A stretch of 64,000 nt of DNA from Candidatus Nitronereus thalassa (GTDB lineage: Bacteria; Nitrospirota; Nitrospiria; Nitrospirales; UBA8639), in NCBI RefSeq assembly GCF_032191465.1, contig NZ_JAQOUE010000001.1, forward strand, positions 1,984,001 through 2,048,000, read 5' to 3'. Positions 1 through 64,000 of this stretch are shown here, in pieces. The number at the start of each line of letters is the position of its first letter. Within the stretch, counting starts at the first letter, position 1. The notes beneath the pieces were generated by a model. The model ran no database searches and had not been told where the DNA came from. It worked only from the letters and a program-made list of their open reading frames with translations. The position numbers and the translations under genes are program-made.

Positions 1-1338
1 ATGAATCGGCACCGCCGCACCTTTATTAATATCCCAGACCATAAACCCACCGAGGCGGGCAATTTTGGCGGGGTCCAAGGTTTGCACTTTCCCTGAATAG
101 GTCTTCGAGAAATCTGGCAACTGATACCCTTGGATCACATCCCGAGGATCTAAATATTGCAACGTATCCGACCGCACCAAGATGGGCATATCGGTATACG
201 CCGAACAGAAATCATGGTCATGCATGTTTTCATCAAAGATGATTTTACACGCCCCTAAGAATAACGCTCCATCCGTGGCCGGTCGCACCGGAATCCAGTA
301 ATCCGCCCGATACGCCGTGGGATTGTATTCCGGAGTAATGACCACACACCGGGCACCCCGCTCAATGCTCTCCAGCTTCCAGTGGGCTTCCGGCATCTTG
401 TTTTCTACGAAGTTCTTCCCCCAGCTGGTATTCAACTTCGAAAACCGCATGTCGTTCATGTCGACGTCAGAGGCCTGGATACCGCACCAGAACGGATGGG
501 CTGGGTTTTGGTCCCCATGCCAGGTATAGTTCGACCAATACCGGCCACCCTGAGCTTGGTTGGGTTGGACTTTCCGAATGTAGGTGTCGAGCAATGCCCC
601 GCACCCTCCGTTCATCCGGGTGATCCCCATCTTCCCGATCACGCCCAAAATCGGCATCCCAGCCCGGAACTTCATACACCGGACACCAGAGCCTTTGGAC
701 ATTTCAATCATTTCCGGGGGATAGCCTTGCTCCCGCAACCGACGGGCCCCGGCTTCGCCACTGTACCGCTCGGCAATGATCAACATCGCCTTGGCGATAT
801 AGGTAAACGCCGTATCCCAACTCACCCGCAACATGTCATCGAGATATCGGGCATTGAATTTATATTTGCTCATCACGTCTGGCGTGAATTCGGGGCTCCC
901 CGCATCCATCCAGGCTTTCCAGCCACGCCGCATCAACGGGCCCTTCAACCGATACGGGCCATACACCCGTCGGTGCATCGTGTAGCCCTTCAAGCACATC
1001 CGAGGATTGTGCGCGAACGTGCCGCGATTGCCGTAGAGATCTTCATAGGTTTGGTGATCGTAGTTTTGCTCCACCCGCATCACCACGCCGTTCCGGACGA
1101 AGGCCCGAATCCGGCAGGCATGGGTATCGTTCGGGGAACAACACCAGGTAAAGGATGAATCATAGCGGTACTGATCGTGGTACACCCGCTCCCAGGCACG
1201 GTCCGGATACTCACCCAGTGGATTGCCCACTTCGATGACCGGCTGTAACGCCGTCAACGCCAACGCCTTATCGGCCAACGCCACGGCAGCCACCGTCCCC
1301 GTGGTGACCTTTAAAAACTGTCTTCTAGAAAGAAACAT
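1..1338 (-). CDS. nxrA: Nitrite oxidoreductase alpha subunit NxrA, N-terminal 446 residues (3' end outside window)
   Basis: Catalytic molybdenum subunit of nitrite oxidoreductase, which oxidises nitrite to nitrate on the outer face of the cytoplasmic membrane in Nitrospira. The start at 1338 has a perfect GAGGAGG ribosome site at 1347-1353, 8 nt away. The N terminus SRRQFLKVTTG resembles a Tat signal. At about residues 68-76 the motif CSPNDTHAC supplies a C-x3-D-x3-C set, and a further Cys lies in NPRMCLKGY. Together they fit the N-terminal [4Fe-4S] site of type II DMSO reductase family enzymes, with Asp at one ligand position. Strings such as TWHGDQNPAHPFWCG and DMNDMRFSKLNTSWGKNF are typical of the NxrA/NarG-like family. 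The frame stays open to base 1, so about 60% of the usual ~1,150 residues is missing. NxrB would be expected beyond the left edge. Family assignment is strong; the subgroup (Nitrospira periplasmic NXR) is inferred from motifs. Confidence 0.93.
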   Translation of the reverse strand, partial: MFLSRRQFLKVTTGTVAAVALADKALALTALQPVIEVGNPLGEYPDRAWERVYHDQYRYDSSFTWCCSPNDTHACRIRAFVRNGVVMRVEQNYDHQTYEDLYGNRGTFAHNPRMCLKGYTMHRRVYGPYRLKGPLMRRGWKAWMDAGSPEFTPDVMSKYKFNARYLDDMLRVSWDTAFTYIAKAMLIIAERYSGEAGARRLREQGYPPEMIEMSKGSGVRCMKFRAGMPILGVIGKMGITRMNGGCGALLDTYIRKVQPNQAQGGRYWSNYTWHGDQNPAHPFWCGIQASDVDMNDMRFSKLNTSWGKNFVENKMPEAHWKLESIERGARCVVITPEYNPTAYRADYWIPVRPATDGALFLGACKIIFDENMHDHDFCSAYTDMPILVRSDTLQYLDPRDVIQGYQLPDFSKTYSGKVQTLDPAKIARLGGFMVWDINKGAAVPIH

Positions 1339-1344
1339 TGCAGA

Positions 1345-1422
1345 TACCTCCTCGTGTAAAGGCTGCCTCATTACAGCCTAACGTGGAATACGTTAAACAT
1401 AAAAAAGTCCCTTTGACAGGGA
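1345..1422 (-). promoter_or_regulatory. Structured nxrA leader: terminator-like hairpin, palindrome, second hairpin, Shine-Dalgarno
   Basis: Read on the minus strand toward nxrA there are four elements in order. First is a hairpin TCCCT-GTCAA-AGGGA (1408-1422) followed by C and six T (1402-1407), which has the form of an intrinsic terminator or attenuator. Second is a perfect inverted repeat AACGT-N5-ACGTT (1380-1394). Third is a hairpin AGGCTG-N8-CAGCCT (1360-1379). Last is the Shine-Dalgarno GAGGAGG (1347-1353). The pairing is read directly from the sequence; a regulatory role is inferred. Confidence 0.5.
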
Positions 1423-2027
1423 AACGCTAACCTTACCACCTCCCCTCTGCTGAACTTCGTTTGTTTTTAATGTAAAAATCATCATGAATCTACCAAATAA
1501 ATATAGTTACTAATCAAGCAAATATTGAGCCATACAAAACACCAATGCCTTTTAATCATAACTTGTTGAATTAAAATACTAAATCATGATTTCTCACATA
1601 TGAAGACTTTAATAATATGTTTCCAAAAGGTACCATCACATTTTATAAATTTTCCACCAATACGGTAATATTTAAGTGTTCTTATACAACAAAAATACAA
1701 TTTTAATTCATAAAAACAATTAGTTAAGAATATTCTACAAAAAGTAATTTCAATATAAGAAAATGAAAATAATAAGACACATTCTATTGATTACTTTTGG
1801 TAACATTAAGAGATTAACCTATTAAGATATTGAAACAAATTAAATTTTTAAAATAATGCACACAAAAATTCGTTAATGATTTTGAAATTTCATAAATGAA
1901 ACAGATAAATTGTAGGAGAAGTGAATATTCAATCGTTAAACCACAAATTGTTACTGAAAGGTAGCAAATTAAAAACCAGTAAATAACCCATTCCTATTCA
2001 GGTTACCTAGAACCATGCAAGACTATC
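1423..2027. other. AT-rich intergenic region upstream of nxrA
   Basis: About 600 bases without a credible gene, strikingly AT-rich compared with the flanking genes and full of A and T runs. It lies upstream of nxrA on the minus strand and downstream of the 2028-3065 gene. I see no convincing -35/-10 or sigma-54 element, although promoter sequences for nxrA probably lie here. The composition suggests curved or protein-bound promoter DNA. Confidence 0.6.
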
Positions 2028-3065
2028 CTAGGACGGCTGAAAAATAGTCAATGGGACAGAATTCCATTTTCCAGCACCATTATTACTCTTAAATAATCCA
2101 CCGCCATTGGTCCCGCAATACAGAATTTTTGGATCTTTTGGATCCATGGCAAGGACCCGAATGTTTAAATTGCCCAAACCATCCTGCCGTGGCTCCCAAT
2201 TTAATCCGCCATCCAGGCTTTCAAAAATCCCTTCGCTGGTGCCCATATATAGATGAAGGGTATTTTGGGGATTTACCAACAAACTACTTACATAGGGGTC
2301 ACCTAGTCCTGTAACAATTTTTGTCCAAGACATTCCCTTATTGGAGGTCTTGAATAATCCCTTGGTAGTTCCAGCATAGACAGTCTTTGTATCAGAAGGA
2401 TCAATTAGGAGTTGATTCACCCCCAAGGCCATTGAGGCCATTTTGGCATCCCCCGGAACCAAGCCATTATTTATCTTGACCCAATTTTCCGACCCATCAA
2501 AACTGCGATACACCCCCCCACTCGTCCCCGCGTACATTATGTTGTGATGTTCTGGATCAATGGCCAAAGCCACCACAAAATTTATTTCATTCATGCCCCT
2601 CATGCGTTCGGTCCAGGATTCCCCGCCATCCAGACTTCGAAATATTCCAACAGTAGTGGCTGCAAACAATATTTGAGTATCCGCAGGATGAAAGACTAAC
2701 TGGTTCACATTGGCCGAAATAGTTCCTTTTTGAATACCCGCGTTACGAGGCAGCCAACGTCGTCCCCCATCAGGACTTTTGTACACCCCATCTGCCAATG
2801 TTCCCGCAAATACATTTGCCGGAAGAAGGGGGTCAATCACCAGATTCATCACTCGAATACGGCTCAACCCTTCGGTAAGCCGCTCCCAGCCCGCTCCTCC
2901 ATCACGAGTTTTATACACACCTTCTTCTGTCGCGACATATATGATGTTGGTTTTAGTTGGGTGGATGGCCACGGCCGCTACCCGATCACTGCGTTGGCTG
3001 CATCCACCAAAACCCAACATGGCCACGAGTGCCAGGAAGATCACATTGTGAACCATTCTTTCCAT
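2028..3065 (-). CDS. Lipoprotein with BNR/YCF48-type beta-propeller repeats
   Basis: A 345-residue predicted lipoprotein. The N terminus has a hydrophobic stretch ending in the lipobox GFGGC (Cys about residue 22). The rest holds about seven repeats with the BNR/sortilin-type signature, for example TRDGGAGWERL, SPDGGRRWLP, SLDGGESWTERM, TSNKGMSWTKI and SLDGGLNWEP, each followed by a strand such as ILFAATTVGIF or VYAGTTKGLF. This is the pattern of a WD40/YVTN/BNR-like propeller, as in YCF48-type assembly factors or secreted glycosidase-like proteins. No catalytic residues can be assigned. It starts 11 bp after the stop of the upstream lipocalin-like gene (3077-4255), so the two probably share a transcript. 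It may act as an envelope assembly or binding scaffold; its partner is unknown. Confidence 0.75.
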   Translation of the reverse strand: MERMVHNVIFLALVAMLGFGGCSQRSDRVAAVAIHPTKTNIIYVATEEGVYKTRDGGAGWERLTEGLSRIRVMNLVIDPLLPANVFAGTLADGVYKSPDGGRRWLPRNAGIQKGTISANVNQLVFHPADTQILFAATTVGIFRSLDGGESWTERMRGMNEINFVVALAIDPEHHNIMYAGTSGGVYRSFDGSENWVKINNGLVPGDAKMASMALGVNQLLIDPSDTKTVYAGTTKGLFKTSNKGMSWTKIVTGLGDPYVSSLLVNPQNTLHLYMGTSEGIFESLDGGLNWEPRQDGLGNLNIRVLAMDPKDPKILYCGTNGGGLFKSNNGAGKWNSVPLTIFQPS

Positions 3066-3076
3066 ATGACTCAGAA

Positions 3077-4255
3077 TTAATTCCTGTCCATCTTTAGCTG
3101 TCCAGCATATCCTGTAAGTTCCACATAGCCCCTGCCCTGAACGGATCTTCCCCTATGCTGCCCATTAACATCCACCGCACCTTCCCAATACGTCACATTC
3201 GTACTTTTAGTGGTTCTCAATTCCTGATTATCCAACACCGGGTGGATTTGAAGGGAGAGTTGAGCCGATGGCACCTTAAGAACCCACTGAGAAGGATACC
3301 GAGCCTGGGAATTAGGGCTTATCCAATATTTTTGAACCTCGATACCCACATCTTTCAACTGAAGATGTTGGGACCGCCCATCTGGAAAAATAAGTGTTCC
3401 ACTGGAAGCAGCATCGTAAGTTCCATCTTGCTTTCGCAAAAGGTAGACCATTAATTCCATCTGGGAGTCAAACTGCAAACTAAACCAGTCCCACCCAACT
3501 TGATCATCTCCTAATTCCCCAGACCCAAACTCATGATCCATCCAGCTTTGTCCGGAGACCTTCATGGCTTTGTCACCTACGGTCACCTGGCCCTTCGTCG
3601 CCAATCGAGTGAGAGAATAATAATGAGAAGCTTGCCCAGAATCCGCCCCTTTGCGACTGACACCCTCTTGGCCATGAATCACTGGAGCCTTTTCCAAATT
3701 CAGCTGGAGATCCAGCCCAAAGCCTCTCGCTGCAGCTCGAAGCTCAAAGACTTGATGATCGGGAGAAGCCGAGCGGACCGCCCATTGATCGATCCATACA
3801 TCGAGACGCCCTGTGTCAGCCCCAGCCTTTCCCAAACCGGCACGACTAAGTTTCTCCGCAATGTGAAACGTTTTGAGTTCTACATCCGTTAAGGCGAAAT
3901 GTGCAAAATACAATTGCGTCATGGCCCACCTAGAGGTCTTTTCCTGAACGTGCGGGAGATCAAGAGCTTTTCGAAAAAACGTGAGTTCATATCCAAAGCG
4001 TCGTCCCGCGTCAGAAAATAGATGGCCGGTGAAATACCACCATTCAAGACCATAGATGTCGTGAGAGCCATGATCACTAGGAAAAGAATAGATATAACCC
4101 GGTTCGGCTTGAACCCCCACTTGAGAGGGGGATGTAGGAAGGCCAATATCTGATACCGCGAAAATCGGAATCAGTCCCCCGAAAAAGAGGACTATCCCTA
4201 ACACAAGGGCGACAACCGTATCCTGATTCCAGCATCGCCGTTTCTCCCCTTTCAT
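3077..4255 (-). CDS. CrtC/AttH lipocalin-like secreted protein
   Basis: A 392-residue exported protein: basic start, then one hydrophobic segment (about residues 12-34). The mature part begins with the family signature DIYGLEWWYFTGHLF, followed by GYELTFFRK, and later GQSWMDHEFGSG and VGWDWFSLQFD. These match the lipocalin-like domains of the AttH/CrtC family (carotenoid 1,2-hydratase and 'secreted hydrolase' annotations). Members often sit next to lipoprotein-export-type ABC transporters, but no such transporter adjoins it here. The start at 4255 is supported by GGAGT four nt upstream. It is divergent from the Lon-N gene at 4419 and cotranscribed with the BNR lipoprotein. Substrate unknown; a hydratase role is not implied. 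Confidence 0.8.
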   Translation of the reverse strand: MKGEKRRCWNQDTVVALVLGIVLFFGGLIPIFAVSDIGLPTSPSQVGVQAEPGYIYSFPSDHGSHDIYGLEWWYFTGHLFSDAGRRFGYELTFFRKALDLPHVQEKTSRWAMTQLYFAHFALTDVELKTFHIAEKLSRAGLGKAGADTGRLDVWIDQWAVRSASPDHQVFELRAAARGFGLDLQLNLEKAPVIHGQEGVSRKGADSGQASHYYSLTRLATKGQVTVGDKAMKVSGQSWMDHEFGSGELGDDQVGWDWFSLQFDSQMELMVYLLRKQDGTYDAASSGTLIFPDGRSQHLQLKDVGIEVQKYWISPNSQARYPSQWVLKVPSAQLSLQIHPVLDNQELRTTKSTNVTYWEGAVDVNGQHRGRSVQGRGYVELTGYAGQLKMDRN

Positions 4256-4383
4256 TCAGACTCCTTGCAATTTTGACTTATGGAACCGCGGCTGCTTATA
4301 GCCTGCCATTTGTGAACAGACAATCGCCTTTCCTCATGCGGGCATTCACGATTTCCCAGTAAGATGATTTCACTTATGTCACG

Positions 4384-4413
4384 TTGACAATGCTTAAAAA
4401 CCTTCGCTATCGT
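4384..4413 (+). promoter_or_regulatory. Sigma-70-type promoter of the Lon-N gene, apparently leaderless
   Basis: A perfect -35 TTGACA (4384-4389) is followed, after 17 or 18 bp, by CTATCG (4407-4412) or TATCGT (4408-4413). The ATG of the next gene is at 4419, only 5-6 bp after the -10. A normal start site would therefore give an mRNA with essentially no 5' leader. No Shine-Dalgarno is visible, which agrees. Confidence 0.55.
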
Positions 4414-4418
4414 ATCGA

Positions 4419-5093
4419 ATGCCTGAATTAGATCGAACAACATCTTCCGATTCGGATGTCTTTCCCATTCCAGACGTCATTCCTCTCTTTCCGCTTCCCA
4501 ATGTGGTGTTTTTTCCAAACACGTATTTGCCACTTCATATTTTCGAACCACGGTATCAGGAGATGATCACCGATGCCAGTCAGGTCGGCCAATGCATTGG
4601 CATGGTGCTGCTGAAGGACGGGTGGGAAAACGATTACTATGGCACGCCTCCGGTGTTTTCCCTTGGATGTGTAGGCCGAATCAAAAATGTTCAGCCGTTG
4701 GCGGATGGCCGATCGAATGTAATTCTCCAAGGATTATCCCGTTTCGATATTGAAGAAGAGTTTTTTGATACCAGCTATCGACGAGCCAAAATCTCCCTTC
4801 GCCCCAGCGAAACGTTTGAAGGACCGATCGAACCCGGCCTTCGATTAGGCCTGACGAAACTTGCCTTGGAATATCTACGGGCCCGCAAAGCGCAAGAACT
4901 CTGCAAATTGATTACCGCACAATCCATATTGGACACGGTGCTGATAAATAGCTTATCTTCGTGTTTAGATTTTACGCCATTTGAGAAACAGTTTTTATTA
5001 GAATCCGAAAGCTTGCAGCAACAAACTCGCCGCCTTATTGACCTGCTTCGATTTAAACTCGACGCGCAACAGCATTCTCAAGAGTTGGACTAA
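4419..5093 (+). CDS. Lon N-terminal (LON substrate-binding) domain protein
   Basis: A 224-residue stand-alone LON-domain protein. The N-terminal signature IPLFPLPNVVFFPNTYLPLH and IFEPRY, then IGMVLLKDG and GCVGRIKNVQPLADGR, are typical of the substrate-recognition domain of Lon protease. The ATPase and protease domains are absent. In other bacteria such proteins are of uncertain role, perhaps quality-control adaptors. The C-terminal helical part (from about residue 140) fits the helical extension of the family. The stop overlaps the start of the ABC ATPase by one base (TAATG), so translation is probably coupled. Confidence 0.85.
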   Translation: MPELDRTTSSDSDVFPIPDVIPLFPLPNVVFFPNTYLPLHIFEPRYQEMITDASQVGQCIGMVLLKDGWENDYYGTPPVFSLGCVGRIKNVQPLADGRSNVILQGLSRFDIEEEFFDTSYRRAKISLRPSETFEGPIEPGLRLGLTKLALEYLRARKAQELCKLITAQSILDTVLINSLSSCLDFTPFEKQFLLESESLQQQTRRLIDLLRFKLDAQQHSQELD

Positions 5094-6064
5094 TGCATCC
5101 CGCCATAGAAGCCAAAAGCTTGGGGAAGACCTACGGGTCTGTCACCGCCATTCACAACCTCTCCCTCACCATAAACACCGGGGAAATTTTTGGTCTTCTT
5201 GGACCCAACGGCGCGGGGAAAAGCACAACACTTCGAATTTTGATCACGGTCCTCCAACCCACAACCGGTACCGCCACTGTGCTTGGCCATGATGTCGCGA
5301 AAGAACCGGACACAGTCCGCAGCCTTATTGGATATGTACCCCAGGAGCGGGCCATTGATCGATTCCTCACCGGACGTGAGCATCTCGAGCTTTTAGGAGA
5401 CTTGTATCATTTACCTAAAGCCCAGGCCCACCAACGAATCGCAGAATTGCTCAAATTAGTAAATCTGGAAGAGCAAGCCGACCGACCCGCGAAAACTTAT
5501 TCTGGCGGAATGAAACGTAAACTGGATATCGCCTGTGGTTTATTGCCCAATCCAAAAATTGTGTTCCTCGATGAACCGACTCTTGGCCTGGATGTCCAAA
5601 GCCGCCTTCGCATATGGGATTATATCCGTCAATTGCGAGAACAGGGAATCACCATCGTGATGACGACGAACTACTTAGAAGAAGCCGATCAGCTCTGCGA
5701 TCGACTAGCCATTATTGACGGAGGAAAGATTAAAGTCGTGGGGTCTCCCAAGGACCTCAAGGCGGGATTGGGAGGCGACCGGCTGACCTTGACCGTTCAA
5801 GAAAGCCAGCTTGAAAAACTGGATCAGCTTAGCCAAGAGGTCAAAACGCTTCCCTTCGTTCGAGACATACGCAGAAATGAAAATGGTTTGGATATCCGCG
5901 TCGAGTCACCAGAGAAATCGCTGCAGGGTGTTCTTGAAGTCGCCAATCGCATGAATTGCCAAGTGGAGGGCATTGAATATCATCGCCCACGCTTAGATGA
6001 CGTGTTTGTCTCATTCACCGGCCATGCTTTAAAAGGGGAATATCCAGAAGTGGTGGAGGAGTAA
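5093..6064 (+). CDS. ABC-2 type transporter ATP-binding protein (DrrA-like)
   Basis: A 323-residue ATPase subunit of an ABC exporter. Walker A is GLLGPNGAGKST (about residues 35-46), the signature motif is YSGGMKRKLDIA, Walker B is KIVFLDEPTLGLD and the H-loop region reads MTTNYLEEADQLCDR. In the switch region Asn replaces the usual His (TTNYLEEA rather than TTHYLEEA), an oddity worth noting. The C-terminal ~90 residues form the DrrA-type extension, with HRPRLDDVFVSFTGH near the end. It pairs with the permease at 6097. The exported substrate cannot be read from the sequence; families of this type export drugs, lipids or polysaccharides. Confidence 0.92.
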   Translation: MHPAIEAKSLGKTYGSVTAIHNLSLTINTGEIFGLLGPNGAGKSTTLRILITVLQPTTGTATVLGHDVAKEPDTVRSLIGYVPQERAIDRFLTGREHLELLGDLYHLPKAQAHQRIAELLKLVNLEEQADRPAKTYSGGMKRKLDIACGLLPNPKIVFLDEPTLGLDVQSRLRIWDYIRQLREQGITIVMTTNYLEEADQLCDRLAIIDGGKIKVVGSPKDLKAGLGGDRLTLTVQESQLEKLDQLSQEVKTLPFVRDIRRNENGLDIRVESPEKSLQGVLEVANRMNCQVEGIEYHRPRLDDVFVSFTGHALKGEYPEVVEE

Positions 6065-6096
6065 AGCTTTCCTCCACAAGACGAAAAACAACCATC

Positions 6097-6882
6097 ATGA
6101 ACTTTCCACACTACAAACAAGAAGTCCTGGCTTTGACCCTGCGGTGGGTTCGACGCCTCAGTCGAGAAAAATTCAGCATGCTGTTTACACTGGTGCAACC
6201 CATGCTGTTCTGGCTGATATTTTTTGGGAGTCTTTTTCAACGTGCGGCTGATATCCAAGTGCTACAGGCCCCCAATTATATGAGTTTCCTCGCCGGGGGT
6301 GTTGTGGTGATGACGGTCTTGAATAATGGGTTGGCCGGAGGGGTCGACCTTCTGTTCGATAAAGAGAATGGATTTTTGGAGCGCATGATGTCGACGCCCA
6401 TTCATCGCACCTCGGTTATTCTCAGCCGCTACCTGTTTGTGATGGCGATTACGGGTATGCAGATCTTAGTGATTTTGGGCATTGCTTTCCTCTTTGGCGT
6501 TCGCCCTGAAACCGGCCTGTTAGGAATTGCCGTCATTTTGGTCATTGGCATGTTGTTCGGGGTTGGCCTCACGGCGATTTCCATGGCAATGGCCTTTTCC
6601 GTCAAAAGTCATGGCGATTTTTTCTCGATGCTGGGCTTTCTGTCTTTGCCAATGATTTTTCTCAGTTCCGCATTGGTCCCCTTATCGGCTATGCCTGGAT
6701 GGATGCAAGCGATGGCCTTTTTGAACCCGATGACTTGGGTGATTGATGCCGTTCGTCCCCTGATTATTACAGGATGGGAAGCCGCCATCCCGCAAGTCGC
6801 CATGGCATTGGGGATCCTGGCTATCTTCGATGCCATTTGCCTGTACGGCGGAGCCAAAGCGTTTCGGCGGGCTATTGGGTAA
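6097..6882 (+). CDS. ABC-2 type transporter permease (DrrB-like)
   Basis: A 261-residue integral membrane permease with about six hydrophobic segments. It contains the ABC-2 family signature SSALVPLSAMPGWMQAMAFLNP near residues 185-210 in the DrrB/NodJ style, and FDKENGFLERMMSTPIHR in the cytoplasmic loop that contacts the ATPase. It lies 32 bp after the ATPase gene and clearly forms one transporter with it. Substrate unknown. Confidence 0.9.
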   Translation: MNFPHYKQEVLALTLRWVRRLSREKFSMLFTLVQPMLFWLIFFGSLFQRAADIQVLQAPNYMSFLAGGVVVMTVLNNGLAGGVDLLFDKENGFLERMMSTPIHRTSVILSRYLFVMAITGMQILVILGIAFLFGVRPETGLLGIAVILVIGMLFGVGLTAISMAMAFSVKSHGDFFSMLGFLSLPMIFLSSALVPLSAMPGWMQAMAFLNPMTWVIDAVRPLIITGWEAAIPQVAMALGILAIFDAICLYGGAKAFRRAIG

Positions 6883-6902
6883 TTCAGTGCGAGTAGTGCG
6901 AA

Positions 6903-7772
6903 ATGAAGAACCAGTCGTTGGCTTGCGCTGAATTTTCAGAAAGTCAGATCCACGCCCTCATCCACCTGCTGTCTGACCCAGACCACCATATTGCACAAAC
7001 CATTCATGACCAACTGGTATCTATTGGCCATCCCGCCCTGCCTCTTCTGGGCCTGGCTGAGAGGAACCAAGAAAACCCCATCCTATTAGATCGCCTCAGC
7101 TCCGTCATCGCCGACATCCGGTTCACAGATGTCGAACACGCATTCCAAGCTCTCACGACTTCTTCAACTGAAGAAGTCAATTTAGAAGCCGGTGCGTTTC
7201 TCATTGCACGCACGGCTTACCCAGACCTAGAAGTCCAATCCTATCAACGCCAAATCGAGGACATAGCCAACATTTTGAAACAACGGTGCGAACCCGGCCT
7301 CGCTCCCAGACAGGCCATTCAAACCATCAACCAACACATGTTCGTTGAACTGGGATTCAAAGGGAACATCCAAGATTATTACAATCCCAATAATAGTTTT
7401 TTGCACCAGGTTCTGGACCACCGTATAGGCATTCCCATTAGTTTATCCGTGCTGTACCTGTTGATCGCTCAACGCCTCAATGTCCCGGTAGTCGGAGTGG
7501 GCATGCCCGGCCATTTCATGGTGCGGTTAAAAGCAGAGCCCGTGTTTATCGATTGCTTCAATCAAGGAGTGGTCCTCTCGGAAAAAGACTGTGCGAAATT
7601 TTTAGATAAATATGGAGTCGACTTTGATAGCCACTATTTGGATCCTGTCTCAAACAACCAAATACTCGCCCGGATGATTCGAAACCTTGTGGCCATTTAT
7701 CAGAAACGAGACGAGAGCAACCTGGCCGAACAATTCACTCGGCTCTTGAACATTGTGGAACCTCGTGAATGA
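6903..7772 (+). CDS. SirB1/transglutaminase-like family protein
   Basis: A 289-residue protein of the SirB1 family (transglutaminase-like fold). The first ~110 residues are helical and HEAT-like. The core motif is FKGNIQDYYNPNNSFLHQVL followed by GIPISLSVLYLLIAQRLNVPV and GVGMPGHFMVRLK, which is the typical SirB1 signature. The usual transglutaminase Cys is replaced by Ser in ISLSVLYL, as in much of this family, so enzymatic activity is doubtful. Its stop overlaps the start of the next gene by 4 bp (ATGA), indicating coupling. Confidence 0.82.
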   Translation: MKNQSLACAEFSESQIHALIHLLSDPDHHIAQTIHDQLVSIGHPALPLLGLAERNQENPILLDRLSSVIADIRFTDVEHAFQALTTSSTEEVNLEAGAFLIARTAYPDLEVQSYQRQIEDIANILKQRCEPGLAPRQAIQTINQHMFVELGFKGNIQDYYNPNNSFLHQVLDHRIGIPISLSVLYLLIAQRLNVPVVGVGMPGHFMVRLKAEPVFIDCFNQGVVLSEKDCAKFLDKYGVDFDSHYLDPVSNNQILARMIRNLVAIYQKRDESNLAEQFTRLLNIVEPRE

Positions 7773-8452
7773 ATTCCTGCAATCACATCACACCACCCAA
7801 ACCAGATTGCCCGATTCCCAGATCCATAGCGAACCACCGAGGGCAGGCCAATATCACATCGGTGCTCCTCCTCCTGATTGTCATCGTCGGGTCGGTATGG
7901 ACCTGGAACCATCTCGACTTTGATACGCAGGATTTCATCATCGATGAAGTTCTGCCCATTGTCTTTTTATGCTTTGTCGCCACCCTTGGGATCTGGCTAA
8001 GTATCAGAAATTTTAAGCGCAGTAAAAATAAACTCAAGCGTCGAGACGTCTTAATTGAGCGATTCAAGCAGGAAAAGTCCCCAAGAAAACGTTTTGACTT
8101 GGCCATCGAATTGATCGAACTGAACAACTACAAACCCGATGGATTAGAAAGCATCTCAAAGGATATTGCCGAAGTGCTCATCCACACCTTCAAGCGCTCC
8201 CTTGGTGATAAACAGCATCGAATCAAAGGCATGGCCGCCAGCCACCTTGGAGTCATTCAACATCGAGAGAGCGTTCCGCTTCTTATGAAAGCTTTGGAGG
8301 ACGATTTTGCCTATGTCCGCAGCAGTGCCGCGCTGGCATTAGGACGGATGCGCGCCACCGAAGCCAAAGCCAAGCTGGAATATACGATGAAGGAAGATTG
8401 GGATCAGACCGTCCGCAGTCGGTCGAGAGAAGCAGTGGAAAGGATGAGTTAG
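7769..8452 (+). CDS. Membrane-anchored HEAT-repeat protein
   Basis: A 227-residue protein. Two hydrophobic segments lie near residues 30-47 and 55-75, followed by a basic linker (NFKRSKNKLKRRD). The C-terminal part has HEAT/PBS-lyase-type repeats, for example IKGMAASHLGVIQHRESVPLLMK and VRSSAALALGRMRATEAKAKL. HEAT repeats of this kind are protein-binding scaffolds. It overlaps the SirB1-like gene by 4 bp and ends the run that starts at 4419. Function unknown. Confidence 0.7.
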   Translation: MNSCNHITPPKPDCPIPRSIANHRGQANITSVLLLLIVIVGSVWTWNHLDFDTQDFIIDEVLPIVFLCFVATLGIWLSIRNFKRSKNKLKRRDVLIERFKQEKSPRKRFDLAIELIELNNYKPDGLESISKDIAEVLIHTFKRSLGDKQHRIKGMAASHLGVIQHRESVPLLMKALEDDFAYVRSSAALALGRMRATEAKAKLEYTMKEDWDQTVRSRSREAVERMS

Positions 8453-8491
8453 AGGGAAAGGCGCATGTTCGACGAAATCAGGAGCCTCGCC

Positions 8492-9145
8492 CTAGAATTG
8501 TTGCTGGCTGGCCACCTGATTCAGCGCATCTTGATCGGCAGGGGTTAGGCGATATCCTTTTTCAAACAACACCTGCATACCATCGGTGAGTACAGAAAAT
8601 TCCGCGGTTTTCCGCACGGCATCAAACTTTCCATTGAGCTTAGCCAGAAGCTGGATCCCCTCCTCTTGTTTCAGAAAGTTCACCCCTAATGATTCCGAAA
8701 CATCCTGAAGTTCGACCGCGTCATATTCTCCGTCGTCGTTCCGATCACCTACTAACGCAAATTGGAAAAAGGTGAGACTCAAGGAGAGAAAGGATTGTGT
8801 CTGAGCGAAGGCATCTCTCGCACCGATGATGCCGTCGGCATACTCCTTGGGGCAAGGACTCCCCTCGACACCTTGATCAATGGTTGGAAGAGAAATATTC
8901 TCCACATCGGGGCGAACCGTCGGCTTTTTCTTTAATTTCTCGTAATGCCAAATAGTACAAGTCTCCGCAGCTGCGAATTCCGCCTTATCCTTCCTGATTT
9001 GTTCAGAAATATGATTCGTAAACCCTCCGAACACGCCAGTCGTCATAGCCGCGAATAATACCGCCTCTCCACACCAAAATACTAAACTGGTCAGGACGAT
9101 CAAGACCCCTCTGCGTTTGTAGATGAACCAATTTTGCATGACCAT
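8492..9145 (-). CDS. Hypothetical membrane-anchored protein
   Basis: A 217-residue protein with one N-terminal membrane segment (GVLIVLTSLVFWCGEAVLF) and a mainly helical soluble part. A short calcium-binding-like string, DRNDDGEYDAVE, lies about residue 140 and resembles a single EF-hand loop (D-x-N-D-D-G). The start at 9145 was chosen for GGAGG nine nt upstream; an in-frame GTG at 9163 is the alternative. It is convergent with the HEAT-repeat gene and divergent from the gene at 9258. I do not recognise a family. Confidence 0.6.
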   Translation of the reverse strand: MVMQNWFIYKRRGVLIVLTSLVFWCGEAVLFAAMTTGVFGGFTNHISEQIRKDKAEFAAAETCTIWHYEKLKKKPTVRPDVENISLPTIDQGVEGSPCPKEYADGIIGARDAFAQTQSFLSLSLTFFQFALVGDRNDDGEYDAVELQDVSESLGVNFLKQEEGIQLLAKLNGKFDAVRKTAEFSVLTDGMQVLFEKGYRLTPADQDALNQVASQQQF

Positions 9146-9257
9146 AGTATACCACCTCCCCACCGTAGGAACTAGAGAAAAAGCTCAAACCCCTCAATTT
9201 TGTGGAGATTTTTACCGATCGATTTGTCATGACCATCCAACCCATAAGGTGTAAAAT

Positions 9258-10532
9258 ATGACTATGGTTAACGAAACCGTCACGCTCGAAGGACACATCA
9301 TTGATTCGCTCATCCTCGCAAAAGTCCTCGACACTATTCTGCAAATGGGTGGGACCTTTGACATGTCCGAAATGAAGGTGGGAGCGACGCGAGAGGATTC
9401 GTCCTTAACCAAAATCAAAGTGCAGGCGGAAACTCCCAAACTGCTCGAAGAAATCCTCCAGGCCATACAGCCCCATGGGGCCATCGTTGAAAAGGTTGCT
9501 AATTGTACTCTAGAACCAGCCCCAAAAGATGGAGTGCTCCCTGATTCTTTTTATGCGACCTCTCACCTTCCCACCCAAGTCCACATTAATGATCAATGGA
9601 TCGATGTAGAACATATCGAAATGGATTTAGCCATTTGCGTCACCCTCGACCCGCCCACCGCTCGCACCGTGCCAATGGCTGAGGTGAAAGCCGGCGAAAT
9701 GATCATCACTGGAAGGAACGGCGTTCGAGTGTTTCCATTGGAGCGACCCAAAGAACGTGATGTGTTCGCCTTTATGGAAGCCCAAGTGTCCTCAGAACGG
9801 CCCCATCAACACATCATCACCGATGTGGCCAACCGCATGAAATTGATCCGCGACAATCGGCAAAAGGCCCTTCTGCAAGGCGTAGGCACTTCCGACCCAA
9901 ACCTTGGCACAAAAGTTCTCCTCGTCGGCGGACCAGCCATCGTACATGCGGGAGGCCGCGATGCCCTCTCCTGGCTTATCGATGAAGGTTTCATTCACGT
10001 GTTATTCTGCGGGAACGCCTTGGCAGCTCATGATATGGAAGCCAGCGTGTACGGCACCTCCCTTGGTTATGCCCTGTGCGCCGGACGCACCGTACCTCAT
10101 GGGCACGAACATCACCTACGCACCATCAACAAGGTCCGGGCTGCGGGCAGCATCAAACAGGCGGTCGAGTCCGGGCTTATTAAAGACGGCATCATGGCAT
10201 CTTGTGTTCGTCAACAAGTGGATATGGTGTTAGCCGGAAGTATTCGCGATGATGGCCCCCTGCCCGATGTCGTCACCGATTCGGTCAAAGCGCAAGCCGC
10301 TATGCGTGCGGCCCTACCTGGAGTAGGCTTGGCTCTCATGGTCGCCACGACTCTACATTCTATCGCTACAGGCAATTGTCTTCCGGCCAAAGTTCCCACC
10401 GTGTGTGTAGATATTAATCCCGCCGTCCCCACGAAACTTAGCGACCGCGGAAGCTTCCAAGCCGTAGGCCTCGTCATGGATTCTTCATCCTTCCTCAAAC
10501 AATTAGCCCAAGAACTCAGCTGGCGTGGGTAA
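9258..10532 (+). CDS. TIGR00300-family ornithine cyclodeaminase (LOR/SDH-like)
   Basis: A 424-residue protein of the LOR/SDH-like family TIGR00300. Members include the archaeal-type ornithine cyclodeaminase and the C-terminal domain of cyanobacterial AgrE/ArgZ; they convert ornithine to proline with release of ammonia. The N-terminal part (MTMVNETVTLEGHIIDS) and the central glycine-rich stretch VLLVGGPAIVHAGGRDAL fit a nucleotide-binding fold; NKVRAAGSIKQAVESGLI and GDGPLPDVV-like DDGPLPDVVTDS are also family strings. The stop overlaps the start region of the arginine dihydrolase-like gene that follows, so both steps are probably produced together. Confidence 0.82.
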   Translation: MTMVNETVTLEGHIIDSLILAKVLDTILQMGGTFDMSEMKVGATREDSSLTKIKVQAETPKLLEEILQAIQPHGAIVEKVANCTLEPAPKDGVLPDSFYATSHLPTQVHINDQWIDVEHIEMDLAICVTLDPPTARTVPMAEVKAGEMIITGRNGVRVFPLERPKERDVFAFMEAQVSSERPHQHIITDVANRMKLIRDNRQKALLQGVGTSDPNLGTKVLLVGGPAIVHAGGRDALSWLIDEGFIHVLFCGNALAAHDMEASVYGTSLGYALCAGRTVPHGHEHHLRTINKVRAAGSIKQAVESGLIKDGIMASCVRQQVDMVLAGSIRDDGPLPDVVTDSVKAQAAMRAALPGVGLALMVATTLHSIATGNCLPAKVPTVCVDINPAVPTKLSDRGSFQAVGLVMDSSSFLKQLAQELSWRG

Positions 10533-10536
10533 TAAG

Positions 10537-11340
10537 GTGAGCCGCATTCTCGTGTGTCCACCGGATTATTTTGGGATTGAGTATGAAATCAATCCGTGGA
10601 TGCGTGTGTCCGATGCCACCGATTCAGAAAAGAGTAAAGCGCAGTGGCATGAATTGGCCCGCGTGTTGGAAGAAGATGTCGGCACCAAACTCGAACGGAT
10701 GACACCCATCAAGGGCTTGCCGGATCTTGTTTTCACTGCCAACGCAGGAGTGGTAGATGAGGGCAAGGCTGTTCCCAGCCGATTCCGACATCAAGAACGG
10801 CAAGGCGAAGAAGCCCACTTTGAACGGTGGTTTAAAGAACAAGGCTACCAGGTGATACTCCTGGAACCGGATTGTTATTTTGAAGGAGCCGGAGACTTGC
10901 TCGGCTTTCCCGATGCCTGGTTTGGCGGATACCGCCAACGCACCGACATTAAAGCTTATAACGTCTTAAGCGAGATCTATGGCAAACAAATTTTGCCGCT
11001 GGAGCTTGTCTCCCCGCAGTTTTATCACCTCGACACCTGCTTCTGTCCATTAAGCGGTGGCGAACTCATGTACTATCCTGCGGCCTTCGACACCTACGCC
11101 CAAGCTACTATTGCGCATCGCGTGGAAGAGCATCGCCGCATCATCGTGCCTCAAGCCGAAGCCGAACGCTTCGCCTGCAACTCCGTATGTGTGGGCAAAC
11201 ATGTCGTCCTCCCCGCCGGCTGCCCAGAAACCATGGCCATGCTCCAAGACCGAGGCTACACCCCCCACCCCGTCAATCTCGACCAATTCCTAAAATCCGG
11301 CGGCTCCGCCAAATGCCTGACTCTTGCACTTGATCAATAA
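10537..11340 (+). CDS. Arginine dihydrolase/dimethylargininase-like amidinotransferase
   Basis: About 267 residues, of the guanidine-modifying (amidinotransferase/DDAH/ArgZ) superfamily. Motifs: CPPDYFGIEYEINPWM at the N terminus, DLVFTANAG, EGAGDLLGFPDAWFGG, HLDTCFCPLSGG with the catalytic His, and the C-terminal nucleophile Cys in SGGSAKCLTLAL. In cyanobacterial ArgZ/AgrE the matching domain hydrolyses arginine to ornithine, CO2 and two NH3, and an Asn in the TANAG-like motif is tied to that dihydrolase activity as I recall it. The start was set at GTG 10537 because homologs begin just before the RxLxCPP motif; GTG at 10525 is possible. With the cyclodeaminase just upstream it would convert arginine to proline plus ammonia. 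Confidence 0.8.
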   Translation: MSRILVCPPDYFGIEYEINPWMRVSDATDSEKSKAQWHELARVLEEDVGTKLERMTPIKGLPDLVFTANAGVVDEGKAVPSRFRHQERQGEEAHFERWFKEQGYQVILLEPDCYFEGAGDLLGFPDAWFGGYRQRTDIKAYNVLSEIYGKQILPLELVSPQFYHLDTCFCPLSGGELMYYPAAFDTYAQATIAHRVEEHRRIIVPQAEAERFACNSVCVGKHVVLPAGCPETMAMLQDRGYTPHPVNLDQFLKSGGSAKCLTLALDQ

Positions 11341-11380
11341 GTTCCGCACAATTAGCAAAGTTTGAGAGTCTTTTTCTTCT

Positions 11381-11577
11381 CTCCTGCGTTGGGCGTGGCT
11401 TCGTCTCCGTCCCGAATTGACTTCTCGGCGAAGGCTGTTTGAGCAGAGCGAGTTCCTGAGCCATCCCATTCGGGACGGAGACAAAGGAACCCGAAGGGCC
11501 GCGCACAAGCAAAAATGGTTTTGGGCCCTTTTGCCGAAACAAAAGGACCTCGTCGCGCGGGGCTGAAACCCCACATA
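11381..11577. repeat. Dispersed repeat, copy A (~200 bp)
   Basis: A GC-rich non-coding segment that closely matches 13946-14165, with shared blocks such as GCGTTGGGCG, CGAGTTCCTGAGCCATC, TTTTGCCGAAACAAAAGGAC and CTCGTCGCGCGGGG. It carries a short self-complementary core, TTTTG-CCGAAA-CAAAA. It sits directly upstream of the HNH gene. Both copies lie in the same orientation. Confidence 0.85.
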
Positions 11578-11600
11578 AAAAATTCTTCTTTTTAAATCTT

Positions 11601-11930
11601 ATGGCGACCGAACAATACTTCGAAATTTCACCCGATCCCGACAATGCCAAACGCATTCGCAAAGAACGCGACAAAGCGCGAGAACTCAAACGCACGCCCT
11701 GGTGGAAAAACCAACTCCACAAAGGTACCTGCCACTACTGCGAAAAACAGTTCCCCCCCGACCAACTCTCCATGGACCACATCGTCCCCCTAGCGCGAGG
11801 CGGAAAATCCACCAAAGGCAACATCGTCCCATCCTGCATGGAATGCAACAGAAAGAAAAATCTCGAAACACCAGCGGAGACTGCTTTGCGAACGATTGCT
11901 AATCAACCGGAAGAAAATTCTCAGCCTTAG
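11601..11930 (+). CDS. HNH endonuclease
   Basis: A 109-residue small HNH nuclease. The N-terminal ~40 residues are charged and helical. They are followed by the zinc knuckle CHYC, the HNH core LSMDHIVPLARGGKSTKGN and the second knuckle CMECNRKK. The length and the CxxC...CxxC arrangement are normal for small HNH proteins of phage, intron or defence origin. It starts about 24 bp after dispersed repeat copy A and has no clear ribosome site. The C-terminal half is duplicated at 12691-12849. Its target and biological role are unknown. Confidence 0.85.
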   Translation: MATEQYFEISPDPDNAKRIRKERDKARELKRTPWWKNQLHKGTCHYCEKQFPPDQLSMDHIVPLARGGKSTKGNIVPSCMECNRKKNLETPAETALRTIANQPEENSQP

Positions 11931-12020
11931 GGATAGGATCCTTCTCTTTTTTAGCCCTGTACTTTCTAAAATGAGTGAATTACGATTGAATCTTGGAACT
12001 TGCCTCTAGGAGGAAACAAA

Positions 12021-12311
12021 ATGGGAATACAGGATCTCCTTAAAGCCAAACGAAACGAAATCCTTGATCTGACCGCCAAACATGGAGCCACAAAGGTTCG
12101 CATCATTGGGTCAGTTGCCCGAAGGGAAGAAACCCCTGAAAGTGATATTGACTTTCTTGTTGAGATGGAAGCTGGCCGAAGCCTGCTTGACCACGCAGCT
12201 CTGATTCTAGATCTGGAAGAATTGCTGAATCGAAAAGTCGATGTTGCCTCAGAGCGTGGCCTTCGCCCACGAGTGCGGCAGCGTGTTTTACAGGAAGCCG
12301 TTCCTCTATGA
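12021..12311 (+). CDS. mntA: MntA-type nucleotidyltransferase antitoxin
   Basis: A 96-residue minimal nucleotidyltransferase. It contains the exact GS-x10-D-x-D signature (GSVARREETPESDID) and the third acidic region VDVASERGLRPR. MntA proteins add AMP to the HepT toxin to block it. The start at ATG 12021 is supported by TAGGAGG 8-9 nt upstream; an in-frame TTG 21 bases earlier lacks such a site. It overlaps the toxin gene by 4 bp. The module lies between an intact and a truncated HNH copy. Confidence 0.9.
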   Translation: MGIQDLLKAKRNEILDLTAKHGATKVRIIGSVARREETPESDIDFLVEMEAGRSLLDHAALILDLEELLNRKVDVASERGLRPRVRQRVLQEAVPL

Positions 12312-12652
12312 GGAACGACAAGGAGCGGCTTCAAGACATTCTCGAAGCCATTGAACGAATTGAACGATATACACCTGATGGCCGACACCGATTTGAACAA
12401 GAAGAACTGCTTCAAACTTGGATGGTCCACCATATTCAAATCATTGGCGAAGCCGCGAGAAAACTTTCCGATTCAGTTCGAAAAGACCATTCTGAAATAC
12501 CATGGCCCCAAATTATTACCATGCGCAATGTTCTCGTTCATGACTACTTTGGACTAGACCTACAAGAAGTTTGGATGGTCGTGGAACGAGATATTCCCAA
12601 CCTCAAACCAAGAATTGAAGCCATTCTTCGAAACATGGAGAAATCGGCTTAA
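12308..12652 (+). CDS. hepT: HepT-type HEPN ribonuclease toxin
   Basis: A 114-residue HEPN-fold toxin (DUF86 family). The active-site motif R-x4-H-x-Y is present as RNVLVHDY near residues 77-84; the Tyr is the residue that MntA modifies in characterised pairs. HHIQIIGEAARKLSD is another family string. It is translationally coupled to mntA through a 4-bp overlap (ATGA). Known HepT toxins cleave RNA; the specific target here cannot be read from sequence. Confidence 0.9.
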   Translation: MRNDKERLQDILEAIERIERYTPDGRHRFEQEELLQTWMVHHIQIIGEAARKLSDSVRKDHSEIPWPQIITMRNVLVHDYFGLDLQEVWMVVERDIPNLKPRIEAILRNMEKSA

Positions 12653-12690
12653 GAAGCCAATCTTTTCCTAATAGGCTACCACGATCAACA

Positions 12691-12849
12691 ATCCCCCCAG
12701 ACCAACTCTCCATGGACCACATCGTCCCCCTAGCCAGAGGCGGCAAATCGACAAAGGGAAACATCGTCCCATCCTGTGTAGAGTGCAACCGAAAGAAAAA
12801 ACTCGAAACGCCCGCCGAAGTGGTGCTAAGGAAACTTTTTGAAAAGTGA
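12691..12849 (+). pseudogene. Truncated duplicate of the HNH endonuclease gene (C-terminal half)
   Basis: The frame reads PPDQLSMDHIVPLARGG, GNIVPSCVECNRKK and ends at TGA 12847-12849. Bases 12693-12820 match 11753-11880 of the HNH gene with only scattered differences. The N-terminal half with the first CxxC knuckle is absent, so it cannot make a full HNH domain. It follows hepT by about 40 bp. It is either a relic of a second HNH gene or the far side of a gene split by arrival of the toxin-antitoxin pair. Confidence 0.8.
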
Positions 12850-12890
12850 GTGAAATAGGACGGAGCAAATGACTTGATGGCAGTCGAAAT

Positions 12891-13580
12891 CTAAAGTTGG
12901 TTTATTCTAAAATCTTCTTCGTCAATTTTTCCCTCACGGATTTTCTTCCTACGAGTCTCAACTGCTCGCAGTCCTTCATTAATGACATACAGAAGGTTCT
13001 CTGCTCCCTTTCCATCGCTACCGACATCAAATACAGTCGTGGATCCAACATAATAGACCTCGATACAGTTCAGCACATCTGCAATGGCCTTAAGTGAGGT
13101 TTTTATAGCTAAACGACTCGCAGGTGCCAATGCCTCGGCAGATTGATTTAGAGATAATGCAAGATCATTATGTGCAAGTTTCCTATTTCTCCAATCTCGG
13201 ACAAATATTGCTCTTTCCATTGCAACATCAATCGTCCCTTCAACCTTTAAAGCAATTGTTTCTTCTCTAATTAACCCTCTCAGTCGTTTTAACGATAAAT
13301 TAGACTTTTGACCCATTTCAGGAGGATCCGTTAAACGTGCAATCTGCAAAACTATCTGCTCCCAAAGGGAATCTTGAACTATTCGAAAAAATAGAGGGGA
13401 GGCATCATTTAACAGACGTATCCTTGTTTCTTTTTCCCCAAATAATACGACGTATTCACCCCACCGTATGTGTAACCGAGTAACTTCCTGCCATAATTCG
13501 TTAAATACTGCCCCTAGTTCCGGCCCCATTTTCTCGATGTAGGGTTGCTTTACCTCATCTGGAGAATGATATCTTGTCAT
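12891..13580 (-). CDS. AbiU2/HEPN-like protein
   Basis: A 229-residue, mostly helical soluble protein. The stretch IFVRDWRNRKLAHNDLAL about residue 125-142 resembles the RNxxxAH(x)D motif of AbiU2-type and other HEPN proteins (R-x4-6-H), and the preceding LWEQIVLQIARLTDPPE is typical of that family too. AbiU proteins are linked to abortive phage infection. It lies on the opposite strand to the HNH and MntA/HepT genes in the same accessory patch, which fits a defence role. Assignment rests on motif resemblance only. Confidence 0.55.
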   Translation of the reverse strand: MTRYHSPDEVKQPYIEKMGPELGAVFNELWQEVTRLHIRWGEYVVLFGEKETRIRLLNDASPLFFRIVQDSLWEQIVLQIARLTDPPEMGQKSNLSLKRLRGLIREETIALKVEGTIDVAMERAIFVRDWRNRKLAHNDLALSLNQSAEALAPASRLAIKTSLKAIADVLNCIEVYYVGSTTVFDVGSDGKGAENLLYVINEGLRAVETRRKKIREGKIDEEDFRINQL

Positions 13581-13660
13581 CTTAGTCCACTTTCAGTTTT
13601 CGTTTACTTACATTTAAGGCATATTGTAAGAGTTTCCCATATTCCTCTCGAAATGCCCCA

Positions 13661-13915
13661 TCAACTGTCCGGATACAAACCTTCTAATGCTTCAAACCGC
13701 TCCTTGGCTTTCTTGGCCCATTCCGAATCAGGATGATCGCGAATGATCTGCTGATACAATTCTTTCGCGTGCTTAAAATTTGTCTGCTTCTCCTCAAACT
13801 GGGCAGTCCCAAATAAACTCTCCGGACTCTCCCCCCCACACCCCATCATCAAAGCAAACAGTAATCCTAAAATGACCAAAAATAGCGAAGCTGTTTTTGA
13901 TTTTTTCCTAACCAT
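13661..13915 (-). CDS. Small TPR-like lipoprotein
   Basis: An 84-residue lipoprotein with a basic start, hydrophobic segment and lipobox FALMMGCGG (Cys about residue 26). The remainder has one TPR-like unit, FKHAKELYQQIIRDHPDSEWAKKAKERF, like the outer-membrane assembly lipoprotein BamD/YfiO type but much shorter. The start at 13915 is supported by GGGAGGAG just upstream. The frame also runs back through dispersed repeat copy B; that extension is treated as non-coding. Confidence 0.7.
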   Translation of the reverse strand: MVRKKSKTASLFLVILGLLFALMMGCGGESPESLFGTAQFEEKQTNFKHAKELYQQIIRDHPDSEWAKKAKERFEALEGLYPDS

Positions 13916-13945
13916 AATCTCCTCCCGTTTATTCTCATTTAGCTT

Positions 13946-14165
13946 TCCCGCGTTGGGCGCGGCGGAGTTTCCGTCCCAAATCGACTTCATTGGCGAAGGT
14001 TGTTTGAGTGGAGAGGTGGCTTTGCACCTCGGAGCGAGTTCCTGAGCCATCTTATTCGGGACGGAAACGGAGGAACCCGCAGGGCCGCGCACAGGCAAAC
14101 ATGGTTTTGGGTCCTTTTGCCGAAACAAAAGGACCTCGTCGCGCGGGGACGAAACCCGCATGAAA
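13946..14165. repeat. Dispersed repeat, copy B (~220 bp)
   Basis: Second copy of the repeat at 11381-11577, in the same orientation. It differs by substitutions and by an extra ~22-bp block (GGAGAGGTGGCTTTGCACCT) in the middle. It lies between the small lipoprotein gene and the zinc metallopeptidase gene. Confidence 0.85.
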
Positions 14166-14199
14166 TAATTCTCATCACCATTTGAATGAAGCTTTCAGT

Positions 14200-14892
14200 T
14201 CAACGTCTCATCATCATGATCCACCGCCAAATATTCAACAACCCTCCCAGCGAAGCCGCAACATACGTCAAGGCCGCGGCTGTTAAAATCTTTCTCGCTC
14301 CTTCCATATCCTTCGTAGAAATATAATGCCCTTGCTCCAACACAGGGAGTGCTCGACGAAAGCTCGCATCCCATTCCACAGGCAAGGTCACTAGATGTAC
14401 CAACGCGCCAATCGACATGACGGCCAGGCCCGCCATAAACACGAATACCCCCCCGGCTGGTGATCGAGTCAGCCCGGCTATAATCGGAATGCCCATCATG
14501 ATAAACGAACCCGCCTTCTCGGCGCCCTGGGCGACCCGTACTAATTTCGTACGTTCATGCAGTGGTTTGTAGCGCGTTTTATCCTGAATCGCATGTCCAA
14601 CCTCATGGGCTGCGACGGTGACCGCGGTAAGAGACTTGCCGTTATAATTGTCAGGAAGAAGGCGCACGACTTTTGTGAGTGGATCATAATGGTCGCCAAG
14701 CTCTGTGGTTTCTACCTTCACGTCCTTCATGTCAAACCGATCGAGCAAATGCCGCGCGAGCTCACCACCCGTTCCAGCATATTCATCTCGATGACTTCGA
14801 TATTTACGAAAGACATACTTCGTCCAAAGCTGAGGGCCCAGAAGCACTCCTAATATAAGGATGATCAACACTACGCCGCGTACCACCAACAC
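14200..14892 (-). CDS. Zinc metallopeptidase, YugP-like membrane protein
   Basis: A 230-residue membrane metallopeptidase of the neutral zinc metallopeptidase family (YugP, PF04298). An N-terminal membrane segment is followed by GTGGELARHLLDRFDMKDV, the zinc motif HEVGHAIQ (about residues 92-99) and several C-terminal membrane segments, with PVEWDASFRRALPVLE near residue 175. Length matches the family (~225-235). Substrates are unknown. It stands alone here, with a long non-coding gap upstream. Confidence 0.88.
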   Translation of the reverse strand: MLVVRGVVLIILILGVLLGPQLWTKYVFRKYRSHRDEYAGTGGELARHLLDRFDMKDVKVETTELGDHYDPLTKVVRLLPDNYNGKSLTAVTVAAHEVGHAIQDKTRYKPLHERTKLVRVAQGAEKAGSFIMMGIPIIAGLTRSPAGGVFVFMAGLAVMSIGALVHLVTLPVEWDASFRRALPVLEQGHYISTKDMEGARKILTAAALTYVAASLGGLLNIWRWIMMMRR

Positions 14893-15222
14893 GTCCTTTC
14901 ACTATCAATGCACTTCAGAATACCAATTTCTTTCAATGAGGGCACCAGGTAATTCCCAACGAGAACGATCCTACAACGGGATGACCATTCTAATCAGACA
15001 AAATATACCTAAGACACCCTAGCCTTTCCCCATCGAGGATTCCACGAGTTGACAGACTGAACATAATAGGGTTTATTGCCACATTAATTTTAACCCATTG
15101 TTGCCACAGGAGTACCTGACCCGCTGAAGAAGAAAGCCATATACATCTGATACCTTCACTGTCTCCTCCGCCTCCAAACGCAGCTTCAGCATTCAACGCC
15201 TTTGTGAAACCCTAAGAAATAG
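14893..15222. other. Intergenic region with no recognisable gene
   Basis: About 330 bases between the divergently transcribed metallopeptidase and PagL-like genes. I see no conserved element and no convincing promoter. Promoters for both genes should lie here. Confidence 0.5.
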
Positions 15223-15933
15223 ATGACCTTTGTTCACCATCCATTGTTGAAGAAGCTTTTCCTTCACCTCAGGTCTCTCTGTAAAATTCCCATTGCTATT
15301 AGTCTCTTTTTCATATCGTGCCTTCTCCTGCTTTCATCCATTCCCAGTTTTGCCGATGAGTTGCGGCTGCGTTCCGTAGGAATTCGTGGGGCGTTTGATA
15401 TTCCTGAGGTAAATATCTTTCGGCTGAATTTTGATAATGCCGATGCCAACTCAGTGAACTTTCAACAATATGATGTGACTGTGGTCTTGGATCTCCCGTG
15501 GGGCTGGCGGGTACCCTATCTTTTCTGCTCCGCTTCTAACAAGAAATCATGTTCTTCGTCTCTGGAAAATGGGTGGGAAATTCGGTTTCTTGCCAACGGC
15601 TCCGCCGGGTTGATAAATGGCGGAGGTGATACTGGCTTCATCGGCACTCTCGGGCCTGGAATCGCATTACGAAAACCCGATTGGCGTGTGGGCATTGATT
15701 TAGGGGGAGGATGGGCATTCTTGTCTGACTACACTTTTGGTGCACAGAATTTGGGAGGTGTCGTTCAATTCATTGGGCATCTAGGAATCACCGCGGACCT
15801 TGGATGGAACCTTCTAGGGAGCATCCGATTTTTTCATATGTCCGATGCCGGTGTTTATGGCAATGATAACGTCGGCATTGATTTTTACATGTTTGAACTC
15901 GGCTACAAATTTAACATGCCGCTATTTCAGTAA
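15223..15933 (+). CDS. PagL-like lipid A 3-O-deacylase (acyloxyacyl hydrolase)
   Basis: A 236-residue exported protein. A signal segment (ISLFFISCLLLLSSIPSFA) is followed by an outer-membrane beta-barrel-like pattern of alternating residues. Near the C terminus, RFFHMSDAGVYGNDNVGID has the PagL active-site pair H-x-S, and a Glu follows about 15 residues later in MFELGYKF, as the catalytic triad requires. PagL removes the 3-O acyl chain of lipid A. The mature length is slightly more than PagL itself. Activity is inferred from the triad. Confidence 0.75.
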   Translation: MTFVHHPLLKKLFLHLRSLCKIPIAISLFFISCLLLLSSIPSFADELRLRSVGIRGAFDIPEVNIFRLNFDNADANSVNFQQYDVTVVLDLPWGWRVPYLFCSASNKKSCSSSLENGWEIRFLANGSAGLINGGGDTGFIGTLGPGIALRKPDWRVGIDLGGGWAFLSDYTFGAQNLGGVVQFIGHLGITADLGWNLLGSIRFFHMSDAGVYGNDNVGIDFYMFELGYKFNMPLFQ

Positions 15934-15976
15934 CCTCTTCCTGGCGGAGTCTTTCTCAAACACAGTTCTCCAAAAA

Positions 15977-17446
15977 TTAAGACGAACAGCTCACCACAAT
16001 ATGTTTCCCCCAATCCGGTGGCGGGGTCGCATACTCATTCATTTCGGGTTGGTCATCGAAGGGGTGGCGAAGGAGTTCTAGTAACCGATCAATTTCTGAA
16101 TAGTCCTGCTGTTCCGTGGCTCGTTGAATGGCTACCTGCGCGAGATAATTCCGCAATATATATTTCGGATTGCAGTGATCCATGCGAACTTTCCGCTCGG
16201 CATCGACACTGCGTTCGGCTTTCAACCTGGCCTGATAGCGTTCAGCCCACCAATCAAATCCTTCTCGATCAAGAAATTGATCGCGAATCTCCGCATTCGC
16301 GCCAGGATCATCCTGCTTAAAATTACCCAAGGCTCTGAAGAAATTGGTGTAATCGACGTGATTGCTGTGCATCTGCGCAAAGAGATCTCTTCGAAGTTTG
16401 TCGTCCCCCTCGTGGGTTTCTTGCAGGCCCAATTTGGCCTGCATCAACTCGGCATAGGTCTTGAGCATGGTCTCTTCATAGAGTTCTGGTGCACCAGCGA
16501 GATCGGATTCTTCCACCAACGGGGAGAGCGCCTGCGCAATCGCTCGAACATTCCAATACCCAATGTCCGGTTGATTTTGAAACGAGTACCGGCCTTGATG
16601 ATCCGAATGATTCGGGATAAATCCAGGATTAAAGTCATTCATGAACCCGTATGGGCCATAGTCCAATGTCAACCCAAGGATCGACATGTTGTCGGTATTC
16701 ATCACACCATGTGCCCACCCCACGGCTTGCCAATGCGCAATCATCACCCCGGTGCGTCGGGCAATCTCGGCAAGAAAGCGGCGATATTTTGCATCATCGT
16801 CAATCCACTCAGGAAAGTGCTCGGCAACCACATAATCCGCCAATGTTTTGAGATGTTCCTGTTGTCGCCGGTAAAAGAACACCTCAAAACTTCCAAAGCG
16901 CACATGCGTCGGCGCCATGCGAATGAGCATGGCCCCAGGCTCTGGTCGTTCGCGCAATACGCCTTCATCGCCGCCAATAATACAGAGCGACCGTGTGGTG
17001 GGAATGCCCAAGCCATGCATGGCTTCGCCACAGAGATATTCCCGAATTGTGGATCGTAATACCGCACGGCCATCGCCGTCGCGGGAAAATCGCGTCATTC
17101 CAGCGCCCTTTAATTGCAGATCCCACTTTTCCCCTCGGCTATTTCGCACTTCCCCCAACAATATCGCCCGACCGTCTCCCAGCTGCGGCACATAGTGACC
17201 AAACTGATGACCGGCATAGAGCATGGCAATCGGGTCGCTTCCCGGCAACAACTGTTTTCCGCCAAACGCTTGATGAAACTCAGGCCGCTTGGCTTGGTCA
17301 GGATCGAGATCGATTAATTCCCCTGCCCCCGGGTTAAAACTCACCAAATGAGTTTCAGGAAACCCGGTTGGCATGACCCTTTCGAAAAATACGTCGGGCA
17401 AGCGGGTATAGGTATTGTCGAAAGGTAATTGTTCAAGTGTGTTCAT
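15977..17446 (-). CDS. selO: SelO-family protein AMPylase (YdiU)
   Basis: A 489-residue pseudokinase-fold protein of the SelO/YdiU family, which transfers AMP to protein substrates in redox control. Strings diagnostic of the family include MLYAGHQFGHYVPQLGDGRA, WDLQLKGAGMTRFSRDGDGR and MNTDNMSILGLTLDYGPYGF. The C terminus GKHIVVSCSS matches the bacterial form (animal SelO has selenocysteine here). The start was placed at the Met of MNTLEQLPFDN (17446), where homologs begin, rather than at 17470. It is a monocistronic gene convergent with the PagL-like gene. Confidence 0.93.
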   Translation of the reverse strand: MNTLEQLPFDNTYTRLPDVFFERVMPTGFPETHLVSFNPGAGELIDLDPDQAKRPEFHQAFGGKQLLPGSDPIAMLYAGHQFGHYVPQLGDGRAILLGEVRNSRGEKWDLQLKGAGMTRFSRDGDGRAVLRSTIREYLCGEAMHGLGIPTTRSLCIIGGDEGVLRERPEPGAMLIRMAPTHVRFGSFEVFFYRRQQEHLKTLADYVVAEHFPEWIDDDAKYRRFLAEIARRTGVMIAHWQAVGWAHGVMNTDNMSILGLTLDYGPYGFMNDFNPGFIPNHSDHQGRYSFQNQPDIGYWNVRAIAQALSPLVEESDLAGAPELYEETMLKTYAELMQAKLGLQETHEGDDKLRRDLFAQMHSNHVDYTNFFRALGNFKQDDPGANAEIRDQFLDREGFDWWAERYQARLKAERSVDAERKVRMDHCNPKYILRNYLAQVAIQRATEQQDYSEIDRLLELLRHPFDDQPEMNEYATPPPDWGKHIVVSCSS

Positions 17447-17585
17447 GGGTTCATTATCTTCCAGCCACACCGCAGCTGCAAGTCAGGGCATTGCAAAGAA
17501 CAGCCGAAAAAGCTGAGGATACGCCACACGCCTAAGTTTGCCGGTCATTTTTCCATCCTTCCCAACGGGAAAAGGAAGGCCTGCC

Positions 17586-18032
17586 ATGAAAGCACATTAT
17601 CTCGGGCACGTCGTGTTTTACGTGAAAGATATTGAGGTATCCTTGAAGTTTTATCGAGACCTATTAGGTTTTCAAGAAATAGGGAAAATTTTTAATGGCA
17701 AAGCCGTCGCCCTCACGTCGGGACGCACTCATCACGAATTACTGCTCATCCAAGTAGGCGATGCTCCAGCACCACCATCAGGACTCCGGCGCGGGCTCTA
17801 CCATATCGGCATCAAAATTGGGGATAGCTTGGATGACCTTCGCCAGGCCAAGCAGGAATTAAAACACGCAGGTGTTCCCATCACCGGGATGAGCGACCAT
17901 ACGGTAAGTCAAAGCCTCTATCTCGCTGACCCTGATGCGAATGAAATCGAATTGAATGTCGATGCAGATGAACAAATCTGGAAGGAAAATCCGTCTGCCG
18001 TTTTGTCGCCAATTAAACCGCTGGTGTTGTAG
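17586..18032 (+). CDS. VOC-family (glyoxalase/dioxygenase-fold) protein
   Basis: A 148-residue single VOC domain pair. Metal-ligand positions are LGHVVFYVKDIEVSLKFYRD (His near residue 7), GLYHIGIKIGD (His near residue 80) and the C-terminal Glu in DPDANEIELNVD. This pattern fits the 2,3-dihydroxybiphenyl dioxygenase/CatE-like group, but the substrate is unknown. The start at 17586 has GGAAGG nearby; an in-frame upstream start at 17538 is less likely. Confidence 0.82.
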   Translation: MKAHYLGHVVFYVKDIEVSLKFYRDLLGFQEIGKIFNGKAVALTSGRTHHELLLIQVGDAPAPPSGLRRGLYHIGIKIGDSLDDLRQAKQELKHAGVPITGMSDHTVSQSLYLADPDANEIELNVDADEQIWKENPSAVLSPIKPLVL

Positions 18033-18058
18033 TCGATAATCAACCTAGATGCCTTATA

Positions 18059-18096
18059 AAAGGGTCAGCACCCACAATGTATAATGCCGACCCTTT
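18059..18096. terminator. Bidirectional terminator between convergent genes
   Basis: Inverted repeat AAAGGGTC (18059-18066) and GACCCTTT (18089-18096), with extra GCA/TGC pairing inside, lies between the VOC gene and the SRPBCC gene, which converge here. A and T residues flank both sides. Confidence 0.65.
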
Positions 18097-18119
18097 CTGA
18101 AAAATCAGCCCTAAACACA

Positions 18120-18590
18120 TTAAATCGCAGTTCTTAATCGATCCAAACAACCACCCCAGCCTTCGTTGTGCTTTTCACGAGACTCAGGATTGGGGAACTG
18201 TTCATGAGTCAGAACCATTTCCGTCTCGCCATCACGATTTCGAAATTCTACGGTGACCAACGTTTCCGTCGTCGCTCCAGGCTCCGTATCTCCACACCCT
18301 CCACCAGCTTCCCACGCCCACGTGAAGACAAGTTTACCAGGTGCAGAGATTTCCTTATACGTGCCGCCCACAATATGGGACTCTCCATTTGGTGCTAGCA
18401 TCTGAATCCGGTACTTTCCACCAACTCGAAGGTCTACCTCCACCGAGGGTGTTTTAAAATCATCACTCGGACCAAACCACTGCTTCAAGGCTTCCGGTGT
18501 TGTCCAAGCCTCGAAGACTTTTTCTCGAGGGGCCTGGTAGATCTTTGTGATCTGGATTGAGGTTTGGCTGTTTGCCGTAGAGTTTGCCAT
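18120..18590 (-). CDS. SRPBCC (AHSA1-like) domain protein
   Basis: A 156-residue START/SRPBCC-fold protein of the activator-of-Hsp90 ATPase-like group. Family strings include TKIYQAPREKVFEAWTTPEA, LKQWFGPSDDF, YRIQMLAPNGE and MVLTHEQFPNPESREKHNEG followed by GWGGCLDRL. The start at 18590 has GGAG seven nt upstream. ArsR-SRPBCC pairs are common; the SRPBCC protein is thought to bind a small hydrophobic ligand. Here the upstream regulator gene overlaps it by about 106 bp in another frame. Confidence 0.85.
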   Translation of the reverse strand: MANSTANSQTSIQITKIYQAPREKVFEAWTTPEALKQWFGPSDDFKTPSVEVDLRVGGKYRIQMLAPNGESHIVGGTYKEISAPGKLVFTWAWEAGGGCGDTEPGATTETLVTVEFRNRDGETEMVLTHEQFPNPESREKHNEGWGGCLDRLRTAI

Positions 18591-18934
18591 GATGTGTGCT
18601 CCTTTGCTGGTCGTTGCGAGAGGTATTTTCCCAAAGAGTTCAATCGTCCTTCCCAAAATTTCTGATGGAACGCAAACCAATCTTGTGCATGCCGTAGCGG
18701 CTCAATATTTAAATGACAGTGATGCACCCGGCCAGCCTTTTGTCTGAACAACAACCCGGCTTCTTCGAGAATTCGAAGGTGTTTGGAAATGGCTGGCAGC
18801 GATACACGAAAGGGTTGAGCCAACTCCTTGACCGTCGCACTCTCAATAGCCAGTCGCTGCACAATGGCCCGACGCGTGGGGTCGGCCAACGCCGCGAAAG
18901 TAGAATCCAAAGGCTGATGCACATAGTTAACCAT
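18485..18934 (-). CDS. ArsR-family transcriptional regulator
   Basis: A 149-residue winged-helix repressor. The DNA-binding region reads LADPTRRAIVQRLAIESATV then KELAQPFRVSLPAISKHLRI and LEEAGLLFRQKAGRVHHCHL. The metal-binding CxC box of arsenic sensors is absent, as usual in regulators paired with SRPBCC genes. Normal members end near residue 110; here the frame continues about 35 residues into the SRPBCC gene with a Ser/Arg-rich tail, which suggests a lost stop codon or frameshift near the junction. The start codon itself lies inside a 24-bp palindrome (18923-18946). Confidence 0.85.
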   Translation of the reverse strand: MVNYVHQPLDSTFAALADPTRRAIVQRLAIESATVKELAQPFRVSLPAISKHLRILEEAGLLFRQKAGRVHHCHLNIEPLRHAQDWFAFHQKFWEGRLNSLGKYLSQRPAKEHTSWQTLRQTAKPQSRSQRSTRPLEKKSSRLGQHRKP

Positions 18935-18946
18935 ATGGTTAACTAT
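18923..18946. promoter_or_regulatory. Perfect 24-bp palindrome, likely ArsR operator
   Basis: Twelve bases, ATAGTTAACCAT, followed at once by their reverse complement ATGGTTAACTAT. It spans the -10 element and the ATG (18932-18934) of the arsR gene. Binding of the dimeric regulator would block both transcription and the start region, so autoregulation is likely. Confidence 0.75.
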
Positions 18947-18971
18947 ATAGTCCGGCCCCCTTTTCCGTCAA
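18942..18971 (-). promoter_or_regulatory. Promoter of the arsR-SRPBCC operon
   Basis: On the minus strand TTGACG (18966-18971) is followed, after 16-18 bp, by TATATA (18944-18949) or TATAGT (18942-18947). The start codon at 18934 lies only 7-9 bp past the -10, so the transcript is probably leaderless or nearly so. Confidence 0.6.
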
Positions 18972-19033
18972 GCACTCCCTCATCATATTTTGCAGATTAA
19001 CAATGGGCATCAAAATATGGGATAGTGGACTCA

Positions 19034-20527
19034 ATGAAACGGTCTTGGAAGTTAACTAATTTACCGCTTTTACCGCTGCTCCTGGGAGGACTCACATTTT
19101 TCACACCCCCAGCATACCCAGACGATGGGTCTCTCACCCTCAATCCAAATCGAATGATGGAAGACATTCACGCATTAAGTCACCCTCACTTCGATGGACG
19201 CCAAACCGGAACAGAGGGTGATCATCGCTCAGCCGAATTCGTCGCCCTGCGGTTTCACGAATTGGGACTGACCCCTGCTGGCCAACACCACATTGGTCCG
19301 CACCATGAACCATGGGGACAAACCGGGCCTGTGACAATCTCCCATATTCAAACGCCCTCCACTTTAGAATTTTCTTTCCCTGGTATGGACAAACAGACGC
19401 CAATCACACCTATCATCGGCACACAGTTCCTGCCGGTCCTCGACTCCCCTTCACATCATGTCACCGCGCCCATTGTTTTTGTCGGGTACGGAATCTCCGA
19501 TCCTGCTCGCGATTGGGACGAATATGAAGGACTCAATGTTCAAAATCACGTCGTCATGTTCTTGCGGGGAAAACCATCACACTATCCGCTCCACATTCAG
19601 CACACCGAAAAAGAACGCTTGGCTCGCGAAAAGGGAGCAGTAGGATTCATCACACTGACTGGTCCTGTATTGGGTCGCTACGCCGCGCGTCGAGGAATGG
19701 GACATCAACCGCTCGCCTTTTATACGAATGCTAAGGATGAACGACCATTGCCTGGGGTATGGATCAGCGGAGACATCGGTGGAAAGTTATTTCAAGCCGA
19801 AGGATGGGATTTAAACAAAATTCAAGAAACTCTGAACGATGAACGAGTCACGCAGTCAAGAGAACTCAACGCACTGACATACATGAAATGGGAAAGTACT
19901 CAACAGACAGGATCATTAATCAATGTGCTTGGCATGATTCCAGGAAACGACCCTACGCTTATACACGAAACCATTATTGTCGGAGCACATCGCGACCACT
20001 TCGGCCAACAGGCTGGGCTTCTGTTTCCCGGCGCAGACGATAACGCCTCAGGAACCGCGGTGCTCTTGGAAATTGCTCGTGTACTGCAGGAAGGGCCGCC
20101 ACCAAGACGGACAATTCTCTTCGCTTCCTTTAGTGGGGAGGAACAAAACTTGTTGGGCTCGACATTATATGTGCGCAATCCTGCTCGACCCCTGAATAAT
20201 ACTGTGGCCATGATCAATATTGATCATGTAGGCATTGGCAATGGCAATCTCACTATTGGTGTTTCGAAGATGCCAAAAGATGTAGCCAAAGGTGCAGCTG
20301 AAAAATCAGGCTTATCGGACAAAGTTAATCTGTATGGCTTCTTCCCTGGCGGCGACCATGTCCCGTTCGCCAATGCCGGCATTCCTACGATCGCGGTTGT
20401 CACCGCTGGCAAGCATTCGCACTTTCATCAAACCTCTGATACTCATGACACTATCCAAACCGATAGGTTAGAAACTTCCGCACAATTCGTCCTTGCTCTC
20501 ACTAAACATTTAGCCAACCCTGATTAG
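19034..20527 (+). CDS. Secreted M28-family zinc aminopeptidase
   Basis: A 497-residue exported peptidase. A signal peptide ends near residue 30. A PA-type insert (about residues 140-240, VFVGYGISDPARDWDEYEGL) is followed by the M28 catalytic domain. Its metal ligands are seen in VGAHRDHFG, GADDNASGTAVLLE, SFSGEEQNLLGS (Glu-Glu), NIDHVGIGN and KHSHFHQTSDTHD. Such enzymes release N-terminal amino acids in the periplasm. The start at ATG 19034 was preferred to GTG 19025. It is convergent with the SBF transporter gene. Confidence 0.9.
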   Translation: MKRSWKLTNLPLLPLLLGGLTFFTPPAYPDDGSLTLNPNRMMEDIHALSHPHFDGRQTGTEGDHRSAEFVALRFHELGLTPAGQHHIGPHHEPWGQTGPVTISHIQTPSTLEFSFPGMDKQTPITPIIGTQFLPVLDSPSHHVTAPIVFVGYGISDPARDWDEYEGLNVQNHVVMFLRGKPSHYPLHIQHTEKERLAREKGAVGFITLTGPVLGRYAARRGMGHQPLAFYTNAKDERPLPGVWISGDIGGKLFQAEGWDLNKIQETLNDERVTQSRELNALTYMKWESTQQTGSLINVLGMIPGNDPTLIHETIIVGAHRDHFGQQAGLLFPGADDNASGTAVLLEIARVLQEGPPPRRTILFASFSGEEQNLLGSTLYVRNPARPLNNTVAMINIDHVGIGNGNLTIGVSKMPKDVAKGAAEKSGLSDKVNLYGFFPGGDHVPFANAGIPTIAVVTAGKHSHFHQTSDTHDTIQTDRLETSAQFVLALTKHLANPD

Positions 20528-20532
20528 TGAAT

Positions 20533-20570
20533 TTTATTTTATGGAGGGTTTCGCGCCCGCATAAAATAAA
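20533..20570. terminator. Bidirectional terminator
   Basis: An 11-bp arm TTTATTTTATG (20533-20543) pairs with CATAAAATAAA (20560-20570) around a GC-rich loop. It lies between the converging M28 peptidase and SBF transporter genes, and the AT arms supply T tracts in both directions. Confidence 0.65.
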
Positions 20571-20571
20571 T

Positions 20572-21525
20572 CTAATCTTTCTGCCGTCGCCAGACACTCG
20601 CCAACAACGGCCCCGTCACATTGTGCCATATGCTGAAAACCGCGCCTGGCACGGCAGCCAGTGGTTCAAAATGTGCCACGGCCAATGCCACAGCAAGTCC
20701 TGAGTTCTGCATCCCCACTTCAATCGAAACCGTTCGCCGTTGCTGAATCGTCGATTTGGGAATTCCTGCCCCCCAATAACCTAACGCCAGGCCCAATGCA
20801 TTGTGGACCACGACCGCCAGAAGAACCACACCCGCAACCCCAAGTTGATCATGATTCAATCCCACAATGACCCCAACAATCCAAGCAATGACGCCCATAG
20901 AAAGGATAGGAAACATTCCTTCAAGCATCCATGGACGTGGCTGCCAATATCGTCGCAGAACCATGCCCACCATCACGGGCAGCAGCACAATCTTGGCCAC
21001 CGTCCACAACAAGGGTACAGGATCAATCGACAACCAAGTCGAGGCCAGAATCCAAATCCACAACGGCGTCAGCAAAGGGCTGAGTATCGTGGATATAGTC
21101 GTCATTCCAACCGACAAGGCCACATCCCCTCGTGCCAAATACGCCACTACGTTGGAGGCAGTCCCACCCGGACAAGCGCCCACCAGAATCACGCCAATGG
21201 CCAAGAACGCTGGCAAATCTAACGCCATCGCAATCAACCATGCCCCCAACGGCATTACCAAATATTGCAACGCGACACCAAGAGCAAGCACACGGCTTGA
21301 ATAACGAAGATTGACTATATCGGCATAGGTCAATGTTAATCCCATTCCTAACATGACCACCGACAAGGCTTCTGGAATCCAAGCCTTCCCTTCCGCAGCC
21401 GATTCCGGCGCCAACCACCCCCACATCGCGCCCAATAACACCCACACCACAAACCCATCTTGGATGAGCATCACCCATGGGGAAATACCTTTTGAACGAC
21501 AATTGTTTTCAGTACCCGTATTCAC
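20572..21525 (-). CDS. Bile acid:sodium symporter (SBF) family transporter
   Basis: A 317-residue membrane protein with about nine or ten hydrophobic segments. Family strings include VGACPGGTASNVVAYLARGDVALS-type (read here as GGTASNVVAYLARGD) and SIEVGMQNSGLAVALAVAHF, the crossover helices that bind sodium and substrate in ASBT/YocS proteins. Bacterial members carry organic acids, pantoate or other anions; the substrate here is unknown. The gene lies downstream of the MFS gene in the same orientation, separated by a repeat-bearing spacer. Confidence 0.87.
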   Translation of the reverse strand: MNTGTENNCRSKGISPWVMLIQDGFVVWVLLGAMWGWLAPESAAEGKAWIPEALSVVMLGMGLTLTYADIVNLRYSSRVLALGVALQYLVMPLGAWLIAMALDLPAFLAIGVILVGACPGGTASNVVAYLARGDVALSVGMTTISTILSPLLTPLWIWILASTWLSIDPVPLLWTVAKIVLLPVMVGMVLRRYWQPRPWMLEGMFPILSMGVIAWIVGVIVGLNHDQLGVAGVVLLAVVVHNALGLALGYWGAGIPKSTIQQRRTVSIEVGMQNSGLAVALAVAHFEPLAAVPGAVFSIWHNVTGPLLASVWRRQKD

Positions 21526-21540
21526 AACACTTTGGACTTT

Positions 21541-21672
21541 CTCGTTGCTCGTTGCTGATACAAACAGTCGTTTGCATTTCGTATCTCGTATTTCGTGAAA
21601 AGGAAAAAATTAATGAAGTGAAGTTATCCTTGATTTCATGACTAACAAGATACGCTTCACGAGATACGAACG
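21541..21672. repeat. Short interspersed repeat rich in CGTATCTCG / CGAGATACG
   Basis: The spacer between the MFS and SBF genes holds a tandem CTCGTTG (21541 onward), then TTTCGTATCTCGTATTTCGT (21578-21597), and in inverse orientation AAGATACG (21648-21655) and CGAGATACGAACGACG (21660-21675). The same motif recurs inside two histidine kinase genes at 28174-28211 and 31417-31448. Confidence 0.7.
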
Positions 21673-22991
21673 ACGGTTTTTGTTAGTCGATGTGCCAACC
21701 ACCCACACCCTGCCCCAAACACACAGGCACCAGCGGCGAGGTACCAAATGCCGGCATACTCCGCCACGGTCCCTGTGGCCCCCGATGCCCAGGCGAGTCC
21801 CAGATATCCACTGACGGACAAGGCGACCGCTCCGGCCAGCTGGCCGACCATATTAATCCATCCCAAAGCATGACCTGTCCGATGTCCTCCCCATCGGTCC
21901 GACACTGCCGCGTTGATAATGGGAAAGGCATGCAGGGTCACACCAAGAAGAAGCGCCACACCGCCTAACATCCAGGGCGTTCCCATGGGCACGGTCAAAC
22001 AACTTACTGAGACAGCGCCCAACCCTAACACCATGGCAGCACATTGGAATCGACCGATTCCGTACGCCGCCAACCGATCGGATAATTTTCCCAACAACGG
22101 GCTTCCGGCCACATGGCCTATCGTATACACCGTCCCCATCACGCCGCCTGCAATGACCGCATCTGTTTGACTATAACCCTGCTCGACGTGATACCACTCG
22201 CTGGCGAAAATGGTCAGCCACCCGGGTACCAATCGAAGCGCAATAATACCCGCCGCAAAATACCCACCGAGACACCAAAGAATTGGGTCCTTGGTAATAG
22301 AAGCGACCCTAGAATTAGGAGTCGTTTGGCTGATGGATTGAGACGGCGCCAAGACAGCCCCTTTGGTTTCTGGTTGTGGCGGATACGATCGAAGGAAAAC
22401 CCAACACCCCACCCCCAATCCTGCAACAATCAATGCCACCAACCCCATGGCACCTCGCCAACCTGAGAACACCGAGTCGATGCGGTCAAGAAAAAACACG
22501 TGGAGCAAAGGGAGCAACAAAAACGCCGTGGCTTGTCCTAGTCCGCCTCCAAATCCATAATAGATCCCATTGGCAAACCCTCGATCTTCCGAGGCAAACC
22601 AATGGCTAAGCAGACTCGCCACCGGCACAAAGACACTCGCCGCCACGAGGCCAATCATTACACGCCAACCGATGGCTTCCCCAAAAGATTGTGCCAAGGT
22701 AAAGCCCAATAACCCGCCGGCTGAGAGCAACACCCCCAACGGGATGACCGTTCGTCCACCCCACCGGTCCGCGCTTTTGCCCCATGGCACCTGCACCAGA
22801 GCATAGGTATAAAAAAACGCGCTGCCCAGCACCCCCAGATCGGCTTTATCAAGCTGAAGGTCTTCTTGAATAAACGAGGCCAGTCCCGTGTAACTCCACC
22901 GCGTCAGGTAGGAGGTGGCATAGGCCAACACACCACACACCAAAATCACCCAACGATACGAATATCCAGCAACAAACATCACACCACTCAT
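21657..22991 (-). CDS. MFS transporter
   Basis: A 444-residue major facilitator with about 12 hydrophobic segments. The loop 2-3 signature reads GKSADRWGGRTVIPLGV and the equivalent in the second half reads GKLSDRLAAYGIGR. The N-terminal half contains YLTRWSYTGLASFIQEDLQL, as in the sugar-phosphate/anion:cation symporter subgroup. Substrate unknown. The last ~15 codons overlap the interspersed repeat 21541-21672, so the C-terminal residues may be repeat-derived. Confidence 0.87.
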   Translation of the reverse strand: MSGVMFVAGYSYRWVILVCGVLAYATSYLTRWSYTGLASFIQEDLQLDKADLGVLGSAFFYTYALVQVPWGKSADRWGGRTVIPLGVLLSAGGLLGFTLAQSFGEAIGWRVMIGLVAASVFVPVASLLSHWFASEDRGFANGIYYGFGGGLGQATAFLLLPLLHVFFLDRIDSVFSGWRGAMGLVALIVAGLGVGCWVFLRSYPPQPETKGAVLAPSQSISQTTPNSRVASITKDPILWCLGGYFAAGIIALRLVPGWLTIFASEWYHVEQGYSQTDAVIAGGVMGTVYTIGHVAGSPLLGKLSDRLAAYGIGRFQCAAMVLGLGAVSVSCLTVPMGTPWMLGGVALLLGVTLHAFPIINAAVSDRWGGHRTGHALGWINMVGQLAGAVALSVSGYLGLAWASGATGTVAEYAGIWYLAAGACVFGAGCGWLAHRLTKTVVRIS

Positions 22992-23126
22992 TGCACATAT
23001 AAGAATTCAGAGATTCTGGCTCGCTGAAGAACGGGGACGTGCGACATGATCCCGCGACCAGGGCAATGGGGCCCACAGTAACACAGGACCAAGCTTGTTT
23101 ACATTGTGGTGGGAGGACAATAAAAA

Positions 23127-24845
23127 TTAGTTCAATGCCGGAGCAGAGACATGGCCATGCCTCAACATCGGCATCAAAGAATCAAGAGATTGGGGCTTGG
23201 CAAAAAAGTAACCTTGCGCGCGATCACAGTTATGTCCCTTGAGAAAATTGACTTGGTCTTCCGTCTCCACGCCTTCGGCCAGAACGGACAATCCCAAGCT
23301 ATGCCCCATGGAAATCATGGACGCCACCAAACTGGCATTGTGAGCATTATGGGGAAGATCTTGGATAAAGGAGCGATCGATTTTCAGGGTATCGATGGGA
23401 AAGGTCTTGAGATAGCGAAAAGATGAATAGCCCGTGCCAAAATCATCAATGGATATTTTCACACCCATGTTTTTGATTCGCTTGAGCGTAGAAGTGTGAT
23501 TGATGGAATCATCCATCAACACATTTTCGGTTAACTCCAATTCCAGCATCCCGGGAGAGAGGGTAGAATCCCCTAGCACCTTCTCTATTTTCGTCGCGAG
23601 ATCATGATGACCAAACTGCCGACCCGAGACATTCACCGCCACTGGAATCTCAGAAACACCTTCGTGACAAATTCCTCTAATATCCGCACAGGCTTTTTGC
23701 AGGACCCAGTGACCCAGTGGCCCGATCACCCCAATATGCTCAGCAATGGGAATAAATTGACCCGGTGGGATCAGCCCACGTGTGGGATGCTGCCACCTCA
23801 CTAACGATTCAACGCCAATAATCCGGCTTGTTTGAAGATCAACGAGCGGTTGGTAGTGAAGGAAAAACTCTTCCTTCGCCAACCCCTGGCGAAGATCATT
23901 TGCCAGGGATGACCGACTCGCCACCTGCGCTCCCATGCCACCCAAATAGTAGTGATACGCATTACCCCCCTGATGCTTGGCCTGATACATCGCGATATCC
24001 GCATGTTGCAGCAACGTGCCCACGAGATTGTCATCAAAGGGAAAAATGGTGACGCCGACCGAGGCGCTGGAAAAAAGTTCCTGCTCCTCAATAAGAAAAG
24101 GCGCCGCAAGGTGATCCAACAATCGATTGGCCACTACACTCACCTGTTGGATGCTGGGAACATCCTCCAGCACCAGAGCAAATTCATCACCTCCCATGCG
24201 AGAAACGGTATCGCAATCACGCACACAGGCCTGCAAGCGCTCGGCAACTTGTTGCAATATTTCATCCCCAGCCTGGTGCCCAATGGAATCATTAATATCC
24301 TTAAAATGATCAAGATCCACAAACAAGAGCGCCACGAGCTGTTCTGACCTTCTGGCCCGTTTTAAAGCATGATCAAAACGATCGAAAAACAATCGACGAT
24401 TAGGAAGACCCGTCAATTGATCATAATCCGCCAGGTAGGCCAGGTGCCGCTGGGAACGACACCGTTCAATGCTGTACCGAATCGAGCGATGCAGCGCATC
24501 TTTTGTCACATGATCTTTGACCAAATAATCTTGAGCGCCGTTTTGTACGGCTGACACGGCCAAAGATTCGTCATTGAGACTACTCAGAACCAAAATCGGC
24601 GTATCTGAAGTCGTCGCACGCAGCTGATCAACCGTGTCCAATCCAGAAGAACTCGGCAAGGAAAGATCGGTCAGGATCACATCGATATCATGTTGCTCAA
24701 CATAGGTAAGGGCCTCAGGCAACGAATCCAGATGCACGCAATCAATATGAAATCCCTCAAAACTTTCTAACGCCCGCCGGACCCATAAGGCATCTACCGC
24801 ATTATCTTCGATTAACAACACTTTAATATGGTGGACTTCTGCCAT
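23127..24845 (-). CDS. Response regulator with GGDEF and EAL domains
   Basis: A 572-residue cyclic-di-GMP turnover protein. The REC domain (residues 1-130) has acidic residues in LLIEDNAVD and the phospho-acceptor Asp in VILTDLSLPSSSG. The GGDEF domain (about 160-320) has an intact SRMGGDEFALVLED. The EAL domain (about 335-570) reads GVESLVRWQHP at the signature (ESL in place of EAL, keeping Glu and Leu), with ENVLMDD, DDFGTGYSS and KIDRSFIQ present, so both synthesis and hydrolysis are possible. The start was placed at 24845, with AGGAG upstream, rather than 24884. It lies divergently next to a sensor kinase. Confidence 0.92.
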   Translation of the reverse strand: MAEVHHIKVLLIEDNAVDALWVRRALESFEGFHIDCVHLDSLPEALTYVEQHDIDVILTDLSLPSSSGLDTVDQLRATTSDTPILVLSSLNDESLAVSAVQNGAQDYLVKDHVTKDALHRSIRYSIERCRSQRHLAYLADYDQLTGLPNRRLFFDRFDHALKRARRSEQLVALLFVDLDHFKDINDSIGHQAGDEILQQVAERLQACVRDCDTVSRMGGDEFALVLEDVPSIQQVSVVANRLLDHLAAPFLIEEQELFSSASVGVTIFPFDDNLVGTLLQHADIAMYQAKHQGGNAYHYYLGGMGAQVASRSSLANDLRQGLAKEEFFLHYQPLVDLQTSRIIGVESLVRWQHPTRGLIPPGQFIPIAEHIGVIGPLGHWVLQKACADIRGICHEGVSEIPVAVNVSGRQFGHHDLATKIEKVLGDSTLSPGMLELELTENVLMDDSINHTSTLKRIKNMGVKISIDDFGTGYSSFRYLKTFPIDTLKIDRSFIQDLPHNAHNASLVASMISMGHSLGLSVLAEGVETEDQVNFLKGHNCDRAQGYFFAKPQSLDSLMPMLRHGHVSAPALN

Positions 24846-25284
24846 TACAATTTTAGCTCCTATTTCATTCAGAAAGTAATGCATTTCTGCATCTGTATAT
24901 GAGGGGTAGAATCGGTCTGCGCCAAACCAGACTTAATTCAAAATCCGGATATCTAAATTTCATTCTTCCGTTTCCCGTAATACTGAATCCTCCGATACGC
25001 AAAACAGTATTGGTTGCAGGTTTTTATTGAAGAATGTTGCCTATAGAGTTAGGATCAAGGTCCAAAGATAAATTGAGGCGATTCGTGTCCGCTTAGCCTT
25101 CTTTCTCAAACGATAGAGAGGTTTCGCCTTTTGTAGATTGGCACTTATCGTCGAGTCCTATGCACACCCATATTCATCGGTATTTTTCCCACTTAATGTT
25201 GATTCGTTTTATTCCGATGACATCTATGTTAATCCTGACATCTCTAGGGGCTTACGTTTCCTGGTTCCCCGTCCAAGAAAATAT
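24846..25284. other. Intergenic region between divergent signalling genes
   Basis: About 440 bases between the GGDEF-EAL gene and the first large kinase. An in-frame open stretch from 25138 precedes the kinase start but shows no ribosome site or domain. No clear promoter is seen. Confidence 0.45.
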
Positions 25285-28200
25285 ATGAACAGCACATCCG
25301 ACATACGAGACCATCCTCTCACCAAGATTCCTCACCATTCCACAATGACACCAGAGGAATTTCCCAAACCTCAAAAGGTCATATCTCTTCCCCTTATTAT
25401 TTTCCTGATCACGGTGCTATCCCTGGTGATCCTTGGTGGCACCCTTCATTTGGTCCACAACAGTCTCGTGAAAAAAGCCGGGCAGGACTTGGCTCTGGTG
25501 GCGTCCAGCATTGCCTCCCATCTCAAGACCAACATGTTTGAACGCAAAGGGGACATTACCCTGCTTGCCAGTACGGTGACCCTGAAGGTCGAAGATACCA
25601 ATGATCTGACGGCCTACCTCACCACCCTCAGTCAAACATACCAAGCCTATTTGGCCATCAGTGTTCTAAACAAAGATGGTCAAATCATGGCATCAAGTGC
25701 GTCTCAATTAATGGGCCAGGATTTCGGACAGGAACCCATCCTAAGGGTATGGAATCAAGAACAGCGGTTTCACCTAGAAGACGCCAGGCCTCTCCCGGAT
25801 TTTAACAATACCCTGGGACTCACACTTTCGGCTCCTATACTCAACGCCGACGACGACCTTCAAGGTTTTGTCGTTGGCCATCTGAACATGTCTTATTTAC
25901 AAAGAATTTTCGAACGGGCGATGGAAGCCTTTGAAACACAGTTGGGCATCCATTCCACTTTCGAATGGCAACTTCTCAGACAAGATGGCACGGTAATCAT
26001 TGAATCCCTTCTGGAAGAAACCGGAACGCTGAATCTATCCGAGCAAGGACTGCCCTCTGCCGAATTAGTGGCATCGGGAGTTTCGGGTTTTGTGGAGGAA
26101 CAGCATCTTCGCCGACACATTCCCGTGATCACGGGATATGCCCCTACTCGCGATATTCGCAGTAACCCCAAATTAAACTGGCATGTTTTAGTGCGTCTGG
26201 ATCGAGACGAAGTCCTCGCACCTATCCGAAACATCGAATCACTGCTTGTCCTCGCAGGTATTTTTCTTGTAGGCCCTTTTATCGGATTTTTGATTCTGAC
26301 CATCCGAAAACTTCAGGCGGCCAATTCCAAAACTGCTCAAGCCCTGGAACTGGTTGAACAAGAAAAGGCCTTGTTGTCCAATCTTTCCAATCGACTGACT
26401 CTCGCTACAGAATCCGCGCGTATGGGCATTTGGGAATGGAATGTTGCGAGCAATACCTTAACGTGGGATGAACCCATGTATGCCCTTTATGGAATCCAAG
26501 GCCACCATTTTGCAGGCACTTACGACGCGTGGATCCAGACCCTTCATGTCGCCGATCAGAGTCGTGTCCAGGAAGAGCTGCAAAAGACCTTGAACGGCCA
26601 GGAAGAATTTCATACAGAATTTCGCGTCGTTTGGCCTGATCACTCGATTCATTGGCTGGAAGGCCATGCCATGGTGGAGCGAAGTTCTACAGACGATGTC
26701 ATTCGCATGATCGGCATCAATGTGGAGATCACCCGGCGCAAACGGGCCGAAAAGGAACTCCAAGAACGGAATGCCCTGGTGTCGTATGAAGCCAAGATCA
26801 TTAAAATTTTGAATGAGATCCATAGTGTCCGACCCATGCTGCAAGCCTGTACTGACGTCATGGTTGAACATCTGCAAGTCGCCTTTGCCAGAATTTGGAC
26901 ACTCCAACCAAACGGACAGATCCTTGAGCTTCAGGCCAGCTCAGGATTATACACCCACCTCGATGGTGCCCATGGGAGTATCCGCATGGGCCAATTCAAA
27001 ATTGGGAAGATCGCCTCTGAGCGAAAACCCCATCTCACAAACCAAGTCATCGGCGACCCGCAAGTCCCACAACAAGAATGGGCAAAGGAAAAGGGCATGG
27101 TGGCGTTTGCTGGGTATCCTCTTGTCATTGAAGATGAGGTCCTTGGGGTCATGGGCGCGTTTTCCCAACAGGCCCTCTCCCCCCAAATACTCCACATGAT
27201 GGAGTTGGTTGCTGCCAGGATTGCCCAAAGTCTGGCACACAAAAGGCATGAAAAGGAAATTCATGAATTGGCAGCGCGTAATGCCTTACTCTTAACCTCA
27301 GCGGGGGAAGGCATTTACGGAGTCGATACCGAGGGGCTCACGACCTTTGTAAATCCTGCTGCTGCCAACATGCTTGGCTATCGAGCAGAGGAACTCATTG
27401 GTCAACCCATGCATAAGACTGTGCACCATTCCAAACCGGATGGGATACACTATCCCCAAGAAGAATGCCCCATGTACGCCGCATTCAATGACGGAAAAGT
27501 GCATATCGTCGACGACGAAGTGCTTTGGCGAAAAGATGGCACAAGCATTCCGGTCCATTATTCGAGCACACCCGTGCGAGATGCGGCAGGAAACATCATC
27601 GGGGCTGTGGTGACCTTTTCCGATATGACCGAACGGAAACAAGCCGAAGAGGCCCTCCTTCAATGGACTCAGGCCTTGGAACATAGCAATAAGGAGTTAG
27701 ACGATTTTGCCTATATTGCTTCACACGATCTCAAGGAACCCCTGCGAGGCATTCACAACTATTCCCGGTTCCTGGTGGAAGACTATGCCGCATTGCTCGG
27801 TGAAGCGGGCAGTGAACAATGCCAAACCATCATGCGGTTGTCGCAACGCATGGAAGAACTCATTAATACCCTCCTGTACTATTCCCGTCTCGGGCGGACC
27901 GACCTCGCTATCCGCGAGGTGGATTTAGATCGCGTAGTCCTGGATGTTCTCGATACTCTCAAGCCTCGACTCGAAGAAGAGGGCATTACCATTCAGTATC
28001 CCAACCCCTTGCCGGTCCTGCGCTGCGATGAAGCCCGTGTTGGGGAAATCTTTCGCAACCTCCTGACCAATGCCATGAAATACAATGACAAGACGGACAA
28101 ATGGATTGAAATCGGGTGCGTGAATACAGACCGCAGTAAAGCGCAAGAGAGGGGGAAGAACTCGGCTCTATCTTCAAACAAGATACGAGATGCAAAAGAC

Positions 28201-28488
28201 GGAATACGGCAGTTTTACGTGCGCGACAATGGCATCGGCATTCCGGAAAAACACTTTGGGGACATGTTTCGAATTTTCAAGCGCCTCCAAGGGCGGGATA
28301 AGTTTGGTGGGGGCACTGGAGCGGGATTGACAATCACTCAAAAAATTGTCCACCGCCACGGAGGGAGGATCTGGGTGGAATCAACGGTAGGGGAAGGCAC
28401 CACTTTTTGGTTTACCCTGGAGCCGCAATCTCAGCAGGAGAAGCGATTTCCCATTGAAGATAAGGGATCTTATGATATGAACAAGTAG
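25285..28488 (+). CDS. Large sensor histidine kinase (Cache-PAS-GAF-PAS-HisKA-HATPase)
   Basis: About 1,067 residues. Order: membrane segment (SLPLIIFLITVLSLVILGG), a periplasmic Cache-like sensor of ~270 residues, second membrane segment (LLVLAGIFLVGPFIGFLIL), PAS (MGIWEWNVASNTLTWDEPMY), GAF (AFARIWTLQPNGQILEL), second PAS (LTSAGEGIYGVDTEGLTTF), HisKA with H-box FAYIASHDLKEPLRGIHNYS, and HATPase with N-box RNLLTNAMKYND, G1 DNGIGIP and G2 GGGTGAGLTI. Between N-box and G1 there is an extra ~30-residue segment encoded partly by a short interspersed repeat. No receiver is attached; stand-alone receivers lie at 31907-33455. Start uncertain: TTG 25138, ATG 25285 or ATG 25345. Confidence 0.85.
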   Translation: MNSTSDIRDHPLTKIPHHSTMTPEEFPKPQKVISLPLIIFLITVLSLVILGGTLHLVHNSLVKKAGQDLALVASSIASHLKTNMFERKGDITLLASTVTLKVEDTNDLTAYLTTLSQTYQAYLAISVLNKDGQIMASSASQLMGQDFGQEPILRVWNQEQRFHLEDARPLPDFNNTLGLTLSAPILNADDDLQGFVVGHLNMSYLQRIFERAMEAFETQLGIHSTFEWQLLRQDGTVIIESLLEETGTLNLSEQGLPSAELVASGVSGFVEEQHLRRHIPVITGYAPTRDIRSNPKLNWHVLVRLDRDEVLAPIRNIESLLVLAGIFLVGPFIGFLILTIRKLQAANSKTAQALELVEQEKALLSNLSNRLTLATESARMGIWEWNVASNTLTWDEPMYALYGIQGHHFAGTYDAWIQTLHVADQSRVQEELQKTLNGQEEFHTEFRVVWPDHSIHWLEGHAMVERSSTDDVIRMIGINVEITRRKRAEKELQERNALVSYEAKIIKILNEIHSVRPMLQACTDVMVEHLQVAFARIWTLQPNGQILELQASSGLYTHLDGAHGSIRMGQFKIGKIASERKPHLTNQVIGDPQVPQQEWAKEKGMVAFAGYPLVIEDEVLGVMGAFSQQALSPQILHMMELVAARIAQSLAHKRHEKEIHELAARNALLLTSAGEGIYGVDTEGLTTFVNPAAANMLGYRAEELIGQPMHKTVHHSKPDGIHYPQEECPMYAAFNDGKVHIVDDEVLWRKDGTSIPVHYSSTPVRDAAGNIIGAVVTFSDMTERKQAEEALLQWTQALEHSNKELDDFAYIASHDLKEPLRGIHNYSRFLVEDYAALLGEAGSEQCQTIMRLSQRMEELINTLLYYSRLGRTDLAIREVDLDRVVLDVLDTLKPRLEEEGITIQYPNPLPVLRCDEARVGEIFRNLLTNAMKYNDKTDKWIEIGCVNTDRSKAQERGKNSALSSNKIRDAKDGIRQFYVRDNGIGIPEKHFGDMFRIFKRLQGRDKFGGGTGAGLTITQKIVHRHGGRIWVESTVGEGTTFWFTLEPQSQQEKRFPIEDKGSYDMNK
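28174..28211 (+). repeat. Interspersed repeat inside kinase gene (copy 1)
   Basis: TTCAAACAAGATACGAGATG and the following AAAAGACGGAATACGG match the CGAGATACG repeat in the 21.5-kb spacer and the second kinase. It is in frame and encodes SSNKIRDAKDGIRQ between the N and G1 boxes. Confidence 0.65.
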
Positions 28489-28615
28489 GTCTCTGCTCTG
28501 AACAAGTCGTGATTGTTTAGTTTTAAAAAAATTTTACTAGGAATTATCCTAGGTGGTGGTCGACTAACCAGCAGGCCCCGAAAGCCATGGGGACCATAGG
28601 GTTTGGAGGTGCACT

Positions 28616-29224
28616 ATGATTAATCAAATATACGGGTCGACGTCATTCGATCAATTCATGCCGCATGGTGGTTGCTATCTCTGGCAATCCGATCTGTTGT
28701 GGCTACATGTCGTTTTCGATGGAATCATAGGGTTGTCCTATTTTTCCATTCCCCTCACCTTGTACTATTTCGCGCGTAAAGGCGGAGCTCTCCCGTTTAA
28801 AAGTGCACTCTATTTGTTTGTCGCCTTTGTGTTTGCCTGTGGGCTGACCCATCTCATGAATATCTGGAACGTGTGGAACCCAGATTATTATATAGCAGGT
28901 TTCCTGAAAGCCATTACCGGAATAATTTCTTTGGCCACGGCGATCATTCTCTGGCCCCTAGCCTCCAAAGCCGTTCAACTTCCGAATCTGTTTAGTTTGC
29001 AAGAGGCCAATCAGGTCTTAACAAAAGAAATTTCCCGTCGAGAAGTGTTCGAACGGGAACTCCAAGCCAAGGCCCAATTGCTTTCAGAGTCTAATGCTCA
29101 ACTCACTCAACTGAACAGGATGATGTTGGGAAGGGAAACGAAAATGATCCAACTAAAACAAGAAATCAATGAATTATCGGAATCCCTCGGACGCCCCTGT
29201 CCCTACTTGGTTGAAGGAAGGTAA
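28616..29224 (+). CDS. Ethylene-receptor-like membrane sensor without kinase domain
   Basis: A 202-residue protein whose first ~130 residues match the three-helix ethylene-binding domain of plant ETR1 and cyanobacterial homologs. Helix 1 reads FDGIIGLSYFSIPLTLYYF, aligning with the ETR1 segment SDFFIAIAYFSIPL (Asp conserved), and helix 2 reads FVFACGLTHLMNIW, with the copper-ligand pair C-x3-H. After helix 3 comes a coiled coil (about residues 130-185) ending in LGRPCPYLVEGR, and the protein stops. No PAS, GAF or kinase domain follows. It lies between two large kinases and may signal through one of them by coiled-coil pairing. A hairpin CTAGGA-ATTA-TCCTAG (28537-28552) lies in its leader. Confidence 0.85.
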   Translation: MINQIYGSTSFDQFMPHGGCYLWQSDLLWLHVVFDGIIGLSYFSIPLTLYYFARKGGALPFKSALYLFVAFVFACGLTHLMNIWNVWNPDYYIAGFLKAITGIISLATAIILWPLASKAVQLPNLFSLQEANQVLTKEISRREVFERELQAKAQLLSESNAQLTQLNRMMLGRETKMIQLKQEINELSESLGRPCPYLVEGR

Positions 29225-29284
29225 ATGATATTCACATTGGCTCGAAAATCCATGCAACGGGATTTAAAACTGTAAAGGCCGACT

Positions 29285-31726
29285 ATGGAATCTTACAATC
29301 CCCAACTCAGACTCCCCATGTTGGTACGGTTCGGGATCATAGCGCTCATTGGGGGAGTTTTTCTCCTGGATATTTTCATCCCATTAGGAATGTCCCTCGG
29401 AACACTTTATCTCCTTGGAGTATTATTTACCCTTCCGCTAAAACAGCGTTCGTTTACGGTGACCGTGGCGGCCATCTCCGCTTTAGGTATTGTAATAGGG
29501 TGGGTGTTTTCGCCTCCTGGAATGGAATTTTTATCTCCCGCCATCAACCGGCTCATTTCTCTCGGGACCCTTGGCTTGGTCACATTTATGGTATTGCGGC
29601 AAATTAATACGACCGTTGAATTGCAAGATTTACAGGACTCACTTCAGGAAAAAATTCGAGATAAAACCTCCGATCTAGAGCAACAACGACTCGCCACAAT
29701 GAATCTTTTGGAAGACATCGATCAGGCCAGATGGGAAGTCGAGCAGAAAGAAGAATTATTAACGAACCTTTTAAATCATGCCGAAGCGGCGATTTATGTT
29801 AAAAACCTCTCTCATCGTTACCTGTTAGTGAATTCAAATTTTGCCACACATTTTCACCTCTCCCCAGAATCGTTTATTGGAAAAACCGATGAGGAACTTT
29901 TTTCTACGTCGGTCGCCTCTCTCATTGGTCAAAGGGAAGGTGAGGTGCTGCAAGGCAAAAAACCCCTGAAATTTGAACAGCGTATTGTCTTCCCAGACGG
30001 TCTGAAAACGTGGCTCACGATTAAATTTCCCTTGCTAGACTCTTTCGATCAGCCCTATGCCCTTTGCAGTATGTCCACTGATGTCACCGACCTTGAACAG
30101 GCCCAGAAGCTCTTTCACAAAATTGTGGAAGCCGCCCCCACCGGCATGATTATGGTCAACCAGGAGGGTCGCATTGTGTTGGCCAATGCCCTCACCTGCT
30201 CGCAATTCGGATACACCCGAGAAGAATTATTACAACAACCTGTAGAGCTGCTGGTACCGCTCCGCTTCAGGGCCACTCACCCCGACAAACGCACGGGTTT
30301 TATGTCTCACCCCGAACCTCGGAGCATGGGAAGTGGACGTGACCTTTATGGCTTGCGGAAGGACGGGACAGAATTCCCCCTTGAAATTGGTCTCAATCCC
30401 CTTTCCACCCCCGAAGGTTCTTTTGTCCTCGCTTCCGTCGTGGACATCACGAAACGAATCGAAGGGGAAAAATCTTTTGCCCAATTGTACCGTCACCATC
30501 AATTGCTGTTGAACTCGGCCGGAGAAGGCATTTATGGCATCGATTGCAACGGCATCACGACCTTCATCAACCCCGCGGCCGCTAAAATGCTAGGGTACAT
30601 TCCCGAAGAATTGATTGGAGTACCTATGCATTCCACGGCCCACCATACCAAGCCCGATGGATCGGCCTATCCTCGCACGGAATGTCCCATGTACCAAGCT
30701 TTTCAGGACGGAGCAGTCCATACCGTCGAGGATGAAGTTCTTTGGAGAAAAGACGGAAGCTGTTTTCCGGTTGAGTACACCACGACCCCGATCTCCGATG
30801 AAGAGGGGTGCTTCGTTGGCGCAGTGGTCACCTTTAAAGATATTACAGAGCGGAAACGCACAGAAGCCATGCTTCGGCAATGGACCCAGGCCTTGGAACA
30901 CAGCAATAAGGAGTTAGACGATTTTGCCTATATTGCTGCGCACGATCTCAAGGAACCCCTGCGAGGCATTCACAACTATTCCCGGTTCCTGGTGGAAGAC
31001 TATGCCGCATTGCTCGGTGAAGCGGGCAGTGAACAATGCCAAACCATCATGCGGTTGTCGCAACGCATGGAAGAACTCATTAATACCCTCCTGTACTATT
31101 CCCGCCTCGGGCGGACCGACCTCGCCATCCGCGAGGTGTATTTAGATCGCGTAGTCCTGGATGTTCTCGATACTCTCAAGCCTCGACTCAAAGAGGAGGG
31201 CATTACCATTCGGTATCCCAACCCCTTACCGGTCCTGCGCTGCGATGAAGCCCGCGTTGGGGAAATCTTTCGCAACCTCCTGACCAATGCCATGAAATAC
31301 AATGACAAGACGGACAAATGGATTGAAATCGGGTGTGTGGCCGCAGAGACCGGGGAAGCGTTACCCGTGAAGCAAACACCGAAACAGCGCGCGCAGGGTT
31401 CGGTTCTTTCTTCAAACGAGATACGAGATACGAAAGACGAGATACGCCATTTTTATGTGCGCGACAATGGCATCGGCATTCCGGAAAAACACTTTGGGGA
31501 CATATTTCGGATTTTTAAGCGTCTCCAAGGGCGGGATAAGTTTGGTGGGGGCACCGGTGCGGGTTTAACGATCATTGAGAAAATTGTCCACCGCCATGGC
31601 GGGAGGATCTGGGTGGAATCAATGGTAGGGGAAGGCACCACTTTCTGGTTTACCTTGGAATCCTCTTCCAAATCTTCCACTCACAATCAAATTTCTCCTT
31701 CGACCATGCCCAATTCCGTCCTATAA
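29285..31726 (+). CDS. Membrane sensor histidine kinase with three PAS domains
   Basis: An 813-residue kinase. Four membrane segments lie in the first ~110 residues (no large periplasmic domain), then a coiled coil, PAS1 (about 155-275, LLNHAEAAIYVKNLSHRYLL), PAS2 (about 280-395, VEAAPTGMIMVNQEGRIVLA), PAS3 (about 405-525, LLNSAGEGIYGIDCNGITTF), HisKA (H-box FAYIAAHDLKEPLRGIHNYS) and HATPase (N-box, G1 DNGIGIP, G2 GGGTGAGLTI). From PAS3 onward it closely matches the kinase at 25285, and from 30881 the DNA is almost identical. It probably feeds the single-domain receivers that follow. Confidence 0.88.
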   Translation: MESYNPQLRLPMLVRFGIIALIGGVFLLDIFIPLGMSLGTLYLLGVLFTLPLKQRSFTVTVAAISALGIVIGWVFSPPGMEFLSPAINRLISLGTLGLVTFMVLRQINTTVELQDLQDSLQEKIRDKTSDLEQQRLATMNLLEDIDQARWEVEQKEELLTNLLNHAEAAIYVKNLSHRYLLVNSNFATHFHLSPESFIGKTDEELFSTSVASLIGQREGEVLQGKKPLKFEQRIVFPDGLKTWLTIKFPLLDSFDQPYALCSMSTDVTDLEQAQKLFHKIVEAAPTGMIMVNQEGRIVLANALTCSQFGYTREELLQQPVELLVPLRFRATHPDKRTGFMSHPEPRSMGSGRDLYGLRKDGTEFPLEIGLNPLSTPEGSFVLASVVDITKRIEGEKSFAQLYRHHQLLLNSAGEGIYGIDCNGITTFINPAAAKMLGYIPEELIGVPMHSTAHHTKPDGSAYPRTECPMYQAFQDGAVHTVEDEVLWRKDGSCFPVEYTTTPISDEEGCFVGAVVTFKDITERKRTEAMLRQWTQALEHSNKELDDFAYIAAHDLKEPLRGIHNYSRFLVEDYAALLGEAGSEQCQTIMRLSQRMEELINTLLYYSRLGRTDLAIREVYLDRVVLDVLDTLKPRLKEEGITIRYPNPLPVLRCDEARVGEIFRNLLTNAMKYNDKTDKWIEIGCVAAETGEALPVKQTPKQRAQGSVLSSNEIRDTKDEIRHFYVRDNGIGIPEKHFGDIFRIFKRLQGRDKFGGGTGAGLTIIEKIVHRHGGRIWVESMVGEGTTFWFTLESSSKSSTHNQISPSTMPNSVL
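31417..31448 (+). repeat. Interspersed repeat inside kinase gene (copy 2)
   Basis: ACGAGATACGAGATACGAAA then GACGAGATACGCC, in frame, encodes NEIRDTKDEIRH between the N and G1 boxes. It is a better match than copy 1 to the repeat in the 21.5-kb spacer. Confidence 0.7.
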
Positions 31727-31727
31727 C

Positions 31728-31910
31728 ATGGAGTCTCGAGTCATGACTGTCCGAATTTTTACTGGCCTTTGTGCACTGACCATATTGTTCCCCATCTCCG
31801 TCATAATACGCCTAAATATTATTGACATCTTGGTGACAAAGGAATACACCCCTAGAGAATTCTTAACCTATCAGGAATGTTTTCATCTCAAGGCAGGCGT
31901 TAAACTATGA
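31728..31910 (+). CDS. Possible 60-residue membrane peptide (uncertain)
   Basis: An open frame starting one base after the kinase stop and overlapping the next receiver start by 4 bp. It has one hydrophobic segment (IFTGLCALTILFPISVIIRL). The tight fit in the operon favours a real gene, but no ribosome site or family was recognised. Confidence 0.28.
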   Translation: MESRVMTVRIFTGLCALTILFPISVIIRLNIIDILVTKEYTPREFLTYQECFHLKAGVKL

Positions 31911-32359
31911 AAGTACTGTCTCAAACTTGCCCGATCCTCTTGGTGGATGACAATCCTCATGATTATGAAGCCACCAAACGTTGTTTCAAACAAATCGGAA
32001 TAACAAATCCTTTGATGTATTGTGCGGATGGGGACGAAGCCCTTGACCTCCTCCAGGGACAATCAACACAAACTCAATACGCCCGCCCCCCTCGACCCAG
32101 CCTCATTCTTTTAGATTTAAACTTACCTGGAACCGACGGAAGGGAAGTCCTCAATCAACTGAAACAGAGTAAGCGTTTGAAATCAATTCCCGTGGTGGTA
32201 CTGACAACGTCGTCCGACCCTAACGACATACACGCGTGTTATGACAAGGGGGCCAATAGCTACGTCGTCAAACCCGTGGATTATGATGGTTTACTGGAAG
32301 CCATGCGGTCTCTGTGTCAATTTTGGTTGGAGGTGGCAGAAGTGCCATCGATGGCCTAG
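31907..32359 (+). CDS. Single-domain response regulator (Rcp1-like)
   Basis: A 150-residue receiver-only protein. The acidic pocket is LLVDDNPHDYEAT, the phospho-acceptor Asp lies in LILLDLNLPGTDGREVL, followed by VVVLTTSSDPNDI and the conserved Lys in YVVKPVDYDG. The insert between strands 2 and 3 and the C-terminal FWLEVAEVP are typical of cyanobacterial-phytochrome-type Rcp1 receivers. It has no output domain. It follows the PAS kinase closely and is its likely partner. Confidence 0.88.
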   Translation: MKVLSQTCPILLVDDNPHDYEATKRCFKQIGITNPLMYCADGDEALDLLQGQSTQTQYARPPRPSLILLDLNLPGTDGREVLNQLKQSKRLKSIPVVVLTTSSDPNDIHACYDKGANSYVVKPVDYDGLLEAMRSLCQFWLEVAEVPSMA

Positions 32360-32443
32360 ATTCAATCTTTTCAGAGATCGAGGAACCTATAAACTCATGC
32401 CAATAATTTCTTAATTTCTTTTGCTTCTATCCCTAGAGGAAGG

Positions 32444-32893
32444 ATGCAGAATCTTACGCCTCAACAGCGAATTCTTCTCGTCGAAGATAGTCCCGAAGAT
32501 GTCGTGACGGCAAAACGAAATCTTCTACAGAGCAGATTGCGAAACCCGGTTGAGGTTTGCGAGACCGGCCAACTCGCGTTGGATTATATATTTCAGCGAC
32601 AATCGTTTTCAGACCCTAGCCTTGCCCCCGTTCCCGGCGTGATCCTGCTGGACCTGAACTTACCCGATATGAGTGGCTTGGAAATTTTAACCATTCTAAA
32701 ACAACACCCCGTTCACCAATTAATTCCCGTGATTGTCATGACCTCTTCCCTGGATGAACGTGATTTTGAAGAGAGTCGACAAGCTGGAGCGGCTACTTAT
32801 CTCTCGAAGCCGGTGGATTTCCAGAATTTTTTTCAGGCCATCCAACAACTCCAGGGATTCTGTTTCGAGCTGATGATTTTTCCTGAGCCCTAA
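32444..32893 (+). CDS. Single-domain response regulator (Rcp1-like)
   Basis: A 149-residue receiver with LLVEDSPEDVVTAKRNLL at the acidic site, Asp in VILLDLNLPDMSGLEIL, VIVMTSSLDERD and the Lys in YLSKPVDFQNF. It is the second of three tandem receivers that differ clearly in sequence, so they are probably not interchangeable. A clear GGAAGG ribosome site precedes ATG 32444. No output domain. Confidence 0.88.
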   Translation: MQNLTPQQRILLVEDSPEDVVTAKRNLLQSRLRNPVEVCETGQLALDYIFQRQSFSDPSLAPVPGVILLDLNLPDMSGLEILTILKQHPVHQLIPVIVMTSSLDERDFEESRQAGAATYLSKPVDFQNFFQAIQQLQGFCFELMIFPEP

Positions 32894-32999
32894 GAATTTA
32901 GGAAAAAGCTTTTTTCATGGACCGATTTCTAACTTCCTTGCCAGTTCTCATGACTTGGCAATTTTGGTAAAAGAATCGAATCTTGAGCGAGGAATTCCT

Positions 33000-33455
33000 A
33001 TGACACCTATCACGGCTCAACAAACTATCCTGTTAGTGGATGACAGTAACGAAGACTTTGAAGTAACAAAACGGGCCTTCCTTCGCGCGCGGATGGCGAA
33101 TCCTATTCACCGCTGTGTCGATGGAGAAGACGCCTTAGACTATTTACTCCGCCGAGGGGAGTATGCTGATCCCAGCTCCTCACCCCGTCCCGGAATTATC
33201 ATGCTGGATTTGAATATGCCGGGGACCGATGGACGAGAAGTCCTTAAGGTAATAAAAACAGATATGCTCCTAAAAAAAATTCCCGTCATTGTCCTGACCA
33301 CCTCTTCGGCGGATCGGGATATCGAGGAATGCTACAATGACGGCGCCAATAGTTACATTGTAAAACCCGTGGATATTGATGGGTTCATGGACGCGATTCG
33401 ACGATTGCGTGACTATTGGTTTGAAGTCGTCGTGGTACCTGAGGTAAGTTCGTAG
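33000..33455 (+). CDS. Single-domain response regulator (Rcp1-like)
   Basis: A 151-residue receiver: LLVDDSNEDFEVTKRAFL, Asp in IIMLDLNMPGTDGREVL, VIVLTTSSADRDIEECYNDG and Lys in YIVKPVDIDG. It is more similar to the first receiver (31907) than to the second. The start at 33000 was preferred because the receiver fold begins there; an in-frame start at 32955 would add 15 residues. It is the last gene of the signalling run. Confidence 0.88.
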   Translation: MTPITAQQTILLVDDSNEDFEVTKRAFLRARMANPIHRCVDGEDALDYLLRRGEYADPSSSPRPGIIMLDLNMPGTDGREVLKVIKTDMLLKKIPVIVLTTSSADRDIEECYNDGANSYIVKPVDIDGFMDAIRRLRDYWFEVVVVPEVSS

Positions 33456-33681
33456 CCATCAAGCACGACTACTCTCTAAACATTCCAGTAACCTTCGTCC
33501 TCTGACTCTTAAACCGTTTTTCCAAAAGATCATAATTTCTTACCCCTCGAACCCATTTTGGAGTTATCGGAAACTCCTTCCTCGTTTATTGGTATTGATT
33601 TATCTTGGCAAGGTCCTTGGTGAACATCCGAGAATACCAATAACGTATCCTCATGGTTCATTTTCTCCGAGGTAACTGGAC

Positions 33682-34554
33682 ATGGCAAACGGGGAACACC
33701 TTTCTCTGTTAAAGCACGGCGTTTCTTCCTGGAATACCTGGCGAATTAATCACCCAGAGGAACCCGTTGACCTCAGTCATGCATCTCTGAAAGGAATGAG
33801 ACTCGTCGGCATAAACCTTCAAGGAGCATCACTCCTTCAGGCTGACCTGCGGGGGGCCGACCTCAGTCACGCCAATTTGGCACAAGCCAACCTGACGAGA
33901 GTGAATTTCTCAGAAGCACAGTGCCGCGCGATCAACCTCGACCAGGCCATCCTTGTCGGGGCGAATCTTCGACATACCCATTTAGATGATGCCCAGCTCT
34001 GGCTTGGGCAATTGGCTTTTGCCAATTTACAAGAGGCGTCGCTCGTCGGAGCCAAAATGGCCAATGTCACTTTGGCGAAAGCCAACCTGACAAACGCAAG
34101 TCTCAATGCCGCTGATTTGAGTTTTGCCTTGCTAGGAGAAGCCATTCTGACTGACGCCAATTTAGCCCGCACCAATCTCTGGAAAGCCGATTTAAAAGGG
34201 GCACATTTAGAACGTGCCAATTTCCGTTGCGCCAATCTTGAAAAGGCCAATCTCTCACATTGCGTGTTACAAGGCACCAATCTCGCGCGAGCCAACCTGG
34301 CCCATGCAAGCTTCTTTCAAGCGTATTTGGTGGCGGCAGATGTGGCGAAAACCAATTTTCACCAAGCGATTCTCGTCGATACCGATTTACGAGGAGTCAA
34401 TCTTCAAAAAGTGACGGGCGTAAGCGCCGAACAACTTCGGACCGCTCTCACCGATAAATCCACTCACCCACCAAGCCAATGGGCTATCACCGAAAAAGAA
34501 TGGGACAGGGGGATTGAAGAATCAGCTTGGACGGTGCCCCAACCGATTGGATAA
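33682..34554 (+). CDS. Pentapeptide-repeat protein
   Basis: A 290-residue protein with about 40 tandem pentapeptides of the A(N/D)Lxx form, for example LQADLRGADLSHANLAQANL and ANFRCANLEKANLSH, from about residue 30 to 245. These fold into a right-handed quadrilateral beta helix. Some members mimic DNA and guard gyrase, but most have no known function. The N terminus (GVSSWNTWRINHPEEPVDLSH) is a common cap for this group. It is monocistronic, with a GAGGTAACTGGAC leader. Confidence 0.88.
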   Translation: MANGEHLSLLKHGVSSWNTWRINHPEEPVDLSHASLKGMRLVGINLQGASLLQADLRGADLSHANLAQANLTRVNFSEAQCRAINLDQAILVGANLRHTHLDDAQLWLGQLAFANLQEASLVGAKMANVTLAKANLTNASLNAADLSFALLGEAILTDANLARTNLWKADLKGAHLERANFRCANLEKANLSHCVLQGTNLARANLAHASFFQAYLVAADVAKTNFHQAILVDTDLRGVNLQKVTGVSAEQLRTALTDKSTHPPSQWAITEKEWDRGIEESAWTVPQPIG

Positions 34555-34569
34555 GGCTCACCACTCGTC

Positions 34570-34677
34570 TCATTCGGGCGGCACGCAATATTGTTTCCCT
34601 TTGGCCATGCAGAGGCGATACGCAAAACGCTCGGCCCAAAATTTGAAAGACGGTTCCACATCATCCCAGGAATTCAA
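34570..34677 (-). CDS. Possible 35-residue small protein
   Basis: From TTG 34677 the frame reads MNSWDDVEPSFKFWAERF and ends YCVPPE at TGA. AAGG lies four nt upstream of the TTG. The aromatic-rich sequence does not look random, but the start is weak and no family is recognised. It is convergent with the pentapeptide gene. Confidence 0.3.
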   Translation of the reverse strand: MNSWDDVEPSFKFWAERFAYRLCMAKGKQYCVPPE

Positions 34678-34737
34678 AGAACCTTAAAGAGGTTTCCCAC
34701 TAACGTTAAATTTTCATCCCCACCCTAGAATATAGAC

Positions 34738-35451
34738 TCATTTCGCATCATGAAAGATGATTCCTAAAGCATACCGTTGACCGGAAGTCACAGGGCTCAC
34801 GCCATGGCGCAGTGATGCACGAAGCATCCCGCGTTTGCCTTGAACCGGACGATCTGAGACGGGAAAGATAATGAGATCGCCAATATGAGGTTTGAGGACA
34901 GTTCCACGAGCTTGCTGCCGTGGCCGATTTTCGACGAGTAAAAATTCGCCTCCCTCAAACTCCTGACCGGGTTGACTCAACATCACCATCGCTTGCAAGG
35001 GAAACAACGTCGGTCCATAGATATCCCGATGCAGGCAATTAAATCCATTCATTTCATAACGAAGGAGCAATGGTGTTGGCTTCGTCTGCCCCTGACGATG
35101 GCATTCTTTTCGGAAGGCACCATGTGTGCGAGGATACCGTTGGGGCTGATTCATCAATTCCATCATGTGATTCGCAATTGGAGCCAGGCGGGTATATAAG
35201 TGAGTCCGAAGATGAGCCACGACCGACGGCAACGGATCGGCAAAATAGGCATAGGTCCCTTGGCCAAAGTGATAGCGTGCCATGTCAATTCGCGATCGAA
35301 AATATCGATCCTGATCGTACAATTTTGTCAGAGATTGGCAGACTGACGCATGAACAAGATGAGGCACCTGGGCCCACCCGTGAGTATAAAGCGATAGGGA
35401 TATCGAGGACCAATCTAATCTGGAAAGATCCGGCATTTGATGATGAGTCAT
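34738..35451 (-). CDS. 2OG-Fe(II) oxygenase (prolyl 4-hydroxylase-like)
   Basis: About 237 residues. The iron ligands and 2-oxoglutarate site follow the double-stranded beta-helix pattern: H-x-D in NCLHRDIYGPTLFPLQ, the distal His in ASLRHGVSPV and a basic residue just after in the GQRYALGIIFHDA strand. PGQEFEGGEFLLVENRPR is a typical core strand. Family members hydroxylate proline or other side chains; substrate unknown. The start at 35451 avoids overlap with the divergent YdbH-like gene; a longer frame reaches 35556. Confidence 0.82.
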   Translation of the reverse strand: MTHHQMPDLSRLDWSSISLSLYTHGWAQVPHLVHASVCQSLTKLYDQDRYFRSRIDMARYHFGQGTYAYFADPLPSVVAHLRTHLYTRLAPIANHMMELMNQPQRYPRTHGAFRKECHRQGQTKPTPLLLRYEMNGFNCLHRDIYGPTLFPLQAMVMLSQPGQEFEGGEFLLVENRPRQQARGTVLKPHIGDLIIFPVSDRPVQGKRGMLRASLRHGVSPVTSGQRYALGIIFHDAK

Positions 35452-35585
35452 GGTCAATTCCGTAAAATCTTGGAGAATCTCCACTAGGGTCAACGAGTCG
35501 GTCCAATCTTCCGAGATAGTTGGGAGTCTATCTTCATGATCGATGTTTGCCCCCACTCCGTAACATTTCTGTGATTTTCGTGAAC

Positions 35586-38381
35586 ATGTCGTCTAAACCC
35601 ATATGGCGCAAAGTGTTGTGGTGGTTGGGCATTGCCATATCATTTAACCTCGCCCTCTTTTTGTTCCTTCCCAAAATCGCCTCCTTTTTTGTGGAACGAC
35701 AATTTGAAGCGTTCGGGCTTAAGAATGTCAACGTCGAGTTGGAATATCCAGGCGTGCGAGAAACGATGATTCCCTTGATCTCTTTCCAAAAGGATATGGG
35801 ATCTGAAACCGCTTCACTCATAGTGCGCGACCTGACCCTGAAATATGATCTCAGGCAATTATTGCTGGGATTCATCAAGGAAGTTCGAATCGAAAAGCTA
35901 CGTCTCGATATCACCGGAGTACCAACACAGCCCCCTGCAGCTCCCACAACAAAGAATTCCGTCCAATCAACGACTGCACCTTTGGCTTTATTGTCCACCC
36001 CCCTACCCAATCTGCCGTTCGAAATATTTTCCCTCAACCACGCGACCATCTTTCGCGAACAGGCTACTGGGCCGCTTAGGCGAGTCACAATATCCGGTCT
36101 TCTGCGGAACGACCAAGGCACCCTCCATGGCACCGTCACATTTCAAGGAACTCAAGGTGACGCCTATACTTTGCAAGCCCATATCAATCCCTTGGGCAAA
36201 ATAAAGGTCGACCTAAGTACCGGACCGGATAACACGACTCCTCTCTTTGATATGGAATCGTTGATGAATGTACAGAATCCCTCCGGCCTCGAATGGCAAG
36301 GCCGAATGACGGCAAATCTGAAACGGGCCTCGCCGTTCCTTGCCCTCCTCATGCCAATAGGACCGGATCTCGAACGGGTCAATGGGTCGATAGAGGTTCA
36401 ATGGGATGGCTCGACGAATCAGATGGCCTCATTACAGGAGATGCTGCATGACGCCTCCACACGACTTCACAGTACGATCCATGCCCACGTTGAATTACCC
36501 GCTTGGGGCACAGTGAGTGAGGATATTTTGCTGAATTTTTCTGGGGAGCTGCATGCCCAATCTACGGAAGTAACATTGGATATTGCCCCAACCTCTTTTA
36601 TGAAGGCCTTCCTACATACGGATGGATTTCCCTGGCCAGATGCTCTTCCCATTGCCAATTTCAAGGACAGGGAGCCCATACGCCTTCAGTTCCTCGATAT
36701 CGTTCACGCCCGAATGGTTCTGGATAAGGGAGAGTCCCGGTGGAGCATCGACGGCCCCCTTCAAATCCAATACGGCGGGGAGCCGGCCCCCATCGGGGGA
36801 GAAGTCATACTCACCAACGCTTCTGGTCTGTTGTTCGATCCCTTATCGACCGAAGCCAATGCGACCTTTTCACTGTGGGGTTCCCTTCCCAACCTGGAAC
36901 ATCAAACTTCACGAGTACGAGACATTAATTGGATGATGAAAGGACAAACGGCGTTCGCCAATCAGGAGATCCGTGTCACCATAGCCGAGGATTCGTTGGT
37001 GAATACAGGAGTGATTCACCTCGCTGAAGGACAAGCCGAGCGAATGGGGTTTCGCCTCGCTCAGCCGACACTCATTCACTATGATTGGCCTTTGCGGCAA
37101 TGGAAGGTGGAACCCACAACAGCACAGATCATACTTCCTAAAATACAGTGGCGCGATCAATTGATTTCCATTGCCAAGATCTCCCTGGATCTGAAAGAAG
37201 CCATAGGAGAAGGCCAGACATGGAACACCACAGGGACGGCGAAACTTCTAGGCGTCAACACGAAGATGAAGAACTTCAGCCCTCCTTCCCTTAATCTCGC
37301 CATTGGGTTTGATAGCAGTCCTGAAGAACTCAACGCGGGGCTGGTCGCCGAAACCACGGATAAAACCCTTCGCGCGAAGGGACGCATCGAACACCATCTG
37401 CAAACCCACCAAGGCACACTTCAAGCCACGTTCACTCCTGAAACTTTTTCGCCCAACTCAACTACCTTGGCCCATTGGTTTCAACCTTGGCCTCATCCGT
37501 TTAATATCACTTCAGGGCAACTTGGCATCTCGATCGCCTGCGGATGGAAACCTTCTTCCCCCGGAGACATTCAAAGCCTAGGCATTACCCGAGGCGACGT
37601 GACCCTTGCCCTCAAACACATCGGGGGATTCTATGAAAAGATACTCATTGACAACGTCAACACCACCATCAAAATCATTGGCAACGACTTGAACAACTTC
37701 GCTACGCTTTCACCGGCGCATGTAACGATAGGAAGTGTCAATTCAGGGATTAAAGTCACCAACATGGATTTTGGCCTAAATCTCCGATTAGGACAGGGTG
37801 ATACCGTGCCCATTATCGACGTTGAGAAATTTTCCGCTGAGGCCCTGGGTGGGTACTTATCCAGTACCAGCGTCTATATAGATTGGGCTAGAGGTCCGTC
37901 GCTCTTTACCCTCAAACTCGAGAGAATTCATGTGGATCGGCTCTTGCAACTCGAACAACAAAAGGGGCTGGAGGGGACGGGAATTCTTGACGGCGTGGTC
38001 CCCATCACCTTGGCTCCTGATTCCATTGAAATACACGACGGCCGAATTGAAGCCCGTGCGCCCGGCGGCGTCATTCACTTCCAACCTTTGGAAGACACGG
38101 CGCAGAGCCTCATCAACGCCACCCCGCAAATGGAGATTGTTTTGCAGTCTTTAAAGAATTTCCATTATGATGTTCTCAAGGCTAATGTGAACTATGAAGC
38201 TGACGGCACCCTGACTCTGGCCACCAAACTAGAGGGCCGGAATCCCGATCTCAAACAAGGACGACCTATTCATTTTAATTTGAATATCGAAGAAAATATT
38301 CCAGCGCTCCTGAAAAGCTTGCGAGTCCTTAAAGGGATTGAAGATAAGATCGAAAAACTTTTCCAAGGACCATTGTTTTAA
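35586..38381 (+). CDS. ydbH: YdbH-like intermembrane (AsmA-family) transport protein
   Basis: A 931-residue protein with one N-terminal membrane helix (LWWLGIAISFNLALFLFL) and a long beta-rich periplasmic part. Strings near the C terminus such as LEGTGILDGVVPITLAPDSI and IHDGRIEARAPGGVIHFQP match the dicarboxylate-transport/YdbH domain of the AsmA-like bridge proteins. In E. coli, YdbH with lipoprotein YnbE forms one of three bridges that move phospholipid between inner and outer membranes. The genes for YnbE- and YdbL-like proteins follow at once in the same order, which makes the assignment firm. Length is close to the E. coli protein (~880). Confidence 0.87.
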   Translation: MSSKPIWRKVLWWLGIAISFNLALFLFLPKIASFFVERQFEAFGLKNVNVELEYPGVRETMIPLISFQKDMGSETASLIVRDLTLKYDLRQLLLGFIKEVRIEKLRLDITGVPTQPPAAPTTKNSVQSTTAPLALLSTPLPNLPFEIFSLNHATIFREQATGPLRRVTISGLLRNDQGTLHGTVTFQGTQGDAYTLQAHINPLGKIKVDLSTGPDNTTPLFDMESLMNVQNPSGLEWQGRMTANLKRASPFLALLMPIGPDLERVNGSIEVQWDGSTNQMASLQEMLHDASTRLHSTIHAHVELPAWGTVSEDILLNFSGELHAQSTEVTLDIAPTSFMKAFLHTDGFPWPDALPIANFKDREPIRLQFLDIVHARMVLDKGESRWSIDGPLQIQYGGEPAPIGGEVILTNASGLLFDPLSTEANATFSLWGSLPNLEHQTSRVRDINWMMKGQTAFANQEIRVTIAEDSLVNTGVIHLAEGQAERMGFRLAQPTLIHYDWPLRQWKVEPTTAQIILPKIQWRDQLISIAKISLDLKEAIGEGQTWNTTGTAKLLGVNTKMKNFSPPSLNLAIGFDSSPEELNAGLVAETTDKTLRAKGRIEHHLQTHQGTLQATFTPETFSPNSTTLAHWFQPWPHPFNITSGQLGISIACGWKPSSPGDIQSLGITRGDVTLALKHIGGFYEKILIDNVNTTIKIIGNDLNNFATLSPAHVTIGSVNSGIKVTNMDFGLNLRLGQGDTVPIIDVEKFSAEALGGYLSSTSVYIDWARGPSLFTLKLERIHVDRLLQLEQQKGLEGTGILDGVVPITLAPDSIEIHDGRIEARAPGGVIHFQPLEDTAQSLINATPQMEIVLQSLKNFHYDVLKANVNYEADGTLTLATKLEGRNPDLKQGRPIHFNLNIEENIPALLKSLRVLKGIEDKIEKLFQGPLF

Positions 38382-38451
38382 TGCCGACCTACCCTCTTTC
38401 GTCGACACAGATTCAAGAGGGAAACCATTCACCCATGAGGATACCCTGCCC

Positions 38452-38643
38452 ATGCACTACATTCTGAGGATAAGCGCGCTGATGGCCTTCGCTATCGTTT
38501 GGGCCTGTACCCCACGAGTAGAAGTCGCGCCTCCTGAGAAACCCATCACGATCAACCTCAATGTCAAAATTGATCACGAGGTTCGAGTCAAGGTTGAAAA
38601 AGATTTACAGGCGGTGTTTTCGGAAGACAGCAAATTGTTCTAA
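38452..38643 (+). CDS. ynbE: YnbE-like outer-membrane lipoprotein
   Basis: A 63-residue lipoprotein with lipobox VWACTP (Cys about residue 19) and the family string PEKPITINLNVKIDHEVRV. YnbE subunits stack onto the C-terminal end of YdbH to complete the intermembrane bridge. Length equals that of the E. coli protein (61). The start at 38452 was chosen because it leaves a normal signal peptide. Confidence 0.85.
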   Translation: MHYILRISALMAFAIVWACTPRVEVAPPEKPITINLNVKIDHEVRVKVEKDLQAVFSEDSKLF

Positions 38644-38668
38644 AGATCAGGCCTAAGGGAGTGAAGTC

Positions 38669-39019
38669 ATGTATCGAAATACCCAACAATGGACAATTCA
38701 ATGCTTGCTGATCGTGTTCATGGTGATAGGTGCTGGAACAAACACTTGGGCTCTCTCCCTTGATGAGGCCAAAGACCAAGGATTGGTCGGCGAGCGGGCC
38801 AATGGTTACCTCGGAGCTGTCAAAAGCTCTCCATCTTCTGATGTTCAAGCTCTCATCAGGTCAATTAATAGCCAGCGCAAACAACGTTACCAAGAAATCG
38901 CCGCCAGCAATAACACCGACCTGGAAGCCGTAGAAATCCTCGCGGGCAAGACCGCTATCAATAAAACCAAACCTGGTCATTATATTCAATTACCTTCCGA
39001 TGGATGGACGAAAAAATAG
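38669..39019 (+). CDS. ydbL: YdbL-like periplasmic protein (DUF1318)
   Basis: A 116-residue exported protein. The signal peptide ends at NTWA. The mature part begins with LSLDEAKDQGLVGERANGYL, the DUF1318 hallmark, and holds RSINSQRKQRYQEIAASNN. YdbL acts as a chaperone that controls YdbH-YnbE assembly in E. coli. It lies 25 bp after ynbE, completing the three-gene set. Confidence 0.88.
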   Translation: MYRNTQQWTIQCLLIVFMVIGAGTNTWALSLDEAKDQGLVGERANGYLGAVKSSPSSDVQALIRSINSQRKQRYQEIAASNNTDLEAVEILAGKTAINKTKPGHYIQLPSDGWTKK

Positions 39020-39226
39020 TTTGAGACGAGATAACACTTTTCAGCCTCTCTTCCATGTCCCTAACCCCTATCCTTTCGTCGTCGCTAATGGCCCCTGCGG
39101 CAGTTCCCCTAAAAGGTTTGCGCTTAGGAAAAAATGACTTACAATTGATGTAACTTGGCCGGGACAATGGCTCTGGTCCCGGCCTCGCACGGTGCTTACT
39201 TACTCAGAAAGAGGAATCCCCTTTAC

Positions 39227-40399
39227 ATGGAATCATTTCAAGCCTTCGGAGAAGAATTCGGTATCGTTTGGAATACGGGCGTGTTTGGAGTCAGTGTGGG
39301 AGAGGTGGTTACCGCTCTGCTCATATTCCTCTTGTTTTTAGCCATTCGTCGAGTATTTTTTCGATTGATTGTCACATCCCTCAAGGGGCTCACCCGTCGG
39401 ACGAAAACCGACATAGACGATCAGCTCCTCGATGCCATCGAAAAACCCCTCGAGCTCGGATTCGTCATTGTCGGCCTGTATGTTGGCGGCCAAGTCTTAC
39501 CACTATCCCCCGATGCCGAAAATATCTTTGAAAAATTGATTCGGTCGTTTATTGCCTTGACGTTGTTTTGGGGCATCTTTCGAGCAATCGATCCCCTCTC
39601 GTCACTCATGGATCGCGGCATTGAAATGATGGGCAGCCTCAGCATGCGTGATACGATGAAGGGCTTCTTTGTAAAACTCGCAAAGTTCATTGTTGTAGCC
39701 CTAGGGATCGCGGCCGTGTTCCAAGAATGGGGTTTCAATGTGGCGGCCGTCCTCGGCAGTTTAGGGTTGGTGGGTATGGCCGTAGCCCTTGGCGCCAAGG
39801 ATTTTATCGCCAATCTATTTGCAGGACTCACCATTTTTCTCGATCGCATGTTTGAAAAAGGCAATTGGATTCAAACGCCGGATGTGGATGGCACGGTGGA
39901 AGACATCGGTTTCCGGGCCACCAAAATCCGCAGGTTCGACAAAGCGCTTGTCACCATTCCCAACGCGCGATTGGCTGGCGAGGCCCTCATCAATTTTTCA
40001 CGCATGACCAATCGCCGAATCTATTGGAAAATCGGCGTCGAATACCGCACGACAAAAGAGCAGCTTCACCACATCATTCAAGATATCCTTGCCTATGTTA
40101 AATCCTGCGAAGATTTTGAAACCAATCCGGAACGAACCAAAACCTTCGTGTTCATGGATTCATTTGGCGCCTCAAGTATCGACATCATGCTCTATTGCTT
40201 TACCGTCACCACGGAATGGGGGGAATGGCTCGCCTGTAAGGAACGCCTGGCTTATAAAGTCAAAGACATTGTCGAAGGTCATGGCGCGGCGTTTGCGTTT
40301 CCTTCCACCTCATTGTATGTGGAAACGTTGCCCTTCGGCACACCGGAGCCGTTTCCGATCCCTGCACAACCGGCATCCCCTCGCTCCTCAGCCTCCTAA
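39227..40399 (+). CDS. MscS-type mechanosensitive channel
   Basis: A 390-residue channel with about four or five membrane segments. The pore helix TM3 contains VAAVLGSLGLVGMAVALGAKD followed by FIANLFAGLTIFLDRMFEKG, and then the MscS beta domain with GTVEDIGFRATKIRRFDKAL and VTIPNARLAGEAL. It releases solutes upon hypo-osmotic shock. The start at 39227 has AGAGGA nine nt upstream. It is close to the small-conductance family in the beta domain, with a longer N-terminal part. Confidence 0.92.
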   Translation: MESFQAFGEEFGIVWNTGVFGVSVGEVVTALLIFLLFLAIRRVFFRLIVTSLKGLTRRTKTDIDDQLLDAIEKPLELGFVIVGLYVGGQVLPLSPDAENIFEKLIRSFIALTLFWGIFRAIDPLSSLMDRGIEMMGSLSMRDTMKGFFVKLAKFIVVALGIAAVFQEWGFNVAAVLGSLGLVGMAVALGAKDFIANLFAGLTIFLDRMFEKGNWIQTPDVDGTVEDIGFRATKIRRFDKALVTIPNARLAGEALINFSRMTNRRIYWKIGVEYRTTKEQLHHIIQDILAYVKSCEDFETNPERTKTFVFMDSFGASSIDIMLYCFTVTTEWGEWLACKERLAYKVKDIVEGHGAAFAFPSTSLYVETLPFGTPEPFPIPAQPASPRSSAS

Positions 40400-40517
40400 A
40401 CATTCTCTCCGTTTCCAGCAGCTCCTTCGATCAACTTGGGATTTGCACCTGAGAATTTGTACAATATCAAAATCCCAAGAAGCCCATTGATGACTCGACT
40501 ACTGGAAGGAGGCCCCT

Positions 40518-40892
40518 ATGTCTGTGATGGAAATCGGGAAAGACATTGTCGCACTCTGTCAACAGGGCAAAAACCTCGAAGCCATTGAGAAACACTATAG
40601 CCCGAACATTGTCAGTGTCGAAGCCTTCGCCATGCCCGGGATGGACCAAACCCAACAAGGCATTGAATCCATCAAAGGGAAAAATAAATGGTGGAGCGAA
40701 AATCACGAAGTTCACGGTTGTGAGGTACGCGGACCATTCCCCCATGGCGACCGATTTGCCATTTTGTTCAAATACGAAGTGACTCCCAAACATACCGGCC
40801 GGCGGATGACTATGGAAGAAATCGGATTGTTTACTGTGGAAAATGGCAAAGTCGCGAAGGAAGAATTTTTCTACACCATGCCAGGGTCTTAA
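40518..40892 (+). CDS. SnoaL/NTF2-like fold protein
   Basis: A 124-residue protein of the SnoaL-like polyketide cyclase/NTF2 fold, with KNLEAIEKHYSPNIVSVEAF, IKGKNKWWSENHEVHGCEV and VENGKVAKEEFFY. These small cone-shaped proteins bind or isomerise ligands; no catalytic residues can be named here. AAGGAGG precedes the start by about 7 nt. Function unknown. Confidence 0.8.
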   Translation: MSVMEIGKDIVALCQQGKNLEAIEKHYSPNIVSVEAFAMPGMDQTQQGIESIKGKNKWWSENHEVHGCEVRGPFPHGDRFAILFKYEVTPKHTGRRMTMEEIGLFTVENGKVAKEEFFYTMPGS

Positions 40893-40919
40893 CCCGATGA
40901 TCTTGAGTGTCACAGAAAC

Positions 40920-41489
40920 ATGATAATTTCACGAAGGCCCAGTCTGTACCAAACAACTGCTCCCACTAAGACGGTGGGGGATTCCTCGATGTTTTCGCCA
41001 GCCAAACTCACCGCACTGGCAGCCATTGTCCGTGAAGCACAAGCCAAATGTCTCACACATAGTGTGGGCTGTAAGGCGGTCAAGCCGGTTGGATTGTCGG
41101 TGCTCTTTTCCGGCCTTAACAGTAAGGGCAAAATTCAGGCAGCCAAATGGTTGGCCAAAGAATTGCGCACGGCACTCCTCACGAAAAATCTCCGAACATT
41201 ACAATCACGCTACATCGGAGAGACGGAAAAGAACTTGGCAAGAATATTCGATGCGGGAGCGAAAAATGGTTCGATCTTGTTCTTCGATGAAGCGGACGCT
41301 TTGTTTGGCAAACGTACGACAGTCAAAGACAGTCATGACCGTTATGCTAATCAGGAAGTGAGTTACTTACTTCAACGAATGAAGTCCTATAAGGGGTTGA
41401 CCATTCTGAGTGTCAACAGTAGAAGTTCGTTGAGCGATGCCATCAAGCGTCGAATGAAACACAAGGTCCTATTTCCGAAACCCTCCTGA
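40920..41489 (+). CDS. AAA-family ATPase-like protein with altered Walker A
   Basis: About 189 residues from ATG 40920 (ATG 40989 is an alternative). It resembles the large subdomain of classical AAA ATPases: RYIGETEKNLARIFDAG (pore-loop region), Walker B ILFFDEADALFGKR and sensor-like LSVNSRSSLSDAIKRRM. The Walker A site, however, reads SGLNSKGKIQAA in place of GxxGxGKT/S: the Lys remains but the Thr/Ser is Ile and the spacing glycine is altered. ATP hydrolysis is doubtful. The small C-terminal lid is very short. It looks like a reduced or repurposed AAA domain, or a decaying gene. Confidence 0.68.
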   Translation: MIISRRPSLYQTTAPTKTVGDSSMFSPAKLTALAAIVREAQAKCLTHSVGCKAVKPVGLSVLFSGLNSKGKIQAAKWLAKELRTALLTKNLRTLQSRYIGETEKNLARIFDAGAKNGSILFFDEADALFGKRTTVKDSHDRYANQEVSYLLQRMKSYKGLTILSVNSRSSLSDAIKRRMKHKVLFPKPS

Positions 41490-41558
41490 CCAATCAGTAG
41501 AAATCTTCACCGTTTTCAAATGTTTGAGTAAGAGAATGGCCTGGGGGAAGCAGGTCAT

Positions 41559-42011
41559 TTATTTTGAAGGAATCGTCTTGGCTGGAAGTGGGGTTTCGAC
41601 ATTTTCTTTTGGACATGGATACCGTTCGATAAGCCCAAGCAACCCTGAAACGGCAATCGTGAGATCCTCTTGCGGCCCTTGCAAATCCTCCGCTGCAAAC
41701 TCCAATAAGTCTCGTCCAAGGATGACGACTTTTTCAGGAATACAATAGAGCGGTGACTGACCTTGGCGCTGAAGTTTGGCGTTCAGAATTTGAAAGCCGT
41801 CGGCTAACCCATCGAGATATACCCGCTGCTGTTCTTGAGTCATGCCTTGGATCGACAACGCAGGCTGCACTAATTCTTTAGCCTGAACCCAGCCCCCTAT
41901 CCCCAATATTATTAGAAGAGTGAACCCCAAACTTTTCAATTCCTTGGTCCCAGAGAACAAGGAGCCCAGGAAGAGGGAGATTTCTTTTTTTAAAATGTTG
42001 AAATATGTCAT
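41559..42011 (-). CDS. Exported hypothetical protein (Rap1a/Tai-like)
   Basis: A 150-residue protein. A hydrophobic signal segment (LKSLGFTLLIILGIGGWVQA) precedes a helical mature part with AVYLDGLADGF-like RVYLDGLADGFQILN, LYCIPEK and LIERYPCPKE. The two Cys could form a disulphide, as in the Rap1a/Tai immunity-like family (signature YCIP). The start at 42011 was chosen to avoid overlap with the upstream gene. It probably forms an operon with the 42037-43470 gene. Role unknown. Confidence 0.6.
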   Translation of the reverse strand: MTYFNILKKEISLFLGSLFSGTKELKSLGFTLLIILGIGGWVQAKELVQPALSIQGMTQEQQRVYLDGLADGFQILNAKLQRQGQSPLYCIPEKVVILGRDLLEFAAEDLQGPQEDLTIAVSGLLGLIERYPCPKENVETPLPAKTIPSK

Positions 42012-42036
42012 ATGTTTCGCTTTATCATTCTTCAAT

Positions 42037-43470
42037 TTATTTGTCGATTGGATTAACGGCAGGCTCTGTAACAGGGGTAACTTCGTTTTCTGATGAACTA
42101 CCCTCATCCACTTGTTGAGCGAATGACAAGGGTTCTGGGATGACCGGAGGCAGCAATCGATCCCGCTTTTTTTCAAAAATCATGACACCTTTCGTCTCTA
42201 ATTCACGATGGGTACGGGGGGTGATCCGCCCAGAGGCCCACAACTCCACACGCCGAACAGGATGTCGATCTGAAGACCACGTGACCACCTGTTTAGACGC
42301 TTCGGCCAATTCTTGCGTCCATGCGATGTGGGACAGCGGCAACGCCACCATGAGGGCTTTGTCCGTGGTATAGCCCACCAGCAGGCGATCATCAATGAGA
42401 ATAAACTCTCTTATCGGCACTACGGTTTGATGATAACTTGCAAACATTTCTACCAGACGTTGAACAAACAAGGCCTCTTCTTCCGACTCGGCCTTAATCG
42501 CCAATTGGAGCACGAGGCTACGGTCGCTCACCCCCTTCATTTCGTCGAGCGCTTGAACCAAAATGGTTTCATGCCTGGGGGAATACCATGGATGCGTCAG
42601 AAAGGTTTCACGAACCTCTTTTCGCACCCCGATACGTTCCAGCGTCTCGCGATTAATCCGGCGTAAATCCTCAGGAGCATGTTCTAGTAACATTTCATTC
42701 ATGGCTCGACTGAATGAGGTTGTCGAGAGCGCCAGACCAAGAGGTCCAGCGACGGGAATCAATGCAATGCGAGAACCCACTCCACCGGAATACCCTGCGG
42801 CCGCAATACGATCAAGTTGGTCCTGCAACACGGTGTTGGAAGAATAGACATTCACACCTGCGGCTGCCGCGACAGTTCGCTTGACCCCTCCGAACCCCGC
42901 CAACTCTTGGCCCGCGCCATCTTCAAGTTTCCCACGCTTCCCTGTCACCATTTCGCTGATGCGCGAGCCCACGCGCTTCATGCCTTTGGGCACTCCAGTC
43001 AAGGTTTCTCTTGGGTCAGTCATCAGCCCCCACAGAAATTTAAAGGGACTCATGACGGTATCCAAGACGCCATAGCCAAAAGCCGCAGGTTGACTCATCT
43101 CTTGTTCCATTTTGGCCAATGCCTGCACTTCATGTACTCGAATGCGCAACATATCTTCACCCTTCGCCTCAAAGACGCCGAAGGGCGAGTTCACCGTATA
43201 CCGATACCACCACCCATCAGGAACTGCCTCACTTCCAATTTCATGATGATCGCTTTTCAGAAGGTCAGCAGGCAAGAGATCAATGGTCGGTGCAGGCTCA
43301 TGAGTCTCAAATTTTTCGTCGGCTTGAGGTTGGGAAGCACCTGCTGGAGGGGGCACCCCAACTTCGGACTTTGCATACACCGAAGAATGGCCTATTAAGA
43401 AGTATATGACCACAAGGCAGAGGAAACCAAAAAATCCTAGCCTCAGGCTCTCTTGCCTCGATCGGTTCAT
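42037..43470 (-). CDS. Large exported protein of unknown function
   Basis: A 477-residue protein with a signal segment (LGFFGFLCLVVIYFLIGHSS) and a mature part of mixed structure. Notable features are a WWYRYTVNSPFGVFEAKGED start, a glycine-rich hydrophobic stretch near residues 225-260 (AAAGYSGGVGSRIALIPVAG), and an Arg-rich helical region near 285-305. The C terminus has a Pro/Glu-rich tail. No family recognised; it resembles a secreted structural or toxin-like repeat protein only superficially. It likely shares a transcript with the Rap1a-like gene downstream. Confidence 0.6.
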   Translation of the reverse strand: MNRSRQESLRLGFFGFLCLVVIYFLIGHSSVYAKSEVGVPPPAGASQPQADEKFETHEPAPTIDLLPADLLKSDHHEIGSEAVPDGWWYRYTVNSPFGVFEAKGEDMLRIRVHEVQALAKMEQEMSQPAAFGYGVLDTVMSPFKFLWGLMTDPRETLTGVPKGMKRVGSRISEMVTGKRGKLEDGAGQELAGFGGVKRTVAAAAGVNVYSSNTVLQDQLDRIAAAGYSGGVGSRIALIPVAGPLGLALSTTSFSRAMNEMLLEHAPEDLRRINRETLERIGVRKEVRETFLTHPWYSPRHETILVQALDEMKGVSDRSLVLQLAIKAESEEEALFVQRLVEMFASYHQTVVPIREFILIDDRLLVGYTTDKALMVALPLSHIAWTQELAEASKQVVTWSSDRHPVRRVELWASGRITPRTHRELETKGVMIFEKKRDRLLPPVIPEPLSFAQQVDEGSSSENEVTPVTEPAVNPIDK

Positions 43471-43752
43471 GATCTCCGTGCTTCACGCCATTGAGTGAAT
43501 TTCACTTTTTTGAATACCCTACTCAGAATAGCCATTGGGTCAAGAGGTTCTTTGGGCTGGGCCATTCTTCTCTACCGAAGGGTCCCACTCAGGAACTTCA
43601 CCTCTTCCAGGAAACAACACACTGGCACCCGACTGAGTGAGAGTCAAGAAGGAGGAGCACGGTTATTCGACTAACGAGCACTTGGTGATATGAGGGCCAT
43701 CAATTCACGCCCCAAGGCCTCTTAGTGGACAGGGAAATCAAAATAATTTCGC

Positions 43753-44256
43753 TCACCGGATTCCTTGTTCCTGGTAGCATTCAAGCGCTTGCAGAAACCC
43801 ACGGTTGGCCAGGTTCGAGGCTTTGGCCATGTAATAACGCTCCAGCGTCTCGCAATAGCCCCCGACCTCACCGCGCCGACAGGGGTTGAACGGCCCATCC
43901 GTGGTCTTCGTTATATCGCGAAGAATAAATTCCGCGCTTTTTTCCACACGAACCTGATGTTGGATTTCTTTTCGTAGAGATTCAATCTCGGCATTGAGGC
44001 CATCGATTTGACCGACAGCGTCTGGAATCGAAGCGGTTAACGCACGGCGAATAGTTTCTCGAAATTCACTGACATGAATGGATTTCAGGAGCACTTCCAT
44101 TTCCTCTTGAAGATGGGACAAATCCTTAAAACATTCAGTGGCCGAACTCACTTGATTCGTCTTCAGCACGGGGCCAGAAGCCCCAGCCACTGGAACACTC
44201 AGCCAAACAATCAAAAAGAAAATGACCACCAGGGCCAATCGTTTTCTTTGTTTCAT
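43753..44256 (-). CDS. Exported helical protein of unknown function
   Basis: A 167-residue protein. Signal segment RLALVVIFFLIVWLSVPVAG is followed by a helical, coiled-coil-prone part (DLSHLQEEMEVLLKSIHVSE and AEIESLRKEIQHQVRVEKS). Three Cys lie near the C terminus in FNPCRRGEVGGYCETLERYY and LECYQEQ, consistent with disulphides. No family recognised. About 280 bases upstream of the neighbouring 42037 gene's start hold nothing I can identify. Confidence 0.6.
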   Translation of the reverse strand: MKQRKRLALVVIFFLIVWLSVPVAGASGPVLKTNQVSSATECFKDLSHLQEEMEVLLKSIHVSEFRETIRRALTASIPDAVGQIDGLNAEIESLRKEIQHQVRVEKSAEFILRDITKTTDGPFNPCRRGEVGGYCETLERYYMAKASNLANRGFLQALECYQEQGIR

Positions 44257-44366
44257 GTCCTACCCCCTGATACCTCTCATTTCTACACTCTAATTATGTT
44301 ACTCTCTCGTTAAAGCATAAGATACCCGTAGCCAAGAAAATCATAATTAAGAATCAGAGGCACACG

Positions 44367-44840
44367 ATGTCGAATATTCGGCTCAGTATTTCCACTATCT
44401 TCATGACCATGCTCATCCTCTTGTTCAGTCAGTCCACCCTTTTCGCCCAAAAGACCAGCCTCGTGAATCTTCTCACACAACAATTAGGAGTCACGGAAAC
44501 ACAAGCCCAAGGCGGAGCAGGATCGATCTTCAATCTCGCCAAAGAGAAACTCAGTCCCCAAGAGTTTTCACAAGTAGCGAACTCGGTCCCAAACATGAAT
44601 GATTTAATCGATGCTGCACCCAAGAAGGAAAGCGGCATGGGCGGAATGTTTGGTGGTGCAACCTCGATGTTCGGAGACAGTGGCAGTAGTCTTGAAGGAT
44701 TGGCTGGCCTGGCCGGTTCATTCTCCAAACTCGGGCTCTCACCCGACATGGTGAATCAATTCGTGCCTATTATTCTGAACTATGTGAAATCGAGCGGAGG
44801 CGAAACAGTCAGTAATCTCCTTGCCGCCGTATTACAATAA
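44367..44840 (+). CDS. Exported DUF2780 protein
   Basis: A 157-residue exported protein of the DUF2780 family (VcgC/VcgE). After a signal peptide (MTMLILLFSQSTLFA), LVNLLTQQLGVTETQAQGGAG and FSQVANSVPNMNDLIDAAP are family hallmarks. A Gly/Ser/Met-rich linker follows, then a second helical unit with GLSPDMVNQFVPIILNYV. Function unknown. It is divergent from the 43753 gene. Confidence 0.85.
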   Translation: MSNIRLSISTIFMTMLILLFSQSTLFAQKTSLVNLLTQQLGVTETQAQGGAGSIFNLAKEKLSPQEFSQVANSVPNMNDLIDAAPKKESGMGGMFGGATSMFGDSGSSLEGLAGLAGSFSKLGLSPDMVNQFVPIILNYVKSSGGETVSNLLAAVLQ

Positions 44841-44888
44841 ATATCCACGGGGACAGGCTCTTCAAAACCCCCACACTACCGACCAATC

Positions 44889-45752
44889 ATGAAAGTCCAA
44901 GAGATTCCCTGCCGAACCATCCTCAATCCCACGGGCGGATTTCTCGGCAAAGGGTTCACCCATTCTATCAATCTGTACCGTGGATGTGCGCTCGGGAATA
45001 CCCTGTGCGGAATGTATTGCTATGCGCAATGGAATTCCTTTCATCTACAAGGACGTCGGTGGGGAAGTTTTCTGGATGTGAAAGAAGGATTCCTCGACGC
45101 CTATCATTCGCAATACGATCGATTGAAACGGCCAAAATCTGGCGAAGCCAAACCCATTCACATTTTTATGTCGAGCGTCACGGAACCCTATCCGCCACAG
45201 GAACGGACTACGCGTCGCACGCGTCGCCTATTGGAAACCATGCTCACGCGGCCACCAGACTCGTTAGTCATTCAAACCCACACCCCACTGGTCGTCAACG
45301 ACCTTCCGGTGCTACTGAAACTCCGTAAACTCTGCCGACTGCATATCAACATTACCGTGGAAACGGACTTTCCGGCCTTACCGAAACCCTTTCAACCGCA
45401 TGCGCATTCCCCGGAGTCCCGGATCCAGGCTCTTCGAACCTTACGAGCCTCTGGACTACACACCGTCGCGACGGTAAGCCCTCTGCTGCCGCTGCGTGAT
45501 CCCTGGCAATTTGCCAAAGATTTAGAATCCAGTTGCGACCGCGTCATCCTTGATCATTACCTCCTTGGCGATGGAAGCCCTGAAGGGGCACGCACCAAAC
45601 AGACGGTGTTTCCACAACTATTAATAGATGCAGGCTTTGAAGAATGGACCACTTTGGACAAATTTCATGAGATCGTAGGTATCTTTAAAGAGGCATTTTG
45701 TGATGCCAATCGAGTCGGAGTCAGCCAAGAAGGATTTAATTCTGAGTGCTGA
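44889..45752 (+). CDS. Radical SAM protein (spore photoproduct lyase-like) with unusual cluster motif
   Basis: A 287-residue radical SAM-type protein, related to the Rv2578c/spore photoproduct lyase group: THSINLYRGC at the cluster loop, YCYAQW, IFMSSVTEPYPPQERTTRRT, VIQTHTPLVVNDL, NITVETDF and VATVSPLLPL. The cluster-binding Cys read CALGNTLCGMYC, that is C-x6-C-x3-C rather than the common C-x3-C-x2-C. The other family elements are intact, so the gene is not decayed. Substrate unknown; it stands alone. Confidence 0.8.
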   Translation: MKVQEIPCRTILNPTGGFLGKGFTHSINLYRGCALGNTLCGMYCYAQWNSFHLQGRRWGSFLDVKEGFLDAYHSQYDRLKRPKSGEAKPIHIFMSSVTEPYPPQERTTRRTRRLLETMLTRPPDSLVIQTHTPLVVNDLPVLLKLRKLCRLHINITVETDFPALPKPFQPHAHSPESRIQALRTLRASGLHTVATVSPLLPLRDPWQFAKDLESSCDRVILDHYLLGDGSPEGARTKQTVFPQLLIDAGFEEWTTLDKFHEIVGIFKEAFCDANRVGVSQEGFNSEC

Positions 45753-46017
45753 GCAAAAAGACCCGGGACACCCCATTGAAACCTTTCACACCCACTTCAT
45801 TTTGAGCCCTATTGTTCCTCAATGTGTTTGTGATTTGAGCACATGAAGGCCACCGGATTTTCCGGAATATTCTCTGATTAATCTCAAGCCAACTTGTGTA
45901 GACATGCACTGATAGGATTTTGGTTGTACAACATAATATCTCGTCCCATAATGGGAACATTTTGAACATGTAGGTTACTTAAAGGACTCTGTCATTTCCC
46001 CCAAGGGGTATCACACC

Positions 46018-48132
46018 ATGAATCCATTATCCAGGCTGGAAAAAGCATTTTCATTTACCATTGGGCAACGTCTTATCACCATGGTGGTGATATTCATTCT
46101 AGCTCTGGTATCCATACTCACCTTCACCCTAAACATTGTGAAAACTCTCGAGCTTGACGGGGTAATTGTGGATATCGCAGGACGCCAACGAATGATGATT
46201 CAACAGTATTTTAGTGAAATGATGTTGGCGTCTCATGGAAATCAGCCGGACCATCAAAAAACACAAGATATATTGTTGGGCTCTCTCGATGCTTTGAAAA
46301 ATGGGGGAACCGTCATTGCGAACCTTTACACCGGCGAAAGGCTTTTGATCCCCCAGGCCCCAACAGACCAAATTCGCATTCTCTTGGATCAACAGCGCTC
46401 CCTTCTCGAAGATTATTTCACAAAAACCAAATCTTTGATTTTCCAAGCCCCAGGCCACTCTCCCAGGCCTGAATCATTTTTGTTACTCAATCGCATCCAG
46501 GGAAACCTCGAAAAGAATGCGGATGAGGTTGTCAAATTACTGAACGCTCACTCCAGAGAAAAAACACTGAATTTATTGAGAGTGGTTCCACTCATCGGAC
46601 TTCTGGTCATTATCCTGAGTGCCATACTGGCTCGCCAAGTGGCATTCGCAAACCGTAGACTCGAAAAAGAAATTGAACAACGCCAAAAAGCCGAGGATGA
46701 ACGCAATCGCTTCTTTGCGCTTTCGCCTGATTTGTTTTGCATTACGGGATTTGATGGAAAGTTCAAAGTGTTAAATCCCGCCTGGGAACATGAGCTTGGC
46801 TATTCCACTGAAGATCTTCTGGGAGAAACTTTTATGCAATTTGTTCATCCAGAAGATAAAATGTCTACTTTCGATGAGCTAGAGGGATTACGAAAAGGCA
46901 AACCAACCATTCAATTTGAGAATCGATACGTCAGCAAAGATGGTTCCCACAAATGGCTGCTGTGGAATGCGGCCCCAAGCTTAACCGATAACTCTATTTA
47001 TGCCACAGCGAGAAATATTACCAACCGCAAATTGTATGAAACAGAGCTGGCACTTCGTGATCGTTCAATTAATTCTGCCACCAACGGAATTCTTATTGCC
47101 GATGCTCGCAAGCCAGATATGCCTACGATCTATTGTAATTCCGCTTTTGAAAAAATTACGGGGTTTACAAGAGAAGAGGTTATTGGCCAAAACTGTCGTT
47201 TTCTCCAGGGGAATGATCATGCTCAACCGGGACTAGACGCCATTCGTCAGGCTATACGCGAGGGCAAGGAAGGGAAAGCCGAGCTGAGAAATTATAAAAA
47301 GGATGGGACGTTATTTTGGAATGAATTTTATGTTGCCCCTGTGAGGGATACTTACGGAAATCTCACTCACTTCATTGGGGTACAAACAGACATCACTCAA
47401 CGTAAACGACAAGAAGCCGAGCTGGCGAAAAAGACCGCGGACCTTGCTCGATCCAACGACGAGCTTCAACAATTTGCTTATGTGGCATCGCACGATCTTC
47501 AAGAGCCACTTCGCATGGTTGCCAGTTATACCCAGTTACTCAGAAAACGCTATAAGGGAAAGTTAGATGATGATGCCGATGAATTTATTGAGTTCGCGGT
47601 GGATGGCGCCAATAGAATGCAACATCTTATTCGTGATCTTCTGGAATACTCACGAGTAGGAGCTGAAACCAAACCCTTTGAAAAAACCGACTGCGAACTT
47701 GTGTTTCAAAACGTCATAAAAAATCTCACGGCTTCGGTACAAGAACATCATGCCGACATTACGCATGATGCGCTTCCGTGTATTCAAGCGAATCCAACGC
47801 TCTTGACTCAAGTCTTTCAAAACTTGATTGGAAATGCCCTAAAATTTAAAGGAAGCGCTGCACCCAAAATACACGTAGGAGCAAAGGCCCTTGTAGATGG
47901 CTGGGAATTTTCTGTCAGTGATAATGGGATAGGCATCCCCCAAGAGCAACTCGGTCGGATATTTTTAATTTTTCAACGACTCCATAGTCGAGAAGAATAT
48001 CCCGGAACCGGAATTGGGTTGGCCACGTGCAAGAGAATCGTGGATAAACATGGTGGGACCATTTGGGTGGAATCGGAGCAAGGAAGAGGATCGACATTTT
48101 ATTTCACGATCAAATCACCAGTTGCAGATTAA
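46018..48132 (+). CDS. Membrane sensor histidine kinase with PilJ/NarX-type sensory domain
   Basis: A 704-residue kinase. Membrane segment 1 (ITMVVIFILALVSILTFTL) and segment 2 (LLRVVPLIGLLVIILSAIL) bracket a ~150-residue periplasmic domain that begins VDIAGRQRMMIQQYFSEMM, the signature of the PilJ/NarX-type four-helix sensor. Two PAS domains follow (FFALSPDLFCITGFDGKFKV; ILIADARKPDMPTIYCNSAF with NCRFLQGNDHAQPG, close to a LOV/PAS-9 core), then HisKA (FAYVASHDLQEPLRM) and HATPase (DNGIGIP; GTGIGLATCKRIV). The NCRFLQ motif contains the Cys that binds flavin in LOV domains, with GxNCRFLQ conserved. It is adjacent to the sigma-54 activator and probably drives it. Confidence 0.85.
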   Translation: MNPLSRLEKAFSFTIGQRLITMVVIFILALVSILTFTLNIVKTLELDGVIVDIAGRQRMMIQQYFSEMMLASHGNQPDHQKTQDILLGSLDALKNGGTVIANLYTGERLLIPQAPTDQIRILLDQQRSLLEDYFTKTKSLIFQAPGHSPRPESFLLLNRIQGNLEKNADEVVKLLNAHSREKTLNLLRVVPLIGLLVIILSAILARQVAFANRRLEKEIEQRQKAEDERNRFFALSPDLFCITGFDGKFKVLNPAWEHELGYSTEDLLGETFMQFVHPEDKMSTFDELEGLRKGKPTIQFENRYVSKDGSHKWLLWNAAPSLTDNSIYATARNITNRKLYETELALRDRSINSATNGILIADARKPDMPTIYCNSAFEKITGFTREEVIGQNCRFLQGNDHAQPGLDAIRQAIREGKEGKAELRNYKKDGTLFWNEFYVAPVRDTYGNLTHFIGVQTDITQRKRQEAELAKKTADLARSNDELQQFAYVASHDLQEPLRMVASYTQLLRKRYKGKLDDDADEFIEFAVDGANRMQHLIRDLLEYSRVGAETKPFEKTDCELVFQNVIKNLTASVQEHHADITHDALPCIQANPTLLTQVFQNLIGNALKFKGSAAPKIHVGAKALVDGWEFSVSDNGIGIPQEQLGRIFLIFQRLHSREEYPGTGIGLATCKRIVDKHGGTIWVESEQGRGSTFYFTIKSPVAD

Positions 48133-48231
48133 TCGATTCCGGAGAAAACCTCTCTCTTATAAGAACTGCCATATGCTAAGATCCCTATGTAAAGAAGTAG
48201 GTAGAGCCCAACCTTCAACAAATTGGACTCC

Positions 48232-49977
48232 ATGAAAATCCTTTTGCTCGAAGACAATCCCGGAGATGCCCGCCTGATTCGGGAGCTCTTTCGTGAAATA
48301 CAAAACCATTCCGTGGAAATTATCAATGCGGAATCTCTGGGCCAAGCCTTTGACCACCTCAAAAAAAGCCCTTTTGATGTCGCACTGGTAGACCTCTCCT
48401 TACCCGATAGCCACGGGCTGGGGACCTTCCGAAAACTCGCCGAAGCCTATCCCTCGCTTCCACTCGTATTACTCACAGGCCTTAACGACCAAGAAATCGC
48501 AATACAGGCTGTTCGAGAAGGCGCGCAGGACTATCTCAATAAGGGAGAGGTGGATGGTCAAATCCTCGTTCGGTCCATTGACTATGCCATTGAAAGGAAA
48601 CGCATCCAGGCTGAGTTGGAAAGGGTAAATGCCCAAGTCAAAAAAAACGCGGACGATCTCCATTCGATTTTAAATCAACTGCATATCGGCACGATTTTGA
48701 CCAACCCCGAAGGCCGAATTCTCCACATGAGCATTTCCGCCCTCCGTTTATTGGGCAAAATGGATAACGGCCTCGAAGGTCAACTCTGGCAACATGCCTT
48801 GGGATTAACCGACGATGACATTCAGATCCTGGACCATCTCATGACTCAGCCGATCGAAGAACGAAAAAAAGTCCTAGTCCATTTCACGCCTCCAGGAAAC
48901 TCCCCACATTGGCTTGAGATCGACATTCAAGATGACCCCCGTGATCCTCAAGCAAAAATGTTCTTTCTCTATGATGTCACCGAAGTGCACAAGCTTCGAC
49001 AGCAGCTCGATGAAAAGTCCCAGTTTCACGATATGATCGGGAAGTGCAAACCCATGCAGGAAGTGTACCGGCAAATTCAAAACCTCTCCCAGGTTGAAAC
49101 GACTGTGTTAATCGAAGGGGAAACGGGAACGGGGAAAGAACTGGTGGCGCGGGCTCTTCACTATTCAAGCCCCAGAAAGGATAAACCCTTCCTCGCGGTG
49201 AACTGTGCGGGGCTGACGGAATCGTTGCTAGGCAGCCAATTGTTTGGTCATAAAAAAGGCGCGTTCACCGGAGCAAGCACCGACCACCGGGGATTTTTTG
49301 AGTCGGCTCAGGGTGGAACTCTCTTTCTTGATGAAATCGGCGATATGCCTCCTTCGGTCCAAACAAATTTACTGCGAGTCCTCCAAGAAAAAGAAATCAC
49401 TCGACTGGGGGAATCGCAACCGAGAAAAGTCGATGTTCGTATTATCTGTGCCACGCATCAAAACTTAAACGAACAAGTGGCAAACAATCAGTTTCGAGCC
49501 GATCTGTTATATCGGATTCGTGTCGGTCGAATTCGCCTGCCGGCGCTTCGGGAACGAAAAGAAGACATTCCGCTCTTAGTCTCGGCCACTCTGAGTCAAT
49601 GCCGTCAAGCAATGGGTAAGTTAATTGTCCAAGATATCAGCCCCTCTGCCCTACATTTGCTTTCGGATTATGCATGGCCAGGTAATGTGCGAGAATTTAA
49701 AAGCGTTATTGAATATGCCGTTCTCCAATGCGAGGGCTCAACCATTTTACCCCAGCATTTTCCACCTGAGCTCCTTGAGCAACCCAACCACACAGCCCAC
49801 CAAGAAAACCTGGAATTACCCACTGCTCTACCAGAGAAAAATAGAGAACAGATCCTGTCCGCGCTCCAACAAACCAAAGGCAATCGAGCTAAGGCCGCCA
49901 AACTTATGGGCATCAGCCGCGCTACTTTTTACCGGTGGCTGGATGATTTAAACATTTCCACACAAGACCTTTCTTAA
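48232..49977 (+). CDS. Sigma-54-dependent response regulator (REC-PAS-AAA-Fis)
   Basis: A 581-residue NtrC-class activator. REC: LLLEDNPGDARLIREL, phospho-acceptor Asp in VALVDLSLPDSHG, Lys in DYLNKGEVDG. A PAS domain (about 140-250) follows. The AAA core has Walker A GETGTGKELV, the sigma-54 contact loop KKGAFTGAS and Walker B TLFLDEIGDM. The C-terminal Fis-type helix-turn-helix reads NRAKAAKLMGISRATFYRWL. It is expected to bind the inverted repeats upstream of the genes at 50214 and 50988 and to activate sigma-54 promoters there. The start at ATG 48232 was chosen; an in-frame TTG lies nine bases upstream. Confidence 0.93.
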   Translation: MKILLLEDNPGDARLIRELFREIQNHSVEIINAESLGQAFDHLKKSPFDVALVDLSLPDSHGLGTFRKLAEAYPSLPLVLLTGLNDQEIAIQAVREGAQDYLNKGEVDGQILVRSIDYAIERKRIQAELERVNAQVKKNADDLHSILNQLHIGTILTNPEGRILHMSISALRLLGKMDNGLEGQLWQHALGLTDDDIQILDHLMTQPIEERKKVLVHFTPPGNSPHWLEIDIQDDPRDPQAKMFFLYDVTEVHKLRQQLDEKSQFHDMIGKCKPMQEVYRQIQNLSQVETTVLIEGETGTGKELVARALHYSSPRKDKPFLAVNCAGLTESLLGSQLFGHKKGAFTGASTDHRGFFESAQGGTLFLDEIGDMPPSVQTNLLRVLQEKEITRLGESQPRKVDVRIICATHQNLNEQVANNQFRADLLYRIRVGRIRLPALRERKEDIPLLVSATLSQCRQAMGKLIVQDISPSALHLLSDYAWPGNVREFKSVIEYAVLQCEGSTILPQHFPPELLEQPNHTAHQENLELPTALPEKNREQILSALQQTKGNRAKAAKLMGISRATFYRWLDDLNISTQDLS

Positions 49978-49992
49978 CTTTCCCCACCATGC

Positions 49993-50031
49993 GAGACACT
50001 ATGAGACGAATATACGTCTCAAACATGTCTT
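49993..50031. promoter_or_regulatory. Nested inverted repeats, likely activator (enhancer) site 1
   Basis: TGAGACGAATATACGTCTCA (50002-50021) is a perfect 7-6-7 inverted repeat. It is flanked by an outer pair, AGACA (49994-49998) and TGTCT (50026-50030). The centre lies about 90 bp upstream of the sigma-54-like element at 50102. The half-site TGAGAC is shared with site 2. Confidence 0.7.
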
Positions 50032-50101
50032 ACATTAAACCTCTCTCTTTTCTTGCAATTTACAACATGCTGTTTTTAAATAAAATTTCTCCTAAATCAT
50101 G

Positions 50102-50118
50102 TTGGCACAAACATTGTA
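50102..50118 (+). promoter_or_regulatory. Sigma-54-like promoter of the receiver gene
   Basis: TTGGCACAAACATTGTA matches the TTGGCACG-N4-TTGC consensus with correct spacing. The -24 GG is intact; the -12 has GT in place of GC. It lies about 95 bp upstream of the start codon of the receiver gene and downstream of enhancer-like site 1. Confidence 0.6.
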
Positions 50119-50213
50119 TTGATTGGATATCATGATCGATAAATGGGCCGATGCTTTCTAGACATGTGCATTAGAAATTTAAAATCTTGGTTAAATAACA
50201 AACGGTGTGATTG

Positions 50214-50654
50214 GTGCAGGACAAACTTACAATTATCATTATAGAAGATAACCGAGCGGATGTACGGCTTCTCAAAGAAGCCTTAAGGGAATCTTTCCTT
50301 GATCCCACGTTATACATTTTAAATGATGGATCCTCAGCCATTCGCTTTTTTGACGAAATCAAACAGGGAAATTCCCAGGAGCTTCCCCATCTCATCTTGC
50401 TGGATCTCAACCTTCCTCAGATAAATGGCCTTGAGGTCCTTCAACACATTAAGGGTGATGACACTCTTAAGCGAATCCCCGTCATTGTTCTCAGCTCTTC
50501 CCAAAACCCAGATGATATTGCCAAAGCTTATGATCTACATGCGAATTGTTACCTCACCAAGCCTGTGGATCTTGAACCGTTTTTCGAAATTGTCAAAGCC
50601 GTGGAGTATTTCTGGTTCCAATTAGCCAGGCTTCCCTTTTCCTCCAAACGGTAG
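50214..50654 (+). CDS. Single-domain response regulator (Rcp1-like)
   Basis: A 146-residue receiver: IIIIEDNRADVRLLKEAL, Asp in LILLDLNLPQINGLEVL, VIVLSSSQNPDDI and Lys in YLTKPVDLEP. No output domain. The start codon is GTG 50214 or TTG 50211, with only a weak ribosome site. It is downstream of a sigma-54-like promoter and of a candidate binding site for the activator at 48232, so it may form a feedback arm on the sensor kinase. Confidence 0.85.
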   Translation: MQDKLTIIIIEDNRADVRLLKEALRESFLDPTLYILNDGSSAIRFFDEIKQGNSQELPHLILLDLNLPQINGLEVLQHIKGDDTLKRIPVIVLSSSQNPDDIAKAYDLHANCYLTKPVDLEPFFEIVKAVEYFWFQLARLPFSSKR

Positions 50655-50777
50655 AATTACCACTCACTCATTTTTTACCCAATACCATCCTTACCTTCAG
50701 TACTTTTTTGAGTTTTGAAAATCATTTTTGGGGTTTCGTCTCCCTGCATATCCACCCATCCAACTCACCGAAGAATG

Positions 50778-50823
50778 TGTCTCATCACAATATGAGACAT
50801 TTTAATAAGACATACCTCTGTCT
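50778..50823. promoter_or_regulatory. Two inverted repeats, likely activator (enhancer) site 2
   Basis: TGTCTCAT-CACAAT-ATGAGACA (50778-50799) is a perfect 8-6-8 inverted repeat. A weaker copy AGACA-TACCTC-TGTCT (50808-50823) follows with its centre 27 bp downstream. Both have the six-base spacer and half-site of enhancer-like site 1. They lie about 90-130 bp upstream of the sigma-54-like element at 50907. Confidence 0.7.
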
Positions 50824-50906
50824 CGTCTTTCAGAGCTTCTCAATAGAAATATTATTTATTTATTCATAACATATTGTTTTTAATATAATTTTATGTTTTT
50901 AAAATT

Positions 50907-50924
50907 TTGGCACGAGAATTGACA
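50907..50924 (+). promoter_or_regulatory. Sigma-54-like promoter of the SUMF1-like operon
   Basis: TTGGCACGAGAATTGACA has a perfect -24 block (TTGGCACG), a four-base spacer and TTGA at -12 (consensus TTGC). A start site about 12 bp downstream would leave a leader of roughly 50 nt before ATG 50988. Confidence 0.65.
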
Positions 50925-50987
50925 TAAATAACCAACAAGAAGGAAATTAAAACTACAAACTGTCTCATTGAAAGAAAGGACAAAGTC

Positions 50988-51275
50988 ATGGCGACCTACC
51001 AAGCAGGCAACATTTTTCCCATGGGGTCGGATGGGAAGAACCAATTGGAGCACACCTCGCACCCCTGCACGCGGTGCGGTGGCTTGTTCATCGGGGAAAG
51101 CCTTTTTGATCTCTACGACGAAACGGGGCAAATGCGACGGTGGGCGCTTCGGTGCGTGCAATGTGGGGACGTCGTGGATTCCCTCATTCTCAAGAATCGA
51201 ACATGTTCAGAACTTCCAAATCCCATGCAACAGCACCGTCGACGGTGGGCAAGGATGCAATCAGTCAACAGTTAA
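50988..51275 (+). CDS. Small zinc-ribbon protein
   Basis: A 95-residue soluble protein with two CxxC knuckles, HPCTRCGGLF and LRCVQCGDVVD, about 35 residues apart, as in a zinc ribbon. A basic tail (QQHRRRWARMQ) follows. ATG 50988 has AAGGAC upstream. A longer frame starting at 50968 overlaps it in another register and runs into the next gene, but the zinc-ribbon frame has the coding signature. First gene of the sigma-54-like operon; it may bind nucleic acid or protein. Confidence 0.75.
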   Translation: MATYQAGNIFPMGSDGKNQLEHTSHPCTRCGGLFIGESLFDLYDETGQMRRWALRCVQCGDVVDSLILKNRTCSELPNPMQQHRRRWARMQSVNS

Positions 51276-51327
51276 AGATGTGAACAAGGAAAACCCAAAC
51301 CAATTATTTTCAACAAGGAGACGAATC

Positions 51328-52272
51328 ATGAACACACTCTTCACATCCACAAAAGCAATGGTATTAACGTTGTCATTAACAATGGCTCCCTGGGCCACAG
51401 CACTGGGTTCAGACACCACCGACATGGTCCTCATTTCCAAGGGAGAGTTCATCATGGGAAGCCAGGACCACAGCGACGAGACCCCGCACCAAGTCGTCCT
51501 TGACGGGTACTACATTGATAAGTACGAGGTTTCCAACGAGAAGTATAAAAAATTCATGAGGTCCACTCAGCACCCTGCTCCAGCCTATTGGGATGACCCT
51601 CGCTTGAATGGTGCAGATCAACCAGTGGTCGGTGTTAATTGGTATGACGCCAACGCCTTTTGCGAATGGGAAGGTAAGCGGCTCCCGACCGAGGCGGAAT
51701 GGGAACGTGCGGCCAAAGGCCCTGATGGGCATCACTATCCATGGGGCCACAAGATTGATCCTACAAAGGCGAATTATGGACAAAATGTGGGAAAGACCAA
51801 GCCCGTAAATTCATATCCCGAAGGTATCAGTGGCTATGGCGTGTATAATATGGCTGGTAATGTCTTTGAGTGGGTCAGTGACTGGTATGATCCCAACTAT
51901 TTCAAAGTAAGCGCCGCGCTTAACCCTCAAGGCCCGTCCGGTGGCTACAACTTTGCCAACCAAGGTCCGGTGAAAGTGCTGAAGGGTGGCTCATGGCTGG
52001 CCCCTCAGACGTCACTTCACACCAGCCATCGATTCTGGAATCAACCGGAGAATAATTCATATGGGGTGGGACTGGGTTTCCGCTGCGCGACATCTGCCGC
52101 TGACGACAGTATGGAGTCAGTACGGTATCACTTCATGCATTCCCTCATCAGCATGGGCAAAGAAAAATGGAGCGATGCCCTGACTTCGATAGACAAGGCT
52201 CTGAAGCAAGATCCAGAAAACCTTGAATACCAAGAAACTCGCAAAATGATTTTGAAAGAAATCAAAAACTAA
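51328..52272 (+). CDS. Exported SUMF1/FGE-fold protein with C-terminal TPR, no FGE catalytic cysteines
   Basis: A 314-residue exported protein. Signal peptide ends near TALG. The SUMF1 fold begins MVLISKGEFIMGSQDHSDET and contains EVSNEKYKKFM, VNWYDANAFCEWEGKRLPTE, AEWERAAKGPDGHHYPWG and GLGFRCATSA. No Cys lies between LKGGSW and GLGFRC, where true formylglycine-generating enzymes carry their two copper-binding cysteines, so that reaction is unlikely. A TPR-like tail (WSDALTSIDKALKQDPENLE) ends the protein. AAGGAG precedes ATG 51328. It is related to NirV-type and other non-catalytic SUMF proteins. Confidence 0.87.
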   Translation: MNTLFTSTKAMVLTLSLTMAPWATALGSDTTDMVLISKGEFIMGSQDHSDETPHQVVLDGYYIDKYEVSNEKYKKFMRSTQHPAPAYWDDPRLNGADQPVVGVNWYDANAFCEWEGKRLPTEAEWERAAKGPDGHHYPWGHKIDPTKANYGQNVGKTKPVNSYPEGISGYGVYNMAGNVFEWVSDWYDPNYFKVSAALNPQGPSGGYNFANQGPVKVLKGGSWLAPQTSLHTSHRFWNQPENNSYGVGLGFRCATSAADDSMESVRYHFMHSLISMGKEKWSDALTSIDKALKQDPENLEYQETRKMILKEIKN

Positions 52273-52282
52273 TGAGAATTGT

Positions 52283-52315
52283 ATCCTGGGAGGATGAGAC
52301 TCATCCTCCCAGGAT
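52283..52315. terminator. Very strong hairpin between two SUMF1-like genes
   Basis: A 16-base arm ATCCTGGGAGGATGAG (52283-52298), one base, then its exact complement (52300-52315). No clear T tract follows, so it is probably a partial terminator or an mRNA-stability element that uncouples the two genes. The centre reads TGAGACTCA. Confidence 0.6.
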
Positions 52316-52348
52316 TTCACTTCCTACATGCCTCAGAGAGGAATGGAC

Positions 52349-53446
52349 ATGACTGAGAATTACTTCCATAAAAATGTGATTTCAAAAACGTTGTGGGTTC
52401 TTATGATCACGGTGGGGCTTACATTCCATGCCATCGAACCAGCCTCTTCGAAATCTCTCAACGTGGTTCCGGAGGACATGGCTTACATTCCCTTCGGGCT
52501 GGCAATCATGGGAATCGATAAAGACATTAAACAAAGAACCTCCGTTCAAAGTGAGACTCCCTCCCTTTATGAACGTAGAATGTCGATGCCCTGGTCCAAA
52601 GCAGCGTTTCAGGATGAAGGGCCTGCCCATTGGGTCCTCCTCAGCTCCTATCTCATAGACAAGTTTGAGGTGTCGAATCAAAAGTATGGGAAATTCATGA
52701 AGGCGACGGGACATGCAGCTCCGGCGTATTGGGATGACCCTCGCTTAAACGGCGACACGCAGCCGGTAGTGGGCGTGAACTGGTTTGATGCGAAGGCCTT
52801 TTGTGAATGGGAAGGCAAACGCCTCCCCACGGAAGCCGAATGGGAGAACGCGGCCCGAGGCCCAGAAGGACTGATCTACCCCTGGGGAAACGCTTTTGAC
52901 GCGGGCAAAGTCAACAATGGCAAACGAAATGCGTCTACGATGCCCATTGACTCTCTTGAAGAGTCTGTTAGCCCCTATGGGCTTTATCACATGGCGGGCA
53001 ATGTCTTTGAATGGGTGAACGATTGGTACGATCCAAACTATTATTCCAAAGGCCCCTTTCAACCCAATCCAGCAGGACCACCCAAAGGGGTTTGGTTGGG
53101 TGGCACAGGAACGTATGTTGATCGGCTAACAGTCGGGGAGAAAAAAGTTATCCGAGGTGGATCCTGGATTGCCGGCAATCATACCGTGACAACCACTCAT
53201 CGATTTTGGAATCACCCAATGAATAACAGCTATGGTGTGGGACTAGGATTCAGATGTGCACAGACAACCACCCAAGAAGTTGAAGATGCATTTCGAGTGT
53301 ACGCCATCAAGGCAATGAAGGAAGTGGGAATGGAGCGGTACAAGCAAGCCGGAGATTATATTGAAGAAGCCCTTAAGGTTGATCCACGGAATGAAAGTTT
53401 GTTGCGACTTAGGGACATTGTCCAAAAGGGTCAGAATCAATCTTGA
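52349..53446 (+). CDS. Exported SUMF1/FGE-fold protein with C-terminal TPR
   Basis: A 365-residue paralog of the preceding protein. After a signal-like segment, DMAYIPFGLAIMGIDKDI opens the SUMF1 domain, followed by a ~50-residue insert. Then come YLIDKFEVSNQKYGKFM, the near-identical core VVGVNWFDAKAFCEWEGKRL and GLGFRCAQTT. No cysteines lie between IRGGSW and GLGFRC. A TPR-like tail (YKQAGDYIEEALKVDPRNES) ends it. GAGAGGA precedes the start; ATG 52343 and 52328 are in-frame alternatives. It is probably exported and may pair with the first copy. Confidence 0.85.
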   Translation: MTENYFHKNVISKTLWVLMITVGLTFHAIEPASSKSLNVVPEDMAYIPFGLAIMGIDKDIKQRTSVQSETPSLYERRMSMPWSKAAFQDEGPAHWVLLSSYLIDKFEVSNQKYGKFMKATGHAAPAYWDDPRLNGDTQPVVGVNWFDAKAFCEWEGKRLPTEAEWENAARGPEGLIYPWGNAFDAGKVNNGKRNASTMPIDSLEESVSPYGLYHMAGNVFEWVNDWYDPNYYSKGPFQPNPAGPPKGVWLGGTGTYVDRLTVGEKKVIRGGSWIAGNHTVTTTHRFWNHPMNNSYGVGLGFRCAQTTTQEVEDAFRVYAIKAMKEVGMERYKQAGDYIEEALKVDPRNESLLRLRDIVQKGQNQS

Positions 53447-53522
53447 ATTTTACATCGGCGAACAACAATTCACCTCGGTGAATTAAATAAAATGGGGTAT
53501 GGCCAATAAACAGAGGTGAACC

Positions 53523-53894
53523 ATGAAAAAACAAAATTTTATAAAACTCACCATGATCGCTTGGAGCATAACCTGGGGCATGGGGTTGGCATGGGCCGGC
53601 CCTGCCGGAAGTCAATTCATCCCGCAAAATCCCGTCCAAGAGTCGCTTTACCTCGCTGGAAAAAATGTAGAGGAAGCATGGGAAGCATTTCATCATGCCG
53701 CACTCGGAGGGACTCTGGCATCACCAGATATGCAGACAAAGATAGAAGAGGCTCTCCATACATCTCGCCTTCTACTAGTCGATGCTCGGAATGCTGCAAG
53801 GGACAACGACACCAAAACCGTGTTCAAAATAACCAATCGAATTGAAAAAATTTCTGATCAAATTAAGGAAGATAGTCAAAGGCCAAAACAATGA
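53523..53894 (+). CDS. Small exported helical protein
   Basis: A 123-residue exported protein. Signal segment ends at GLAWA. The mature part is predicted all-helical, for example VEEAWEAFHHAALGGTLA and IEEALHTSRLLLVDARNAAR, ending KISDQIKEDSQRPKQ. No Cys and no recognised family. It overlaps the third SUMF1-like gene by 4 bp (ATGA), so the two are coupled and may act together. Confidence 0.72.
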   Translation: MKKQNFIKLTMIAWSITWGMGLAWAGPAGSQFIPQNPVQESLYLAGKNVEEAWEAFHHAALGGTLASPDMQTKIEEALHTSRLLLVDARNAARDNDTKTVFKITNRIEKISDQIKEDSQRPKQ

Positions 53895-54715
53895 ATACGA
53901 AATTGATCACCAGACTGCTCCTTGGCCTGATCTTTTGCCATCTCCCTGCATGGGCCAACCATCCGGAGGTAGAACGGGATGATGTATCCATGGTGAACAT
54001 ACCGGCAGGAAACTTTATCCGAGGGAGTAGCACGGGAATGGGTCGATCGGACGAAATGCCAAGAGAAAAAATATACATCGATGCTTTTTCCATTGATAAA
54101 TTCGAAGTGACCAATAAACGGTATCTGGCCTTCATTGCGGCAACGGGCCATAAAGAGCCCTATAATGTTTATGAAGAAGGTTCATTATTTAAAGTGACAG
54201 ACATTCATGATCTCCCGGTCGTCCAAGTCACATGGCATGATGCCGCGGATTACTGCCAGTGGGTGGGAAAACGTCTCCCCACGGAGGCCGAATGGGAAAA
54301 AGCGGCCAGAGGCACGGATGGGAGGATGTTTCCCTGGGGCGACGAGAAGCCATCGTCACTCCATGCCAATTACGATCGTGATTGGGCTGACAAGGCAACC
54401 CTCAAACCAGTGGGATCTTTGCCACAAGGCGCGTCCCCTTACGGGGTGCATGACATGTCTGGAAATGCCAGAGAATGGGTCCAGGATTGGTATGACAAGG
54501 ATTATTATGCCCAGGCTCCCAAGCGCAATCCTAGGGGACCCGACAAGAGCCTTCTCAAGGTGATCCGAGGAGGGTCATGGCGTAGCTTCGACTCAGACAT
54601 CAGAGCGGCGGCACGAGGCAAGGGGGGATTTGCCCTCAAAACTCACGGAACCGGGTTCCGGTGCGCTAGAGATATGTCGACAGAACACAAGATCAGGCTG
54701 CAAGGTCCAGAATGA
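53891..54715 (+). CDS. Exported SUMF1/FGE-fold protein, no TPR
   Basis: A 274-residue third paralog, lacking the TPR tail. The signal peptide (LLLGLIFCHLPAWA) is followed by VSMVNIPAGNFIRGSSTGMG, YIDAFSIDKFEVTNKRYL, VTWHDAADYCQWVGKRLPTE, AEWEKAARGTDGRMFPWGDE, DMSGNAREWVQDWYDKDYYA and TGFRCARDMS. It has no cysteines at the FGE copper site. It is closer to the general bacterial SUMF family than to the other two. Coupled to the helical protein gene before it. Confidence 0.86.
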   Translation: MNTKLITRLLLGLIFCHLPAWANHPEVERDDVSMVNIPAGNFIRGSSTGMGRSDEMPREKIYIDAFSIDKFEVTNKRYLAFIAATGHKEPYNVYEEGSLFKVTDIHDLPVVQVTWHDAADYCQWVGKRLPTEAEWEKAARGTDGRMFPWGDEKPSSLHANYDRDWADKATLKPVGSLPQGASPYGVHDMSGNAREWVQDWYDKDYYAQAPKRNPRGPDKSLLKVIRGGSWRSFDSDIRAAARGKGGFALKTHGTGFRCARDMSTEHKIRLQGPE

Positions 54716-54814
54716 TGACAATACAAGAATCCAGGAATATGGAAGTTGTTCAGAAAAAGTCTCAAATAAATGGATCTATGACAAGTCTTGTACAATGAAG
54801 GAAACGGACAAATT

Positions 54815-55402
54815 ATGAAAGTCGCCCGTCGATTTCAAATCCTATCAATCGCAGTAGCCATTGTCCTGATAGGATTCAATGTTTCCTGGCCTCATGAATA
54901 TTCCGGAGACCTCAAGGGTATAGATCCCATGATCGTGGCGGAATACATCCATGCGGTGATCGAATCGGACCGAACTCTCTATGCGATTCATGTGGTCGAG
55001 AGAATGCAAGACACCGGCACTGCCATTGCTTCAGAGAGATGGGAGGCCATGAACGCCCTACCACTACCAGCCCAAATGCTTCTACTCTCCGGAAAGCGGG
55101 TTCAGAAAATGGGAGTGGGACTCCACTATAGATTGGCAAGTCTATGGCCAATTTACGCCAAAAACGGTCCTAAAACCGACTTCGAACAGCAAGGGCTTGA
55201 GGCGGTAGTGAAAGATGGAAGCCAGCCCTACACGGATATCATTGAAGAAGGTAACACCAAATTTTTTGTGGCGATTTATGCCGATCGTGCCGTCTCAAGT
55301 GCGTGCGTTAATTGTCACAACACTCACATCCTCAGTCCGAAACGAGATCAAAAATTAGGCGATGTGATGGGGGGACTGATCATTTCTTTCCCCGTTCAGT
55401 AG
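54815..55402 (+). CDS. DUF3365 (Tll0287-like) c-type haem protein
   Basis: A 195-residue exported protein with one haem c motif, ACVNCHNTH, near the C terminus. The N-terminal segment (ILSIAVAIVLIGFNVSW) is a signal or anchor. The string MNALPLPAQMLLLSGKRVQK and the C-terminal DVMGGLIISFPVQ are family hallmarks of DUF3365, often the sensory part of redox-sensing kinases and chemoreceptors. As a free-standing exported haem protein it could carry electrons or bind gases. It is in the sigma-54-like operon, upstream of the cupredoxin-like gene. Confidence 0.85.
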   Translation: MKVARRFQILSIAVAIVLIGFNVSWPHEYSGDLKGIDPMIVAEYIHAVIESDRTLYAIHVVERMQDTGTAIASERWEAMNALPLPAQMLLLSGKRVQKMGVGLHYRLASLWPIYAKNGPKTDFEQQGLEAVVKDGSQPYTDIIEEGNTKFFVAIYADRAVSSACVNCHNTHILSPKRDQKLGDVMGGLIISFPVQ

Positions 55403-55457
55403 AACAAAATTTAGTTTTGTCATCAAATGCTATTCGATCTTTAAAATACGAGAACAC

Positions 55458-56408
55458 ATGTTGAAACTTTTCACCAAGGAAATCCAAATCAGATTAGGGA
55501 TATTTCTTTTTCCCATGATCTTTACAACCATGGACTTGGTCACAGGCCCCTACCCAGCCCTCAGTTACGAAGAAAGGACAGATTTTCAGGGAGGGCGTTT
55601 GACTGGCACGGTCGTTCTGAATGGTACTTTGCCTCAACCCAAACGATACAATCTGGTCTTGTTCCCTGATCCTTACTACTGTGGCCGAATATCAGATGGG
55701 AAAGGGTGGCGCATGTCTCCATTCATGCAATTGAGATCAAGGGATACCATTCCTGGAGTTCTTGTGTTCCTCAACAATATCGAATGGGGAAAACCTCTTC
55801 GGCTGCAACGACCCGTCGTACAAGCCAAAAACTGTGAGTTTGCCCCTTATATTACAAAGATATCTCACGGGAATACGCTCGCTTTTGAAAACTTAGACCC
55901 CGTCCCTCACGACATTGAGGTCTTCGAATATTCAGAAAAGGGAGGGAAATTTATTTTTCGCGAGCCCCTTGTAAGGAATCCCCAACTTCAGAAAAGTGAT
56001 TTCCTGACTGAAAACGGGCAAGCGAAACATCTGCCAGGTCCCAAAGTGACCCACCGGGCCTTCTCAAAAGGACCAATGGTTTTTCGATGCAGCTTTCATG
56101 AATACATGGAGGCATGGGGATTTGTCTTGAGTCATCCCTATTACTCTATCACGGGAACCTCGGGTGAATTTACGATCACTGATATTCCGCCTGGAAAGTA
56201 TCAGCTTGTGGTTTGGCATCCTCTTGGCCGGCTGGAGCAGTATATCGAGATCACCGCCTCTCACACATTGAGTCTCGACCTCGAATTTAAACCGACCGCC
56301 CCCATCACATATGCGGAAGATAAACCTCAGCCCAACCCGTTTGGCATTGATCTGTTAGGCGATAGTCAAATCGTTCCCACGGTGGAACTGCAGAAATGGG
56401 AGGACTAG
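55458..56408 (+). CDS. Exported cupredoxin-like protein with carboxypeptidase-regulatory-like domain
   Basis: A 316-residue exported protein. The first domain contains DPVPHDIEVFEYS and later MVFRCSFHEYMEAW, giving His plus C-x2-H-x2-M, the ligand set of type 1 copper (amicyanin-like loop). The second domain (about residues 235-290) contains GTSGEFTITDIPPGKYQLVV, typical of carboxypeptidase-regulatory or Cna-B-like beta sandwiches. This points to a periplasmic electron carrier or copper-binding protein. It is the last gene of the proposed sigma-54-controlled operon, next to a haem protein gene. Confidence 0.82.
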   Translation: MLKLFTKEIQIRLGIFLFPMIFTTMDLVTGPYPALSYEERTDFQGGRLTGTVVLNGTLPQPKRYNLVLFPDPYYCGRISDGKGWRMSPFMQLRSRDTIPGVLVFLNNIEWGKPLRLQRPVVQAKNCEFAPYITKISHGNTLAFENLDPVPHDIEVFEYSEKGGKFIFREPLVRNPQLQKSDFLTENGQAKHLPGPKVTHRAFSKGPMVFRCSFHEYMEAWGFVLSHPYYSITGTSGEFTITDIPPGKYQLVVWHPLGRLEQYIEITASHTLSLDLEFKPTAPITYAEDKPQPNPFGIDLLGDSQIVPTVELQKWED

Positions 56409-56500
56409 CCATTGCATCCCAACAAGACATTGGCCATCAGGGCAACAGCCATGAGCCAGAAATTCCTTGTTGCGAAGCAACTCTCAAGGAGGTATGACCC

Positions 56501-57421
56501 ATGAACATTATCATTGCAGGAGGAACCGGGTTTATTGGGAAGCACCTTTGTCAAGAATTAAGTGAACGTGAACACAAGGTGACAGTTCTCACACGGAACG
56601 CCTCCAAAGCGCGAAATGTCCTTCCCACACAAATTCATCTCAGCGAGTGGGACTGTTTAAACTGGGGTTCTCTGGAAAGCACGCTCTCCGGGTCGGATGC
56701 CGTCATCAATCTGGCCGGGGAACCGATTGCTGAGGGCCGATGGACTCCATCGCGCAAAGAACAGCTTCGCTCCAGCCGGATCGATACGACTCGCATGATT
56801 GTGAACGCGATGTCCAATCTTCCTCTGACCGTTCGCCCCAGAGTGCTTATCAATGCTTCGGGCATCGGGTATTACGGTCTTGATGAAACTAAGACCGTCG
56901 ATGAATTATCAAAAGCAGGAAATGGTTTTTTGGCCGCTTTGTGTGTGGAATGGGAAGCCGAAGCCTTGAGGGCCACTGACTATGGCCTTCGAACAGTATG
57001 CCTGAGAACCGGAATGGTCTTGGGCCAAGACGGAGGTGCTCTCCCTAAGATGCTCCTCCCTTTTCGCCTTTTTCTGGGAGGGCCAATTGGTGATGGCCAG
57101 CAACCAATTAGCTGGATTCACGTGAAAGATCACGTCCAACTCATTCAGGCTATTCTTGAACATGATTCCTATCGGGGCCCGATTAATGCTGTGTCCCCTC
57201 ATCCAGTAACTATGAAAGAGTTTTGCATTCAATTAGGCAAGGTATTAGGGAGACCCTCTTGGCTTCCAGTCCCAAGATTTGCTCTGAAGCTTGGATTGGG
57301 TGAATTATCCACGCTCATGACACATGGACAACGGGTCGACCCTTTGATGGCACAAAAACTGGGGTTCACTTTTCAATACCCCAAGCTCCCGTCTGCACTT
57401 TCGGAAATACTAGAAAAATGA
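56501..57421 (+). CDS. TIGR01777 family NAD-dependent epimerase (SDR39U1/YfcH-like)
   Basis: A 306-residue extended SDR. NAD-binding motif IIAGGTGFIGKHLCQEL, GSDAVINLAGEPIAEGRWTP, INASGIGYYG with the catalytic Tyr, and SWIHVKDHVQLIQAIL. The C-terminal DUF1731-type region ends ALSEILEK. The AAGGAGG ribosome site is clear. In many bacteria this family lies beside photolyase, YbgA/DUF1722 and B12-dependent MerR regulator genes; here the latter two are a few genes downstream. Substrate unknown. Confidence 0.9.
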   Translation: MNIIIAGGTGFIGKHLCQELSEREHKVTVLTRNASKARNVLPTQIHLSEWDCLNWGSLESTLSGSDAVINLAGEPIAEGRWTPSRKEQLRSSRIDTTRMIVNAMSNLPLTVRPRVLINASGIGYYGLDETKTVDELSKAGNGFLAALCVEWEAEALRATDYGLRTVCLRTGMVLGQDGGALPKMLLPFRLFLGGPIGDGQQPISWIHVKDHVQLIQAILEHDSYRGPINAVSPHPVTMKEFCIQLGKVLGRPSWLPVPRFALKLGLGELSTLMTHGQRVDPLMAQKLGFTFQYPKLPSALSEILEK

Positions 57422-57463
57422 TCGGAAGGACGGTGTTTCTGACATAGTTGAAAGGAAAATTTT

Positions 57464-58039
57464 ATGATCACTCATTGTTCATTCAAAGGCCTATTGATAA
57501 AAACGTTCGGATCGAGCCTCATATGCCTCTATTCCCTCATGCTGTTCAGTGTTACTGGATGGTCCATGACGGTCAACATATCCCGAGGGCAGCCAATTCC
57601 CGACGCCACACTTCTTGGTGCAGACAATACCCGTATACAAATGAACGAACTCAAGGGTCGCGTAAAAATTTTGAGCGTGGTTCCACAACTCAATACTCCT
57701 GTCTGCGATGAACAGACGCATCGATTTAGTGAAAAGAATGAGGGGTTGGATCAACACCTTCAAATTGTCACGATCAGCACGAATACCTATGAGGATCAAG
57801 CGGTCTTCGCAGAAAAAGCCCGAATTGGAAATATCACCTTTCTCTCTGACTCTCCCGATTTTGATTTTGGCCGAAAGACAGGTTTCTTGCATCCCATGCA
57901 TCAAATTTTGCAACGCGCAGTGATGGTGCTGGATGAGGAAAATGTCGTGCGGTATATTGAAATTGTACCCATGAGCCAGCTCCCTAATTTCCCGGCAGCA
58001 TTAGAGGCGGCTCGGCGTGTGCTTGGTCCTCGTCCCTAA
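57464..58039 (+). CDS. Exported thiol peroxidase-like (Tpx) protein, apparently 1-Cys
   Basis: A 191-residue peroxiredoxin of the Tpx/AhpC fold. A signal segment (SSLICLYSLMLFSVTGWS) is unusual since most Tpx are cytoplasmic. The peroxidatic site reads VPQLNTPVCDEQTHRF with the Thr and Cys conserved. The resolving Cys of E. coli Tpx (helix 3) is missing: FLSDSPDFDFGRKTG has none, and the only other Cys are in the signal. It would need an external thiol reductant. Fifth-gene spacing is tight to DUF4149 (9 bp). Confidence 0.85.
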   Translation: MITHCSFKGLLIKTFGSSLICLYSLMLFSVTGWSMTVNISRGQPIPDATLLGADNTRIQMNELKGRVKILSVVPQLNTPVCDEQTHRFSEKNEGLDQHLQIVTISTNTYEDQAVFAEKARIGNITFLSDSPDFDFGRKTGFLHPMHQILQRAVMVLDEENVVRYIEIVPMSQLPNFPAALEAARRVLGPRP

Positions 58040-58047
58040 GAGGTGTC

Positions 58048-58512
58048 ATGATGGTAGAAACTCTGGCCTATCTCCATATCCTCGCGATTGCCGTGCTCGT
58101 AGGAAAGGTCGTTTTTTTATCCTTCGTGACCGCCCCCGTGCTCGCACGAACTCTGGACCCTGATTCGTTTGCGAAGGTCGTGCGCCAACTCTTTCCCCAG
58201 TACTATGCGCTGGGAATGGTGGCGGCCACCATAGGATGGGCCACGATCACAAGCATCGGTCTTTTAAAAGGGTTCGGCCCCATTGATCTGATTTCTTCCA
58301 CCCTGTGGCTTGGCATCTTGACCATTGAAAATTACTGTCGATCGCCTCTGACACCAAGAATTAATGCTTTGAGTGATCGATTGAAGGAGGCAGACCAACG
58401 AGGACTAAACATCCTTTCCGTTAAAAAAGATCGAGATGATCTCCATCGCCTGTCTGTACAACTCAATAGCCTGGTGCTGATCATTGGATTGTGCTTGATA
58501 GGATTGATCTAA
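58048..58512 (+). CDS. DUF4149 membrane protein
   Basis: A 154-residue protein with four hydrophobic segments. LHILAIAVLVGKVVFLSFV, FAKVVRQLFPQYYALGMV and LVLIIGLCLIGLI are consistent with DUF4149. Ala/Pro-rich TAPVLARTLDPDSF lies at the start of the second segment. Function unknown; it is in the run between Tpx and the PDZ protein. Confidence 0.78.
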   Translation: MMVETLAYLHILAIAVLVGKVVFLSFVTAPVLARTLDPDSFAKVVRQLFPQYYALGMVAATIGWATITSIGLLKGFGPIDLISSTLWLGILTIENYCRSPLTPRINALSDRLKEADQRGLNILSVKKDRDDLHRLSVQLNSLVLIIGLCLIGLI

Positions 58513-58538
58513 GCCTACGACCCAACAAGGAGAATAAA

Positions 58539-59018
58539 ATGAAAACATCGGCACAAACCTCATTTCTTCAGTATTCCCTTTATTCCGAGCGTTGGATTCT
58601 GCTGACTAGTTTCCTCGGAATCCTGCTCCTGTTCCCAATCAAGGGCCATAGTCAGGAGAGCTATCCAATCCAAAGCAACCCTCATGGGGACATGGAACAA
58701 CCCATGCTGCCACCACCAGGAATTATCGGAGTGGCCTTGCATCTCACCGCAGAGCGTATCGGGGACCCTGCGGGATTATTTATCAGGGCCACTCATCCTG
58801 CGGGGCCAGGAGCCAGAGCAGGACTCGCCCATGGACAAGAAATCTTGGCCGTGGATGGTCAACCAGTCAAAGGCAAAACCTATCGTGAAGTCGTCGCGAT
58901 TATACGGGGAGAAATCGGGAAATCCGTGACACTTACTGTGAGAACGTTTTCAAATGTTAAAGAAGTGAAAATAATTCGTGTGAGTGAAGACATGTTATCG
59001 GAAGAGAAACACACCTGA
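58539..59018 (+). CDS. PDZ-domain protein, exported
   Basis: A 159-residue exported protein. A signal segment (WILLTSFLGILLLFPIKG) is followed by a PDZ domain with IGVALHLTAERIGDPAGLFI, GPGARAGLAHGQEILAVDGQ and VVAIIRGEIGKSVTLTV. No protease domain is attached, so it may be an adaptor or a reduced C-terminal protease relative. ATG 58539 has AAGGAG seven nt upstream. It lies in the tight gene run with Tpx and YbgA. Confidence 0.82.
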   Translation: MKTSAQTSFLQYSLYSERWILLTSFLGILLLFPIKGHSQESYPIQSNPHGDMEQPMLPPPGIIGVALHLTAERIGDPAGLFIRATHPAGPGARAGLAHGQEILAVDGQPVKGKTYREVVAIIRGEIGKSVTLTVRTFSNVKEVKIIRVSEDMLSEEKHT

Positions 59019-59070
59019 TCAAGAGGTATGGATAACCAAGTCTCGTCTTCACGGACTTAAGACAATTATT

Positions 59071-60072
59071 ATGAAAACCACCCCCTCCACCGCAAAACCG
59101 CATGAAGATAAAAAGGAACCCCTTCCTTCAACACTACGCATAGGGATCAGTCACTGCCTGCTAGGTGAAGAAGTGAGGTTTGATGGTGGGCATAAACGTG
59201 ATGGTTTCTTAGCCGACACCTTTAGTCAATTTGTCGAATGGGTCCCCGTCTGCCCGGAATACGAGGCGGGGTTGGGCATTCCCCGTGAGGCCATGCGCTT
59301 GGTGGGAAATTCGGACAATCCGACCCTTATTACGATTAAAACAAAAAAAGACCACACAGCCCTTCTGAAAAATTATTCTCAGAAAAAGGTCAAAGAACTC
59401 GAAACCATGAATTTAGATGGCTTTGTCTTTAAGAAGGATTCCCCAAGCTGCGGAGTTCATCGGGTCCGAATTTATAATGACCATGGAATGCCCAACCCAC
59501 ATGGCAGAGGACTCTTTGCCCAAAGATATATTGAAAGCAATCCTCTGATTCCCGTGGAAGAAGAGGGGCGGCTCAATGATCCGGTATTAAGGGAAAACTT
59601 TGTCGAACGTGTGTTCTGCTACCAACGATGGCGGCTCCTGAATCGCGCTCGGGTCAACCGCAGGGCACTTGTCGAGTTTCATACAAAACACAAGTTTCTG
59701 TTGTTAGCCCATGGTCGGACCCATTATCAAAAACTTGGTCGCCTCGTGGCGGATAGTAAAAAGTATTCTCCAAGTGAATTGACGACCGAGTATGGAAATC
59801 TGTTCATGGAAGCCCTCAAAACGAAGGCAACTACGCGAAAACACATGGATGTACTCCAACATCTCGCCGGATTTCTTAAAAAACAATTGTCTCGTAATGA
59901 ACGCCAGGAATTAGTCGAAGTCATAGAAGACTATCACCGTGGCTTGACCCCTCTCATCGTTCCTCTCACCTTGATTATTCATTACGTCAAGATCCATCAG
60001 ATTAGTTATCTGCTCGATCAGGTCTATCTGACGCCTCATCCCAAAGAACTGATGTTACGCAACCATGTCTAA
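59071..60072 (+). CDS. DUF523-DUF1722 fusion protein (YbgA-like)
   Basis: A 333-residue protein. The DUF523 part begins RIGISHCLLGEEVRFDGGHK, then FVEWVPVCPEYEAGLGIPRE and FKKDSPSCGVHRVRIY, with Cys in each motif suggesting metal or thiol chemistry. The DUF1722 part has LVEFHTKHKFLLLAHGRTHY and LVEVIEDYHRGLTPLIVPLT. YbgA-like genes commonly adjoin photolyase genes and B12-dependent MerR regulators. Its last 8 bases overlap the regulator gene. It has been linked to photolyase function; the reaction is unknown. Confidence 0.88.
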   Translation: MKTTPSTAKPHEDKKEPLPSTLRIGISHCLLGEEVRFDGGHKRDGFLADTFSQFVEWVPVCPEYEAGLGIPREAMRLVGNSDNPTLITIKTKKDHTALLKNYSQKKVKELETMNLDGFVFKKDSPSCGVHRVRIYNDHGMPNPHGRGLFAQRYIESNPLIPVEEEGRLNDPVLRENFVERVFCYQRWRLLNRARVNRRALVEFHTKHKFLLLAHGRTHYQKLGRLVADSKKYSPSELTTEYGNLFMEALKTKATTRKHMDVLQHLAGFLKKQLSRNERQELVEVIEDYHRGLTPLIVPLTLIIHYVKIHQISYLLDQVYLTPHPKELMLRNHV

Positions 60073-60997
60073 ATTTCAGTGTAACCCATCAGGATTCGGC
60101 ATCAAGCATCTGTCGGAGATCACAGGGTTAAGTGCCCATGTCATAAGAAAGTGGGACCAACGGTACAATTTCCTATCGCCTTATCGTGCTGAAAATGGTT
60201 ACCGTCTGTTTACTCCGATAGATCTTCAATTATTGATCTTTATTAAATCTCAGGTCGCCCTGGGTAACACTATTGGACAACTCGCCCTTCGAGGCCGGGA
60301 GGCGCTCATCGCCGAAATGAATTCCGGTCCCCTAGACCTGAGTGTATTTCCCGTGGAAGTTCAATCCCAGGTTGCTGAGATACTGGACGCAGCAAGGAAG
60401 GGAAACCAGGCAGCCGTCGAATACACCCTATATCTTTTCGTTCAGCACTATGGCATTGACCGAGCGTTGATCGACATATTTTTTCCAATCCTTCGGACCA
60501 TTGGCGATCTTTGGCATCAAGGGCGTATTGGCATTCCAGGAGAGCAATCAGTTTCTCAAACCATTCGTAGAGTGCTTGCTGAAGATATTTTACTTCAAAA
60601 GGGAGCAGAGAAGCCGCAGGCATTGATCGCCTGCATGCCCAATGATTACCATGAAATCGGCGCAATGGCAGCGTTGCGGCTTCTTCAAAAGTGCGGCTGG
60701 AAAGCCCTTTACCTTGGTGCGGATTCGAGTATTGAAATTGTTCGACTGGCTTGCACCCGGAGGCAGGCACAACTGGTTCTATTTTCCTGCGTCGTTGAGC
60801 GCTCCCCTGAAGAAATGAAAGCCCTCATTGACAATATCGTGAAACATTTACTGCCTATCACCAACGTAGTCATAGGAGGTCAAGGAGGTTTGTTATATAT
60901 TGACTGGCTTGAACGAAAGGGTATCCGGTATATTGGAAAATTGGAAGCCGTAAAGGAACTCCATCCCCGATCATTGGAACATTCACGGATAGCCTAA
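60065..60997 (+). CDS. MerR-family regulator with B12-binding domain (CarH/LitR-like)
   Basis: A 310-residue regulator. The MerR DNA-binding domain reads GIKHLSEITGLSAHVIRKWD then QRYNFLSPYRAENGYRLFTP. The middle helical domain has IGDLWHQGRIGIPGEQSVSQ, equal to the W-x9-E-H capping motif of CarH except that the final His is Gln (W-x9-E-Q); the His right after the Trp is kept. The Rossmann domain has the cobalt-ligand motif D-x-H-x-x-G as NDYHEIGAMA. CarH binds adenosylcobalamin in the dark as a tetramer and falls apart in light. It is coupled to the YbgA-like gene. Confidence 0.87.
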   Translation: MSKFQCNPSGFGIKHLSEITGLSAHVIRKWDQRYNFLSPYRAENGYRLFTPIDLQLLIFIKSQVALGNTIGQLALRGREALIAEMNSGPLDLSVFPVEVQSQVAEILDAARKGNQAAVEYTLYLFVQHYGIDRALIDIFFPILRTIGDLWHQGRIGIPGEQSVSQTIRRVLAEDILLQKGAEKPQALIACMPNDYHEIGAMAALRLLQKCGWKALYLGADSSIEIVRLACTRRQAQLVLFSCVVERSPEEMKALIDNIVKHLLPITNVVIGGQGGLLYIDWLERKGIRYIGKLEAVKELHPRSLEHSRIA

Positions 60998-61042
60998 AAA
61001 AGTTATTAGCAATGTGACGAATATGAAAAAGGAGTGGCAAAC

Positions 61043-61573
61043 ATGAGTGATGAAACAAAAGGGGTCATACTCGTTGGCCATGGCGGAATCCCCAAGGGAT
61101 TTCCCGGTGACCTTGTGACAAAATTAAAACGACTCGAAGCCCAACGGAGGGCAGCGGGGAAACCCATGTCCGAAGAAGAATATGAACTTGACCAAAAAAT
61201 TCGGCTCTGGCCACGAACGCCAGAAACTGATCCTTACCAAGCCGGGCTTGAACGGTTGGCCACACAATTAAAACCTCTCACCGATGGCGGGCATTTTTCA
61301 ATCGCATATAACGAATTCTGCACCCCCACTTTGGAGGAGGCCATTGAAAAACAAATTGCTGAGGGGGCCAAGGACATCACGGTGGTATCTACCATGTTCA
61401 CCCCTGGAGGCTCCCATTCGGAATATGAAATTCCTGAGGAAATGGCTGAGCTGCGAAAGAAGCATCCGGGAGTCACGCTGACTTACGCCTGGCCTTTTGA
61501 TCTTGGCAAAGTTGCTGAAATGCTAGCGGAACATATCCAACGATTCCAAGCGCAACCCGCGGGAAAGAGTTGA
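61043..61573 (+). CDS. CbiX/SirB-like chelatase
   Basis: A 176-residue protein of the small CbiX/ferrochelatase-like family. The two metal-site His are in VILVGHGGIPKGFP and FTPGGSHSEYEIPEEM. A charged insert (DQKIRLWPRTPETDPYQ) near residue 50-65 is typical of the ferrochelatase-like subgroup found with B12-light regulators. It probably inserts cobalt, nickel or iron into a tetrapyrrole. GGAG lies about 9 nt before ATG 61043. It is the last gene of the run. Confidence 0.82.
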   Translation: MSDETKGVILVGHGGIPKGFPGDLVTKLKRLEAQRRAAGKPMSEEEYELDQKIRLWPRTPETDPYQAGLERLATQLKPLTDGGHFSIAYNEFCTPTLEEAIEKQIAEGAKDITVVSTMFTPGGSHSEYEIPEEMAELRKKHPGVTLTYAWPFDLGKVAEMLAEHIQRFQAQPAGKS

Positions 61574-61890
61574 GAAACGAATCCACGCCTGCCTTGCCCC
61601 TCCTAGTGTAGTGAGGGTGAAGTCAGAAACTACCAGGACTAATTTGTGCAAAATTTCTCCGCAAGCCAGCATCTTTGACACCAAACTAGAAAAATCGCCC
61701 ATTGTGGACTGGTTCAGTTAATTAGGATTTCTAGCTTTCACTTTTTCGAATTCATTGAGTTAAACATACGACATCCCCCTCGCTCTCCCCGATTTTGTCT
61801 AAGGTTTTTACAGATTTTTTGGTAAGGCTATGTCTCCATCCCTTAACATAAGTTGTAGGGTTTCAAAAAAACCATAGGGGAGGAAAACGT
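61574..61890. other. Intergenic region upstream of the nxrC-like gene
   Basis: About 317 bases without a credible gene. TTGACA at 61675-61680 is present but without a good -10 at 16-18 bp. GGGGAGG at 61877-61883 is the ribosome site of the next gene. No structured leader such as that of nxrA was seen. Confidence 0.45.
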
Positions 61891-62853
61891 ATGTCCGAAA
61901 AGTTAAAGATTGGCAACAAACGAGCGATGTTCGCGGTTGTCTTCGCAATGGTTACAGGTTCCCTTCTGAGCTTAGGAAACATTCCTTTAGCCGTAAGTCA
62001 GCCAGTCACGATTCCGGTGACAAAGATTGCAGGTGACATTCCCATGGATGCCGCCGCCCCCATTTGGGAAACGGTGCCTGGCGTGATAGTACCCCTCAGC
62101 GGCCAAACCATCACCACGCCCATGCACCCCAATATTTCCGTCAAGACGGTGATGGTTAAAATGGCTACTAATGGACGCGACATTGGGGTGTGGGCGAATT
62201 GGGGAGATCAAACCCTCAATGAAACGGTGATCGGACCACAGGATTTCCGTGACCAGATGGCCGTTCAATTTCCAGTACAAACATCCGGGGCACCCCCCTT
62301 TCAATGCATGGGGCAATCGGGTGGCACCGTTAACATTTGGCGATGGAATGCTGAATGGCAAAAGGATCTCGGAACTGGTGTCGCAGGAATGTGGGACGTG
62401 GATCAGCAATATCCTTCCCTAGCCTGGGATTATTACTATGAAGAACCGGCAGGTGGAGTGACTTACATGGACCGCAACGGACGATCCTCTGGTCCATTCA
62501 ATGAAGGGATCTGGTCCGGGAATATCCTGTCTGATCCCAACCTTCGAAAAAGTTCCGTGGAGGATTTAAATGCCAACGGGTTTAGTACGTTGACCACACA
62601 AACGAATCAAAATGTTCTCGGAAACGGATTATGGGAACCCTATGGCGCGCTCAAGGGCGGATGTTGTAACGGCCCCACATGGCGAGTGGTGATGAAGAGA
62701 ACCCTCAAAACCGGCGATAAGAACGACGTACAATTTCTCTCAGGCATGACTGTCCCTGTGGCATTTGCAGTCTGGGATGGGTCAAACGTTGAACGCAATG
62801 GGATGAAAGGAATTTCCACCTGGTTCAGCGCAAAGATGCCAGACAATCTGTAG
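61891..62853 (+). CDS. nxrC: NXR gamma-subunit-like haem-binding protein (NxrC type)
   Basis: A 320-residue exported protein of the ethylbenzene-dehydrogenase-gamma-related family, the presumed third subunit of nitrite oxidoreductase, which binds haem b and passes electrons on. After the signal peptide (ending AVSQP), NIPMDA-type IAGDIPMDAAAPIWETVPGV opens the fold; GRDIGVWANWGDQ follows. The Met in FQCMGQSGGTVNIWRWNAEW and the Lys in WRVVMKRTLKTGD fit the haem axial ligands known in EbdC. The AGGGGAGGAAAACGT leader gives a strong ribosome site. It is not adjacent to nxrAB here; such unlinked nxrC copies are common in Nitrospira. Confidence 0.88.
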   Translation: MSEKLKIGNKRAMFAVVFAMVTGSLLSLGNIPLAVSQPVTIPVTKIAGDIPMDAAAPIWETVPGVIVPLSGQTITTPMHPNISVKTVMVKMATNGRDIGVWANWGDQTLNETVIGPQDFRDQMAVQFPVQTSGAPPFQCMGQSGGTVNIWRWNAEWQKDLGTGVAGMWDVDQQYPSLAWDYYYEEPAGGVTYMDRNGRSSGPFNEGIWSGNILSDPNLRKSSVEDLNANGFSTLTTQTNQNVLGNGLWEPYGALKGGCCNGPTWRVVMKRTLKTGDKNDVQFLSGMTVPVAFAVWDGSNVERNGMKGISTWFSAKMPDNL

Positions 62854-62864
62854 AGTTGGTGTCG

Positions 62865-62993
62865 ATGAATCCTAAGGCCGAACCTTCTGGGAAATATTCC
62901 TGGATCCTCAACGTGTTGTTGGGTATGGTGCTCACAGCATTGGTATTGACCTTGGGAGTGATCATTTGGGCGAGCATTGCGATCCTTTTCTAG
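62865..62993 (+). CDS. 42-residue single-span membrane peptide downstream of nxrC
   Basis: From ATG 62865 the frame reads MNPKAEPSGKYSWILNVLLG, then a continuous hydrophobic stretch (MVLTALVLTLGVIIWASIAI) and LF, ending TAG 62991-62993. It begins 11 bp after the nxrC-like stop and its own stop lies in the base of a terminator hairpin, so it is part of that transcript. Small membrane anchors of this type accompany periplasmic haem proteins; a role as an anchor for the NXR gamma subunit is a guess. Confidence 0.6.
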   Translation: MNPKAEPSGKYSWILNVLLGMVLTALVLTLGVIIWASIAILF

Positions 62994-63017
62994 GGGAGCC
63001 GATTTCAAGGCTCCCCT
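62992..63017 (+). terminator. Intrinsic terminator of the nxrC-like unit
   Basis: A perfect 9-bp stem AGGGGAGCC (62992-63000) with GGCTCCCCT (63009-63017) and the loop GATTTCAA, followed by TTTC. The first stem base overlaps the TAG stop codon of the 42-residue gene. Confidence 0.8.
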
Positions 63018-63051
63018 TTCACTTCTCCAACAACCTCACGACCTTGCGCAA

Positions 63052-63513
63052 ATGGCTAAATCAGCGTCATTGACTGACGAGAGACCACCAGCGCCTCATC
63101 GATCAAATTCTCTTCTGTCCCGTGGAACGGATATCAAAATTTTGGGAATTCTGTTTGTTCTCTCCGGGGGAATAGATTTTTTCTGGATTCTTTCTTACCC
63201 GGATTACGCATTGAAGGTCTTTGGCACCACGTTTGACGGATGGGCTGGTGCGCTGGTGAAATACCAACATCCCGTTATTCACTGGGTCATTGGTTATGGG
63301 TTTTGGAACCTCAGACGTTGGTCCTTTTGGGGGTATTTGGCATATCTCGGATTGGCCTGCGTAAGTGAAACGATCAATCAAGTCGTATTGGGATTCAATA
63401 CGACACGGACCTCAATGATTATTATCAGCCTTCTTTTCGGCACCTACATCATGGCACGCCGACATGTCTTTCATGCCAAGTCCACAATCGAACAATCTTC
63501 CCCAATCGCATAA
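63052..63513 (+). CDS. Small membrane protein of unknown function
   Basis: A 153-residue protein with four hydrophobic segments: DIKILGILFVLSGGIDFFWI, VIHWVIGYGFWNLRRWSFWG, YLAYLGLACVSETINQVVLG and MIIISLLFGTYIMARRHV. It has no recognised domain. ATG 63052 was chosen; a longer frame from 62977 would overlap the terminator. It overlaps the following lipoprotein gene by about 41 bp. Confidence 0.6.
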   Translation: MAKSASLTDERPPAPHRSNSLLSRGTDIKILGILFVLSGGIDFFWILSYPDYALKVFGTTFDGWAGALVKYQHPVIHWVIGYGFWNLRRWSFWGYLAYLGLACVSETINQVVLGFNTTRTSMIIISLLFGTYIMARRHVFHAKSTIEQSSPIA

Positions 63514-64000
63514 GCTCACGCTCACGTATCATTGTTCTTCCGTGCTTATTGCCGTCCTTTGTCTCGTGCTACTGAGCGGCTGCAGCATGCTCTCCCTGGC
63601 CTATGATTATGCCGATTGGATTTTGCTTTGGCGCATCGATCATTATTTCAACACCTCTCCTCAACAAGAGGAACGATTAGAACCACACGTCAAAGAACTT
63701 CATCGCTGGCATCGAATCCAGGAATTGCCCTTATATGCGCGGTTCCTTCGAGACGTCCAGGACCAGGTGAAAACAGGCTTGTCCTCTGAAAGCCTTGATA
63801 ACCTATTGCTCAATTATCAAGAGCTTCGCGGTCACCTCGCCAGACAAATTGCCTTCCATGGCGCCTCGTTTTTGCTTAATCTCCAACCCGAGCAACAAAC
63901 CTATTTCCAATCTGTCCTCAAACAAGAAAACCAAGAGCTTCAAGAGGACTTCGGAGAAACACCAGAAAAGCGTGTAGCCAAACGTATGGAATCCGTTTTG
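63473..64000 (+). CDS. DUF6279-like lipoprotein, 5' part (cut by window end)
   Basis: The first 176 residues of a lipoprotein that runs off the right edge. The signal segment is VLIAVLCLVLLSGCS with the lipobox LSGC (Cys about residue 37). The mature part begins LSLAYDYADWILLWRIDHYF and continues helical with ELHRWHRIQELPLYARFLRD and FLLNLQPEQQTYFQ, matching the DUF6279 lipoprotein family. ATG 63473 was chosen; its 5' end overlaps the preceding gene. Confidence 0.75.
   Translation, partial: MPSPQSNNLPQSHKLTLTYHCSSVLIAVLCLVLLSGCSMLSLAYDYADWILLWRIDHYFNTSPQQEERLEPHVKELHRWHRIQELPLYARFLRDVQDQVKTGLSSESLDNLLLNYQELRGHLARQIAFHGASFLLNLQPEQQTYFQSVLKQENQELQEDFGETPEKRVAKRMESVL

Follow-up and report, generated by a model that had tools for sequence, protein, structure and literature searches.

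Activators of the NtrC family (bEBPs) combine a receiver, an AAA+ domain with a GAFTGA loop and a Fis-type helix-turn-helix (HTH), and are associated with -24/-12 sigma-54 promoters, upstream half-site arrays, a possible bend site between the two, and local targets. In the PrsK/PrsR PEP-CTERM system, a kinase is paired with a sigma-54 response regulator; the motif and the -24/-12 element were obtained from comparative genomics, and the activator was assigned by phylogenetic profile (PMC1569441). The sigma-54 regulome of Desulfovibrio includes dedicated activators whose inverted-repeat sites (e.g., yGTCA-N6-TGACr) adjoin the genes that encode them (PMC4641369). Light regulation by LitR/CarH, and short-LOV/LitR in Pseudomonas, have also been described (PMC9758184), and RudS genes occur in light-responsive operons with LitR (PMC11417400).

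The locus analyzed here lies in a 64,000-nucleotide stretch of the Candidatus Nitronereus thalassa genome (the window), and shares all of the above traits of the NtrC family. It differs in its half-site (TRAGACA), its mixed inverted and direct arrays, a -12 element that is almost never TTGC, and an activator that reaches no NCBIfam equivalog cut-off. The combination of a kinase with a sigma-54 response regulator and of a motif tied to the activator by comparative genomics resembles PrsK/PrsR (PMC1569441); however, the TIGR02915 cut-off is missed, the target operon has no PEP-CTERM surface-protein gene set, and the input would be LOV. A dedicated activator with inverted-repeat sites by its own gene is also found in Desulfovibrio, although half-site, phylum, and inputs are different here. 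The presence of RudS and of a MerR-B12 regulator in one operon, together with a putative LOV photoreceptor, recalls the LitR/CarH and short-LOV/LitR systems (PMC9758184) and the RudS operons (PMC11417400), whereas the LOV histidine kinase of this locus would work through a phosphorylated sigma-54 activator and not by LOV-LitR binding or B12 photolysis. Searches of the open-access literature found no paper on a LOV kinase that drives a sigma-54 activator, and nothing relevant on TGAGACA together with sigma54.

The repeats of this locus are very likely (probability of about 0.86) enhancers of the sigma-54 activator encoded just upstream, which would act on two sigma-54 promoters, P1 and P2. A preliminary description of this DNA had listed the repeats, the promoters, and the activator, all of which are retained below; it had overlooked an IHF-like box, a LOV kinase, and a 10-kb operon of light type. 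The regulatory features are as follows (negative numbers are base pairs from the start of a site to the -24 TGGCA).

46018-48132, plus strand: sensor histidine kinase with two PAS regions (the second is LOV), HisKA, and HATPase (Pfam); putative input to the activator
47026-47418, plus strand: LOV (flavin blue-light) domain, GQNCRFLQ and FMN-contact R/N/N/Q residues
48232-49977, plus strand: sigma-54 activator (bEBP) with receiver, central region, AAA+ with GAFTGA, and Fis-type HTH; recognition helix SRATFYRWL
49992-50032, plus strand: putative P1 enhancer, CGAGACA 49992-49998 (-111), TGAGACG 50002-50008 (-101), CGTCTCA 50015-50021 (-88), and TGTCTTA 50026-50032 (-77)
50063-50075, plus strand: IHF-like box of P1, CAACATGCTGTTT (-40); position conserved in orthologues, this copy scoring just 7/9
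50102-50118, plus strand: P1, sigma-54-like -24/-12, TTGGCAC-AAACA-TTGTA; read directly, conserved in 13 genomes
50211-50654, plus strand: stand-alone CheY/Rcp1-like receiver protein (Pfam Response_reg), putatively driven by P1; orthologues 47-84% identical, in the same place
50778-50784, minus strand: P2 distal half-site TGTCTCA (-130), left arm of the 8-6-8 repeat; aligned, kept in both genera
50793-50799, plus strand: P2 extra half-site TGAGACA (-115), right arm of the 8-6-8 repeat, inside a 10-bp insertion particular to the window's genus
50806-50825, plus strand: P2 core operator TAAGACA-TACCTC-TGTCTCG (-102/-89), equivalent to the position-invariant TGAGACA-N6-TGTCTCA of relatives
50867-50879, plus strand: IHF-like box of P2, TAACATATTGTTT (-41); a similar TAAC...TGAAA word lies exactly at -41 in nearly all P2 relatives
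50906-50922, plus strand: P2, sigma-54-like -24/-12, TTTGGCACG-AGAA-TTGA; read directly, aligned with relatives

Direct reading placed the repeats and both TTGGCAC-N5-TTG elements where they had first been reported. The 7-6-7 repeat at 50002-50021 is TGAGACG-AATATA-CGTCTCA, flanked by the two outer half-sites of the P1 enhancer; the 8-6-8 repeat at 50778-50799 is TGTCTCAT-CACAAT-ATGAGACA; and the 5-6-5 repeat at 50808-50823, AGACA-TACCTC-TGTCT, extends to the full words TAAGACA (50806-50812) and TGTCTCG (50819-50825). The TGGCAC-N5-TTG elements occupy 50103-50116 (P1) and 50908-50921 (P2), and each is preceded by four half-sites. A further TGTCTCA half-site (50961-50967) lies in the leader downstream of the P2 -12 element and is conserved in G001, the other species of the genus.

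The window is rich in palindromes with a six-base spacer (13 of the 7-6-7 type vs. 5.1 in shuffles, and five of the 8-6-8 type vs. 0.85), and symmetry alone is therefore weak evidence; palindrome statistics were rejected as a sole argument because they do not discriminate. This abundance, and the position of both sets in the gap behind an upstream gene, would suit chance palindromes or RNA hairpins acting as terminator or attenuator for the genes upstream. The clustering of one half-site at P1 and P2, on the other hand, is beyond chance expectation: the two intergenic stretches contain 3 and 5 GAGAC/GTCTC words, numbers reached in 1/5000 and 0/5000 dinucleotide shuffles. Furthermore, it is the half-sites that are conserved and not the hairpins, the direct repeats at P1 of a second genus are unable to fold a hairpin, and the spacing from the P2 half-sites to the -24 element is constant within 1-2 bp. 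Direct-repeat arrays conserved at a fixed distance from the -24 element already contradict an origin by chance or as hairpins, which is thus extremely improbable.

The genome (4.01 Mb) contains 50 TGGCAC-N5-TTG sites in all. A scan for half-sites upstream of these sites identified arrays at P1 and P2 only: three TRAGAC/GTCTYA words at -160 to -50 of each, none at 46 of the other 48 sites, and one at two of them. The exact P1 and P2 operators are each single-copy in the genome. Given these arrays and unique operators, the activator looks dedicated to its neighboring genes rather than to a large regulon. With the looser pattern of TGTCTCA or TGAGACA 60-90 bp before TGGCAY-N5-TT, 27 matches vs. 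3 and 31 vs. 2 were obtained relative to reversed-pattern controls, several of the matches being coding; these several were rejected as coding coincidences.

Activator orthologues (68-92% identical) were present in 13 genomes of two genera, including the window's own. Half-site arrays with TGGCAY-N5-TTG were found downstream of the activator in all 13, followed, where checked, by the orthologous receiver gene. The promoter of the target operon carried an array in 12/12 readable genomes with the activator, and the array was kept at the same distances where the operon is about 10 kb from the activator (G012) or on another contig (G044). The P2 array of G015 is degraded. In G024, a contig end truncates the operon promoter, and a P2-like promoter precedes a different secreted-protein gene. 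This gene encodes a secreted Calx-beta-like protein, and its P2-type enhancer and promoter (-120/-102/-89; L181/L311, G024:C69) would make it an extra regulon member in one genome. None of the 17 homologous FGE operons in genomes without the activator was preceded by an array, with limited upstream sequence readable in four. The exact TGAGACA-N6-TGTCTCA occurred once per genome in seven genomes with the activator (six at the operon P2 and one, in G024, before the different gene), and in none of the 13 searched genomes without it. Two nearly identical copies of another arrangement were observed (L186/L198; G011:C1:394378 and 415448), in which a TGAGACA/TGTCTCA pair is followed by a TTGGCACGACAATTGCTA site and then by a probable lpxC-like gene.

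Alignment of the P2 regions revealed an invariant core, TGAGACA-N6-TGTCTCA, at -102/-89, and a distal TGTCTCA at -120 in the second genus and at -130 in the window's genus, where alone a 10-bp insertion adds one half-site. In this alignment, the 8-6-8 repeat is the conserved distal half-site joined to the half-site in the genus-specific insertion. All three repeats are built on one half-site, as first noted, but the half-site is the unit and the three repeats are not equivalent. The 5-6-5 repeat, first described as the weaker one, is the conserved core operator in the aligned relatives. P1 contains an inverted pair in the window's genus and direct repeats every 10-11 bp in the second genus. 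The latter, without dyads, are odd for a two-fold symmetric HTH dimer and count against the enhancer model. Comparison of the genomes establishes the arrays, their fixed spacing, and their co-occurrence with the activator.

The activator gene, which had been noted as next door, lies immediately upstream of the P1 enhancer. Its product contained the sigma-54 interaction AAA+ domain above the Pfam cut-off (Sigma54_activat, PF00158, 235.7 bits vs. 20.2), Response_reg, and HTH_8, with an intact GAFTGA loop and intact Walker A/B motifs (GETGTGKE and FLDEIGD) read in the sequence. Assignments as an NtrC (NR(I)) equivalog (TIGR01818, 376.3 bits, below the cut-off of 558.6) and as PrsR (TIGR02915, 353.2 bits, below 502.6) were rejected.

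The half-sites might serve some other activator or a repressor, with the neighboring activator working elsewhere. There are approximately 41 activator-like matches in the genome, and half-sites near -77 to -130 are conceivable as repressor sites. However, the arrays track a single activator orthologue across genomes, even with an unlinked operon, and paralogues with different recognition helices adjoin correspondingly different half-sites; service to another regulator is therefore unlikely. Elsewhere in the order, activators with about 50% identity likewise have TGNNACA-type words beside downstream sigma-54-like sites, and the middle letters vary with the recognition helix of the C-terminal Fis-type HTH, the predicted enhancer-binding domain. 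Helices SRATFYRW and SRATFYRR go with TGAGACA (29/30 and 7/9 words), SRVTLYRR with TGAAACA and TGTAACA, ARLTLYRR/SRLTIYRR with TGTAACA, and SRSTFYRR with mixed half-sites nearby; the word class was picked after examples had been seen, and this comparison is descriptive and not a blind test. In the activator tree, the TGAGACA lineages do not form a single well-supported clade, and the helix/half-site match, which is established by this comparison, would thus be either ancestral or have arisen more than once. Paralogues with other helices stand beside TGAAACA or TGTAACA half-sites, and this correlation, the strongest evidence on the identity of the binder, points to the neighboring activator.

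One paralogous activator of the same genome (L174, G000:C2:361500-373500) has TGAAACA/TGTAACA arrays and its own TGGCAT-N5-TTG before a secreted-protein gene. No arrays were found downstream of the paralogues L048/L049 (48% identical), and a local enhancer is therefore not universal in the activator subfamily. The reading of the repeats as enhancers of the neighboring activator, as first proposed, is favored by the arrays in 13/13 orthologue genomes and 0/17 activator-less operons, by the unlinked operons that keep the array, and by the half-site that varies with the helix.

The genome encodes RpoN (PF04552, 197.5 bits vs. a cut-off of 22.8; G000:C2:131750-132232). The -24 TTGGCAC is perfect and conserved at both promoters, whereas the -12 element is TTGT (P1) or TTGA (P2) rather than the TTGC of the canonical TGGCAC-N5-TTGC, which counts against the enhancer model. 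This deviation (GT and GA instead of GC) had been pointed out before, and is itself conserved: TTGC was present in just 1/25 orthologous promoters and absent in 24. The stretch between enhancer and -24 element contains an IHF-like YAACNNNTTGAWW box at either -40 to -43 or -50/-51, with at least 8/9 matches in 25/41 promoters vs. 7 expected. In the second-genus P1 regions with scorable boxes, the nearest half-site and the box are 39-41 bp apart, while the spacing between box and promoter varies. The box may be an IHF site; its matches to just 7-9 of 9 positions count against this part of the model.

The kinase gene upstream of the activator is conserved in the orthologue loci. The LOV domain is canonical; it had a best E-value of 1.7e-34 against PDB (phmmer), with matches including phototropin, YtvA, and aureochrome, and contained the photoactive Cys in GxNCRFLQ and the FMN-contact residues R, N, N, and Q. 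Among the 13 orthologous kinases, 11 have the LOV motif and two have NCRFLY, and the Cys is kept in all. The stretches retrieved around other members of the activator subfamily contained no LOV motif. The pairing of kinase and activator is suggested by adjacency and domain homology, and on the same grounds a blue-light input to the circuit is rather likely.

PAS/LOV domains are able to sense other cues. It is possible, though clearly less likely than a light input, that the module is real and has no light response, the kinase sensing redox, a ligand, or membrane state via its N-terminal or PAS regions. In favor of this alternative are the additional PAS and the N-terminal region of the kinase, the capacity of LOV-like PAS domains for redox responses, and the FLY in place of FLQ in two orthologues; on the other hand, the photoactive Cys is kept in 13/13 orthologues, and the operon genes RudS, LitR-like, and ThyD-like are of light-stress type. 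The features of the P2 operon are the following.

50988-51275, plus strand: zinc-ribbon-like small protein (CxxC...CxxC), first P2-operon gene; read directly, no Pfam or NCBIfam match
51328-52272, plus strand: FGE-sulfatase-domain protein 1 (PF03781)
52328-53446, plus strand: FGE-sulfatase-domain protein 2 (PF03781)
53523-54715, plus strand: 123-aa protein and FGE-sulfatase-domain protein 3 (PF03781 for the second); order conserved
54788-56408, plus strand: Tll0287-like protein and 316-aa protein (Pfam)
56501-60072, plus strand: TIGR01777/ThyD-like epimerase, peroxiredoxin-like, DUF4149, PDZ, and RudS-type (2-thiouracil desulfurase and DUF1722) proteins; order conserved
60065-61573, plus strand: MerR and B12-binding (LitR/CarH-like) regulator and CbiX; probable end of the P2 operon

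The gene order of the P2 operon is conserved among relatives. The zinc-ribbon-like family was found in 34/41 genomes searched; relatives contain many copies per genome, several adjoining sigma-54 activator genes. Three FGE-sulfatase-domain proteins stand in one operon (51328-54715), with no sulfatase among the annotated domains of the operon. The LitR/CarH-like gene (60065-60997) encodes MerR and B12-binding domains with DYHEIG (the DxHxxG box), and has W-x9-EQ here vs. W-x9-EH in two second-genus copies. In 13/17 activator-less loci (L143, L145, L146, L148-L152, and L155-L159), the same operon has a LitR-like gene as its neighbor, in most cases in divergent orientation and no more than about 250 bp away, whereas in the activator-bearing genera the LitR-like gene is at the operon end (window genome, G012, and G021) or was not found between RudS and CbiX. 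This distribution would be most simply explained by a transfer of control from LitR to the LOV-kinase/sigma-54 pair. The chances are about even for a broader proposal, namely that two or three helix residues (A/F, V/L, L/L) set the middle letters of TGNNACA in the wider activator subfamily, jointly with a LitR to LOV/sigma-54 rewiring of a light-stress operon in two genera, LitR being moved to the operon end or lost.

In the proposed mechanism, the signal would most likely come from the adjacent LOV-domain kinase, as blue light or flavin redox state. The phosphorylated activator would bind the TRAGACA half-sites via its Fis-type HTH, and a DNA bend at the IHF-like box, about 40 bp upstream of the -24 element, would help it to reach RNA polymerase-sigma-54. 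Its AAA+ (GAFTGA) domain would then open P1 (receiver gene, 50211-50654) and P2 (the operon of about 10 kb, 50988 to ~61573), and the receiver made from P1 may compete for or relay phosphoryl groups.

The locus would constitute a complete, testable circuit of light-type sensor, sigma-54 activator, exact enhancer, and target operon. The open-access literature searched contains few studies of sigma-54 in this lineage. The set of paralogous activators provides material for the DNA-recognition rules of Fis-type activators, and the relatives with and without the activator would represent a natural experiment in which one type of photoreceptor control was swapped for another on the same operon.

Follow-up and report, generated by a model that had tools for sequence, protein, structure and literature searches.

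Gene content of the operon and its upstream region

The window analysed here is a stretch of 64,000 nucleotides from the genome of Candidatus Nitronereus thalassa (contig NZ_JAQOUE010000001.1, positions 1,984,001 to 2,048,000), and coordinates refer to it unless stated otherwise. Fourteen genes on the forward strand form an operon between positions 50988 and 61573, with intergenic gaps of -8 to 102 bp; since the gaps stay within this range all the way to the CbiX gene, we place the operon start at around 50988 and not at 56501. The first gene encodes a small CxxC protein (50988..51275), whose position is conserved in relatives. It is followed by genes for three FGE-sulfatase-domain proteins (51328..52272, 52343..53446 and 53891..54715; Pfam), with a small protein without a Pfam match (53523..53894) between the second and third, then by a Tll0287-like protein (54818..55402; Pfam) with a CxxCH motif read from the sequence, and a protein with a carboxypeptidase-regulatory-like region that matches Pfam below the cut-off (55458..56408). 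The remaining genes encode a TIGR01777 SDR oxidoreductase (56501..57421; 347 bits, cut-off 207), a Tpx-like peroxiredoxin (57464..58039) that exceeds the Pfam Redoxin cut-off and scores 88 against an NCBIfam Tpx cut-off of 123, a DUF4149 protein (58048..58512; Pfam), a PDZ-domain protein (58539..59018; Pfam), RudS (59071..60072), the regulator CarH-1 (60065..60997) and, last in the run, a CbiX-like protein (61034..61573; Pfam). Rfam gave no match of any kind at gathering thresholds between positions 40000 and 64000, and thus no cobalamin riboswitch.

An earlier, sequence-only reading had described 56501-61573 as an operon under a B12-dependent regulator. The genes that it named are present, as Pfam or NCBIfam matches, but they are only the tail of the 14-gene operon, and its likely controller upstream was missed. 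The DUF4149 gene had been overlooked. The gene described as YbgA-like is RudS, a TudS-DUF1722 fusion (DUF523 and DUF1722; Pfam) and predicted tRNA 4-thiouridine desulfidase; its three cluster Cys and catalytic Glu, Arg, Ser and Ser are kept, as judged by spacing against the positions published in PMC11417400. Its proposed coupling to the regulator is seen in an 8-bp overlap of the two genes, and the gene content supports a light-response neighbourhood of the photolyase/CarH-LitR/RudS type.

The proposed absence of photolyase holds for 56501-61573 but not for the genome. A search of the genome gave one PF00875 match (contig position 2056386, 1.2e-49), in a gene at window-equivalent positions 72362-73792, which is outside the window and 10.8 kb past the operon end; 'no photolyase' is thus rejected. 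A photolyase gene is usual in such clusters, as had been stated: among the 50 related loci in which its slot is covered, 32 have it there, with SDR/PDZ on one side and RudS on the other. The slot is empty here, which sets the operon apart from light-responsive operons with the photolyase gene inside them. Matches to the dyad pattern described below occur near the downstream photolyase gene at chance level only.

The LOV kinase, the sigma-54 regulator and the receiver

Three further forward-strand genes lie immediately upstream of the operon. The first (46018..48132) encodes a sensor histidine kinase with PAS, LOV (around residues 345-470), HisKA and HATPase domains (Pfam). The LOV region matches solved LOV domains, the best at 1.5e-34, and in the alignment the adduct Cys is kept in 13/13 orthologues and all seven residues checked in 11/13; the protein is thus a LOV histidine kinase with the adduct Cys and flavin-contact residues in place. 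The second gene (48223..49977) encodes an NtrC-type response regulator with a receiver, a sigma-54 AAA+ domain containing GAFTGA, and a Fis-type HTH (Pfam and motif), and the third (50211..50654; Pfam) a single-domain response regulator receiver. A sigma-54 gene was found in the genome.

Orthologues of the kinase and regulator co-occur in 13 of the 17 genomes of genera g1 and g2, and in G027 and eight g2 loci the pair immediately precedes the operon; G014 lacks the LOV pair yet keeps the operon in shortened form. Caulobacter LovK-LovR, Brucella LOV-HK and the YF1-type chimeras likewise combine a LOV sensor with HisKA/HATPase and have response regulators nearby, but here the adjoining output is a sigma-54 activator of the NtrC type, and a conserved dyad lies upstream. 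No wiring of a LOV kinase to a sigma-54 activator was met in the literature searched.

Distribution of sensors among relatives

In most Nitrospira relatives, including N. defluvii, a divergent canonical CarH (CarH-2) stands at the head of the operon, usually with 11-bp CarH-type repeats. CarH-2 keeps the CarH motif W-x9-EH in 59/59 rows. The LOV pair and CarH-2 occur together in none of 80 loci, and neither sensor is visible in 13 of the 80, many of which have short flanks; L093, for example, is the G013 contig, on which the LOV kinase sits past the end of the flank. Many of the 80 loci (L091-L170) come from the same genomes as the G-labelled set, so the two counts overlap. A first scan of the genome contigs with a CarH query found no relative. 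In Candidatus Nitrospira defluvii (L168, FP929003) the operon carries the FGE, SDR, DUF4149, PDZ, RudS and CbiX genes in identical order; it differs in that a divergent CarH-2 replaces the LOV pair and photolyase fills the slot, and no CarH-1 was found.

Besides the LOV domain, the kinase carries a second PAS domain, so that light is perhaps not its only signal, and its N-terminal region is long. These features, together with the reported co-regulation of Caulobacter LovK by redox state (PMC4844311), could fit an arrangement in which the LOV pair controls a general oxidative-stress operon chiefly in response to redox or another cue. We consider this improbable, given the conservation of the adduct Cys and of the other residues checked, and given that in relatives this operon is placed under CarH-2, whose photoreceptor motif is intact.

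Predicted promoter sites

A dyad, TGAGAC-N8-GTCTCA, at 50002..50021 is put forward as the site from which the receiver gene is activated, and is the single exact occurrence of this sequence in the genome; a sigma-54-like promoter at 50102..50118 (forward strand) follows it, with 2 mismatches to the consensus, although such matches alone are near chance. The proposed activator site of the operon (50778..50825; half-sites TGTCTCA, TGAGACA and TAAGAC-N8-GTCTCG) is conserved in relatives and precedes a sigma-54-like promoter at 50907..50923 on the forward strand. All 10 related genomes with the region, including G012 as read on its full region, have the dyad 82 bp (85 bp in one) 5' of the sigma-54-type promoter. 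The two sites are conserved and the spacer between them is not. The combination was found in 0/55 CarH-2-type promoters and 0/20,000 shuffles, whereas CarH-type 11-bp repeats were found in 45/55 CarH-2-type and 0/10 LOV-type promoters; the 55 are those of the 80 loci with a usable gap between CarH-2 and the first FGE gene. This layout, a distal dyad before a -24/-12 promoter, is that of NtrC-type targets, and the dyad is a binding site predicted from sequence. Genome-wide, the dyad alone with at most one mismatch is not enriched (6 places, control 5). The -12 elements of the sigma-54-like sites lack the consensus C.

The region 56410-56500, previously put forward as the site of DNA binding by the regulator, probably received the wrong emphasis, as the operon promoter is some 5.5 kb farther upstream. 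We reject it as the regulatory region, since it shows neither a CarH-type tandem repeat nor a listed promoter-like site, sigma-70-like sites being fewer than in shuffles (8 vs 16.3). A scan of the window for TTGTACA-type palindromes gave 1 match, with 1.9 expected.

The CarH paralogue within the operon

CarH-1 is a second CarH paralogue, in which the MerR HTH and the four-helix and Rossmann B12-binding domains exceed the Pfam cut-offs, and which matches Thermus CarH (PDB 5c8d) at 1.9e-31. Against the NCBIfam CarH equivalog it scores 134 bits, below the cut-off of 400. The B12 motif D/ExHxxG-SxV/T-GG is present as DYHEIG, SCV and GG. The sequence-only reading had correctly noted this D-x-H-x-x-G element, the His beside the Trp, and W-x9-E-Q in place of W-x9-EH (WHQGRIGIPGEQ). 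W-x9-EH is named as a signature of CarH photoreceptors in PMC8156234 and PMC9304148, and because it is not intact here we call the protein a CarH paralogue and not CarH. Compared with CarH of Thermus and Myxococcus, CarH-1 shares the domain order, Trp, adjacent His, Glu and lower-ligand His, but has E-Q for E-H and sits inside an operon whose promoter is without CarH-type tandem repeats.

Trp, the adjacent His and Glu are kept in 24/24 CarH-1 rows and the last motif residue drifts (His in 11, Gln in 10, Asn in 3); the E-Q change recurs in relatives and is not unique to this genome. The CarH tree omitted fragments shorter than 250 aa, and the motif of three rows was read by eye, all W-x9-EH. 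The retained residues and lower-ligand motif, an intact gene coupled to RudS, a dN/dS of about 0.2 for two E-Q pairs elsewhere and an adenosyltransferase in the genome are what one would expect if CarH-1 were still an operative AdoCbl photoreceptor, as originally supposed, repressing in the dark and leaving DNA in the light, with Gln for His merely tuning the pocket. This is nonetheless unlikely: CarH-1 is missing from 13 of the 17 genomes of the lineage, falls short of the NCBIfam cut-off and is accompanied by no CarH-type repeats at LOV-type promoters, and H142 is reported in PMC11796333 to be a key residue for AdoCbl binding. A CarH-1 that has become B12-independent, in the manner of CarA of Myxococcus or class II LitR of Pseudomonas, and acts as a plain repressor or as the partner of another sensor, is a somewhat less unlikely alternative. 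In CarA the Wx9EH motif is described as partly lost (PMC9304148), the class II LitR as being under the control of a short LOV protein (PMC9758184), and the drift in CarH-1 is a repeated one. Yet CarH-1 keeps both B12-binding domains and the Trp that CarA lacks, and most genomes without CarH-1 retain the LOV kinase.

Discussion

Taken together, these observations on gene order, domains, conserved residues, site spacing and mutual exclusion suggest, with a probability that we put at roughly two in three, that the operon serves this member of the Nitrospira family against light or near-UV stress, that the upstream LOV two-component system is its main switch, that sensor and operator were exchanged together in the lineage, and that CarH-1 is accessory. 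Blue light would act on the LOV kinase, which would phosphorylate the sigma-54 response regulator, its predicted partner; the regulator would then bind the TGAGAC/GTCTCA dyads and switch on both the receiver gene and the operon from their sigma-54 promoters. RudS would strip photosensitive 4-thiouridine from tRNA, and the peroxiredoxin, Tll0287-like and FGE-domain proteins may counter photo-oxidative stress. The arrangement of most relatives, with the divergent cobalamin sensor CarH-2 and 11-bp repeats over a sigma-70-like promoter, would be of the ancestral type, and CarH-1, with W-x9-E-Q, a drifting second paralogue in an accessory role.

We lean slightly towards a history in which one lineage swapped the cobalamin photoreceptor for a flavin (LOV) kinase driving sigma-54 transcription, the operator DNA changed too, and dark repression gave way to light activation, while a CarH paralogue was left over next to the LOV genes in this genome, G010 and G013. 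Because the LOV-type genomes form one lineage, the mutual exclusion of the sensors and the conserved sites may reflect a single event. Vitamin B12 scarcity is a possible driver of the exchange; Nitrospira marina is reported to require external B12 and to make riboflavin itself (PMC8115632).

The light-inducible Pseudomonas operons with LitR, RudS and PhrB, described in PMC11417400 and PMC9758184 as involving class II LitR and short LOV proteins, are similar: a MerR-type relative of LitR/CarH is grouped with RudS and photolyase in a neighbourhood that responds to light, and a LOV protein takes part in the control, as proposed here. In the present case, however, the LOV domain belongs to a histidine kinase accompanied by a sigma-54 regulator, CarH-1 has retained its two B12-binding domains, the photolyase gene is not part of the operon, and the operon has additional FGE, Tll0287 and CbiX genes.

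Light inhibits nitrifiers, as reported for Nitrospira inopinata (PMC9797979), and light sensing in these bacteria is little known; this conserved operon supplies a pair of alternative sensors and precise promoter positions. The drift of the CarH-1 pocket through His, Gln and Asn is a natural mutant series at the residue that PMC11796333 reports as key for adenosylcobalamin binding. If our reading is correct, a LOV kinase would here feed a sigma-54 activator, and the operon would be an example from nature of a bacterial regulon that traded its B12-based light sensor for a flavin-based one, operator included.

Gene content of the operon and its photolyase slot

Pfam and NCBIfam verified the genes listed in the sequence-only reading. 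These occupy the 3' half of a 14-gene run (+ strand, 50988-61573; intergenic gaps of -8 to 102 bp) within the window, which is G000:C1:1984001-2048000 of a 4.01-Mb genome in two contigs. From 5' to 3', the first half encodes a small CxxC protein, three FGE-sulfatase-domain proteins and a small protein, a Tll0287-like protein and a protein with a carboxypeptidase-regulatory-like region; the second encodes a TIGR01777 SDR, a Tpx-like peroxiredoxin, a DUF4149 protein, a PDZ protein, RudS, the MerR/B12-binding regulator CarH-1 (60065-60997) and a CbiX-like protein. RudS, previously described as 'YbgA-like', is a fusion of TudS (DUF523) and DUF1722; by hand count its Cys29, Cys61, Cys127, Glu63, Arg72, Ser124 and Ser126 agree in spacing with Cys17, Cys49, Cys114, Glu51, Arg60, Ser111 and Ser113 of RudS, as given in PMC11417400. 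Some Nitrospira records (L142, L144, L154, L167) carry the FGE1-FGE3 part in two tandem copies. The operon is followed by a PF09459 protein (ethylbenzene-dehydrogenase-type haem subunit family; 61891-62853) with 80-87% identity in several relatives, which may be a nitrite-oxidoreductase-type gamma subunit.

Photolyase occupies the slot between the SDR/PDZ and RudS genes in 32 of 50 related loci spanning it and is not there in 18. This slot is empty in the window, so the earlier description of a photolyase-type neighbourhood with a vacancy holds; the supposed lack of the enzyme from the genome does not, as a single photolyase (PF00875, 1.2e-49) is encoded 10.8 kb beyond the operon end (L002 12362-13792). 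Among the 48 family genomes searched, 22 have a PF00875 match, with none in any of the 14 genomes of genus g2.

A LOV kinase and a sigma-54 regulator lie upstream

Upstream of the operon are genes for a histidine kinase (46018-48132), a receiver/sigma-54 AAA+/Fis-HTH regulator (48223-49977) and a single receiver (50211-50654), which most likely constitute a controller missed by the sequence-only reading. Kinase residues ~345-470 form a LOV domain; the solved structures that it matches (best 1.5e-34) include phototropins, aureochromes and blue-light-activated kinases. The adduct Cys is conserved in all 13 orthologues compared, the window included, and all seven LOV residues checked, which we take to be the functionally important ones, in 11 of the 13, with Tyr at one place in G004 and G005. 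A sigma-54 gene is present in the genome. Also near the kinase is a radical-SAM-like protein (44889-45752; Pfam match under cut-off), which resembles the SPL/COG1533 group, whose members frequently bear the annotation DNA repair photolyase.

Of the 17 genomes of genera g1 and g2, 13 carry orthologues of both kinase and regulator (the LOV pair), and none of the 31 remaining family genomes does so at like identity; within g1/g2 the pair was not found in G002, G007, G014 and G026 (64% complete). The order LOV pair, receiver, CxxC gene, operon is identical in G027 and eight g2 loci. Pair and operon lie on separate contigs in G004 and G006, and farther apart on one contig in G013. The nearest relative, G027 (L071, L086), has LOV pair and operon without CarH-1; its photolyase lies ~1.7 kb past CbiX, and another of its contigs has a second RudS gene.

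Two promoter types

Two gaps within 49978-50988 each contain a TGAGAC/GTCTCA dyad with a TTGGCAC..TTG site downstream of it: one before the receiver gene (dyad 50002-50021, site at 50102) and one before the operon (dyad 50806-50825 with 2 mismatches, site at 50907), the latter beside an exact inverse dyad (50778-50799). Alignment of the two gaps scores 52, higher than any of 500 shuffles (mean 27.6, max 49). Dyad and sigma-54-type site precede the operon in all ten g1/g2 genomes having the region, 82 bp apart in nine and 85 in one; between the window and g2 the half-sites and promoter are conserved (84% and 73%), and the intervening spacer is unconserved (34%). None of 20,000 shuffles and none of 55 CarH-2-type promoters contains this pairing of dyad and site. 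Taken alone, sigma-54 matches are near chance (9 vs 4.6), and the one-mismatch dyad is no commoner genome-wide than a reversed control (6 places vs 5). Two or more TnnACA elements at an 11-bp step, the CarH operator according to PMC8156234 and PMC9304148, are present in 45 of the 55 CarH-2-type promoters, against 3.8% of shuffles, and in none of ten LOV-type promoters.

CarH paralogues and the distribution of sensors

Searching the 48 family genomes with the regulator as query yielded two classes: CarH-1, located after RudS, and CarH-2, divergent upstream of the operon and ~30% identical to CarH-1. In an 83-row tree, midpoint-rooted for drawing, fully supported branches separate CarH-1 (24 rows) from CarH-2 (59 rows). 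All 59 CarH-2 rows have W-x9-EH (56 by pattern, 3 by eye). The Trp, adjacent His and Glu are conserved in all 24 CarH-1 rows, and Glu is followed by H in 11 rows, by Q in 10 and by N in 3; Q requires three changes on the tree, at least two of them forced by well-supported branches. Two E-Q gene pairs in genus g10 have dN/dS of 0.20 and 0.22, which argues that E-Q proteins are not simply decaying. CarH-1 matches occur as separate pieces in G035 (contig L107), and a CarH-like stretch in G020 (L033) has two in-frame stops, signs of decay or assembly error.

This search found no CarH-2 in the window's genome, whose two B12-binding-2 matches are CarH-1 and a 1250-aa frame, from its size probably methionine synthase. 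CarH-1 is retained in four of the 17 g1/g2 genomes (the window's, G010, G013, G014); since 13 lack it, its role in this lineage is likely accessory. Being intact in the window with Trp, His and Glu, it may still bind cobalamin, with an altered upper face. G014 (L035) has an E-Q CarH-1 after RudS, and LOV pair, CarH-2 and photolyase were all not found there; CarH-1 may thus be the only regulator of that cluster.

Across 80 named loci collected with the first FGE protein as query, the operon is flanked by divergent CarH-2 in 58, the LOV pair in 9, neither in 13 and both in none. As the g1/g2 genomes are a single lineage, this mutual exclusion could stem from one event. The CarH-2 type, with its slot filled by photolyase, is seen in N. 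defluvii (L168). A CarH-2/FGE cluster, its CarH-like gene divergent from the FGE-domain genes, also occurs in two Nitrospinota records (L169, L170); the cluster is therefore not limited to Nitrospirota, and the CarH-2 arrangement, being spread widely, is probably the ancestral one.

A proposed exchange of light sensor

Dark repression with adenosylcobalamin and release in light are established for CarH. In the usual design of these loci, CarH-2 with adenosylcobalamin would likewise keep a sigma-70-like promoter repressed until light frees it, as its motif and the repeats suggest. In this lineage, blue light would instead act through the LOV kinase on the sigma-54 activator, turning repression into activation. 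These roles of operon and sensors are candidates assigned from sequence. Within a partial literature search, we found no description of a LOV kinase with sigma-54/NtrC output wired in this way, nor such wiring in Nitrospira with CarH or LitR, or with LOV; as far as could be seen, the parts are of known kinds and their combination and exchange are new. The window's genome encodes a cobalamin adenosyltransferase, and N. marina, according to PMC8115632, requires external B12 and makes riboflavin. B12 supply is a possible reason for the exchange of sensor.
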